Assembly (NCBI GenBank): GCA_900318835.1
Contig: ONLW01000027.1
Coordinates: 1 to 36,884 of the forward strand
Direction of reading: 5' to 3'
Length of the DNA stretch: 36,884 nt
Source of the DNA: an uncultured Bacteroidales bacterium
Lineage (GTDB): Bacteria; Bacteroidota; Bacteroidia; Bacteroidales; P3
In this document: positions 1 to 36,884 of the stretch, one piece after another
Layout: each line of letters opens with the position of its first letter
Position numbering within the stretch: position 1 is the stretch's first letter
Position numbers and translations under genes: made by a program
Notes under the pieces: generated by a model
What the model saw: the letters and a program-made list of their open reading frames with translations, nothing else
What the model was told of the DNA's origin: nothing
The model's database searches: none

Positions 1-1
1 G

Positions 2-103
2 GATCCCGCCGACCTGCCCGACGGTACCTATTTCTACCGCTTCTCGGCCCGCGGCTACAATGGCAACATTGAGCACAATGGAGCTGTCGAGGTGATTCAT
101 TGA
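2..103 (+). CDS. C-terminal end of a T9SS-type (gliding-motility CTD-like) secreted protein, partial
   Basis: Only the last 33 codons are present; the gene starts outside the window. The peptide contains LPDGTYFYRF, then ARGYNG and a short closing strand ending in VEVIH. The spacing of D-G-T-Y-x-Y, a K/R-rich beta turn and a terminal hydrophobic strand resembles the end of the gliding-motility-associated C-terminal domain, which directs outer-membrane export by the type IX secretion system. The complete example at 12972-15956 ends similarly (GAYVYLIRY, then GTVTLIR). A good terminator follows 26 bases after the stop. The family call rests on few residues and is tentative; the reading frame is secure because a terminator and a new promoter follow. 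Confidence 0.55.
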   Translation, partial: DPADLPDGTYFYRFSARGYNGNIEHNGAVEVIH

Positions 104-128
104 ACACTCTGAATATATATTTAGTAGG

Positions 129-157
129 CGCCACTCGGAAGGGTGGCGTTTTTTTTT
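129..157 (+). terminator. Rho-independent terminator after the partial T9SS-type gene
   Basis: An 8-bp GC-rich stem (CGCCACTC paired with GGGTGGCG, one U-G pair) closes a GGAA (GNRA-type) tetraloop and is followed directly by nine T. It separates the preceding gene from the dnaG promoter about 30 bases further on. Confidence 0.9.
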
Positions 158-182
158 ATTTCCCTATGTCGAAAAAAAATCG

Positions 183-190
183 TATTTTTG
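183..190 (+). promoter_or_regulatory. Bacteroidetes-type -7 box for the dnaG operon
   Basis: TATTTTTG matches the TAnnTTTG -7 consensus of the primary sigma factor of Bacteroidetes. It lies 14 bases before the dnaG ATG, so the leader would be very short. No clear TTTG -33 element is seen about 20 bases upstream, only a T-rich stretch. This is the only promoter-like site ahead of the four-gene operon. Confidence 0.6.
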
Positions 191-203
191 CACCCCAATT
201 GTT

Positions 204-2192
204 ATGATAGACCAGGAAACTATACAACGCATCATGGACGCCGCCCGCATCGAGGAGGTGATAGGCGATTTTGTCTCGCTCAAGAAGCGTGGCGCCAACC
301 ACATCGGCTGCTGCCCTTTCCACAACGAGAAGACACCGTCGTTCTATGTTTCGCCGTCGAAAGGCATCTTCAAGTGTTTCGGATGTGGCGAGGCTGGCGA
401 TGTGGTGAAGTTTTTGATGAAACATGAGCACTACACCTATCCCGAAGCGTTGCGTTGGCTGGCTCAGAAATACAATATCGAGATACAGGAGGAGGAGCAG
501 ACCGAGGAACAGAAAGAACGCCAAAACGAGCGCGATGCCCTATTCCATGTTTCCGAGTTTGCACAGAAGTATTTTGCCGACCTGCTATATAACGACGAGA
601 TGGGCCGTGCCGTGGGCCTTAGCTATTTCCATGGTCGCGGGCTCAGTGACGAGGTGATTAAAAACTTTGGCCTTGGCTACTGTCTTGACGAGTGGAGCAA
701 CTTCACCGATCACGCGCGAAAGAACGGCTACAGCGATACTGTCCTTGAGAAAACGGGCCTCACCATCTTCAAGGAAGAAACCAAGAAGGCTTATGACCGC
801 TTCCGTGGCCGCGTGATGTTCCCCATCTACAGTATCTCCGGACGTGTCCTCGGATTCAGCGGCCGTGTGCTTAGCAGTGAGAAGCAGGCCGCCAAGTATG
901 TCAACTCTCCCGACTCCGACATCTACAACAAGTCGCGCATCCTTTATGGCCTTTATCAGGCACGCTCGGCCATCTCGAAGGCCAACAAATGTTTCCTTGT
1001 TGAAGGTAACATTGATGTTATCTCGATGCATCAGTCGGGCGTGGAGAATACCGTGGCATCCTGCGGAACCTCCCTTACTACCGAGCAAATCCGCCTCATC
1101 AAGCGCTATACACCCAATGTCACAGTCCTCTACGACGGAGACTCTGCCGGTATCAAAGCTGCTTTGCGTGCCGTTAATCTACTTTTTGCTGAGGGCATGC
1201 ATGTGCGTTGCGTCCTTTTCCCCGATGGCGAGGATCCTGATAGCTACGCCCAGAAATACGGCTCCTCGGCATTGCAGGATTATCTGGCTACCCATGAGGA
1301 TAACTTTGTTATTTTCAAAACGCGTGTGCTCCTCGATGGTGTCAAGAACGATCCCATTCGCAAGGCTGAGCTTGTTAAGGAGACAGTGGACACCATCGCC
1401 CTTGTCCCTGACCTCATCGAACGCACCGAGTATATCGCCCAGTGCGCCCATCTGCTTGACGTTCCAGAGGAGGCATTGGCTTCCGAACTTGCCAAAGCTG
1501 TTAATCGTAACCGCCTGAAAAGTTACGAGGAAGAGAAGAAGGAGAATGTTCAGAGTAATCTGAATACTCAGAATATTCAAGATATTCAGAATAATCCGAC
1601 CACACAACCCACTTCCGAGCCTCCAGCGTCGCTTTCACTCCCTGTTGACCCAGCCGAGCGTCATCTGGTTCAGATTCTACTCAACTACGGCGACCAGACC
1701 CTCTACCAGAGTGTCTCTGCCGATGACGGCACTGTGCAGGAATATACCTACACTGTGGCACAGGCCATTGTGGCTGAACTACAGCGCGACGAGCTCTGTT
1801 TCACCGACCCCCTGTGTCAGCGCATTTTCGACTACTTCGCCAATACTCTGTCCCAAGGTCAAGAGCCCGATGCATCCCATTTCATCACTATCGAAGACGA
1901 GGCTCTTCGCTCTTTCGCTATCTCCCTTATGCTCGACACTTTCCGCATCAGCGACACTTGGCGTCAGAAGCAGGTTTTTGTACCCTCTCTTGAGGATAAT
2001 CTTCAGGCTGACCTCACTGAAACCATCCTCTCTTTCAAACTCAAGTGTGTCGCCGACCGCATCGCCGACAACGCCCGCCGCTTCCGAGAAGTGAAAGACG
2101 ATGACCAAATGATGCAGCTCCTTGCCGAGAAAAAGCAACTTGTCGATCTCCGCCGCCAGATAGGCCTGGCCCTTCATCGTGTAATAAATTGA
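204..2192 (+). CDS. dnaG: DNA primase DnaG
   Basis: Synthesises RNA primers for chromosomal replication. The 662-residue protein has the N-terminal CHC2 zinc finger (C37, H40, C58, C61), the primase core, and a TOPRIM domain with the acidic signature EGNID (E267, D271) and DGDSAG (D311, D313). A Q/N-rich linker near residues 450-480 precedes a C-terminal helical region expected to bind the replicative helicase. Length is normal for the phylum. The ATG was chosen because it sits just downstream of a -7 box and gives the standard N-terminus. It is the first gene of the operon; the next ATG comes two bases after its stop. Confidence 0.97.
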   Translation: MIDQETIQRIMDAARIEEVIGDFVSLKKRGANHIGCCPFHNEKTPSFYVSPSKGIFKCFGCGEAGDVVKFLMKHEHYTYPEALRWLAQKYNIEIQEEEQTEEQKERQNERDALFHVSEFAQKYFADLLYNDEMGRAVGLSYFHGRGLSDEVIKNFGLGYCLDEWSNFTDHARKNGYSDTVLEKTGLTIFKEETKKAYDRFRGRVMFPIYSISGRVLGFSGRVLSSEKQAAKYVNSPDSDIYNKSRILYGLYQARSAISKANKCFLVEGNIDVISMHQSGVENTVASCGTSLTTEQIRLIKRYTPNVTVLYDGDSAGIKAALRAVNLLFAEGMHVRCVLFPDGEDPDSYAQKYGSSALQDYLATHEDNFVIFKTRVLLDGVKNDPIRKAELVKETVDTIALVPDLIERTEYIAQCAHLLDVPEEALASELAKAVNRNRLKSYEEEKKENVQSNLNTQNIQDIQNNPTTQPTSEPPASLSLPVDPAERHLVQILLNYGDQTLYQSVSADDGTVQEYTYTVAQAIVAELQRDELCFTDPLCQRIFDYFANTLSQGQEPDASHFITIEDEALRSFAISLMLDTFRISDTWRQKQVFVPSLEDNLQADLTETILSFKLKCVADRIADNARRFREVKDDDQMMQLLAEKKQLVDLRRQIGLALHRVIN

Positions 2193-2194
2193 TT

Positions 2195-3433
2195 ATGGAT
2201 ATACAGACTCTGAAACAACGATACGACATTATAGGCAACGACCCCAAGCTCCTCATGGCCCTCAACAAGGCCATTCAAGTGGCACCCACCAACCTCTCCA
2301 TCCTCATCACAGGCGAGAGCGGTGTGGGCAAGGATGTCTTCTCGCGTATCATTCATGAGAACAGCACTCGTAAGCATGTGCGCCAGGGGCGCGGCCTCAT
2401 CTCTGTCAACTGCGGTGCCATTCCCGAAGGCACTATCGAGAGCGAGCTCTTTGGCCATGTCAAGGGCGCCTTCACCGGTGCCGACCGCACTCGCAAGGGC
2501 TATTTTGAAGAGGCAGATGGCGGCACCATCTTCCTCGACGAAATCGGAGAGTTGCCTTTGGCCATGCAGGTCAAACTCCTCCGTGTACTCGAAAACGGTG
2601 AGATTATTCCTGTCGGAAGTTCCACGCCACAGAAGATTGATGTCCGCGTTGTCGCTGCCACCAATGTCGACATCGTCAAGGCTGTCCGCGAAGGGCGTTT
2701 CCGCGAGGACCTCTACTATCGTCTCAATCAACTTTCCATCTACCTGCCGCCCCTGCGTGAACGCAAAGAAGATATCCCTCTGTTGTTTAGAAAGTTCTCG
2801 TCCGATGTGGCCGAGAAATACCACATGCCGCCCATCGTCCTCACCGAGGATGCACGTACCATGCTCATGAACTACCCTTGGTATGGTAACGTGCGAGAGC
2901 TCAAGAATATCACCGAGCAGATAGCTGTCGTTGAAACTGAGCGCAGCATCACCCCCGACATCCTGCAGAACTACCTTTCCTATATCCCTGCCGAACGTAT
3001 GCCGGCCCTCGTGCCTGACACACCGGCACCCGCTGCCGCCAGCCAGATTACCGACCGTGAGCTGTTGCTTAAAGCCCTTTCCATGGGACAGATGATTAAC
3101 GAAATGCGCGGCGAAATCAACGACCTTCGCCAGATGGTACAGCAACTGGCCAGTCTTACCCCCAACCCCTCTCCGCGCGGAGAAGGAAGTGGTATGTTCG
3201 GAGTATCTGCTCCCCTTTCTGTGCGGAGAGGGGTCAGAGGTGAGGCCGATGAGGATTTCCTCACTCCCGAAATTATAGAAGACGAGGCTATCAGTCTCGA
3301 AGACCGTGAGCGACGCGCCATCCTCCGAGCCCTCGAGCACAACCAGGGCAACCGTAAGCAGGCAGCAGCCGACCTCCACATCTCCGAGCGTACCCTCTAC
3401 CGAAAACTCAAGGAATATAATATCAGCGAATGA
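2195..3433 (+). CDS. Sigma54-interacting AAA+ transcriptional activator with Fis-type HTH
   Basis: Bacterial enhancer-binding protein that would use ATP to open sigma54 promoter complexes. From the ATG, Walker A GESGVGKD lies at about residues 40-47, the sigma54-contacting GAFTGA loop at 91-96 and Walker B GGTIFLDEIG at 109-118. An arginine-rich segment (PLRERKEDIP) and a C-terminal Fis-like helix-turn-helix (NRKQAAADLHISERTLYRKL) follow. There is no N-terminal receiver or sensor domain, so activity must be controlled by partners, by level or through the linker. An in-frame REP-like repeat occupies the linker (about residues 320-350). A TTG six bases upstream could extend the protein by two residues; ATG is preferred. 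Its targets cannot be told from this window, and placement between dnaG and aroA gives no functional clue. Confidence 0.93.
   Translation: MDIQTLKQRYDIIGNDPKLLMALNKAIQVAPTNLSILITGESGVGKDVFSRIIHENSTRKHVRQGRGLISVNCGAIPEGTIESELFGHVKGAFTGADRTRKGYFEEADGGTIFLDEIGELPLAMQVKLLRVLENGEIIPVGSSTPQKIDVRVVAATNVDIVKAVREGRFREDLYYRLNQLSIYLPPLRERKEDIPLLFRKFSSDVAEKYHMPPIVLTEDARTMLMNYPWYGNVRELKNITEQIAVVETERSITPDILQNYLSYIPAERMPALVPDTPAPAAASQITDRELLLKALSMGQMINEMRGEINDLRQMVQQLASLTPNPSPRGEGSGMFGVSAPLSVRRGVRGEADEDFLTPEIIEDEAISLEDRERRAILRALEHNQGNRKQAAADLHISERTLYRKLKEYNISE
3154..3245 (+). repeat. REP-like inverted repeat doublet inserted in frame within the activator gene
   Basis: Two units of about 36 bases in opposite orientation share ACCCCTCTCCGC: the left at 3154-3188 on the plus strand, the right at 3210-3245 on the minus strand. 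The left unit also holds the 12-base palindrome CTCCGCGCGGAG. The insert encodes SLTPNPSPRGEG and PLSVRRGVRGE in the linker between the AAA+ and HTH domains. Peptides of this kind are a familiar sign of REP-type palindromes read through in coding sequence. No transposase (RAYT) for it is in the window. Confidence 0.8.
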
Positions 3434-4671
3434 ATACCAACGATATACGCATCACCCTCCCAGCTTCCAAAAGCATGAGCAACCGATGGCTTATGATTAA
3501 CCATCTCATCGGTGGCCACTTCCGCATCAACAAACTCTCCACTTCGGGCGACACCCGCCTCCTGCGACAGCTGTTGACGCAGATTGAGGAAGGTGGCGGC
3601 TCGGGTGTCTACTATTGCAACAATGCCGGTTCCGTGGCCCGTTTCCTCATGCCGCTGCTCGCCATCACTCCGGGACACCACACCCTCACCGGTGACGAGC
3701 GTCTCTGCCAGCGCCCCATGGCGCCGCTCATCGAGGCTTTGCGTCAGATGGGACTCCGGGTCGACTGTACCGAAAAAGAGGGCTTTCTGCCCGTCCATAT
3801 ACAGGGAGGCATCCCCATACGCCGCACCGTGAGCGTCGACCCGCTACTCAGTAGCCAGTTTGTCAGTGCTTTGTTGCTTATTGCCCCCAAGATGCCCGAG
3901 GGCATTTCCCTCACCATGACCCAACGCCCCACCTCGCGCCCCTACATCGAGATGACCTGCGACGCCTTGCGCCAGGCCGGCATTGAGGTGCGCCGCTCCT
4001 CCAATGGCCGCACCTACTATGTGCAACACATTGAGCGTAAGCCTAAAGCCTCTGTCATTTCCATCGAGCGCGACTGGTCGTCGGCATCCTATTTCTATAC
4101 CATGGCCCTACTGAGGCCTGACTTGCGCATCCGCCTGCTGGGACTCCAACTCGACTCCTGTCAGGGTGACAGCGCCACCGACGCTTTTTTCCGGCTCCTT
4201 GGTGTGCAGAGCACCGAAGTGCGCTCGCCCTACCGCTCCGCAGCGCGTTCCATCACCCTACAAGGGCCTGAAACAAAGATTCTTAACCCGAAGGTGCAGT
4301 TCAACTGCCTCGATTGTCCCGACCTGGTGCCTACCTTCGCCGTGGCCGCTGCAGCCGCCGGTGTGCGTGCTACCCTCAAGGGGGTCAGTAACATAGCTCT
4401 TAAGGAGAGTGACCGTATGCAGGCCATCAGCACCGAACTCCAGCGCATGGGAGGCAAGGTCACCTGCTCGGACGAGGAGATGGTCATCCTGCCTTCTGAA
4501 CTCCATCCCACGGAGCCTGTGCGTACCTACAACGACCATCGAATTGCCATGGCTTTCGCGCCGCTCATGTTGCGTTTCCCCGACCTCAAAATCGAGAATC
4601 CCGAGGTGGTTGACAAGTCGTTCCCCGAATTCTGGCAGCAGTTCGATTTGGTCTTGAATAATAAGCAATGA
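3430..4671 (+). CDS. aroA: 3-phosphoshikimate 1-carboxyvinyltransferase (EPSP synthase)
   Basis: Sixth step of the shikimate pathway: transfers the enolpyruvyl group of PEP to shikimate-3-phosphate. Visible signatures are the N-terminal ASKSMSNR (K14 region), NAGSVARFL, the GDERLCQRP loop, a conserved Asp in DLVPTFAVA, LKESDRM and NDHRIAMA near the C-terminus. At 413 residues it is close to the usual size, with a compact N-terminus that begins almost directly at the first strand. The ATG overlaps the stop of the activator gene by four bases (ATGA), which suggests translational coupling. Confidence 0.96.
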   Translation: MNTNDIRITLPASKSMSNRWLMINHLIGGHFRINKLSTSGDTRLLRQLLTQIEEGGGSGVYYCNNAGSVARFLMPLLAITPGHHTLTGDERLCQRPMAPLIEALRQMGLRVDCTEKEGFLPVHIQGGIPIRRTVSVDPLLSSQFVSALLLIAPKMPEGISLTMTQRPTSRPYIEMTCDALRQAGIEVRRSSNGRTYYVQHIERKPKASVISIERDWSSASYFYTMALLRPDLRIRLLGLQLDSCQGDSATDAFFRLLGVQSTEVRSPYRSAARSITLQGPETKILNPKVQFNCLDCPDLVPTFAVAAAAAGVRATLKGVSNIALKESDRMQAISTELQRMGGKVTCSDEEMVILPSELHPTEPVRTYNDHRIAMAFAPLMLRFPDLKIENPEVVDKSFPEFWQQFDLVLNNKQ

Positions 4672-5495
4672 AAAAGCTCCTGATAATCACTGGGCCCACG
4701 GCTTCGGGCAAGACAGCCGAGGCTATCCGCCTGGCCCGTGAATTAGGGGCTGAAATCCTTTCCTGCGACTCACGCCAGTTCTATAGTGAGATGCGCATTG
4801 GCGTGGCGCGTCCTTCCGATGAGGAACTGGCCGCTGCCAAGCACCATTTCATTGCCTGCCGCTCGGTATCGAATCCTTATAATATATTTGATTATGAGCG
4901 TGATGCAATGAAGTTGCTGGATGAACTCTTTCAGCATGGCGACATGGCCATCGCCGTAGGTGGCAGTGGCCTCTATGTTGATGCTTTGCGACAGGGTGTC
5001 ACCTCTATGCCGGACCCTACGCCCGAACTTCGTGCCCGTCTGCAGGAGATGCCTATCGAGGAGAAACGCTCGCAGCTTCAGATGCTTGATCCTGAATATT
5101 ACGCCCGTGTCGACCTCCGCAATCCCGTGCGTCTCCAGCGTGCCCTTGAGGTGTATTATATGACGGGACGTCCTTACTCTCAGGTGATTGTAGAAAGAAA
5201 GCCTGCCGAGCGCCCTTTTGAGATCGAAGTGCGTGTCCTCCAAATTCCTAACTCCGAACTCCGAACCAACATTGACCTCCGTGTTGACCGGATGATTGAG
5301 GAGGGCCTCCTTGAGGAGGTTCAGTCGCTACTTCCTTATCGGGATATTTCCACCCTCCGCACTGTCGGCTACCGAGAATTGTTCCCCGTCCTCGACGGCA
5401 CAAAAAAACTCGCCGATGCGGTGTCGGAAATCAAGCTAAATACTTGGCACTATGCACGTAAGCAACTAACTTGGTGCCGCCGTTACAAATTTTGA
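4668..5495 (+). CDS. miaA: tRNA dimethylallyltransferase MiaA
   Basis: Adds a dimethylallyl group to A37 of tRNAs reading UNN codons. The P-loop GPTASGKT is at residues 9-16, followed by the substrate motif SCDSRQFY (D34) and GGSGLYVDA. The C-terminal ARKQLTWCRRY corresponds to the conserved R-Q-x-T-W-x-R segment. At 275 residues it is shorter than the roughly 300-residue norm, ending a few residues after that segment. It overlaps aroA by four bases (ATGA) and is the last gene of the operon; a bidirectional terminator lies about 275 bases downstream. Confidence 0.96.
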   Translation: MKKLLIITGPTASGKTAEAIRLARELGAEILSCDSRQFYSEMRIGVARPSDEELAAAKHHFIACRSVSNPYNIFDYERDAMKLLDELFQHGDMAIAVGGSGLYVDALRQGVTSMPDPTPELRARLQEMPIEEKRSQLQMLDPEYYARVDLRNPVRLQRALEVYYMTGRPYSQVIVERKPAERPFEIEVRVLQIPNSELRTNIDLRVDRMIEEGLLEEVQSLLPYRDISTLRTVGYRELFPVLDGTKKLADAVSEIKLNTWHYARKQLTWCRRYKF

Positions 5496-5537
5496 TATTT
5501 CTCCGAGAAACCTTCATTTTTCCCACTTTATAAGTGC

Positions 5538-5649
5538 TTGATACTAAGCACCAACTCCCTATCAACTCCCACCCATCTCCCAACCAACTCCTACCACGGT
5601 AGGAGTTGATAGGTTGATGGTAGGAGGTAGATAGGGAGTAAATACTTTG
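5538..5649 (+). repeat. 112-bp intergenic palindromic element, copy 1 (forward)
   Basis: The element begins TTGATACTAA, runs through four 11-bp units of the type AACTCCCTATC, reaches the core ACTCCTACCACGGTAGGAGT (5587-5606; stem 10 bp with flanking pairs, loop CACG), and ends in a G-rich arm and AAATACTTT. Copies 2-4 lie at 16139-16250, 25272-25383 and 35640-35751. This copy sits between convergent miaA and hbd. A 6-bp hairpin (GTGCTT/AAGCAC) overlaps its left end. In the rest of this spacer, 5650-5766 shows nothing recognisable. Confidence 0.85.
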
Positions 5650-5766
5650 ATTGTTATTATTGTGGGACGACTTGTGTTTGGCGGGTATCGAAAGCGATGC
5701 CCAAAGAGAGGAGGATTGACCACCCGTCGTTTTGTCCGTCGCTTTTGGTATATTTATGTTTTTAAT

Positions 5767-5809
5767 AAAAAAAAGATGCGGTAGGCAATGCCCACCGCAT
5801 CTTTTTTTT
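5767..5809. terminator. Bidirectional terminator between convergent miaA and hbd
   Basis: The stem GATGCGGT/ACCGCATC (5775-5782 with 5794-5801) is extended inside the loop by GGC-AAT-GCC. An A run precedes it and a T run follows, so it has a U tract in either direction. It would end both the dnaG operon on the plus strand and the hbd transcript on the minus strand. Confidence 0.93.
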
Positions 5810-5818
5810 ATTAATGAA

Positions 5819-6655
5819 TCAATATTTATAGAAACCTTCGCCGGTTTTGCGGCCGAGTAGGCCGGCACGGACCATCTTGCGGAGCAGGGGGTGGGGACGA
5901 TACTTGGGATCGCCAAACTCTTTGTAAAGCACCTCCATGATGGCGAGGTTCACGTCGTTACCGATGAGGTCGGCCAGGGCCAGGGGACCCATGGGGTGGT
6001 TGGCACCGAGCATCATGCACTTGTCGATGTCCTCGGCGGAAGCGATACCGTCGGCCAGGATACCAACAGCCTCGTTGATCATCGGGATAAGGATGCGGTT
6101 GACCACGAAACCGGGGGCTTCCTTCACCTCGACAGGCTGTTTGCCGATGCTGGTGGCGAGGTCGATGACGCACTTGCAGACCTCGTCGCTGGTCAGCTGG
6201 CCACGGATGACCTCAACGAGGGCCATGCGGTCGGCGGGGTTGAAGAAGTGCATGCCGATGAACTGGGCCGGACGCTTGGTACAGGCGGCAATTTCGGTGA
6301 TGCTCAGCGAGCTGCTGTTGGTGGCGAAAATGGTCTCAGGCTTGCAGATACCATCGAGCTCGGTGAAGACGTCCTTCTTCAGCTGCATCTCCTCGACGGC
6401 AGCCTCGATGACGAGGTCGGCATCGGCGAAGGTGGCGTAGTCGGTGGTGGTGGCGATGTTGGCCATGATGGCGTCGACGGCCTCCTGGGTCATCTTGCCT
6501 TTCTCAACGAGTTTGCCGTAACCTTTGGCAATGGAAGCCATGGCTTTGTCGAGGCTAGCCTGGGTGCGGCTCTTCATGACGACGGGCATCTTCACGGCGA
6601 AGGCTTTCACAATGCCTTTAGCCATGGTGCCGGTTCCAATAACACAGATTTTCAT
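5819..6655 (-). CDS. hbd: 3-hydroxybutyryl-CoA dehydrogenase
   Basis: Interconverts acetoacetyl-CoA and 3-hydroxybutyryl-CoA with NAD(P)H. The 278-residue protein has the N-terminal dinucleotide fold GTGTMAKG (the usual third Gly is Ala12), VIEAAVEE, the catalytic GMHFFNPA (H136) with E148 in ALVEVI, and PGFVVNRI (N186). The C-terminal dimerisation domain ends in [11 protein letters not shown]. This is the stand-alone, single-domain form found in butyrate producers, not a FadB-type fusion. It lies 144 bases downstream of crt, the next enzyme of the route. No thiolase or butyryl-CoA dehydrogenase is in the window. Confidence 0.95.
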
Positions 6656-6799
6656 AATAATTATTGTTTGAATGTTATACGATAATTTCTTTTTTTAATG
6701 GCTAATAATTCTAATATAGCCAATTTGCTTGCGCAAGCACAATTTTTGAATTTATTATTGCGAAGCAATTCGTTTAATTTGTTAAATTCGTCGTTTTAA
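6656..6799. repeat. AT-rich crt-hbd spacer with two short palindromes
   Basis: The spacer holds the perfect 12-base palindrome GCTTGCGCAAGC (6727-6738) and the hairpin ATTGC-GAA-GCAAT (6757-6769). A further pair, TGGCTA/TAGCCA, flanks a 12-base AT loop. None is followed by a U tract in the crt-to-hbd direction, so they do not look like terminators. They could be mRNA processing or stability structures between co-transcribed genes, or remnants of an insert. No clear promoter for hbd is visible. Confidence 0.5.
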
Positions 6800-7576
6800 T
6801 TATTTGCCGATGAATTCGCATTTGCCTTTGGTGAGGAAGGCTTGCATGCCGTTCTTCTGGTCTTCGGTGTTGAAGCAGAGACCGAAGGCACGGCTCTCGA
6901 AGTTGATGGCATCCTCGGCGGGCATGTCGTACTCGGTGTTGATGCAGAGTTTGGCAGCGCTGACGGCCAGAGGGGCGTTGGCGGCGATCTGGTTGGCCAG
7001 CTCGAGGGCACGGCCCATCAGTTCGGCTTGGGGAAGAACTTCATTGACCAAACCTATGCGCAGGGCTTCGTCGGCCTTGATGTTCTTGCCGCTGTAGATG
7101 AGTTGTTTGGCCATGCCCATGCCCACGAGGCGTGCCAGACGCACGGTGCCGCTGAAGCCGGGAATGATACCTAGGCCCACTTCGGGTTGGCCGAAGCGCG
7201 CGTTGTCGGAGCAGATGCGTATATCGCAGGCCATAGCCAACTCGCAGCCGCCACCAAGGGCAAAGCCGTTGACTGCTGCAATGACGGGGCAGGAGAGGGT
7301 TTCGATGCGACGGAAGACGGCGGCGCCGCGCTTGCCGAAGGTCTCGCCCTGCTGAGGGCCGAGGGTGGCCATCTCGCTAATATCAGCTCCCGCTACAAAC
7401 GATTTTTCACCATCGCCAGTAATGATTAGGCAGCGGAACTGACCGCCTTCAAATTCGTCGAGGTATTCGTCTATCTCATTGAGAATGGTTGTGTTAAGTG
7501 CGTTAAGACTCTTAGGGGCGGAAATGGTCATGATGGCCACATTGCCGCGTTCTTCTATCTTCAGATGTTCGTACAT
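6800..7576 (-). CDS. crt: Enoyl-CoA hydratase / crotonase
   Basis: Hydrates crotonyl-CoA to 3-hydroxybutyryl-CoA or the reverse. This 258-residue crotonase-fold protein has the oxyanion-hole segments AGADISEM (62-69) and NGFALGGGCELAMACD. Both acid/base glutamates are present: E112 in GGCEL and E132 in QPEVGLGIIPG. The C-terminal helices are complete. Pairing with hbd supports a short-chain role (butyrate or crotonyl-CoA) over long-chain beta-oxidation. It has its own promoter-like site just upstream, separate from the cca transcript. Confidence 0.94.
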   Translation of the reverse strand: MYEHLKIEERGNVAIMTISAPKSLNALNTTILNEIDEYLDEFEGGQFRCLIITGDGEKSFVAGADISEMATLGPQQGETFGKRGAAVFRRIETLSCPVIAAVNGFALGGGCELAMACDIRICSDNARFGQPEVGLGIIPGFSGTVRLARLVGMGMAKQLIYSGKNIKADEALRIGLVNEVLPQAELMGRALELANQIAANAPLAVSAAKLCINTEYDMPAEDAINFESRAFGLCFNTEDQKNGMQAFLTKGKCEFIGK

Positions 7577-7598
7577 ATCAATTGTTTTTTTGAAACTG

Positions 7599-7631
7599 CA
7601 AAATTACGAAATAATATTGATATGGCCAAAA
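7599..7631 (-). promoter_or_regulatory. Promoter of crt-hbd
   Basis: Read on the minus strand, TTTTGG (7626-7631) and TAATTTTG (7599-7606) match the -33 TTTG and -7 TAnnTTTG elements with about 19 bases between them. The -7 box lies 22 bases ahead of the crt ATG. It overlaps the region just after the cca stop, where no hairpin terminator is visible. Confidence 0.65.
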
Positions 7632-7640
7632 GATTTTTTA

Positions 7641-9080
7641 TTATCGGAGCCGTTTGAGACCGAGGGTGGCGGCGAGGTCAAGCATCATCTGCCAGGCGGC
7701 GGTGCGGTCGTTGGGAATCTGGCCGTCGAGGATGGCGTCTTTGATGGCGTCTTTGATAGTGCCTATCTCGCGGCAGGGGCCAATACCGAATGTGTCCATG
7801 ATGTCTTGTCCCGAAACGGGGGGCTGGAAGTTGCGGATGCGGTCGCGCTCCTCGAGTTCTACCAGTTTTTGTTTCACCAGTTCGAAGTTGGCTTTGTGAC
7901 GGCGGACTTTCTCCGGGTTCTTGCTAGTGATGTCGGCATTGCAGAGGAGCATGAGATCGTCGATGTCGTCGCCTGCTTCGAAAAGGAGGCGTCGGACGGC
8001 GGAGTCTGTCACCTCTTCTTCGCTGAGGACGATGGGGCGCATGTGAAGCATGACGAGTTTCTCGACATAGCGCTCTTCGGCTCCGAGGGGGAGGCGCAGA
8101 CGTTTGAAGAGGCGTTTGACCATGTGTGCACCGCGGACCTCGTGTCCGTGGAAGGTCCAGCCTTGCTTGGCGTCGTAGCGTTTCACGCCGGGCTTGCCGA
8201 TATCATGAAGTAGGGCGGCCCAACGCAGCCACAGGTTGTCGCTTTGTTCGGTTACATTATCGAGGACTTGAAGGGTGTGGTAGAAGATGTCTTTGTGGCC
8301 GCGGCCGTCGACGACTTCCACGCCTTGGAGGGCGGAGATTTCGGGAAGGATGAGTGGTAGGAGGCCGCATTTCTGCATGAGTTTGAGCCCAAGGGATGAG
8401 TTGGGGGAGAGCATGATTTTGTTGAGCTCCACCATGATGCGTTCCATGGAGATTATATCAATACGCTTGGCATTGCGGCCGATGGCCTCGAAGGTATCGT
8501 CGGCGATATGAAACCCCAATTGACTGGCGAAGCGGATAGCACGCATCATGCGTAGGGGGTCGTCTGAGAAGGTAATGTCGGGGTCAAGAGGGGTGCGTAG
8601 GATACCATTGTTAAGATCTTGGATGCCGCCGAAGGGGTCGATGAGATGGCCGTAGCGGTCGGGGTTGAGGGACACGGCGAGGGCGTTGACGGTGAAGTCG
8701 CGACGGTTCTGGTCGTCCTGCAGGGTGCCGTTCTCGACGATGGGCTTGCGACTGTCGTGACTGTAGCTCTCGCGACGGGCACCGACGAATTCGAGTTCAT
8801 ATTCGCGTCCCTCGGTGGTGTACCGGAACGAGGCAGTGCCAAAGTTCTTGAAGACGGAGACCTTGCTGCCGCCGAGGGTTTCAGCAGAGGCTTTGGCCAG
8901 CTCGATGCCAATATGTACCTCCCCCCCTTGGTCACGCCCCACGCAGACAACGTCAATGTCGGTGCAAGGACGCTGGAGGAAGTAATCGCGCACAACTCCG
9001 CCTACGGCATAGGCATCGATGCCTAACTGGTCGGCGCATTGGCCGATGGATTTATACAGGTCAAGTCCCAGATCAATCAT
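7641..9080 (-). CDS. cca: CCA tRNA nucleotidyltransferase with HD domain
   Basis: Adds or repairs the 3' CCA end of tRNA. The 479-residue protein has the nucleotidyltransferase signature GGVVRD (27-32), the metal-binding DID (41-43), RRDFTVNA (126-133) and DPLRMMRAIRF (174-184). A C-terminal HD phosphohydrolase domain carries LHDIGKP (291-297). Poly(A) polymerase shares this fold; CCA addition is the likely role given the length and the absence of another candidate here. It follows the MORN lipoprotein gene with a three-base gap and is probably co-transcribed with it. Confidence 0.93.
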   Translation of the reverse strand: MIDLGLDLYKSIGQCADQLGIDAYAVGGVVRDYFLQRPCTDIDVVCVGRDQGGEVHIGIELAKASAETLGGSKVSVFKNFGTASFRYTTEGREYELEFVGARRESYSHDSRKPIVENGTLQDDQNRRDFTVNALAVSLNPDRYGHLIDPFGGIQDLNNGILRTPLDPDITFSDDPLRMMRAIRFASQLGFHIADDTFEAIGRNAKRIDIISMERIMVELNKIMLSPNSSLGLKLMQKCGLLPLILPEISALQGVEVVDGRGHKDIFYHTLQVLDNVTEQSDNLWLRWAALLHDIGKPGVKRYDAKQGWTFHGHEVRGAHMVKRLFKRLRLPLGAEERYVEKLVMLHMRPIVLSEEEVTDSAVRRLLFEAGDDIDDLMLLCNADITSKNPEKVRRHKANFELVKQKLVELEERDRIRNFQPPVSGQDIMDTFGIGPCREIGTIKDAIKDAILDGQIPNDRTAAWQMMLDLAATLGLKRLR

Positions 9081-9083
9081 TGT

Positions 9084-9614
9084 TTAGTAGGTCTGGGTGG
9101 TGGCGAGGGTGCCGTCGGGGTTGTAGATTTCCCATGTGCCGGTGCGTTGGCCTTCGTGATATTGGCCGATGTAGTAGGGTATGCCGTTTTCGCGGTAGAC
9201 CTTGTAGGTACCTTCCTCTTTGCCACCCAAGAAGTTGCTCTCGGCCTGTGGACTGCCGTTGGGGAAGTAGAATATCCAGCGGCCTTCACGTAGACCATTG
9301 ATGGTTGCTCCTTGGCTGCGAAGCCTCATGGTGGAGTAGAATTGGTACCATTGTTGTTTCTGGCCTACATAGAAGCAGACGGTCATAGGGTGACCTTCGG
9401 GACCGCGCTCAACAACAGTCAGCGAGTCGTAGTTGCTAAGGTAGGGGTTGCCGTTGGCATCGAGGAATTGCCAGGTAGCATTGAGACTGTCGGCACCTTG
9501 GTATTGGCAGATGGCCACCACCGAATTGTCGGCAGCACGGTATTCGCGGGTGGTGGTGTTGGAACAGGCGGCAAAGGTGATTGCCGCAATCATGATTATC
9601 AGATACTTTCTCAT
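9084..9614 (-). CDS. MORN-repeat (YwqK-like) lipoprotein
   Basis: The 176-residue protein has a lipoprotein signal, MRKYLIIMIAAITFAAC, with the lipobox Cys at 17. The second half carries repeats of the MORN_2 type: G-x-REGRWIFYFPNG, GKEEGTYKVYRENG and GQRTGTWEIYNPDG. Such proteins are common in Bacteroidetes and are assumed to sit in the outer membrane; the exact function is unknown. An ATG nine bases upstream (9623) would add MQN, but it lies only about eight bases from the expected transcription start, so 9614 is preferred. It leads a two-gene operon with cca. Confidence 0.82.
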   Translation of the reverse strand: MRKYLIIMIAAITFAACSNTTTREYRAADNSVVAICQYQGADSLNATWQFLDANGNPYLSNYDSLTVVERGPEGHPMTVCFYVGQKQQWYQFYSTMRLRSQGATINGLREGRWIFYFPNGSPQAESNFLGGKEEGTYKVYRENGIPYYIGQYHEGQRTGTWEIYNPDGTLATTQTY

Positions 9615-9637
9615 ATTTTGCATACATTATTCGGATG

Positions 9638-9645
9638 CAAAGATA
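9638..9645 (-). promoter_or_regulatory. -7 box upstream of the MORN lipoprotein-cca operon
   Basis: TATCTTTG on the minus strand is a full match to TAnnTTTG. It lies in the 46-base gap after the uvrC stop, with a T-rich stretch at the -33 position. It separates this operon from uvrC. Confidence 0.7.
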
Positions 9646-9660
9646 CGAAAAAAAAACGAA

Positions 9661-11481
9661 CTAAAGGACAGGATTTTCGGGATGGAGATGGTTATAGACG
9701 ATGCGGGCTTTGGCAGGGCCAAGGGCGTCGGTGAGGTCGGCGAGGGTTTGGATTTGGATTTGCTTGACGCTCCCGAAGCGTAGCAGTAGGTGGTGGGCTG
9801 TTTTGGGTCCGATGCCCGGAATGTCGGTGAGTGAGGTGCGGAAGGTGCCTTTGGAGCGCTTGTCCTTGTGGAAGGTGATGGCGAAGCGGTGCACTTCGTT
9901 CTGTATTTGTTCCAGCAGGTGGAAGAGTGGATCTGTGGGCTTGAGGCCAACGACTGCCGGAGGAAATCCGTAGAGCAACTGTGAGGTGTGGTGACGGTCG
10001 TCTTTGGCGAGGCCGGCGATGGGAATGTCGAGATTCAGTTGGTCACGGAGCACGCGGCGGGCCATTTCCATCTGTCCTTCGCCACCGTCGACAATGAGCA
10101 GGTCAGGCATCTTGGCTCCCTCGTTTTTTAGACGTTTATAGCGCCGCTCTATAACCTCTGCCATGGAGGCGTAGTCATCGGGACCTTCGACGGTTTTGAT
10201 ATTGAACTTGCGGTATTCTTTGCGGTTGGGTTTTCCTCTGGTGAAGCGTACCATGCCGGCCACAGGGTAGGCTCCCTGTATGTTGGAGTTGTCGAAGCAT
10301 TCGATATCCATGGGTAGGGTGGGTAGTTGCAATGCTTTTTGGATGCGTTCCAGAAGCTTTAGCGCCTGTGGAGCAGCCTCACCGTCGGTGAGGGCACGCT
10401 GGTGACGGCATTGCTTTTGATAGCTCTCGACGTTGCGCAGCGACAATTCTAGCAACTTGCGACGGTCGCCTTTCGGGTCGGCATTCTGCTGCAGATAATC
10501 CTCGGGAATGTCGGGCACGTGGAGGGGGAGTATGACCTCGTGTGCGGTGCTTTGTGTCTGTTGGTGGAGGGCAGGGATGACTGTGGCAAGAATTTCCTCG
10601 TCGTTCTCGTCGAGTTGTTTTTTTATCTCGTTGTTGAAGCTGTAGATGATGCTGCCGTTCTTGATGCGCATGAAGTTGATGTAGGCGTATTTGTCGTCGC
10701 TGAGGATGGAAACGACGTCTACATCCTTGACATTGGTGTCAACGACGGTAGAGCGGCTTTGGTATTCTTCCAGCAGGTGTATCTTTTGTTTCAAGGCTTC
10801 TGCTTCCTCAAAATGCAGGTCGGCGGCGAAGGCGAACATGCGCTGTTTCATGTTGTCGAGGATTTCGCCGAAGTCGCCTTTGAGTATGCGGCGGATATTG
10901 TCGATGATGGCGAGGTATTCTTCTCTTGATTGTTTACCTGCGCAGGGGGCGCCGCAGAGGCCTATCTGATGTTTCATACAGGGACGGTTGCCCATTATAT
11001 TGCATGTGCGGTATTGGAACAGTTGACGGATGATGTCTTGTAGTTCTCGCAGGATGCGGCCATTGGGATAGGGCCCGAAATACTGGCCTTCGGTTTTATG
11101 GTTGCGGGTGTAGAGTAGTCGAGGGTAGGGTTCGTCGGTAATGCACAGGTAGGGGTAGGATTTGTCGTCCTTGAGCATGGAGTTGTAGCGGGGTTGGTAG
11201 CGCTTGATGAGGGAGTTTTCGAGGAGGAGTGCATCGACCTCGGTGGCGACGACGGTGACGCGGATGTCGTAGATGTTGCGCACCAGCATTTTTATCTTGG
11301 CACTCTTGTCGTCGTAGTGGGAAAAGTAAGAGGATACGCGACGTTGCAGGTTGCGGGCCTTCCCCACATAGATGACTTTTCCCGAGGCGTCGAGGTGCTG
11401 GTAGACACCGGGATTCTCGGGAATGGTCTTCAACCGCGTGGCAATACGGTCAATGTTTTTATTGATGCTACTGTCTATCAA
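9661..11481 (-). CDS. uvrC: Excinuclease ABC subunit C
   Basis: Makes the dual incisions in nucleotide excision repair. The 606-residue protein has an N-terminal GIY-YIG nuclease (GVY at 25-27, YVGKARNL at 38-45), a four-Cys segment (TCNIMGNRPC then GLCGAPC), a UVR coiled region, an RNase H-like C-terminal nuclease (DIECFDNSN, IVDGGEGQ) and tandem helix-hairpin-helix motifs (IPGIGPKTA). The start is an inferred TTG that overlaps the gldH-like stop; a TGA codon in frame two codons upstream rules out a longer form, and no ATG lies before the GIY motif. Confidence 0.96.
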   Translation of the reverse strand: MIDSSINKNIDRIATRLKTIPENPGVYQHLDASGKVIYVGKARNLQRRVSSYFSHYDDKSAKIKMLVRNIYDIRVTVVATEVDALLLENSLIKRYQPRYNSMLKDDKSYPYLCITDEPYPRLLYTRNHKTEGQYFGPYPNGRILRELQDIIRQLFQYRTCNIMGNRPCMKHQIGLCGAPCAGKQSREEYLAIIDNIRRILKGDFGEILDNMKQRMFAFAADLHFEEAEALKQKIHLLEEYQSRSTVVDTNVKDVDVVSILSDDKYAYINFMRIKNGSIIYSFNNEIKKQLDENDEEILATVIPALHQQTQSTAHEVILPLHVPDIPEDYLQQNADPKGDRRKLLELSLRNVESYQKQCRHQRALTDGEAAPQALKLLERIQKALQLPTLPMDIECFDNSNIQGAYPVAGMVRFTRGKPNRKEYRKFNIKTVEGPDDYASMAEVIERRYKRLKNEGAKMPDLLIVDGGEGQMEMARRVLRDQLNLDIPIAGLAKDDRHHTSQLLYGFPPAVVGLKPTDPLFHLLEQIQNEVHRFAITFHKDKRSKGTFRTSLTDIPGIGPKTAHHLLLRFGSVKQIQIQTLADLTDALGPAKARIVYNHLHPENPVL

Positions 11482-11981
11482 TCGTCAAGGGCTTTGTAGT
11501 TTACCTCGGTACGTTCGATGTCGAGTCGGAAACTAAGGAGGCCTTCGAGGTCATATTGACTGGTGGCCTGGCCTACCTCCATGCGGTAGGTTCCCTTTTT
11601 ATTGAAGGTGAAGAAGGGACGGATGTTTTGCCGCATCACACGGAGGCCTTCCTTGGTGCGATTCTTGAAGGTTTCACCTTTCCAGCGGCCATGTTCCTTG
11701 AGGTTGATGTAGGCGTAGAACATGCGTCGTTCACCGTCAGGGCTGTAGAGGTTCACCGTCAGTGGCAACTGGTCGTTGCGCATCAGTGCGCTGTCCACCA
11801 CCACCTCGAAGTCGATGCTGTAGTAGTCGTCGGGGTTGGAAACGTTGATTTCAAAGTTTTCGGGCGAGAAGCGCTGCCATACGGCATGGTCGAATTCGCG
11901 TGTTTCGTCAACCAATACGGCCTTTCCTCCGCATGAGGATAAAAGAGTTGTAATTAATATAACAAAAAACAGTCTTTTCAT
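11478..11981 (-). CDS. gldH: GldH-like gliding motility / T9SS-associated lipoprotein
   Basis: The 167-residue protein starts MKRLFFVILITTLLSSC with a lipobox Cys at 17. The body fits the GldH family: a beta-rich N-terminal half with a Y-x-I-D-F-E strand, then GRWKGETF, GTYRMEVGQ and a closing strand LLSFRLDIER. GldH was described as a lipoprotein needed for gliding in Flavobacterium; non-gliding Bacteroidales keep homologues. The frame is open for 195 bases upstream, but that extension runs inside asd and lacks a signal peptide, so the ATG one base after the asd stop is used. Its stop overlaps the uvrC start. The family assignment is from pattern only. Confidence 0.72.
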   Translation of the reverse strand: MKRLFFVILITTLLSSCGGKAVLVDETREFDHAVWQRFSPENFEINVSNPDDYYSIDFEVVVDSALMRNDQLPLTVNLYSPDGERRMFYAYINLKEHGRWKGETFKNRTKEGLRVMRQNIRPFFTFNKKGTYRMEVGQATSQYDLEGLLSFRLDIERTEVNYKALDD

Positions 11982-11982
11982 T

Positions 11983-12969
11983 CTAGATCCTTTCAATGAG
12001 TGCTTGCATGATTTGGATAGCGTTGGTGGCGGCACCCTTGCGGATGTTGTCGGCGACCACCCAAAGGTTGAGTGTGCGGGGCTGCGAGGGGTCGCAGCGC
12101 AGACGGCCCACGAAGACCTCGTCGCGATGATGTGCCGTGATGGGCATAGGATAGAGGTTGCGCGAGGGGTCATCATAGAGCACCACGCCAGGGGTGGTAG
12201 CTATGAGGCGACGTACCTCATCCATATCATAGTCTTTCTTGAGCTCCACATTGACCGACTCGCTGTGGCCACCCACCACGGGCACACGTGCCACGGTGGC
12301 AGAGACCATGATGTTGGGGTCAGCGAAAATCTTGCGGGTCTCGTCGACGAGTTTTTGTTCCTCAGTGGTGTATCCAGTGTCGAGCCAGTCGCCACCGTGA
12401 GGGAAGAGGTTGCGGTGAATCTCGTAGGGATAAGCCATCTCTGCAGGCTTATCCCCGCGTTCCTCTGCTTCGAGTTGGCGCACGGCCTTGATACCGGTTC
12501 CGGTGATGCTCTGGTAGGTGGAGACGACGATGCGGCGGATGCCGTATTCGCGTTCCAAAGCTGAAAGGGCGAGGACCATCTGGATGGTGGAGCAGTTTGG
12601 GTTGGCAATGATGCGGTCGGTGGGTTTCACGGCATCGATGTTGATTTCCGGTACCACCAAGGGCTTGTCGACGTCCTTGCGCCAGGCCGACGAGTTGTCG
12701 ATAACCACGGTGCCTTTCTCTGCGAACAATGGAGCGTATTGGTGAGAGGCCGAAGCGCCTGCTGAGAAGATGGCGTATTCGGGAATAGCGGCAATGGCCT
12801 CCTCAACGGAGACCACTGTCAGCTGCCTGTCGGCGAATTCTATTTTCTTACCTACCGATTTGGGTGATGCGGCGGCGATGATTTCTTCTTTATCGAAGCC
12901 ACGTTCGGCCAGTACGGTCAGCATTTCACGACCTACCAGTCCGGTGGCTCCTACAACTGCAATCTTCAT
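11983..12969 (-). CDS. asd: Aspartate-semialdehyde dehydrogenase
   Basis: Reduces aspartyl phosphate to the semialdehyde, the branch point for lysine/diaminopimelate, threonine and methionine. The 328-residue protein has an N-terminal Rossmann GATGLVGREML, the catalytic Cys in NPNCSTIQ (C126), and the catalytic His in GGHSESVNVEL (H235), followed by the conserved C-terminal FVGRLRCDP. Length is typical. It starts two bases after the stop of the T9SS cargo gene and ends one base before the gldH-like ATG. Confidence 0.96.
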   Translation of the reverse strand: MKIAVVGATGLVGREMLTVLAERGFDKEEIIAAASPKSVGKKIEFADRQLTVVSVEEAIAAIPEYAIFSAGASASHQYAPLFAEKGTVVIDNSSAWRKDVDKPLVVPEINIDAVKPTDRIIANPNCSTIQMVLALSALEREYGIRRIVVSTYQSITGTGIKAVRQLEAEERGDKPAEMAYPYEIHRNLFPHGGDWLDTGYTTEEQKLVDETRKIFADPNIMVSATVARVPVVGGHSESVNVELKKDYDMDEVRRLIATTPGVVLYDDPSRNLYPMPITAHHRDEVFVGRLRCDPSQPRTLNLWVVADNIRKGAATNAIQIMQALIERI

Positions 12970-12971
12970 GT

Positions 12972-15956
12972 CTATCTAATCAGTGTTACTGTGCCTTTCA
13001 GTACTCTGGTTTCACCGGGTTCAAACTCGTTGGTGTAGCGGATGAGGTATACATAGGCACCTTGTGTGCAGGGTTTGCCGTTCATGTCTTTGCCGTCCCA
13101 TTTACAGTCGGCGCCTTCGCAGTGGAAGACCATTTCTCCACGGCGATTGTAAATGAACATTTCTTGATATAGGGTCTTTTCGCTCACCGATCCGAAGAGG
13201 TTGTTGCCTGCAGGGTTGTCAGGGGTGAAGGCATTGGGAACCCAGAAGTATTCCTTGTTCAGCGGGATGTAGATATTGGTGGTGTCCACACATCCGAAAC
13301 GGCTGCTCTCGATGAGTGTGATGTCGGCGCCGTCCATCTCCACGGGAATGATGTAGTAGGCTATCTCGCTAGTCTGGTCGGGACCGCTGGGGAATTTCCA
13401 AACGCGACTGTCGCCGTTGATGGAGAGGTCGGTCAGCACCGCGTTCAGGTTATCGATGGTGAAATACCTGATGTCGGATTGCAGCTTGGCCGTCAACGGA
13501 TAGATGGTTAGGTCGAGGTGGATGATAGAGTCGCAGTTGTAGCGGTTCTTGAGGATAATAGTGTCGGTGTTGTTGTAGGGGGTACTTTCGGTATAGGTTT
13601 TGCCGTTGAGCCAAGTGACGGGTTTGCAGTCCTCGATGGGGTCGGGGATGTGGTAGACTTCATTGACAGTAAGGTCGAGACGTGTGATGCTGTCGCATTG
13701 GGCTTGCGACTGCAGGCGCACAAATGTTATGGTGGGATCGGTGTTTGTCTGGTAGGTCTCTCCGTTGGTCGACCAGATGTATTCCTCGCCTTTGCAGATG
13801 ACGGCTTTGGTGGTGGTGTCGAAGAGGGGGAAGATACGAATCATCATAGTGTCGAAGCTATGGCAACCGCTCTCATAGTCGGCGGTGACCTGTAGGATGA
13901 GGGTGTCGACTTTGTTGGCTTTCAGACCTCTATTGGGTAGAAGGTTGGAATAGAGAACCAGCGAGCGGGTGTTTGCCGTGTCGCCCACACGAATGATGTC
14001 TTCCTTCTTGTACATTGCCGGTTCGAGTTCGATGGTGTCATTGCCCTGAAAGCGGTAGAGGGGCACTAGGCGATAGTTGTCAATCTTCAGGTAATTGTTT
14101 TGCAGTACGGGTTCGCCGTGGCCTACCAGGGTGTCGAGGGAGATGGTGTCGCCACCGGAGACGCGGAAGAGTGTCCACTCTTCGTAGGTGATGGACTGCA
14201 GCTTGTTCATGTCCACTCGCATGCGCGCCGTGTCGCCGATGCAGATGTCGAGTTTCGACGGCTGGTTATCTGTTGCGGGTGCTTTGTGCAGGTTCAGGTA
14301 ATCCAAAGTGTCCACACCAACAAATATGGTGTCGGATAGCTCATACAAATCTCGATTGGCATTATAGAATTTGAGGAAGAAAACATATCTTGTGGGAACT
14401 TTGGGACTCACGTGGGCTTTGGTGAGGAACTTGCAAGGCCAGTCGTCATTATTTTCATGCATAGGCTCCATGTAGCCCGCTTCATCATATTGCGCATCCC
14501 ATTCCATTTCAGAGTTTCTCAGTGTGTCGTTTACCATACGTGTGGCAAGGTTGTACCGGACGCATACGGTGTCGAGGATGAATGAGGTGCAAGTGCTGTC
14601 AACAATGAGGTTCCAAGTGGTGTCGACGGTGAAGTTCCAAGTGGTGTCGACGATGAAATTCCAAGAGGTGTCGATGCGGTTAATGGTGGTGTGAGTGTCA
14701 TCGGTCCAGATGGTGTCGATAGAGATGGTAGTCAGTGTGGTATCAATATGGTTGATGGTGGTTCTGGTGGTGTCAATGGTGTTGACGGTCTGAGTGGTGT
14801 CGTAGCGGTAGGCGGTGCAGATGGTATCCACTCTGGTTTCTCGGCAGCCGAGGGTGTCGTAAGTTTCACGAATGCGGTACCAGCCGTAGAGTGTTGAGGT
14901 GCTGCCGGCAGGGGTGAAGCGGAATGCCTTGTTGGAGATGTTGGATGTGGTGAGATTGTAGCCTGAGGGAGCAAAAGAACTGGGCTTACCGGTGATATCA
15001 GGGTGACCGTTGGTTGCCTGAGGGTTGGAATTGGCCTGCTGGGCTGTGCCCGTGGCGTTCTGGATGCCGATGAGGCCGCTGCCGCTGTTCCACGACGAGC
15101 ACACCTGGCGTTGATTCACATGCACCTCAATGATGTTCGAACCTTCGTAGCAGACAATCTGGTAGGTGCAGCGGAGAGAGGTGCAGCTATACTGCGGCAC
15201 GTCGTTCCAAGAGCAGATAATCTTGCGGCACGGCGGCTCGTCCTGAACGCCGTAGTAGATACCCCAGTTGGGGTCGCCTGTCGTGCCATGGGTGGAGGGG
15301 CTAGGATAAGTGTCCTCATAAACGCCGTAGATGGCGTCGCGCATATAGTTCAGGCTGCTTGGTGCGTTGGGGGTTCCGTCGGGCCACGGAAGAGGCGCCG
15401 AATACCCCCATGGACAACTTGGCCCTGTAGATGTTGGATTATTGGTTACGGGCACGGGTCCGAAGGCTACCAGACCATTGGCTCCCAGCACGAATTTGTT
15501 TTTACGGATGCCGAAGAAATAGAATGGGTAGGGGATGTTAGTCTCCATATTCGAGAAGTTGTCATCTGTGCTGATAGGCATACGGGTACCAGCATGGAAT
15601 GTTGGGTCTGCGGGATCGTAGGGGATTTCGTCGACATAGTAGGTGCCGTTGAATCGCTGGGCTGGGATGTTGGGGGTGCAAGAAAGGATTATCTCGCGGT
15701 TCCGGCAGTCCACCACGGTGTCCCACCCCTGCAGGCGGTAGCGCCGCTGAGTGGTGTGGTCTCCCGCCTTCTCCCAATGATGGTCACCTTTTTGCTTGAT
15801 TATCACCTCGGGACACGACGATGGTGTGTTTGGCCACCTATATTCGTCGCATTCTCCGCCATACCAGATGGATTGCGGTGTCGGGTCGGACCCCACTTGT
15901 CCAAACATTGTTCCACTAGCCAAAACCGCCAGCGCAATTATTGTTAATCTCTTCAT
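12972..15956 (-). CDS. Large secreted T9SS cargo protein with gliding-type C-terminal domain
   Basis: The 994-residue protein has a signal peptide, MKRLTIIALAVLASGTMFGQ. An N-terminal region rich in Cys, Trp and Pro (about 20-360) is followed by a stretch of short D-T repeats (about 375-465), then repeats of the C-x-W-x-G ... CDSI-x-x-L-D-L-T type (CDSITRLDLTV, CDSIIHLDLTI). The last 90 residues are the gliding-motility C-terminal domain: WVPNAFTPD, FIYNRRGEMVF, WDGKDMNGK, QGAYVYLIRY and GTVTLIR. It is probably exported by T9SS and retained at the surface as an adhesin-like protein; the ligand is unknown. An in-frame ATG at 15974 would add MSNIRI ahead of the signal peptide. It is the first gene of the operon with asd, gldH-like and uvrC. 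Confidence 0.9.
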   Translation of the reverse strand: MKRLTIIALAVLASGTMFGQVGSDPTPQSIWYGGECDEYRWPNTPSSCPEVIIKQKGDHHWEKAGDHTTQRRYRLQGWDTVVDCRNREIILSCTPNIPAQRFNGTYYVDEIPYDPADPTFHAGTRMPISTDDNFSNMETNIPYPFYFFGIRKNKFVLGANGLVAFGPVPVTNNPTSTGPSCPWGYSAPLPWPDGTPNAPSSLNYMRDAIYGVYEDTYPSPSTHGTTGDPNWGIYYGVQDEPPCRKIICSWNDVPQYSCTSLRCTYQIVCYEGSNIIEVHVNQRQVCSSWNSGSGLIGIQNATGTAQQANSNPQATNGHPDITGKPSSFAPSGYNLTTSNISNKAFRFTPAGSTSTLYGWYRIRETYDTLGCRETRVDTICTAYRYDTTQTVNTIDTTRTTINHIDTTLTTISIDTIWTDDTHTTINRIDTSWNFIVDTTWNFTVDTTWNLIVDSTCTSFILDTVCVRYNLATRMVNDTLRNSEMEWDAQYDEAGYMEPMHENNDDWPCKFLTKAHVSPKVPTRYVFFLKFYNANRDLYELSDTIFVGVDTLDYLNLHKAPATDNQPSKLDICIGDTARMRVDMNKLQSITYEEWTLFRVSGGDTISLDTLVGHGEPVLQNNYLKIDNYRLVPLYRFQGNDTIELEPAMYKKEDIIRVGDTANTRSLVLYSNLLPNRGLKANKVDTLILQVTADYESGCHSFDTMMIRIFPLFDTTTKAVICKGEEYIWSTNGETYQTNTDPTITFVRLQSQAQCDSITRLDLTVNEVYHIPDPIEDCKPVTWLNGKTYTESTPYNNTDTIILKNRYNCDSIIHLDLTIYPLTAKLQSDIRYFTIDNLNAVLTDLSINGDSRVWKFPSGPDQTSEIAYYIIPVEMDGADITLIESSRFGCVDTTNIYIPLNKEYFWVPNAFTPDNPAGNNLFGSVSEKTLYQEMFIYNRRGEMVFHCEGADCKWDGKDMNGKPCTQGAYVYLIRYTNEFEPGETRVLKGTVTLIR
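14583..14678 (-). repeat. 24-bp tandem repeat (8-residue repeats) in the T9SS cargo gene
   Basis: Three near-identical 24-base units (14607-14630, 14631-14654, 14655-14678) share TTCCAAG-GGTGTCGA; a diverged fourth unit is at 14583-14606. They encode copies of an 8-residue strand such as DTTWNFTV, DTTWNLIV and DTSWNFIV. The unit is a multiple of three, so copy-number change would alter length without breaking the frame. Looser D-T repeats continue to about 14830. Confidence 0.8.
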
Positions 15957-15998
15957 TATTCTAATGTTAGACATAATCTTGTCTTGTTATTTAAGTTG

Positions 15999-16006
15999 CA
16001 AAAATA
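15999..16006 (-). promoter_or_regulatory. -7 box upstream of the T9SS cargo-asd-gldH-uvrC operon
   Basis: TATTTTTG on the minus strand fits TAnnTTTG, 42 bases ahead of the preferred ATG and 24 ahead of the alternative one. No convincing -33 TTTG is seen at the right distance. Confidence 0.55.
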
Positions 16007-16063
16007 CAAATTTTTTTTAACCCTTTGCTTATATAGACAATAAAAGGTTGCGGAAATTTCATC

Positions 16064-16090
16064 TTTAACAAAATTTAACATTGTTTAAGG
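16064..16090. promoter_or_regulatory. Three TTTAA(C/G) motifs phased at 10 bp
   Basis: TTTAACA (16064-16070), TTTAACA (16074-16080) and TTTAAGG (16084-16090) are spaced exactly 10 bases apart, one helical turn, in the divergent region between the T9SS cargo operon and topA. A similar pair lies at 35811-35826 before tcdA. It could be an operator, but no factor is known to me for it. Confidence 0.4.
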
Positions 16091-16138
16091 AAGAATGGCG
16101 TATGCGTCAGTCATTCCCTCCCTGCAGGGTGGGGGTGG

Positions 16139-16250
16139 AAAAGATACCAATAGCCTACCATCGCCCTATCATCGCCCTATCATCTCCTACCGTGGTAGGT
16201 GTTGGTAGGGAGTTGGGTGGGAGTTGATAGGGAGATGGTGTTAAGAATCA
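16139..16250 (-). repeat. 112-bp intergenic palindromic element, copy 2 (reverse)
   Basis: Reverse orientation relative to copy 1: it ends TTAAGAATCA on the plus strand. The core is CCTACCGTGGTAGG (around 16186-16199), with 11-bp units such as GTAGGGAGTTG on the right arm and two CGCCCTATCAT-type units on the left. A separate imperfect hairpin, CCCTCCC-TGCA-GGGTGGG (16116-16133), abuts its left edge. It lies between the divergent T9SS cargo operon and topA, about 190 bases before the topA ATG. The rest of this 487-base spacer (15957-16443) holds the promoter and phased motifs listed separately, and no gene. Confidence 0.85.
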
Positions 16251-16443
16251 GGCTTTTGCAAATACCGTTTTTGAGGTGTGTTGTCGGAATTTTTTCAATT
16301 TTTGTTCGATTGTTATAATGTTCTGTAATATAGTATATTGCGTTAGATTTAGGGGGCTGGAGGCGATTTTCTCGCTTGCGCACGTACAATAAATAATATA
16401 TATTTACGTTATGGATGGCAGAAAAATAAAAAACATACATAAT

Positions 16444-18768
16444 ATGAAGAATTTAGTAATAGTTGAGTCGCCTGCCAAGGCGAAGACCATCGAGAAGTTT
16501 CTCGGCAAGGATTACACGGTGAAGTCGAGCTATGGCCACATCCGTGACCTGGCGAAGAAGGAGATGAGCATCGATGTGGAGGCGGAGTACGAGCCGCAGT
16601 ACCAGATCAGCGACGACAAGCGTTCGCTGGTGAGCGAGTTGCAAAAAGCTGTGAAGAGTGCCGACAAGGTGTGGCTCGCATCCGATGAGGACCGAGAGGG
16701 AGAGGCCATTGCCTGGCATTTGCAGGAGACGCTGAAGCTCAATCCCGAGACGACGCAGCGTATCGTTTTCAACGAGATTACGAAGACCGCCATTCTCCAC
16801 GCCATCGAGAATCCGCGCGGCATCGACATGAACCTCGTCGACGCCCAGCAGGCGCGCCGTGTGCTCGACCGTCTGGTGGGTTATGAAATCAGCCCCATTC
16901 TCTGGAGCAAAATCAAACCTGCCCTGAGCGCCGGCCGTGTGCAGAGTGTCGCTGTGCGTCTCATTGTGGAGCGCGAGAACGAGATTAAGGCTTTCGAGAG
17001 CAAACCCTACTTCCGCGTGACGGCCCAGTTCCATCCGGTGGACAGCCAGAAGATGCTCAGTGCTGAGTTGGGTCGCCACTTCGATACCGAGGCCGAGGCC
17101 GAGCAATTCCTTCAGAGTCTGATGAACGCCAGTTTCAAGGTGAGCAAGATAGAGACCAAGCCTGCCCACCGCACGCCGGCACCGCCCTTCACCACCTCGA
17201 CCCTCCAGCAGGAGGCCAGCCGCAAGCTGGGCTTCAGCGTGGCACGCACCATGCAGGTGGCACAGCAGCTGTATGAAAGTGGATACATTACCTATATGCG
17301 TACCGACAGCGTGAACCTCAGTGACCTGGCTCTCAGCATGGCCAAGCAGGAGATCACCGCCCAGTACGGTGCCGAGTATGTGAAGACCCGTCGCTACCAG
17401 ACCAAGACCAAAGGTGCCCAGGAGGCCCACGAGGCTATCCGTCCCACCGACATGACGGCCCAGAGCATCAACGCCGAGAGCGCCCAGCGTCGCCTCTACG
17501 AACTCATCTGGAAGCGCACCGTCGCCAGCCAGATGGCCGACGCCGAGATCGAGAAAACCGAGATGGAAATCTCCACCGGCGGCAAATATAATTTCCAATG
17601 CAGCGGTGAACAGGTGAAGTTCGACGGCTTCCTGAAGGTTTACCTTGAGAGTACCGACGACGAGGAACCCGAGAGCGAGGGTGGCAAGATGCTGCCGCGC
17701 CTGCCGGAAGGCACGCTGCTGACGATGGAGCTCTGCGAGGCTACCGAGCATTGGACGCAGCATCCTCCACGCTACACCGAGGCCAGCCTCGTCAAGAAAC
17801 TCGAGGACCTGGGCATCGGCCGTCCGTCGACCTACGCTCCCACCATCAGCACCATCCTCAAGCGCGAATACATCATGAAGGAAGACCGCGAGGGCGAGAG
17901 CCGCAACAGTGTGCAGTTGGCCCTCAAGGGCGGTGCTATCAAACGTGCCGAGAAGGTCGAGAAGGGCTATGCCGAGAAGGGCAAATTGTTCCCCACCGAC
18001 ATCGGATGTGTGGTGAACGATTTCCTGATGGACCACTTCTCCAACATCATGGACTACAACTTCACCGCCACGGTGGAGAAGGACTTCGACGAGATTGCCG
18101 CAGGCAAGAAGGAATGGCGCAAGGTCATCGACCGCTTCTACGTGCCTTTCCACAAGAATATTCGCCAAACGCAGCAGACCTCGCAGCGCACCACCGGCAG
18201 CCGCTTGCTGGGCACCGACCCCAAGAGTGGCAAGAATGTCTATGCCAAGATTGGCCGCTACGGCACCCTGGTGCAGATTGGCGAGACCAATACCGACGAG
18301 AAGCCTCTGTTCGCCAGCATGAAGAAGGGCCAAAGCATCGAGACCATCACGCTCGACGAGGCTCTGGCACTCTTTGCGCTGCCGCGCACGGTGGGACAGT
18401 ATGAGGAGAAGGATGTCACGGTGAGCATCGGCAAGTTCGGCCCGTATGTGCGCCACAACAACAAGTTCTATTCTTTGGGCAAGAACGACGACCCGTATGA
18501 TGTGACGTTGGAGCGTGCCATCGAGATTATCGACACGAAGCGCAAGGCCGAGGAGAAAAAGGAAGAGCAGAGGAAGAATTTCCCGCACGAGATTGGTGTG
18601 CAGGATGGCGAGACGGTGGTGAGCAACATTGGCCGCTTCGGACCCTACCTGACCTACAAGGGCGAGAACTTCCGCCTGGCCAAGGACATCGACCCGCTGA
18701 AGCTCACCCTTGCTGAGGCTATGGAGATTGTCAACAATGCTGGAAAAAAGAAAAGTAAGAAGAAGTGA
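16444..18768 (+). CDS. topA: DNA topoisomerase I
   Basis: Type IA topoisomerase that relaxes negative supercoils. The 774-residue protein starts MKNLVIVESPAKAKTIEKFL with a TOPRIM domain (E8, DEDREGE at 81-87), then the clamp and the active-site Tyr in ITYMRTDS (Y284). The C-terminus has no Cys4 zinc ribbons. Instead it has repeats of the GRFGPYV type (GRYGTLVQ, GKFGPYVRH, GRFGPYLTY) and a lysine-rich tail (GKKKSKKK), as is usual in Bacteroidetes. The frame opens 33 bases earlier at an ATG giving MDGRKIKNIHN, but homologous proteins begin at the ATG used here. Confidence 0.97.
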   Translation: MKNLVIVESPAKAKTIEKFLGKDYTVKSSYGHIRDLAKKEMSIDVEAEYEPQYQISDDKRSLVSELQKAVKSADKVWLASDEDREGEAIAWHLQETLKLNPETTQRIVFNEITKTAILHAIENPRGIDMNLVDAQQARRVLDRLVGYEISPILWSKIKPALSAGRVQSVAVRLIVERENEIKAFESKPYFRVTAQFHPVDSQKMLSAELGRHFDTEAEAEQFLQSLMNASFKVSKIETKPAHRTPAPPFTTSTLQQEASRKLGFSVARTMQVAQQLYESGYITYMRTDSVNLSDLALSMAKQEITAQYGAEYVKTRRYQTKTKGAQEAHEAIRPTDMTAQSINAESAQRRLYELIWKRTVASQMADAEIEKTEMEISTGGKYNFQCSGEQVKFDGFLKVYLESTDDEEPESEGGKMLPRLPEGTLLTMELCEATEHWTQHPPRYTEASLVKKLEDLGIGRPSTYAPTISTILKREYIMKEDREGESRNSVQLALKGGAIKRAEKVEKGYAEKGKLFPTDIGCVVNDFLMDHFSNIMDYNFTATVEKDFDEIAAGKKEWRKVIDRFYVPFHKNIRQTQQTSQRTTGSRLLGTDPKSGKNVYAKIGRYGTLVQIGETNTDEKPLFASMKKGQSIETITLDEALALFALPRTVGQYEEKDVTVSIGKFGPYVRHNNKFYSLGKNDDPYDVTLERAIEIIDTKRKAEEKKEEQRKNFPHEIGVQDGETVVSNIGRFGPYLTYKGENFRLAKDIDPLKLTLAEAMEIVNNAGKKKSKKK

Positions 18769-18821
18769 GATCTCTATACGTGACCTAAAGGCCGCGCCGC
18801 GAAACGAAGCCAGAGGATACA

Positions 18822-20717
18822 ATGAAGCTGTCGATAGTCATAGTCAACTATAACGTTAAGTACTTTCTGAAACAGTGCTTGCAGTCGGTGTTCGGCTCTT
18901 TGCGGGAACTGTCCGACGGAAGTCTGCTGGAGTTGGACGTGTGGGTGGTTGACAATGACTCCGTTGATGGCAGTGTGGAGATGGTGCGGAAAGATTTTCC
19001 GCAGGTCCACGTCGTTGAAAACCACGAGAACGTGGGATTCGCGAAAGCCAACAACCAGGCATTGGCGGAGATATCCCAGCATCACATCCTCCTGCTGTTG
19101 AATCCCGATACTGTGGTCGAGAAAGACACCTTCGTGCGCTGTGTCAACTTTATGCAAGAGCATCCCGATTGTGGCGGCTTGACGGTGAAGATGGTTGACG
19201 GCGACGGGAACTTCCTCAAGGAGAGTAAGCGCGGTTTCCCCTCGCCGCAGGCGTCCTTTTACAAGATATCCGGCCTGATAAGACTATTTCCCCATTCGCG
19301 GCGCTTCGCGGCTTACTACATGGGTCATCTGCCTGAGGACGAGACGAACGAGATAGAGATTATGCCGGGAGCTTTCCTGATGTTCCGCCGTGAGGTGTAT
19401 GGGCAGATAGGGGGCTTGGACGAGAGCTATTTCATGTATGGCGAGGATATCGACTACTCGTGGCGGATTCATTTGGCGGGCTGGAAGAATTACTATCTCC
19501 CGGAGACGCACATCATTCACTACAAGGGCGAGAGCACCAAGAAGGGCTCGATGAACTATGTCTACACATTCTACAATGCCATGTCCATCTTCGTCAAGCG
19601 CTATTTCTCTGGTGGCAATGCCCGGTTGTTCAACGCGCTGCTTCGCATGGCCATCTGGATGCGGGCCACGGTGTCGTGGCTCAAACGTATCGGTGGACGG
19701 CTGGCGGTGCCTGTGTTCGATTTTGCGGTGGCTTACGGCGGTTTCGTGTTACTCAAGCAACTGTGGGCTACACGGTGGGCCAACAATATTGACTACTATC
19801 CGGTGGAATACACTCTGGTGGTGATACCGATTTACATTCTTGTATTGATGGTTGGCAGCTGGTTGGGTGGTGGCTACGACAAGCCAGTGCGACCCATGCG
19901 CATTGTCAAGGGCATGGGTGTGGGCCTTTTGTTGTTGCTGGCATTTTATTCGCTGCTTGACGAAGGACAGCGCTATTCCCGCATGCTGCTGCTGGCTGGG
20001 TCGGTGTGGACTTTGATAAGCACATTACTGATCAGGCTGCTGCTGAGTGCACTGGATGTAAAAGGATACGCGCTACGCGCACGCAAGCGCGGGAATGTGT
20101 TGGTGATAGGGTCGGAAAATGAAACAGCGAGGGTGAAAGGACTCTACCGTTCGATGGGTTTTCCGGAAGAATGCCTGATTGAGACCTCCACGGCCCAAAG
20201 ACTGGAGGACTTGATACGTGTGGAACGCGTGGAAGAGGTGGTTTTCTGTGGTGCCGACATGGAGCTGAAGGAAATTATCTCGCAGATGGCGACATTGAAG
20301 ACCACTGGGGTGGAATATAAGATTGCGCCTGCCGATGGCGATTTTGTCATTGGAAGTAACAGTATTGTCTCGCGTGAAGACCTTTACCTGGACGAACTGA
20401 CAACCATCAGCACCGACACCTGTCGGCGAAACAAACGCCTTTTCGACATCGGCAGTGCATTTCTGTTGCTGATATTGTCGCCGCTACTTCTATGGTTCCA
20501 AAAGCATAAAGGGAGCTATTGGGGCCATTGTCTACAAGTGCTATGCGGACAGAGTAGTTGGGTGGGGTACCGTGGTCGGAAGGGTATCTTCCTGCCGTCG
20601 GACATTGCACGCAACAGTACGCCCGAAGTACAGGAGCGTCTCATGTTGCGCTACATGCGTCACTATAAGACCTCTACTGATGCAGCTATACTATTTAAAA
20701 ACTGGAACAGAATATGA
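18822..20717 (+). CDS. Family-2 glycosyltransferase fused to membrane, Rossmann-like and truncated sugar-transferase domains
   Basis: Residues 1-260 form a GT2 (rhamnosyltransferase-like) domain with [23 protein letters not shown] (NPD 94-96) and GEDIDYSWR (207-215). Four hydrophobic segments follow (about 293-313, 328-347, 364-379, 388-412). Next is a Rossmann-like region ([17 protein letters not shown], about 424-530), as in the CoA-binding-like part of polyprenyl glycosylphosphotransferases. The C-terminus has the sugar-transferase entry helix [20 protein letters not shown] (538-557) but passes almost at once to the domain's end ([15 protein letters not shown], then DAAILFKNW). The catalytic middle is absent. 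It probably acts in surface glycan assembly at the inner membrane. Confidence 0.85.
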
Positions 20718-21361
20718 AGAAATATTTTCTGATATTGCTATTGCTGATGCCGTTGACGGTTATGGGACAAAAGATACATGCGTTTGTTTCTAGCGGTCTC
20801 ACTTTGTCGCAAATCGAGGGTGATGAACTGAAAGGCTTCTCGAAATGGGGCTACACGGGAGGTGTGGGCGCCATTGTGGGTTTCGACCGCTATGAGACCT
20901 GGAACCTTAGTGTGGAAGCTCTTTTTTCGCAACGTGGCTCCTACAACGGCACGGGTGACCCTTACAGCTTGTCGCTTCGGTTGGACTATGTCGAGATACC
21001 CCTCATTTTCCACTGGCGTGATCCCTGGGGGGGCATGCTTATTGGTGCTGGACTCAGCTATTCCCGTCTCACACGGCAACCTCATCCTATCTGGGCGTGC
21101 GACACCAACTACTTCATGCCTGACACCGGCGACTTCTCTTTTCGGTCCAACGACTTGTCGGCAGTGTTTGAGATCCGTTTTCCTATGTGGAAAGGTCTAC
21201 AACTCAACATCCGTTGGCAGTATTCATTGTTTGCTGTGAAGAAGGATTGGGAATTCACCGAATACCGTGGTACCAATCCCGACGGCACGCCGCATGCCAC
21301 CAAGTGGACAAACGATTGTAACAACAACTCGCTTTCATTTCGTCTGATATGGCAGTTCTAG
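20714..21361 (+). CDS. Outer-membrane beta-barrel (porin-family-like) protein
   Basis: The 215-residue protein has a signal peptide ([19 protein letters not shown]) followed by alternating amphipathic strands: WNLSVEALFSQRG, DYVEIPLIFHW, GMLIGAGLSYS, LQLNIRWQYSL and the terminal SFRLIWQF with the C-terminal aromatic typical of barrels. It resembles the small outer-membrane beta-barrel family of Bacteroidetes (PorT-like). Function unknown. It overlaps the glycosyltransferase by four bases (ATGA) and coaD by 13 bases. Confidence 0.82.
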   Translation: MKKYFLILLLLMPLTVMGQKIHAFVSSGLTLSQIEGDELKGFSKWGYTGGVGAIVGFDRYETWNLSVEALFSQRGSYNGTGDPYSLSLRLDYVEIPLIFHWRDPWGGMLIGAGLSYSRLTRQPHPIWACDTNYFMPDTGDFSFRSNDLSAVFEIRFPMWKGLQLNIRWQYSLFAVKKDWEFTEYRGTNPDGTPHATKWTNDCNNNSLSFRLIWQF

Positions 21362-21777
21362 CACTCTTTCCGGGCTCGTTCGACCCCTTCACATGTGGTC
21401 ATGAAGCTATCCTGCGCCGCGTGTTGCCGTTGTTCGACAAGGTGGTGGTAGCAGTAGGTGTTAATTCCGAAAAGACATATATGTTCACCGTCGAAGAGCG
21501 CATGAACCGCATCCGCGAGATGATGAAAGGCTGCCCGGCGGTAGAAGTGACTTCCTATTCAGGGATGACTATCGACCTCTGCCACCAGTTGGGGGCTAAG
21601 GTCATCATTCGTGGTATCCGCACGTCGAAAGACCTTGAATACGAGCAGACGATAGCTGCCGTCAATCGCATGCAGGATTCCTCTATTGAGACTCTCTTGC
21701 TGCTGGCCGATCCCGAGCATGTCAATATCTCTGCCACTTTGGAGCGGGAAAAACTTAGTCACTCGGTAACACAGTAA
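21349..21777 (+). CDS. coaD: Phosphopantetheine adenylyltransferase, short C-terminus
   Basis: Fourth step of coenzyme A synthesis: transfers AMP from ATP to 4'-phosphopantetheine. The nucleotidyltransferase motif GSFDPFTCGH (9-18) and the conserved VIIRGIRTSKDLEYE (85-99) are present. At 142 residues it is shorter than the usual 150-160: the ISSS/T-x-V-R-E motif reads ISATLERE (127-134) and the protein stops eight residues later, without the usual final helix. The other two frames do not restore the missing end. Its ATG lies 13 bases inside the preceding gene, and recG follows after 12 bases. Confidence 0.9.
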   Translation: MAVLALFPGSFDPFTCGHEAILRRVLPLFDKVVVAVGVNSEKTYMFTVEERMNRIREMMKGCPAVEVTSYSGMTIDLCHQLGAKVIIRGIRTSKDLEYEQTIAAVNRMQDSSIETLLLLADPEHVNISATLEREKLSHSVTQ

Positions 21778-21789
21778 CTTGGTTGCTAC

Positions 21790-23874
21790 ATGAATCTCTA
21801 CGATGACATAGCATACCTGAAAGGCGTGGGACCTTCGCGGGCCAAGATTCTGGCCTCGGAGGCAAATATCCGCACCTTTGCGGACCTGCTGGACTACCTG
21901 CCGTTCCGCTATATCGACCGCTCGGTCATCAGCACTGTCGCCATGTTGCGTCAAGACGATAACTTTGTTGTCCTCAAAGGCCGGATATCCAATATGCAAA
22001 CTGTCGCCATGGGTAAGTTCCGAGAGAGACTGACAGCCGATTTCTTCGACAGCACGGGATATATCCAACTGGTGTGGTTTGCAGGCACCAAATGGGTGCG
22101 TGAGCGACTGAAGCCCAACGTGGAATACCTCGTCATGGGACATCCCACGTTCTATAACGGTCAATGGCAGATTTCTCACCCCGAGATGGAATCCTATTCC
22201 TATGTCGACGAGGGTGCTCGTCACCCCCTGATGCCTGTCTACACAACCACCGAGAAAATGAAGCAGCATGGCTTGGGAACCAAGGCAATGGCCCGTCTCA
22301 CAGAGATGTTGGTCGATAATCTGCCCCCCATTTCTGAGAACCTGCCGCCGGAGATACTCAATCACTTCCGTCTTATGGGGCGTCATGAGGCTATGGTGGC
22401 CATCCACTATCCAGAATCGCGTCAGCAACTCGATGCCGCCCGTACTCGACTCAAATTCGAGGAACTCTTCTTCCTGCAGCTTGATTATCAATATGCCCAC
22501 AAACAGCGCACTTTGCGCTCGCAAGGACGTGTGTTTGCCCATGTTGGCGACCATTTTAATACTTTTTATAGGCAGTTGCCCTTTCCTCTCACCGGGGCGC
22601 AGAAACGTGTGGTGCGCGAGATTCGCGAGGACCTGCGCAGCGGGCGTCAGATGAACCGCTTGCTGCAGGGCGATGTGGGCAGCGGCAAAACGTTGGTGGC
22701 CATGATGTGTATGCTACTGGCTGTGGACAATGGCTCACAGGCATGCCTTATGGCACCTACGGAAATCCTTGCGACCCAGCATTTCTACACCTTCCGGCGC
22801 ATGCTCGAAGGGGTAGGGGTGAGGGTCGAAATCCTCACCGGCTCGTTGCGTCCCGCTGCCAAGAAAATAATAAAACAACAGCTTGCCGAGGGCGAAATCA
22901 ACCTCCTCATCGGCACCCACGCCCTCATCGAGGACAACGTGCTCTTCCGCGACCTCGGCCTCGTGGTCATCGACGAGCAGCACCGCTTCGGTGTCGAGCA
23001 GCGTTCCAAACTCTGGCAGAAATCAGAAATTCCGCCACATATCCTTGTGATGACTGCTACACCCATCCCGCGTACCCTCGCTATGACCCTTTATGGAGAC
23101 CTCGACTGCTCCATCATCAACGAACTGCCTCCGGGACGTCATCCCGTGCGTACCTTCCACCGCTTCGAGTGCAACCGTCCGCTGGTCTTCTCCTTCCTGA
23201 AGAAAGAGATTGATGCCGGCCGTCAAGTATATATCGTATATCCGCTTATTGAGGAGAGCGAGAAGATGGACCTCAAAAATCTGCAGGACGGTCTTGAGAT
23301 GGTACAGAGCTATTTTCCGCGGCCGCAGTACCAGACCTCTATGGTTCACGGACGTCTTACTGCTGAGGAGAAGGCTTTCGAGATGGATCGTTTTAAGCAG
23401 GGTAAAACCCATATTATGGTGGCTACCACAGTGATAGAAGTAGGTGTCGATGTGCCCAACGCCACGGTGATGGTTATCGAGAATGCCGAACGCTTTGGCC
23501 TTTCGCAGCTTCACCAGTTGCGTGGACGTGTGGGGCGCGGCGGCGACCAGGCCTATTGTATCCTCATGACAAAAGATAACCTCGTGGGGCCCAGCCGTGA
23601 GCGCATTGCCACCATGTGCCGCACCACCGACGGCTTTGAGATAGCTGAAGCCGACCTCCGTTTGCGAGGTCCGGGAGACATCCAAGGTTTGCAGCAAAGT
23701 GGTGCCCTCGACCTCCGCCTCGCCTCCATCGTCGACGACGAGCCGTTGGTGAAAGCCACGCGTGACACCGTCCACGACCTCCTTGAGAATGACCCCGCGC
23801 TCAGTCGTTACCCGCTTCTGCAACAATACATTGCCAATTCTAAAAACAAAATGCTATGGGGCAAGATAAGTTAG
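21790..23874 (+). CDS. recG: ATP-dependent DNA helicase RecG
   Basis: Remodels stalled replication forks and Holliday junctions. The 694-residue protein has an N-terminal helical part (LKGVGPSRAKIL), the OB-fold wedge domain, Walker A GDVGSGKT (294-301), the family-specific DEQH box (395-398), the TATPIPRT motif and C-terminal helicase motifs (ATTVIEVGVDVP, QLRGRVGRG). Length is as expected. It overlaps the start of the GNAT gene by 19 bases. Confidence 0.97.
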   Translation: MNLYDDIAYLKGVGPSRAKILASEANIRTFADLLDYLPFRYIDRSVISTVAMLRQDDNFVVLKGRISNMQTVAMGKFRERLTADFFDSTGYIQLVWFAGTKWVRERLKPNVEYLVMGHPTFYNGQWQISHPEMESYSYVDEGARHPLMPVYTTTEKMKQHGLGTKAMARLTEMLVDNLPPISENLPPEILNHFRLMGRHEAMVAIHYPESRQQLDAARTRLKFEELFFLQLDYQYAHKQRTLRSQGRVFAHVGDHFNTFYRQLPFPLTGAQKRVVREIREDLRSGRQMNRLLQGDVGSGKTLVAMMCMLLAVDNGSQACLMAPTEILATQHFYTFRRMLEGVGVRVEILTGSLRPAAKKIIKQQLAEGEINLLIGTHALIEDNVLFRDLGLVVIDEQHRFGVEQRSKLWQKSEIPPHILVMTATPIPRTLAMTLYGDLDCSIINELPPGRHPVRTFHRFECNRPLVFSFLKKEIDAGRQVYIVYPLIEESEKMDLKNLQDGLEMVQSYFPRPQYQTSMVHGRLTAEEKAFEMDRFKQGKTHIMVATTVIEVGVDVPNATVMVIENAERFGLSQLHQLRGRVGRGGDQAYCILMTKDNLVGPSRERIATMCRTTDGFEIAEADLRLRGPGDIQGLQQSGALDLRLASIVDDEPLVKATRDTVHDLLENDPALSRYPLLQQYIANSKNKMLWGKIS

Positions 23875-24227
23875 TTTTGGTGGCCGAAGAGGGTGCATCG
23901 CTGTCGAGCGGCAACCTGCGGCTGTACGCGCTTCCCTACGGCTGCATAGATTTATACAACTACGACCCGCTGAATCGGCGTTGCGCCGTGGGTATCATGG
24001 TGGCCAACGAGTACCGCCGCCAAGGCTATGCCCTCGCCATGTTGCTAGCGTTGGAGACGCAGCAGGCTGCGTCTCTACACACGCTGTACGCTGACATCGC
24101 CGCCTCCAACACCGCCAGCATCAACCTCTTCCGCAAAGCCGGATACGAAGAGTGCGGCCGCTTCAAAGAATGGCTCCTCGTCAACGATAAATACATCGAC
24201 ACCATTAGAATGCAAAAAATGATATGA
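23856..24227 (+). CDS. Short GNAT-family acetyltransferase, N-terminally reduced
   Basis: The 123-residue protein keeps the acetyl-CoA-binding motif A (GIMVANEYRRQGYALAM, R-R-x-G-x-A) and the following helix/strand (ASNTASINLFRKAGYEECG), as in RimJ/SpeG-like acyltransferases. It begins at about the third strand of the fold (GCIDLYNYDP), so roughly 40-50 residues that would help bind the acceptor are missing. The upstream DNA is recG, so there is no room for a longer N-terminus in this frame. An in-frame REP-like hairpin lies in the middle. It may be active with a reduced fold or may be decaying. Its stop overlaps mltG by four bases. Confidence 0.78.
   Translation: MGQDKLVLVAEEGASLSSGNLRLYALPYGCIDLYNYDPLNRRCAVGIMVANEYRRQGYALAMLLALETQQAASLHTLYADIAASNTASINLFRKAGYEECGRFKEWLLVNDKYIDTIRMQKMI
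24054..24075. repeat. REP-like hairpin inside the GNAT gene
   Basis: A perfect 9-bp inverted repeat GAGACGCAG/CTGCGTCTC with loop CAGG, followed by TACA. Palindromes with GCGTCTCTAC arms are recurrent extragenic repeats in many bacteria. Here it is read through as ETQQAASL. Confidence 0.6.
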
Positions 24228-25204
24228 AACGCAAAACAAAAATCATCCTGATCATAATCCTCACACTGTTCTTGCTGGCCACCTTGGGGCTCTATTCCCT
24301 CCTGAATTCTAGGACCGCCAACAGCGAACCCCGCCGTCTCTTCCTCCCCGAGGGCACCACCTACCAGGCCCTCTGCGACAGCCTCGACGCCTCGCGCTCC
24401 TTCCGCTTCTTCGCCGAAGCCCTTGGCCTCGACGAGCGCGTGCGGCCTGGCTCGTATGTAGTTGAACCACACATGAGCAACCTTGCCCTTGTAAGAAAGT
24501 TCCGCAACGGCCAGCAGGACCCCATCCGTCTCACCATCGGCAAGTTCCGTACCCCGCAACAGCTCAACGAATACCTCAATACAAAGCTGATGCACAATGA
24601 TTTCGATATCCCGCTCGACAGTTTCTACATCATCCTGCCCGACACCTATGAGTTCTACTGGACCGTCACCCCCGCCCAGTTCATGCAGCGCATGGAAGAC
24701 GAATACGACCAGTTTTGGACCACGGAAGTCGGTCCTCAGGGCGAACTGCGGTGCGACCTTCTTGAACTCTCCGACTACGGCAATGCGCGACTGGAGACAA
24801 TAATTTTGGCCTCGATAGTCGATGAAGAAACCAACAACAACGCAGAGAAGCCGCTGATAGCTAGCGTGTACATCAACCGTTTGGAGCGCGGCATGCCCCT
24901 CCAGGCCGACCCCACAGTGAAGTATGCCGTGGGCGACTTCACCCTAAAGCGTATTCTCAACAAACACCTTGCCGTGGAGAGTCCCTTCAACACCTACCTC
25001 CACACAGGCCTGCCACCGGCCCCCATCTGCCTGCCCTCGAAAGCCAGCATCGACGCCGTCCTCAACGCAAAAGAGACCAACTACCTCTACTTCTGCGCCT
25101 CCTCCGAGATGGACGGCACTCACCGCTTCGCCGCCACCCTCGCCGAGCACCAGCGCAACGCCGCCGCCTTCCACAAAGCGCTCAACAGACGCGGGATCAA
25201 ATAG
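24224..25204 (+). CDS. mltG: Endolytic murein transglycosylase MltG (YceG-like)
   Basis: Cleaves nascent peptidoglycan strands at the inner membrane to release or terminate glycan chains. The 326-residue protein has one N-terminal membrane helix (about 7-27), a LysM-like region (LFLPEGTTYQALCDSL) and the YceG domain with ILASIVDEET (201-202 are Glu; the second is the likely catalytic one), LQADPTVKYA and SPFNTYLHTGLPPAPI. It is coupled to the GNAT gene by an ATGA overlap. A hairpin and a 112-bp element follow before nadE. Confidence 0.95.
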   Translation: MKRKTKIILIIILTLFLLATLGLYSLLNSRTANSEPRRLFLPEGTTYQALCDSLDASRSFRFFAEALGLDERVRPGSYVVEPHMSNLALVRKFRNGQQDPIRLTIGKFRTPQQLNEYLNTKLMHNDFDIPLDSFYIILPDTYEFYWTVTPAQFMQRMEDEYDQFWTTEVGPQGELRCDLLELSDYGNARLETIILASIVDEETNNNAEKPLIASVYINRLERGMPLQADPTVKYAVGDFTLKRILNKHLAVESPFNTYLHTGLPPAPICLPSKASIDAVLNAKETNYLYFCASSEMDGTHRFAATLAEHQRNAAAFHKALNRRGIK

Positions 25205-25239
25205 TTGAATCGATAATTTCTTTTTTGAAAAAAACTTTG

Positions 25240-25264
25240 GAAAGGGGCTAGAAAGTCCCCTTTC
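25240..25264 (+). terminator. Possible weak terminator or hairpin after mltG
   Basis: A perfect 8-bp stem GAAAGGGG/CCCCTTTC with a 9-base loop, 35 bases after the mltG stop. Only TTTCT lies at its 3' side, so it is a weak candidate. It is followed at once by the left end of repeat copy 3. Confidence 0.4.
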
Positions 25265-25271
25265 TAAGTAC

Positions 25272-25383
25272 TTGATACTAAATACTATCTCCCTATTAAC
25301 TCCTACCCAACTCCTAACCAAGTCCTACCATGGTAGGAGATGATAGAGTGATGGTAGGTGGATGGCAGGGAGTCAAAATCTTT
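25272..25383 (+). repeat. 112-bp intergenic palindromic element, copy 3 (forward)
   Basis: Begins TTGATACTAA like copy 1, has units of the AACTCCTACCC type, the core TCCTACCATGGTAGGA (25323-25338) and ends near AAAATCTTT. It lies between the co-directional mltG and nadE genes. Pairing is limited mostly to the core (6 bp plus loop CATG), so this copy is more decayed than copy 4. No clear TAnnTTTG box is seen between it and nadE. Confidence 0.85.
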
Positions 25384-25453
25384 TTTTGAGGGATGGATAT
25401 ACTAAAAAGTTTTTTCGCGCGTTAAAGATTTATTAATATAAAAAGATTGAACG

Positions 25454-27010
25454 ATGAACATACATATTGTACAGCACGATGTGCGGACTAACCGACCCGA
25501 AGAGAATCTGGAATGGATTATGGCTGAGCTTGAATCGCCACAGTCAAAGGAAGCGTTGCTGACCGTCTTCCCGGCATGCACTCTTTGTGGTGCACCGCTC
25601 TATGCCTCGGCAGGTTACACCGACCTGCAGAAGCGCGCGCAGGCAGCTTTGCAGCAGTTGGTGTCGATGAGCGAGCACAGGGCTTTCCTTGTTGGTTTGC
25701 CCTTGCAGATTCAGGACAAGGGATTGTGTAACGCCATTGTTTTTGTACAGAACTGTGCCATTCGCGCCATCATCACGAAAAAGTATCTGGCTCCTGACGA
25801 GCAACGTTGCTTTGTGCGTGGTGAGGGGGTGCAAGTGGTTCAGTTCCATGACGAAAAGATTGCCATCGGATTCTATGAGGACCTCAAAGAACTGACCCGT
25901 GGCCATGTGGAGCAGCCCGACCTGATTGTCTGCTGCGGCTGCAATGTTTTTGACTATCAGAAACCTTACCGCACGCGTTATCGCATGTCGAAAATCGTAG
26001 AAGGCCTGAATGCGGGTCTGGTGTATGTGAACCGCACTGGCGGTGAGGGATGCTTCCTCTATGCCGGCGGTTCGATGGCGATGAATGCTGCTGGTGGCGT
26101 GCTGTGCCAACTGCCTTATTTTGAGGACGCATGCCACACCGTTGACATGCAGCAGATTGAGGAGGTCGAAGACGAGAAACCCGAAGCCGTCGAGTTGGTT
26201 TACAAGGGGTTGGTGTGTGGATTGAGAGACTATTTCCGCAAAAACGGCATCCAGCGTGCCGTGTTGGGCCTGAGCGGCGGCATTGATTCGGCTTTGGTGG
26301 CCACCTTGGCCGTCGACGCCATCGGTGCTGAGAATGTACACGGACTGCTGATGCCCAGCCAATATTCGACCGACCATTCCGTGAAGGATGCTGAAGACCT
26401 GGCACATAACCTTGGCATGAGCTACGATATTGTGCCTATCCGTCCGATGTTCGACCAGTTCCGCGAGAGCCTGAAGCCCGTTTTCGGCAACCGCGCAGAG
26501 GATGTGACGGAGGAAAACCTTCAGGCACGTATCCGCGGCACGCTAGTGATGGCTTATGCCAACAAGTTTGGCGCCATGGCCCTCAACACCACCAACCGCT
26601 CGGAGGCTGCCATGGGCTACGGTACCCTCTATGGCGACAGCTGTGGCGGTCTAGGCCTTATCGGAGACCTCTACAAGACAGAGGTTTACCAATTGAGTGA
26701 GTATGTTAACCGCGACGGCATCCGCATCCCGCAGAACACCATTGACAAGGCTCCGAGTGCTGAGTTGCGTCCAGGTCAGAAAGACAGCGACTCGCTGCCC
26801 GACTATGACACTTTGGATGCCGTGTTGAACCTCTATCTCGATGAGTCTCTCTGCGAGGAGGAAATTGTGGCTGAGGGCTATGACCGCGAGATGGTGCAGA
26901 TGGTTATCCGCAAGGTGGCGCAGAACGAGTGGAAGCGCCTCCAGTTCGCCCCTCAGCTGAAGGTGAGCCCCGTGAGCTTCGGCTACGACCGTCGGTGGCC
27001 GATTTCTTAG
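25454..27010 (+). CDS. nadE: NAD+ synthetase with a degenerate glutaminase (nitrilase) domain
   Basis: Amidates nicotinic acid adenine dinucleotide to NAD+. Residues 1-235 are a nitrilase-fold glutaminase domain and 250-518 the synthetase domain, with the ATP-pyrophosphatase loop SGGIDSA (274-280), TTNRSEAAMGY, TLYGDSCGG and KTEVYQLSEY. In the glutaminase part the Lys is kept (KKYL, 109-110), but the Glu of FPE is Ala (FPACTL, A41) and the Cys of CED is Tyr (FYEDL, Y141). Without these residues glutamine should not be hydrolysed, which predicts use of free ammonia. The synthetase half looks intact. Confidence 0.93.
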   Translation: MNIHIVQHDVRTNRPEENLEWIMAELESPQSKEALLTVFPACTLCGAPLYASAGYTDLQKRAQAALQQLVSMSEHRAFLVGLPLQIQDKGLCNAIVFVQNCAIRAIITKKYLAPDEQRCFVRGEGVQVVQFHDEKIAIGFYEDLKELTRGHVEQPDLIVCCGCNVFDYQKPYRTRYRMSKIVEGLNAGLVYVNRTGGEGCFLYAGGSMAMNAAGGVLCQLPYFEDACHTVDMQQIEEVEDEKPEAVELVYKGLVCGLRDYFRKNGIQRAVLGLSGGIDSALVATLAVDAIGAENVHGLLMPSQYSTDHSVKDAEDLAHNLGMSYDIVPIRPMFDQFRESLKPVFGNRAEDVTEENLQARIRGTLVMAYANKFGAMALNTTNRSEAAMGYGTLYGDSCGGLGLIGDLYKTEVYQLSEYVNRDGIRIPQNTIDKAPSAELRPGQKDSDSLPDYDTLDAVLNLYLDESLCEEEIVAEGYDREMVQMVIRKVAQNEWKRLQFAPQLKVSPVSFGYDRRWPIS

Positions 27011-27045
27011 TAGTTAAGTAGGATGTAGATAAGAAGTTAATACAA

Positions 27046-28575
27046 ATGAAAAAGCTTTTCCTTTTTGGATTAATGGCCCTAATGGGTCTTGAAGGCGTGC
27101 AAGCACAGCGCATGCAGGCGCTCTTCAGCTACAGCACTTTTTATTCGACGAGTTCGAAACAACCCTACGTGGAGACCTACCTGTCGTTCGACGCTTGGAC
27201 GATGCAGTTCTCCCAGCAGAACGATGGCACCTATCGTGCGATGGCCGAAGTAGTTATTGTGGCGCGTCAGGGCGACTCAGTGTGCTATGTGAAGAAATAT
27301 GACCTGAACAGTCCCACGGTAGAGAGTCTCGATGAGTTGGATTTCAGTTTTATCGACGTGCAGCGTTTCTCGCTGAGGAACGGCATCTATGACTTGGAAC
27401 TGACCTTGCGTGACAAGGGTAGCGAGGCCCCGGCGGTGATGGTGAGCGAGAAGTTGGCGTTGAACTACGACGAGGAGCATCCGTCGCTGTCGTCGCTGGT
27501 GATGATGGCGTCGGCAAAACCAACTGTGCAGGAGAATATCCTGTCGCGTGGTGGCTACGATTTGGAGCCTTATGTGAGCGATTTTGTTCCTGGGCAAGTG
27601 GAGCAGTTGAACTTCTACTATGAAGTGTATAATATTCATCAGGAGGTGGGAAAGAAGCCATTCCTGGTGGTGGCCTACGTAGAACAGCAGGAGACGGGCA
27701 CACGCTACGAGAGCCAACGCGTCATGTCGAGGAAGAACAGTGCCGCTGTAGTGCCGGTGTATGGCAGCTTGAATATCAAGGAACTGCCGTCGGGGAACTA
27801 CAACTTGGTGGTGGAGGCAAGAAACAGTGACAACGAACTGTTGCTGTACAAGAAGCTGCCTTTCTTCCGCTCGAATCCCGGAGTGGAGGATGACATAAAG
27901 ATAAGCGATTTTGCCAGCACTTTCGTGGGCTCTTATACGGATGAGGAACAACTGAATATCTACCTTGATGCGCTCTATCCCATAGCCTCGGAGTATGAAA
28001 AGCGTGTGTCGCGCGATTTGATCAAGCGTCCGGGGCTAGAGGAGAAACAGGCCTTCCTCTACCGTTTTTGGCAAGAGCGTGATCCGATGAATGCCGAGAT
28101 GGAGTGGCTGAAATATAAGGAACGCATCGATTATGTGCAGGCCAATTTCAGCTATCCCCGCACGCAGGGCATCCATACCGACCGCGGCCGCGTCTATCTG
28201 CAGTATGGTCCGCCTGATTTCGTTCGCGACGAAAAGAACTTTGTTTCGGCCCGCAAATTGGGAACTACACACACGGGACAGACGAATATGCTGCAACAAG
28301 CCGGTAATGCCAACGACGACCAGTTTTCCACCTCGTCGCAGGGCCATGTATATTATCTGCCCTACCAGTTATGGCGCTACAACAAGTTGCCCATGGACGA
28401 TCCCGAGCGTGTATTCCTCTTCTGGGACGAACATCGCAGCGGTTACTACACTTTGCTCAACAGCAACGCCCGTGGCGAGGTGCAGGAAGCAGGATGGGAG
28501 CGTCGTCTCTGCCGTCAGCAGTTGCCCGAGAATGTGGTGGGTGAAGTGGGTGAACAATTCTTGAGAGGGTATTGA
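27046..28575 (+). CDS. GWxTD-domain secreted protein
   Basis: The 509-residue protein has a signal peptide (MKKLFLFGLMALMGLEGVQAQ), a beta-rich N-terminal half, and a C-terminal domain of the GWxTD family: RFWQERDP, then KERIDYVQANF, GIHTDRGRVYLQYGPPD (from residue 375) and YQLWRY. The name-giving Trp is Ile here (GIHTD), a tolerated variation within the family as far as I know. Function is unknown; the family is common in Bacteroidetes and predicted to be periplasmic or surface-exposed. It is 35 bases after nadE, and its stop overlaps the next ATG (TGATG). Confidence 0.88.
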   Translation: MKKLFLFGLMALMGLEGVQAQRMQALFSYSTFYSTSSKQPYVETYLSFDAWTMQFSQQNDGTYRAMAEVVIVARQGDSVCYVKKYDLNSPTVESLDELDFSFIDVQRFSLRNGIYDLELTLRDKGSEAPAVMVSEKLALNYDEEHPSLSSLVMMASAKPTVQENILSRGGYDLEPYVSDFVPGQVEQLNFYYEVYNIHQEVGKKPFLVVAYVEQQETGTRYESQRVMSRKNSAAVVPVYGSLNIKELPSGNYNLVVEARNSDNELLLYKKLPFFRSNPGVEDDIKISDFASTFVGSYTDEEQLNIYLDALYPIASEYEKRVSRDLIKRPGLEEKQAFLYRFWQERDPMNAEMEWLKYKERIDYVQANFSYPRTQGIHTDRGRVYLQYGPPDFVRDEKNFVSARKLGTTHTGQTNMLQQAGNANDDQFSTSSQGHVYYLPYQLWRYNKLPMDDPERVFLFWDEHRSGYYTLLNSNARGEVQEAGWERRLCRQQLPENVVGEVGEQFLRGY

Positions 28576-29390
28576 TGTTTCTGTTGTCGGACATAGTTTA
28601 TCTGATAGCCTATCGCCTGCTGGGTTACCGAAAAAAAGTGGTGCGGCGGAATCTTGCCGTCTCGTTCCCTGAGAAGAGTGAGAAGGAATTGAGGAAGATA
28701 GAGCACCGCTTCTATCACCATCTTTGCGACATCCTCATTGAGGGTATCTACAACCTTTTTGCTTCTCCAAGAAGCATCATGAAGCGTTACCGTGTGGCCA
28801 ACCGCGAGTTGGTGAACCGCTTTTATGAGGACGGACGCACGGTGGTGCTGATGTCGGCTCATTACAATAGTTGGGAATATATGGTCACGTCGCTCAATAT
28901 GCAGCTTTTCCACCATGGTATTGGGGTGGGGAAGGCGTTGAGCAACAAGATGCTTGAGCCATGGGTGTTTCGTCGCCGTACGCGTTTTGGCACCGAGGTG
29001 GTCTATTCCGACACGGTGCGTCAGGTGGTGGACTTCTACGACCGTCACCATATTCCTTGTGCTTTGATGATGCTGAGCGACCAGTCGCCGGCACATGCCG
29101 ATAAGGCCTACTGGACAACTTTCTTCCATCAGGATACCGCCTTCCTATATGGTGCCGAATATTTCGCCCGCAAGTATGATTATCCCGTGCTTTACTACCG
29201 AGTTGACAAGGTGAAACGCGGACGCTACGAGGTGATCTTCAGCGTGCTTTGTGAGCATCCGCTAGAGGTGCCGCAATATTCCATTGTGGAGAAGTATGTG
29301 AGGACACTTGAGAAAGACATTGCTGCCAACCCCGAATACTGGCTGTGGAGCCATAGGCGGTGGAAACTTAAAAGGATTAAAAATGACTAA
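28575..29390 (+). CDS. LpxL/HtrB-like lysophospholipid (lipid A) acyltransferase
   Basis: The 271-residue inner-membrane acyltransferase has the family's HX4E catalytic pair in SAHYNSWE (H96, E101), the preceding GYRKKVVRRNL and SFPEKSEKELRKIE helices, and a C-terminal PEYWLWSHRRWK block, which is highly characteristic of lauroyl/myristoyl transferases of lipid A. The N-terminus begins at LLSDIVYLIAY, slightly shorter than common homologues; an in-frame TTG directly before would add one residue. It is translationally coupled to the GWxTD gene and overlaps the next gene by eight bases. Confidence 0.92.
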   Translation: MFLLSDIVYLIAYRLLGYRKKVVRRNLAVSFPEKSEKELRKIEHRFYHHLCDILIEGIYNLFASPRSIMKRYRVANRELVNRFYEDGRTVVLMSAHYNSWEYMVTSLNMQLFHHGIGVGKALSNKMLEPWVFRRRTRFGTEVVYSDTVRQVVDFYDRHHIPCALMMLSDQSPAHADKAYWTTFFHQDTAFLYGAEYFARKYDYPVLYYRVDKVKRGRYEVIFSVLCEHPLEVPQYSIVEKYVRTLEKDIAANPEYWLWSHRRWKLKRIKND

Positions 29391-30414
29391 TGTAGCTGTA
29401 GTAATACTCAATTGGAATGGCCGGGGGATGCTGGAACGCTTCCTGCCGTCGGTGTTGGAACACTCGCGTTCCGATGAAATGGCAGTGTCGGTCATTGTAG
29501 CCGACAATGGATCCTCCGACGATTCCGTGGCTTTTATGCAGGAGCGTTATCCAGAAGTTCGTCTTATCCTTTTGGATAAAAACTACGGCTTTGCAGAAGG
29601 CTACAACAAGGCTCTCGCCCAGGTGGAGGCCGACTATTATGTGTTACTGAACAGCGATGTGGAGTGTACGCCCCAATGGATTCAGCCGGTGGTGGAGATG
29701 ATGGAACGCGACCCGCAGGTGGCCATTGCGCAGCCCAAACTGATGATGTATGACCAGAAGGATACCTTCGAGTATGCCGGGGGAGCCGGTGGTTTTATCG
29801 ACCACTATGGTTATCCTTTCTGCCGTGGACGTATTTTCTCGACGCTTGAAAAAGACCACGGGCAGTATGACGACGAGTGCAATATCTTTTGGGCTACGGG
29901 CGCCGCTATGTTTGTCCGTGCCGAAGTGTTTCACCTGTACGGAGGCCTCGATGGCGACTTTTTTGCCCATATGGAGGAGATTGACTTCTGTTGGCGAGTG
30001 AAGAACAATGGCTATAAAGTTTGCTATTGTCCCCGCTCGGTGGTCTATCATGTTGGCGGTGGTACGCTTCCAAAGAGTTCGCCTTTTAAGACGCGCCTTA
30101 ACTTCCGCAACAATCTGTCAATGCTTTATAAGAACCTGCCTGAAGCACGGCTCAAATGTGTTATTCGCCGTCGATTGGTACTTGATGGAATAGCGGCACT
30201 TAAATTCCTTGTTCAGGGACATATCGGTGAGTTTAAGGCCGTTTGTACAGCCCATCGAGAGTTTCATGCCATCCGTCCGCAGCTCGAAGCAAAACGTAAC
30301 GCTTTAAAACAAAAAACAGTCCCGGAGGTTTATCCGAGACTGTTACTGTTGGATTATTATTTCTTGCGCCGCACGGTCTTTACAGCGCTGAAATCATTTA
30401 CTCCTTGCTCTTGA
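29383..30414 (+). CDS. Family-2 glycosyltransferase (WbbL/rhamnosyltransferase-like)
   Basis: The 343-residue GT-A fold enzyme has VVILNWNG at the N-terminus, VADNGSSDDS, NYGFAEGYN, the nucleotide-sugar/metal motif LLNSDVE (NSD 90-92), ATGAAMFVRAEVF, and the acceptor-side MEEIDFCWRVKNNGYKV. The C-terminus (DYYFLRRTVFTALKSF) fits the family's closing helix. The frame is open for 75 bases upstream, but those lie in the acyltransferase gene, so the ATG at MTNVAVV is used. The last 17 bases overlap ompH on the opposite strand, and that gene's terminator lies within this coding sequence. Likely role: lipopolysaccharide or surface glycan synthesis. Confidence 0.92.
   Translation: MTNVAVVILNWNGRGMLERFLPSVLEHSRSDEMAVSVIVADNGSSDDSVAFMQERYPEVRLILLDKNYGFAEGYNKALAQVEADYYVLLNSDVECTPQWIQPVVEMMERDPQVAIAQPKLMMYDQKDTFEYAGGAGGFIDHYGYPFCRGRIFSTLEKDHGQYDDECNIFWATGAAMFVRAEVFHLYGGLDGDFFAHMEEIDFCWRVKNNGYKVCYCPRSVVYHVGGGTLPKSSPFKTRLNFRNNLSMLYKNLPEARLKCVIRRRLVLDGIAALKFLVQGHIGEFKAVCTAHREFHAIRPQLEAKRNALKQKTVPEVYPRLLLLDYYFLRRTVFTALKSFTPCS
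30305..30344 (-). terminator. Terminator of the DPP-gltX-ompH operon, inside the convergent GT2 gene
   Basis: On the minus strand, AACAGTC and GACTGTT plus an inner TCCG/CGGA pair (one mismatch between them) close a 6-base loop and are followed by TTTTTTGTTTT. It lies about 55 bases past the ompH stop. On the plus strand it is not followed by a long U tract. Confidence 0.85.
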
Positions 30415-31021
30415 GGTTCTTGTACTCTTCGTTCAAGCCGTCGAGAATTTCCTGTGTGATATCCATGCCGGGATTGAGGTAGAGATTAGGTGAATTCTCG
30501 AAGGTCTTGCGCATGATGATGTCGAACTGCTGGTTGGCGGCGTTGTATTCGCGCACGAAGGCGAAGATGGCGTTAAGCAGTTTGGTGTTCTCGCTAATCT
30601 GGCGTTCCATGATTTTGGAAGTAAGCTCTTGTTCAAGGGTCGACATCTTTTCGGCACGCTGTTTCAGTTCGGCCTCTTTGGCCTGCTGTTGCGTGAGGGT
30701 CATGTTGCTACCATTCTGCAGGTAATCCTGATAGTCTTTCTGGAATTTCTCCATCTGTTGTTTTCCGTAGGCTTCCTGCTGGTTCTTGTAGGTTAGGAGT
30801 TCTGCCTCAAGGTCTTTCGCATACTGATAGTTGGCCAGAAGAGTATCGGTGTCGACGTAGGCAATGGTGAGGCCGCCTTCTTTCTGGAGGGGAGCAGTAG
30901 CATCGACATTGACCTTACTCTTGGGCTTGCAGGTGAAATGAATGATGTAGATGCCCACCAGGCCGAGGAACAGCACGGCGTTGCAGGCGAGAAGAATCTT
31001 GCTAAGTTTGTTGTTTTCCAT
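30398..31021 (-). CDS. OmpH/Skp-family periplasmic chaperone-like protein
   Basis: The 207-residue protein has a hydrophobic N-terminal segment (about 8-28, followed by Cys31) that could be an uncleaved anchor or a lipoprotein signal, then the strand IAYVDTDTLLANYQY and a long charged, Q/K/E-rich coiled coil (about 65-150), typical of OmpH/Skp, which holds unfolded outer-membrane proteins. The ATG shares one base with the gltX stop (TAATG). Last gene of its operon; its 3' end overlaps the convergent glycosyltransferase. Confidence 0.9.
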   Translation of the reverse strand: MENNKLSKILLACNAVLFLGLVGIYIIHFTCKPKSKVNVDATAPLQKEGGLTIAYVDTDTLLANYQYAKDLEAELLTYKNQQEAYGKQQMEKFQKDYQDYLQNGSNMTLTQQQAKEAELKQRAEKMSTLEQELTSKIMERQISENTKLLNAIFAFVREYNAANQQFDIIMRKTFENSPNLYLNPGMDITQEILDGLNEEYKNLKSKE

Positions 31022-32544
31022 TATTGTTCAATTTTCAATTTGTCAATAGCATTCTGTACACGGCGGATGGTTTCATCCTTACCAATCATCATAATCAGTG
31101 TAATCATATCGGGACCTACAGTACGACCCACAACGGCGATGCGCAACGAGTTCATTACCTTGCCGGTATTGAGCCCGTTGGCAGCGATGTAATCATCGAG
31201 CAGCGCCTTATGGATGGCGTCGTACTCAAAGGGGACGGTGTTGAGAATCTCGATGACTTTGGCCATGTGGATATGCATGTCGGGTGTCCAGCGTTTGGCC
31301 ACATCTTTCTCGTTATACTCCGTTGGGGCAACGAAGAAGTAGGAGCAGGTGTCCCACAATTCGCTGGGGAAGGTAATACGCTCTTTCATCATGGCGGCAA
31401 CCTTGACAATATAGTTATGGTCGGCCATAATGTCGTGTTCCTTCAACTGGGCTTCGAGCAAGTCGCCTACCTGCTCGTCGCTGAGTTTCTGGAAGTATTC
31501 GTGCTGGAACCATTTGGCCTTGTCGAGGTTGAACTTGGCTCCATTCTTGCTGATATGCTCCACGTTGAAGAGCTTTATCAGTTCGTTCATCGACATGATT
31601 TCCTGCTCGGTGCCGGGGTTCCAACCCATCAATGCCAGCATGTTGACCACGGCCTCGGGCAGGTATCCTTTCTCGCGGTAGCCGCTGCTGATTTCGCCGC
31701 TCTTGGGGTCGTGCCACTCCAGCGGGAAGACGGGGAATCCCAGACGGTCGCCGTCGCGCTTGCTGAGCTTGCCGTTGCCTTCGGGCTTGAGGAGCAGAGG
31801 CAGGTGGGCGAAGCGCGGCATGGTATCTTCCCAGCCGAAGGCTTTGTAGAGCATCACATGCAGCGGGGCACTAGGCAGCCACTCCTCTCCACGGATGACG
31901 TGGGTGATTTCCATGGTATGGTCGTCGACGATGTTGGCCAGGTGGTAGGTGGGCATGCCGTCGCTTTTGAAGAGCACTTTGTCGTCGAGCAGACGGCTGT
32001 TCATGGTGACGTCGCCACGGATCATGTCGTGGACGGTGATATCAATGTTGTTGGGGAACTTGAAGCGGACGACGTAGGGTTCACCGACGTCGATGCGGCG
32101 CTGAGCCTCCTCCATACCGAGGCTGAGGCTGTTCTCCATCTGCATGCGCGTGTTGCAGTCGTACTGGAAGGTTTTTTTCTGTGCCTCATATTCTTTGCGC
32201 TTGGCCTCGAGGGCTTCAGGCTTGTCGAAGGCATAGTAGGCCCAGCCGTCGCGGATGAGCTGCTCGGCATACTGGCGGTACATGGGCTTGCGGTCGCTTT
32301 GGCGATAGGGACCGAAGGGGCCTCCGATATGCACGCCTTCGTCGAACTTGATGCCTAGCCAGTCGAGGGCCTCGATAATGTATTGTTCAGCACCGGGGAC
32401 GAAGCGTGTCTGGTCGGTATCCTCGATGCGGAGAATCACCTTGCCGCCGTTCTGGCGGGCGAAGAGGTAGTTGTAGAGGGCGGTACGCACACCGCCGATG
32501 TGGAGCGGCCCCGTAGGACTGGGGGCGAATCTTACTCTTACCAT
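31021..32544 (-). CDS. gltX: Glutamyl-tRNA synthetase
   Basis: Class I aminoacyl-tRNA synthetase. From the ATG used, the protein has 507 residues with [16 protein letters not shown] (HIGH-type motif 15-18), FEEDTD-like RIEDTDQTR, and the KMSKS-type KLSKR (about 259-263). The C-terminal anticodon-binding domain is complete. An ATG 24 bases upstream (32568) would add MNNNKTDI and overlap the upstream gene by eight bases; the shorter form matches usual N-termini better. Whether it is discriminating for tRNA-Glu alone cannot be told here. Confidence 0.96.
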
Positions 32545-32560
32545 TATGTCTGTTTTATTG

Positions 32561-33319
32561 TTATTCATTCATGAAACTGCCCAACTTGTAGCTCAGCGAG
32601 AGCATATAGGACACATTATTTCCGTTGGGAATCTTGACGTTGACCTTCTTGCCGACGCCGCTCTCGATGATGCGCAGGATGTCAGCACCCTCAGAGGTGG
32701 CCAGAAAGCCATGGTCGATATAGAACGAGACGTTGAGCCATTTGTATTCGTAGTTTACACCGATAATGGCACTGACATCTAGACGGTTCAGGTGGTTGAA
32801 TACCTGACGGTCCTTCGGTCTTCCGTTGAAGTCAATGTCATAGTTCTCAGTGGTCGACGTTACGCCGGGTGTAATCTTGCGGTCGGCATAGCGACCGAAG
32901 AGACCATAGCTCACCGAGGGGCCCAGGAACACGCCCACCACATGGCCTCTCTCGCGGATAGGCAGTTCGTAGCGGACGCAGGCCAGGATGGGCAGCTGGA
33001 GGTAGTAGGCGTGGTAGAAGCCTTCGCGGAACATCAGGCTGGCACCGTTCTCCAGGTGTTCTTGGAAGTTGCTTCCCTTACGTGTCAAGTTAAGACCCGT
33101 CTGCAGGTAGAAGGTCTCCTCCAGCACGCTCTTGCTCTTGGCGAAGGTGAAGTTGATGTAGCCTCCGAGGGAAGCTCCCAGCACCGGCGCCGAGGTCGAG
33201 AGGTCGTCGTTCATGGTGGCCAGACCGAGGCCGGCCCGCACGCCATAGTCGCCAAACTGTGCTTGGGCACTCATGATGCCCATAATGCCCATTAAGCCCA
33301 ATAAGAATATTTTCTTCAT
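32561..33319 (-). CDS. Outer-membrane beta-barrel (porin-family) protein
   Basis: The 252-residue protein has a signal peptide ([21 protein letters not shown]) and barrel-like strands: [58 protein letters not shown] and the C-terminal [11 protein letters not shown]. This fits the PorT-like/outer-membrane beta-barrel family of Bacteroidetes; function unknown. A TTG two codons upstream gives no benefit, so ATG is used. It lies six bases after the DPP stop and 16 bases before gltX, evidently one transcript. Confidence 0.85.
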
Positions 33320-33325
33320 AATCAA

Positions 33326-35566
33326 TTATAATTTTCTCAAGATGAAATCAGTCATCAGCTGGTAGAGATTCAAACGGGTGTTGCCCGTGTTGTCGTAGAT
33401 GCTGTGGTTCTTGTTGGGGTAGATGCGGAACTCGAACTGCTTGCCTGCATTTTCCAACTTCTCCACCATCTCGGCCGAGTTCTGGAAGTGGACATTATCG
33501 TCGCCCGTACCGTGAATCAGCAGGTAGTTGCCTTGCAGGCGCTCAGCGAAATTCAGCGGCGAGTTGTCGTCGTAGCCCTTGGCGTTGTCCTGCGGCAGGG
33601 CGAGGAAGCGCTCGGTGTAGATGTTGTCGTAGTAGCGCCAGTTCATCACGGGAGCCACGGCGATGGCGGCCTTGAAGACGTCGTTGCCCTTGAGGATGGA
33701 AAGCGTCGAGAGATAGCCTCCGAAGCTCCAGCCCCAGATGCCGATGCGGTCTTTGTCGACCCAGTTCTGCTGACCCAGCCAGCGGGCGGCCTCGATGGCG
33801 TCCTCGCACTCCATGCGGCCCAGGTCGCGATAGGTCTGCTTCTTGAAGTCTGCACCACGTCCGCCGGTACCACGTCCGTCGAAGCACATTACCACGTAAC
33901 CCTTCTCGGACAGCATGTGGTACCAGAAGTAGTCGTTGTAGCCGTAGCTGTTCGTCACTTGCTGGTTGCCGGGACCGCCGTAAACATAGATAAGCACAGG
34001 GTAGTTTGTTTGCTTGGCAGGGTCGAAGCCTTTCGGTGTAATCAGGTAGTAGTTTAGCAAAGTGCCGCGCGAGGTGCCAAAAGCTCCGAAGGTCTTACGT
34101 CCGGTGCCATAGTCGGCCATCTTCTGCTGCAATTCGGCGTTGTCCTGCAGAGTCTTTACCAGTTTGCCTTTGGCATCGTGAAGGGTGTAGACGGGGGCGT
34201 GGTTGGCGTCGCTCCAGGTGCAGATGTAGTATTTGCAGCCGTTGCTGAAGGTGGCATTGTAGGTGCCGAACCTTTTATGATTGAGGCAGGTCTTTTTCAG
34301 GTTCTTGCCACTGAAATCGACCATGTAGAGGCTCTTATTGATGGCGAGGTCCTCGCGACTGGTGTAGTATATGCGGCTGTTCTTGACGTCAATGCCGGGG
34401 ACGTCACAGACTTCCCAGTTGCCGCTGGTCAGCTGCTTCACCAGACTGCCGTTCATATCGTAGAGGTAGATGTGGCGGTATCCGTCCTTCTCGCTGGTGA
34501 TGAGCATCTGTTCCTTGGCCTTCTTTCCTTTACCAACGGTGATGAACTGCCACGTGTCGGGAACGTCGACATAGGTGTCGCAATGCTCGGCGTAGAGATT
34601 GGTGACGTCGTAGGCAAAGTCTTTGCTGTAGTTGGTGAAGTGGTAAGCAAGGATTTGCATGTTGTTCTGCAGGCGGTTCATAACCATCACGGCTAGCACG
34701 TCGGGGTCCTCGGTCCACTGGAAACGGGGAATGTATTCCCAGTCGGGCTTGCTGGTTCCAAGGTATCTAGCGGTATGGTTGAGTCCGAGGTTATAGACCC
34801 ACATGGTCACTTCGCTGTTGTCCTCGCCGGCCTTGGGGTACTTGTAGCGGTAGTCCTCGGGATAAAGGGCTCCCCACATCTGCATATTATACTCCTTCAC
34901 CTTGCTCTCGTCGAAGCGCATATAGGCTATCTTCTTCGAGTCGGGGCTCCACTGGAAGCCCTGCGTGATGGCAAACTCCTCCTCGTAGACCCAGTCGGTG
35001 GTGCCGTTGATGATCTCGTTCACCTTGCCGTCGGTGGTGATGGCGTGCTCTTCGAGCGAGGCGAGATCCATCCAGTAGAGGTTGTTGTCACGTACGAAGG
35101 CCACCTTGGTGCCGTCGGGGCTAAGGGTAGTCAGGCGCTGCTTGCCGGTCCTGCTAATCAGGGTAAAAGTCTTTTCTTGAACATCATAGATGTAGTAGTC
35201 GCTCACACCGCTGTGGCGGTAGATGGGCTCGAAGCCGCTGCTGAGGAGTATCTTCTGCTCGTCGGCGCTGAACTCGTAGCTCTCCATCGGGGGCAGGGGC
35301 TTGGCCTTCTTGCTCATCTGCGGAGTGTTGAAGAGGCACACGTCGGCCACCTTCTCGCCAGTGGCGTAGCTGTATTTGGCAATGCCTGTGCGGCTCATAG
35401 TGCAGTAGTGCTCGCCGTCGGCCATCGAGCGGATGGCTCCGATGCCTTTCGCACGGAACGTCCCCTTGGTCCAGATGTCCTCCAGCGTGATATTTTTCGT
35501 CTGGGCACTGGTCATACCAATGCCTGCCAATAGCGCAAATGCCATAAATACAAAGAGTTTCTTCAT
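33326..35566 (-). CDS. Dipeptidyl peptidase IV (S9 family)
   Basis: Serine exopeptidase that releases Xaa-Pro/Ala dipeptides. The 746-residue protein has a signal peptide (MKKLFVFMAFALLAGIGMTSAQ), an N-terminal beta-propeller of the DPPIV_N type with the substrate-anchoring DWVYEEEF, and a C-terminal alpha/beta hydrolase with the triad Ser in GWSFGGY (about 614), Asp in HGTGDDNVHF (about 689) and His in NKNHSIYD (about 721). Probably periplasmic or surface-located and used for dietary or host peptide uptake. The open frame extends ten codons upstream, but the signal peptide defines the start. First gene of the operon. Confidence 0.95.
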   Translation of the reverse strand: MKKLFVFMAFALLAGIGMTSAQTKNITLEDIWTKGTFRAKGIGAIRSMADGEHYCTMSRTGIAKYSYATGEKVADVCLFNTPQMSKKAKPLPPMESYEFSADEQKILLSSGFEPIYRHSGVSDYYIYDVQEKTFTLISRTGKQRLTTLSPDGTKVAFVRDNNLYWMDLASLEEHAITTDGKVNEIINGTTDWVYEEEFAITQGFQWSPDSKKIAYMRFDESKVKEYNMQMWGALYPEDYRYKYPKAGEDNSEVTMWVYNLGLNHTARYLGTSKPDWEYIPRFQWTEDPDVLAVMVMNRLQNNMQILAYHFTNYSKDFAYDVTNLYAEHCDTYVDVPDTWQFITVGKGKKAKEQMLITSEKDGYRHIYLYDMNGSLVKQLTSGNWEVCDVPGIDVKNSRIYYTSREDLAINKSLYMVDFSGKNLKKTCLNHKRFGTYNATFSNGCKYYICTWSDANHAPVYTLHDAKGKLVKTLQDNAELQQKMADYGTGRKTFGAFGTSRGTLLNYYLITPKGFDPAKQTNYPVLIYVYGGPGNQQVTNSYGYNDYFWYHMLSEKGYVVMCFDGRGTGGRGADFKKQTYRDLGRMECEDAIEAARWLGQQNWVDKDRIGIWGWSFGGYLSTLSILKGNDVFKAAIAVAPVMNWRYYDNIYTERFLALPQDNAKGYDDNSPLNFAERLQGNYLLIHGTGDDNVHFQNSAEMVEKLENAGKQFEFRIYPNKNHSIYDNTGNTRLNLYQLMTDFILRKL

Positions 35567-35601
35567 GTTATGTAGTTCGATTTTATAAATATTCAAAAAT
35601 G

Positions 35602-35609
35602 CAAATATA
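35602..35609 (-). promoter_or_regulatory. -7 box upstream of the DPP operon
   Basis: TATATTTG on the minus strand matches TAnnTTTG, 35 bases ahead of the DPP ATG. A TTG 17 bases further upstream (35627-35629) may be the -33 part. Confidence 0.65.
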
Positions 35610-35639
35610 CGTAATTTTTTTCATATCAAGAAAAGAAAA

Positions 35640-35751
35640 TGTAAACAGCTACTGCCTCCCATATCCCTATCATCCCCCTACCAACTCCTACTACGGTAGG
35701 AGTTGGTAGGGAGTTGGGTGGGAGTTGGTAAGGATATGGTATTAAGAATCA
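35640..35751 (-). repeat. 112-bp intergenic palindromic element, copy 4 (reverse, best stem)
   Basis: Reverse orientation; it ends TTAAGAATCA on the plus strand. The core ACTCCTACTACGGTAGGAGT extends to a perfect 16-bp stem (35676-35691 with 35696-35711) closed by TACG. The right arm is four 11-bp units (GGTAGGAGTTG, GTAGGGAGTTG, GGTGGGAGTTG, GTAAGGATATG). It lies between divergent DPP and tcdA. The remainder of this 302-base spacer has a 10-bp tandem pair, GTGTTTGTTC/T (35761-35780), and the TTTAAC motifs. Confidence 0.88.
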
Positions 35752-35810
35752 GTTATTTATGTGTTTGTTCGTGTTTGTTTTTGCTGTAAATCAGTTAGTT
35801 AAGTGGTGTG

Positions 35811-35837
35811 TTTAACTATATTTAACAACCTTTTGAC
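35811..35837. promoter_or_regulatory. TTTAAC motifs phased at 10 bp upstream of tcdA
   Basis: TTTAACTATA, TTTAACAACC and the weaker TTTTGACAAT follow one another at exact 10-base spacing, 32-58 bases ahead of the tcdA ATG. The pattern resembles that at 16064-16090. No TAnnTTTG box is evident for tcdA. Confidence 0.4.
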
Positions 35838-35868
35838 AATATTTTCGGTAGGGTGGCGTTATAAAATC

Positions 35869-36588
35869 ATGACTGAAAGAAAGGATATTTTTTCCCGCAC
35901 TGGGATGCTGGTGGGTGAGGAGGCGATGGAGCGGTTGTGGCGGACGCGCGTCATCATCTTCGGTGTCGGTGGTGTGGGTAGCTGGTGTGCCGAGGCTCTG
36001 GTACGCAGCGGGATAGGACACCTGACGCTGGTGGATTCAGATTGTGTGGATGGCTTCAATATCAACCGGCAGTTGCCGGCTCTCACCTCCACCATCGGTC
36101 GCCCCAAGGTTGATGTGCTCCGCGAACGTTTTCTGGATATCCATTCCGAGGCTGAAATCGTTGCTCGCCAGGAGCGCTTCACGGCCGATACGGCTGCGAG
36201 TTTTGAGATGGAAAAATTTGATTACGTGATAGATGCCATCGATAGCATCGCCGATAAGTTGGAGCTAATTTTGCTTGCGACAGCAAAAACTGAAGCAATC
36301 AAGCAATCAAGCAATCAAGCAATCTTTTACTCGTCGATGGGTGCCGCGCGCAAGATGGACCCCCTGCAGGTACGGGTGACGGAGTTCTGGAAGGTCGACG
36401 GCTGTCCGCTGGCGGCGACGCTCCGCAAGCGTATGCGTAAGCAGCAGCGCTTCCCAGAACGAAAATTCAAATGTGTTTGGTCGCCAGAAAGAAACGATGA
36501 TGCGGAACCCAAAGGTACTATGATGCCCGTCACGGCTACCTTCGGCCTAACGCTGGCCAGTCTGGTAATAAAAGATGTAACATTATGA
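35869..36588 (+). CDS. tcdA: tRNA threonylcarbamoyladenosine dehydratase (TcdA/CsdL, ThiF/E1-like)
   Basis: Cyclises t6A37 in ANN-decoding tRNAs using ATP. The 239-residue protein has the E1-like nucleotide fold GVGGVGSWCAEALVRSGIG (32-50), VDSDCVDGFNINRQ (55-68), IGRPKVDVLRER and SSMGAARKMDP. A stretch of about eleven residues (142-152, KTEAIKQSSNQ) between ELILLA and IFYSSMG is encoded by an 8-bp tandem repeat and is not expected from the family. The frame opens 66 bases upstream, but that part is intergenic; the ATG at MTERKDIFSRTGML matches known N-termini. Confidence 0.92.
   Translation: MTERKDIFSRTGMLVGEEAMERLWRTRVIIFGVGGVGSWCAEALVRSGIGHLTLVDSDCVDGFNINRQLPALTSTIGRPKVDVLRERFLDIHSEAEIVARQERFTADTAASFEMEKFDYVIDAIDSIADKLELILLATAKTEAIKQSSNQAIFYSSMGAARKMDPLQVRVTEFWKVDGCPLAATLRKRMRKQQRFPERKFKCVWSPERNDDAEPKGTMMPVTATFGLTLASLVIKDVTL
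36269..36324 (+). repeat. Inverted repeat plus 4 x 8-bp tandem repeat inside tcdA
   Basis: TTTTGCT-TGCGAC-AGCAAAA (36269-36288) is followed four bases later by four perfect copies of AAGCAATC (36293-36324). The unit length is not a multiple of three, so gain or loss of one or two units would shift the tcdA frame. Confidence 0.92.
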
Positions 36589-36884
36589 ATAACAGAGGAA
36601 AAGACATCTGCAAGGAGTTAAAGGCTGTGCGCAAGCGTATCGCCGAGGAAAACGGCATTGCGCTGGAGATTCCGGAATGCACGTACAAAGGCCCCTGCAA
36701 AGGTACCTGCCCGAGATGCGAGAGCGAGGTGCGGTACCTCGAGAACGCCTTGGCTCAGAAGATTCGCATGGGCAAGGTGGCCACAGTAGCGGGCCTTGCA
36801 CTGACGCTGGGAGTTACTGGTAGCGCTGTTGCACAAAGCACTGAGACAGAAAAATTACCGCCGTCGCACGAGCGGCAGGTGGAC
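36585..36884 (+). CDS. Cys-rich, membrane-anchored protein of unknown function, partial
   Basis: The first 100 codons are present; the gene continues past the window. The N-terminal 60 residues contain KDICKELKAVRKRIAEENG and a four-Cys cluster ECTYKGPCKGTCPRC (C32, C38, C42, C45), which could bind zinc or an iron-sulfur cluster, then a helix EVRYLENALAQKI. A hydrophobic segment (about 65-83) ending in AVAQS looks like a membrane helix or internal signal. I believe similar N-termini occur on several Bacteroidales envelope proteins, but I cannot name the family. The ATG overlaps the tcdA stop by four bases. Confidence 0.75.
   Translation, partial: MNNRGKDICKELKAVRKRIAEENGIALEIPECTYKGPCKGTCPRCESEVRYLENALAQKIRMGKVATVAGLALTLGVTGSAVAQSTETEKLPPSHERQVD

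What the first reader, a model, noticed from the sequence alone, without database searches (positions are those of the whole stretch)
5538..5649. Four copies of a 112-bp intergenic palindromic element in 37 kb
Elements at 5538-5649, 16139-16250, 25272-25383 and 35640-35751 share a left end (TGAT-CT-AA), a C-rich arm, the core CCTACC-nn-GGTAGG, a G-rich arm and an AT-rich right end of the form AAA-T-CTTT. All span about 112 bases, two in each orientation, and they occupy each of the four largest spacers: convergent, divergent, tandem and divergent. Constant length with sequence drift fits a non-autonomous mobile element (MITE- or REP-like) or a dispersed structured RNA. I know no named family that matches.
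Basis: partly seen in the sequence, partly recalled or inferred. Interest (0 to 1): 0.72.

Follow-up and report, generated by a model that had tools for sequence, protein, structure and literature searches.

The report
Spaced-out palindromic 11-base repeat arrays
A gut bacterium, probably from the rumen, carries well over a hundred copies of a short DNA array between its genes, each made of 11-base units facing each other across a palindrome; in the stretches examined the copies keep thousands of bases apart and often sit at the same places in a related species, which hints at a role in organising the chromosome, though what binds them is unknown.

Summary
The four elements are real and belong to a large family. 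The window's genome has 149 places matching the core CCTACC-NN-GGTAGG with at most one mismatch, against 10 for a reversed control. Each element is an array of 11-bp units inverted about a 24-bp dyad; some carry, on one side only, a cap TGATnCTnA at 58, 69 or 80 bp from the centre. No centre lies in a called gene (0 of 50; 0 of 74 in relative G009). Copies avoid each other: none of 97 sampled gaps in two genomes is under 4.4 kb, although 23-38% fall below 4 kb when spacers are picked at random. All 10 sites with both flanks syntenic in the G009 sample keep the element. Base-pair covariation is strong only in the inner dyad, so a structured RNA is disfavoured. Four of nine carrier genomes tested lack RAYT transposases. 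Synteny breaks are not more frequent at elements than at other large spacers. A few 11-bp inverted arrays of unrelated sequence occur in the genus. Best reading: helically phased arrays of sites for an unknown DNA-binding protein, perhaps domain organisers. Main rival: a miniature mobile element with target immunity. Confidence 0.42.

The parts
5538..5649 (+). element E1, capped, in the convergent spacer between an IPP-transferase (miaA-type) gene (4668-5495 +) and a 3-hydroxyacyl-CoA dehydrogenase gene (5819-6655 -)
   Evidence: flanking genes by Pfam
5539..5547 (+). E1 cap TGATACTAA, 58 bp from the centre
5590..5603 (.). E1 core CCTACC-AC-GGTAGG (centre of the dyad at 5596/5597)
16139..16250 (-). 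element E2, capped, in the divergent spacer between a gene with a CHU_C type IX secretion signal domain (12972-15974 -) and a DNA topoisomerase (topA-type) gene (16411-18768 +)
16186..16199 (.). E2 core CCTACC-GT-GGTAGG
16242..16250 (-). E2 cap (TGATTCTTA on the minus strand), 58 bp from the centre
25272..25383 (+). element E3, capped, in the tandem spacer between a YceG-like (mltG-type) gene (24224-25204 +) and an NAD synthase (nadE-type) gene (25454-27010 +)
25273..25281 (+). E3 cap TGATACTAA, 58 bp from the centre
25324..25337 (.). E3 core CCTACC-AT-GGTAGG
35640..35751 (-). element E4, capped, in the divergent spacer between a dipeptidyl peptidase IV-type gene (33326-35596 -) and a ThiF-family gene (35803-36588 +); an element is kept at this site in G009 and G035
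35687..35700 (.). E4 core CCTACT-AC-GGTAGG (one mismatch)
35743..35751 (-). E4 cap (TGATTCTTA on the minus strand), 58 bp from the centre

Best explanation
Each element is a DNA-level array of binding sites for one unknown sequence-specific protein. A 24-bp dyad (11-mer, 2 bp, inverted 11-mer) at the centre would be the nucleation site. Further 11-bp units on either side, about one per helical turn, would let the protein extend as an ordered array along one face of the DNA in both directions. The arrays lie between genes, are not found closer to one another than about 4.4 kb in the sampled sequence, are kept at orthologous sites in a relative, and change unit by unit. I infer that they mark or separate chromosomal segments of some 5-20 kb, as topological or nucleoid domain boundaries or segregation/condensation sites, and that copies spread and are homogenised by recombination. 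Shown: the anatomy, the 11-bp register, intergenic placement, exclusion spacing, positional retention, regional similarity, and lack of strong outer-arm pairing covariation. Inferred: the protein, the filament, the domain function and the mode of spread.
For: Exact 11-bp register: of 37 strict cap matches within 130 bp of a centre (control regions of equal size: 4), 33 lie at exactly 58, 69 or 80 bp, never on both sides. Same-arm identity excess appears at lags 11 and 22 (0.055 and 0.036; other lags from 8 to 24 at most 0.007). The orthologous element E1 has its cap one 11-bp unit further out in G009 than in the window. The inner dyad is the most conserved part; its position 5 changes symmetrically in other copies and species (T-A, G-C, C-G). 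Exclusion: 0 of 31 gaps in the G000 sample and 0 of 66 in the G009 sample are under 4.4 kb; Poisson chance 1.4e-6 and 1.4e-10; spacer-matched random sets have 23-38% of gaps under 4 kb, and 0 of 1000 in each of six tests was as regular. Two sparser relatives agree in minimum gap: 6.6 kb in G117 (P 0.004) and 19 kb in G035 (P 0.024). Retention: 10 of 10 syntenic sites in the G009 sample; in the gene-based test 6 of 6 element spacers against 1 of 10 other large spacers in G009, and 6 of 10 against 0 of 9 for this family in G117. Some arrays of the same architecture with unrelated units occur in the genus.
Against: No binding protein was found: ParB occurs once in 16 of 19 genomes, elements or not, and RHH_1 has no match in 19. 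Density differs between species (mean sampled gap about 10, 13, 20 and 42 kb in G000, G009, G117, G035; by core count over the whole genome G000 averages one per 17 kb), and 4 of 10 adjacency-conserved element sites in G117 and 3 of 5 in G035 have no array by the detector, so a domain role is not constant in the genus. Only about 10 of 119 genomes of the genus clearly carry this sequence family. Gaps beyond 20 kb exist, so it is exclusion more than a ruler. In G117 the spacing CV is not unusual (P 0.17). Immediate neighbours are the best match for only 7 of 43 and 13 of 74 elements. Arrays with other units are few: 9 at lag 11 against 5 at lag 9 and 3 at lag 10.
Confidence: 0.42

Rival explanations
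1. A non-autonomous mobile element (MITE-like) whose 11-bp arrays are transposase-binding sites, with target immunity that blocks new insertions within some 5 kb of an existing copy. Today's copies are mostly old insertions.
For: Patchy distribution inside one genus. Near-identical copies with different flanks: 97 bp at 99% in G035, 95 bp at 99% in G009. Mutual exclusion over more than 4 kb fits target immunity. Element spacers of G000 lack the element in 4 of 10 (G117) and 3 of 5 (G035) adjacency-conserved cases. Y1 transposase genes are present in five of nine carriers tested, G000 itself included.
Against: The cap is on one side only. Copying tracts have variable ends, such as -38..56, -15..81 and -43..29 around the centre. 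Retention is 10 of 10 in the G009 sample. No plasmid or phage match to E3. The one transposase family tested (PF01797) is missing from the carriers G009, G117, G133 and G088 (the last two are 78% and 83% complete). DDE families were not tested.
Confidence: 0.3
2. Operators of a global regulator, or transcription boundaries such as terminators or promoters, placed at transcription-unit ends.
For: Preference for divergent spacers: 20 of 39 divergent spacers in the G000 sample against 9 of 37 convergent and 19 of 266 tandem. Centres are mostly 100 bp or more from gene starts (5th percentile 102 bp, median 224).
Against: Operators need not keep more than 4.4 kb apart. Elements occur in all spacer types and no consistent side relative to genes appears.
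Confidence: 0.13
3. Neutral repeats whose spacing is set by selection against recombination between nearby copies, which also causes inversions and homogenises neighbours.
For: The E2-E3 segment (topA to mltG) is inverted in G009 with elements at both ends. Elements close by on the chromosome are more alike than distant ones. Adjacency is lost at 13 of 34 element spacers against 16 of 91 other spacers of at least 60 bp in G009, G035 and G117 (P 0.019).
Against: Against other large spacers (at least 150 bp) alone there is no excess: 13 of 34 against 10 of 33 (P 0.61), and 8 of 14 against 3 of 13 in G009 (P 0.12). Short, about 70%-identical repeats recombine poorly (established knowledge). The closest pairs are in both relative orientations.
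Confidence: 0.08
4. A dispersed structured RNA (hairpin in transcripts).
For: Imperfect inverted repeats of up to 42 nt, 79% complementary. Weak covariation excess also at pairs 22 and 27 (z 3.1 each).
Against: Only pairs 5 and 10 of 45 covary at z above 5; pairs 30, 32 and 43 are below expectation (z -2.8 to -3.6); the summed pairing excess at the true register (0.36) is no better than at a register slid by 3 (0.35). No Rfam match in the window at the gathering threshold.
Confidence: 0.04

Closest known systems
REP/BIME and REPINs with RAYT transposases
   Same: Short palindromic extragenic repeats in high copy number (over 100 per genome according to the abstract of PMC2817692, seen in a search listing)
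   Different: Arrays of 11-bp units about one dyad, not an inverted pair of separate REPs. REPIN doublets are described as randomly distributed in extragenic space (PMC3116915, passages read), whereas these exclude each other. PF01797 has no match in four of nine carrier genomes tested
PINSR of the Prevotella intermedia/nigrescens group (PMC4755523, passages read)
   Same: Lineage-restricted dispersed Bacteroidales repeat, 177 and 184 copies in two strains, about three quarters of sites conserved between them, some inversions between copies, no terminal inverted repeats
   Different: 188 bp; no palindromic 11-bp array is described in the passages read; its consensus figure is not held, so sequences were not compared
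BrickBuilt, a MITE of Porphyromonas gingivalis (PMC4596501, passages read)
   Same: Intergenic Bacteroidales element with internal tandem repeats
   Different: 23-nt unit AGAYCATARTATCCTCTCRTRTG and IS-like terminal repeats; no inverted array about a dyad is described in the passages; 19 copies
Plasmid centromeres such as parC bound by ParR (recalled: arrays of 11-bp direct repeats, two sets flanking a promoter in R1)
   Same: 11-bp direct repeats, about one per helical turn, in two sets
   Different: Here the two sets are inverted about a dyad and repeated well over a hundred times in a genome; no RHH_1 protein found by PF01402

Membership tests
REPIN / REP-RAYT system | A RAYT (Y1_Tnp) gene in the carrier genome | tested here: not met
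   PF01797: 0 matches in the carriers G009, G117, G133, G088; present in the carriers G000 (2), G069 (4), G002 (3), G007 (3), G035 (2) and also in genomes without the family, so presence does not track the elements
REPIN / REP-RAYT system | Two REP palindromes in inverted orientation forming one hairpin | tested here: not met
   One central dyad with 11-bp direct-repeat arms; no strong outer-arm covariation
MITE | Terminal inverted repeats | tested here: not met
MITE | Target-site duplication | tested here: inconclusive
   Element-free miaA spacers of 75-80 bp in G022 and G008 are too diverged to align
MITE | Copies at different places with no shared flanks | tested here: met
   Near-identical pairs in G035 and G009 with different flanks
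Structured RNA family (Rfam) | Match to a family, or compensatory pairing | tested here: not met
   No gathering-level match in the window; covariation strong only at two pairs of the inner dyad
BrickBuilt | 23-nt unit | tested here: not met
   Unit here is 11 bp of different sequence
PINSR | 188-bp consensus | not testable with these tools
   Consensus is in a figure that is not held
Partition/centromere array (ParR-parC, ParB-parS) | Cognate DNA-binding protein | tested here: inconclusive
   One ParB in 16 of 19 genomes with or without elements; no RHH_1 in 19; binding cannot be tested
Chromosome-domain boundary or nucleoid-organising site | Regular or mutually exclusive spacing | tested here: met
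   (exclusion in four genomes; regularity by CV in three of four)
Chromosome-domain boundary or nucleoid-organising site | Bound protein and effect on supercoiling or contacts | not testable with these tools
   needs ChIP-type and Hi-C data

The most novel reading that the evidence does not exclude
A bacterial chromosome is partitioned by well over a hundred evolutionarily labile, spread-out insulator arrays. Their architecture (11-bp helical units inverted about a dyad) and many of their sites are conserved while the unit sequence can be replaced between species and families, as in rapidly evolving centromeres. A cognate protein polymerises on them to set domains of about 10 kb, and capped arrays of alternating orientation mark the domain ends.
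Probability: 0.25. Interest if true: 0.88.

Novelty: new variant of a known kind. Interest (0 to 1): 0.66.

Why it matters
Dispersed bacterial repeats are usually treated as randomly placed mobile debris. A family that keeps copies at least 4.4 kb apart, is retained at orthologous sites, and is built on an exact 11-bp register would give a sequence-defined handle on two open questions: what sets topological domains of around 10 kb in bacteria, and how a repeat spreads through a genome without landing next to itself. Relatives with the arrays are in public assemblies, so both can be tested.

Tried and rejected
Structured RNA: rejected on covariation. REPIN/RAYT: disfavoured, since the gene is absent from four of nine carriers tested and present in others, the window's genome included. 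BrickBuilt: different unit. ParB expansion or RHH factor: not found. Plasmid or phage origin: no match to E3. Synteny breakpoints as a property of elements: an excess over all other spacers (13 of 34 against 16 of 91, P 0.019) vanishes against large spacers (10 of 33, P 0.61). One search had used 28 instead of 27 for the G117 control; one search corrects it, and I lowered the recombination rival from 0.10 to 0.08. Intrinsic curvature: elements are somewhat more curved than shuffles (30.5 against 21.9 degrees) and random 11-mer arrays (24.5); three of four arrays of other families are curved, one is not; the wedge parameters were recalled, so I give this no weight. Alternating orientation: 18 of 22 adjacent capped pairs alternate (P 0.004), but G000 and G009 share sites and all oriented pairs give 41 to 30 (P 0.24), so it is a lead only. 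Other arrays at orthologous E2/E3/E4 sites: striking by eye in G007, G015 and at the E4 site of G002, absent from the nadE-topA spacer of G002; arrays are common in large spacers there (G002 5 of 20, G015 2 of 3, G007 2 of 3), and the one adjacency-conserved element site of G007 had no array by the detector, so the coincidence is only suggestive. Genus name: not resolved. Literature searches for a matching family, none found; only open-licence PMC papers are held.

Limits: gene calls are from my own hexamer caller. The G000 sample (457 kb of 2.34 Mb) was taken from stretches known to contain hits, so its density is biased upward, which works against finding exclusion; the G009 sample (984 kb) is mostly contiguous. 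The element model was trained on the elements it counts; its control is the reversed sequence (top score -24 against 35-118 for elements). G000 and G009 share many sites and are not independent. Assemblies are fragmentary. 'Rumen' rests on record titles of two relatives (roe deer rumen) and on my recalled reading of the RUG prefix.

Full report
Observation. The window lies in G000, a 2.34-Mb assembly in 43 contigs. There the core CCTACCNNGGTAGG with up to one mismatch occurs at 149 places against 10 for the reversed control, about one per 17 kb after the control. Exact TCCTACCNNGGTAGGA occurs 49 times in G000, 72 in G009, 12 in G002, 13 in G035, 2 in each of G007, G014 and G015, and 0 in the other 54 of 61 genomes examined; the control has one hit in all. 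With CTCCGACCNNGGTCGGAG and two mismatches, 61 of 119 genomes of the genus have a match, mostly at the level of their own control; 10 have ten or more and at least twice their control: G009 123, G069 67, G117 55, G000 52, G133 32, G002 25, G035 and G088 23, G102 13 (whose listed matches look like a different repeat) and G007 12. The other 34, mainly Actinobacteria, have no 11-bp array by the detector (0 of 34).

Anatomy. Aligned at the centre, the consensus is (C-A-[A/T]-C-N-C-C-[C/T]-T-A-[C/T])n followed by CAACTCCTACC-NN-GGTAGGAGTTG and the inverted array; conservation falls outward (from 38 seed copies with an exact core). Of 37 strict cap matches within 130 bp of a centre, 33 lie at exactly 58 (4), 69 (23) or 80 (6) bp; equal control regions have 4 matches. 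36 of 124 elements have a match 40-110 bp from the centre, 18 on the left, 18 on the right, none on both. With a slightly looser pattern 39 of 124 are capped, and these can be oriented from the inner 92 bp alone (39 of 39 by leave-one-out). At E1 the orthologue in G009 has its cap one unit further out (69 against 58 bp).

Not an RNA. Among 124 elements, Watson-Crick covariation beyond column composition is strong only at pairs 5 and 10 from the centre (z 6.7 and 5.3). Pairs 22 and 27 have a weak excess (z 3.1 each), others between 13 and 45 are near or below expectation (down to z -3.6), and the true register is no better than one slid by 3. Identity between positions 11 or 22 apart in one arm is in excess; other lags from 8 to 24 are not. 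This is what direct-repeat DNA sites with a symmetric centre would give. The symmetric core changes (T-A, G-C, C-G at pair 5) fit a symmetric reader of the dyad, or conversion between arms.

Place and spacing. In the sampled sequence, 50 elements in 457 kb of G000 and 74 in 984 kb of G009 score 35-118, while the reversed control reaches -24. None of 50 and none of 74 centres lies in a called gene; spacers of all types are used, divergent ones most (20 of 39 in G000, 27 of 69 in G009). Gaps between consecutive elements average 10.4 kb (CV 0.42) and 12.9 kb (CV 0.52). Random choice among spacers of the same orientation classes gives mean CV 0.85-0.93 with 23-38% of gaps below 4 kb; the observed fraction is 0, and 0 of 1000 random sets in each of six tests were as regular. 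Minima are 4.5 and 4.4 kb. A pure 4.4-kb exclusion with random residual is only marginally rejected (P 0.045 and 0.029), so exclusion explains most of it. G117 (16 elements) and G035 (9) show the same in minimum gap (P 0.004 and 0.024); CV is unusual only in G035 (P 0.032), not in G117 (P 0.17).

History. Of 50 G000 elements, 10 have both flanks syntenic in the G009 sample and all 10 have an element there; 7 have both flanks but not together; 8 have one flank (5 with, 3 without an element nearby); 25 have no match in the sample. Gene-based, where adjacency is conserved, element spacers keep the family in 6 of 6 (G009), 6 of 10 (G117) and 2 of 5 (G035); other large spacers have it in 1 of 10, 0 of 9 (one holds an 11-bp array of another sequence) and 0 of 4. 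In the small samples of G015 and G007 the one such site each has, respectively, an array of other sequence and none by the detector, and G002 has no such site. Loss of adjacency is more frequent at element spacers than at all others (13 of 34 against 16 of 91 in three relatives, P 0.019) but not than at large spacers (10 of 33, P 0.61), so elements are not shown to cause rearrangement. One clear case is the E2-E3 segment, inverted in G009 with elements at both ends. Neighbouring elements are more alike than others in both genomes (0.698 against 0.656; 0.714 against 0.674; none of 5000 permutations reaches either), but the effect is regional, extending over about five or six elements, and the immediate neighbour is the best match in only 7 of 43 and 13 of 74 cases. 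The capped class is confined to some contigs (P 0.0002 and 0.003), among them the G009 contig that carries parB. Near-identical pairs with different flanks show recent copying, with tract ends that vary.

Other arrays. In relatives, sites orthologous to E2/E3 or E4 hold 11-bp arrays of other sequence in G007 and G015 and at the E4 site of G002; the nadE-topA spacer of G002 holds none. Inverted 11-bp arrays with other units occur in G028 and G088, G035 and G117, and twice in the G000 sample (L023 near 19175, L040 near 8565). Outside the C-rich family the detector gives 9 hits at lag 11, 5 at lag 9, 3 at lag 10 and 0 at lags 12 and 13, and none in 984 kb of G009, so the general class is likely but not yet proven.

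Mechanism. The exact 11-bp step, conserved dyad, outward decay and lack of arm pairing point to a protein that nucleates at the dyad and extends along both arms. Mutual exclusion and site retention point to a function of the array at that place, or to target immunity of a mobile ancestor. I could not find the protein: RAYT, ParB and RHH_1 do not track the elements. I therefore put 0.42 on an architectural binding array and 0.30 on a mobile element with immunity; both could be true, of present role and of origin.

Against known kinds. It resembles REP/BIME, MITE, BrickBuilt and PINSR repeats in being dispersed and intergenic, but fails the defining tests of REPIN-RAYT and BrickBuilt and the terminal-repeat test of MITEs. 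PINSR of Prevotella is the nearest I found in lineage and behaviour. I found no description of this family in five searches of open-licence papers, which does not exclude one elsewhere.

Noticed in passing
L046 near 13216; L045 near 3909; L047 near 3802 and 14462; L278 near 2509; L266 near 46; C26 of G035 near 218515 and 376656; L023 near 19175; L040 near 8565: Arrays of 11-bp units with unrelated sequences (for example TGTTCTTCGAT, TTCTCATATAC, GTTAAACGAAC, CATAGACCTAC), most of them inverted about a centre, in other species and also in the window's genome.
   Followed up: partly
L240 near 475 and L257 near 10480 (G117): Long, mostly one-sided arrays of AGTCGGAGTTG-like units, as if a unit array had recently expanded.
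   Followed up: no
L231 near 7064 (G035 C26 near 237064): The element is flanked on both sides by copies of another repeat, AACTGAGCCCTGTAAGGGCGGTATGTTTTAGC, which may be a separate dispersed repeat family.
   Followed up: no
G002, G007, G035, G117 samples: Tandem repeats with lags 7, 14 and 21 (heptads) are also common in these samples.
   Followed up: no
L060 (G014 C29, 13.3 kb): Two strong C-rich elements on one small contig, while G014 as a whole has only 2 exact core matches; possibly a mis-binned contig.
   Followed up: no
G009 C6 near 45940 and 47385: The single ParB_N match of G009 lies about 1.4 kb from an element, on the sampled contig with the highest share of capped elements (8 of 11); this may place the capped class near the origin.
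   Followed up: partly
L289, L268, L286, L287, L283 (miaA 3' end in G002, G035, G069, G117, G015): In these five relatives (and G128 by match coordinates) an element starts directly at the miaA stop codon; four of the five (not G015) share a long right end (GATAATACTTCGGTGGGGTTAGTTAATACT), unlike the arrangement in G000 and G009.
   Followed up: partly
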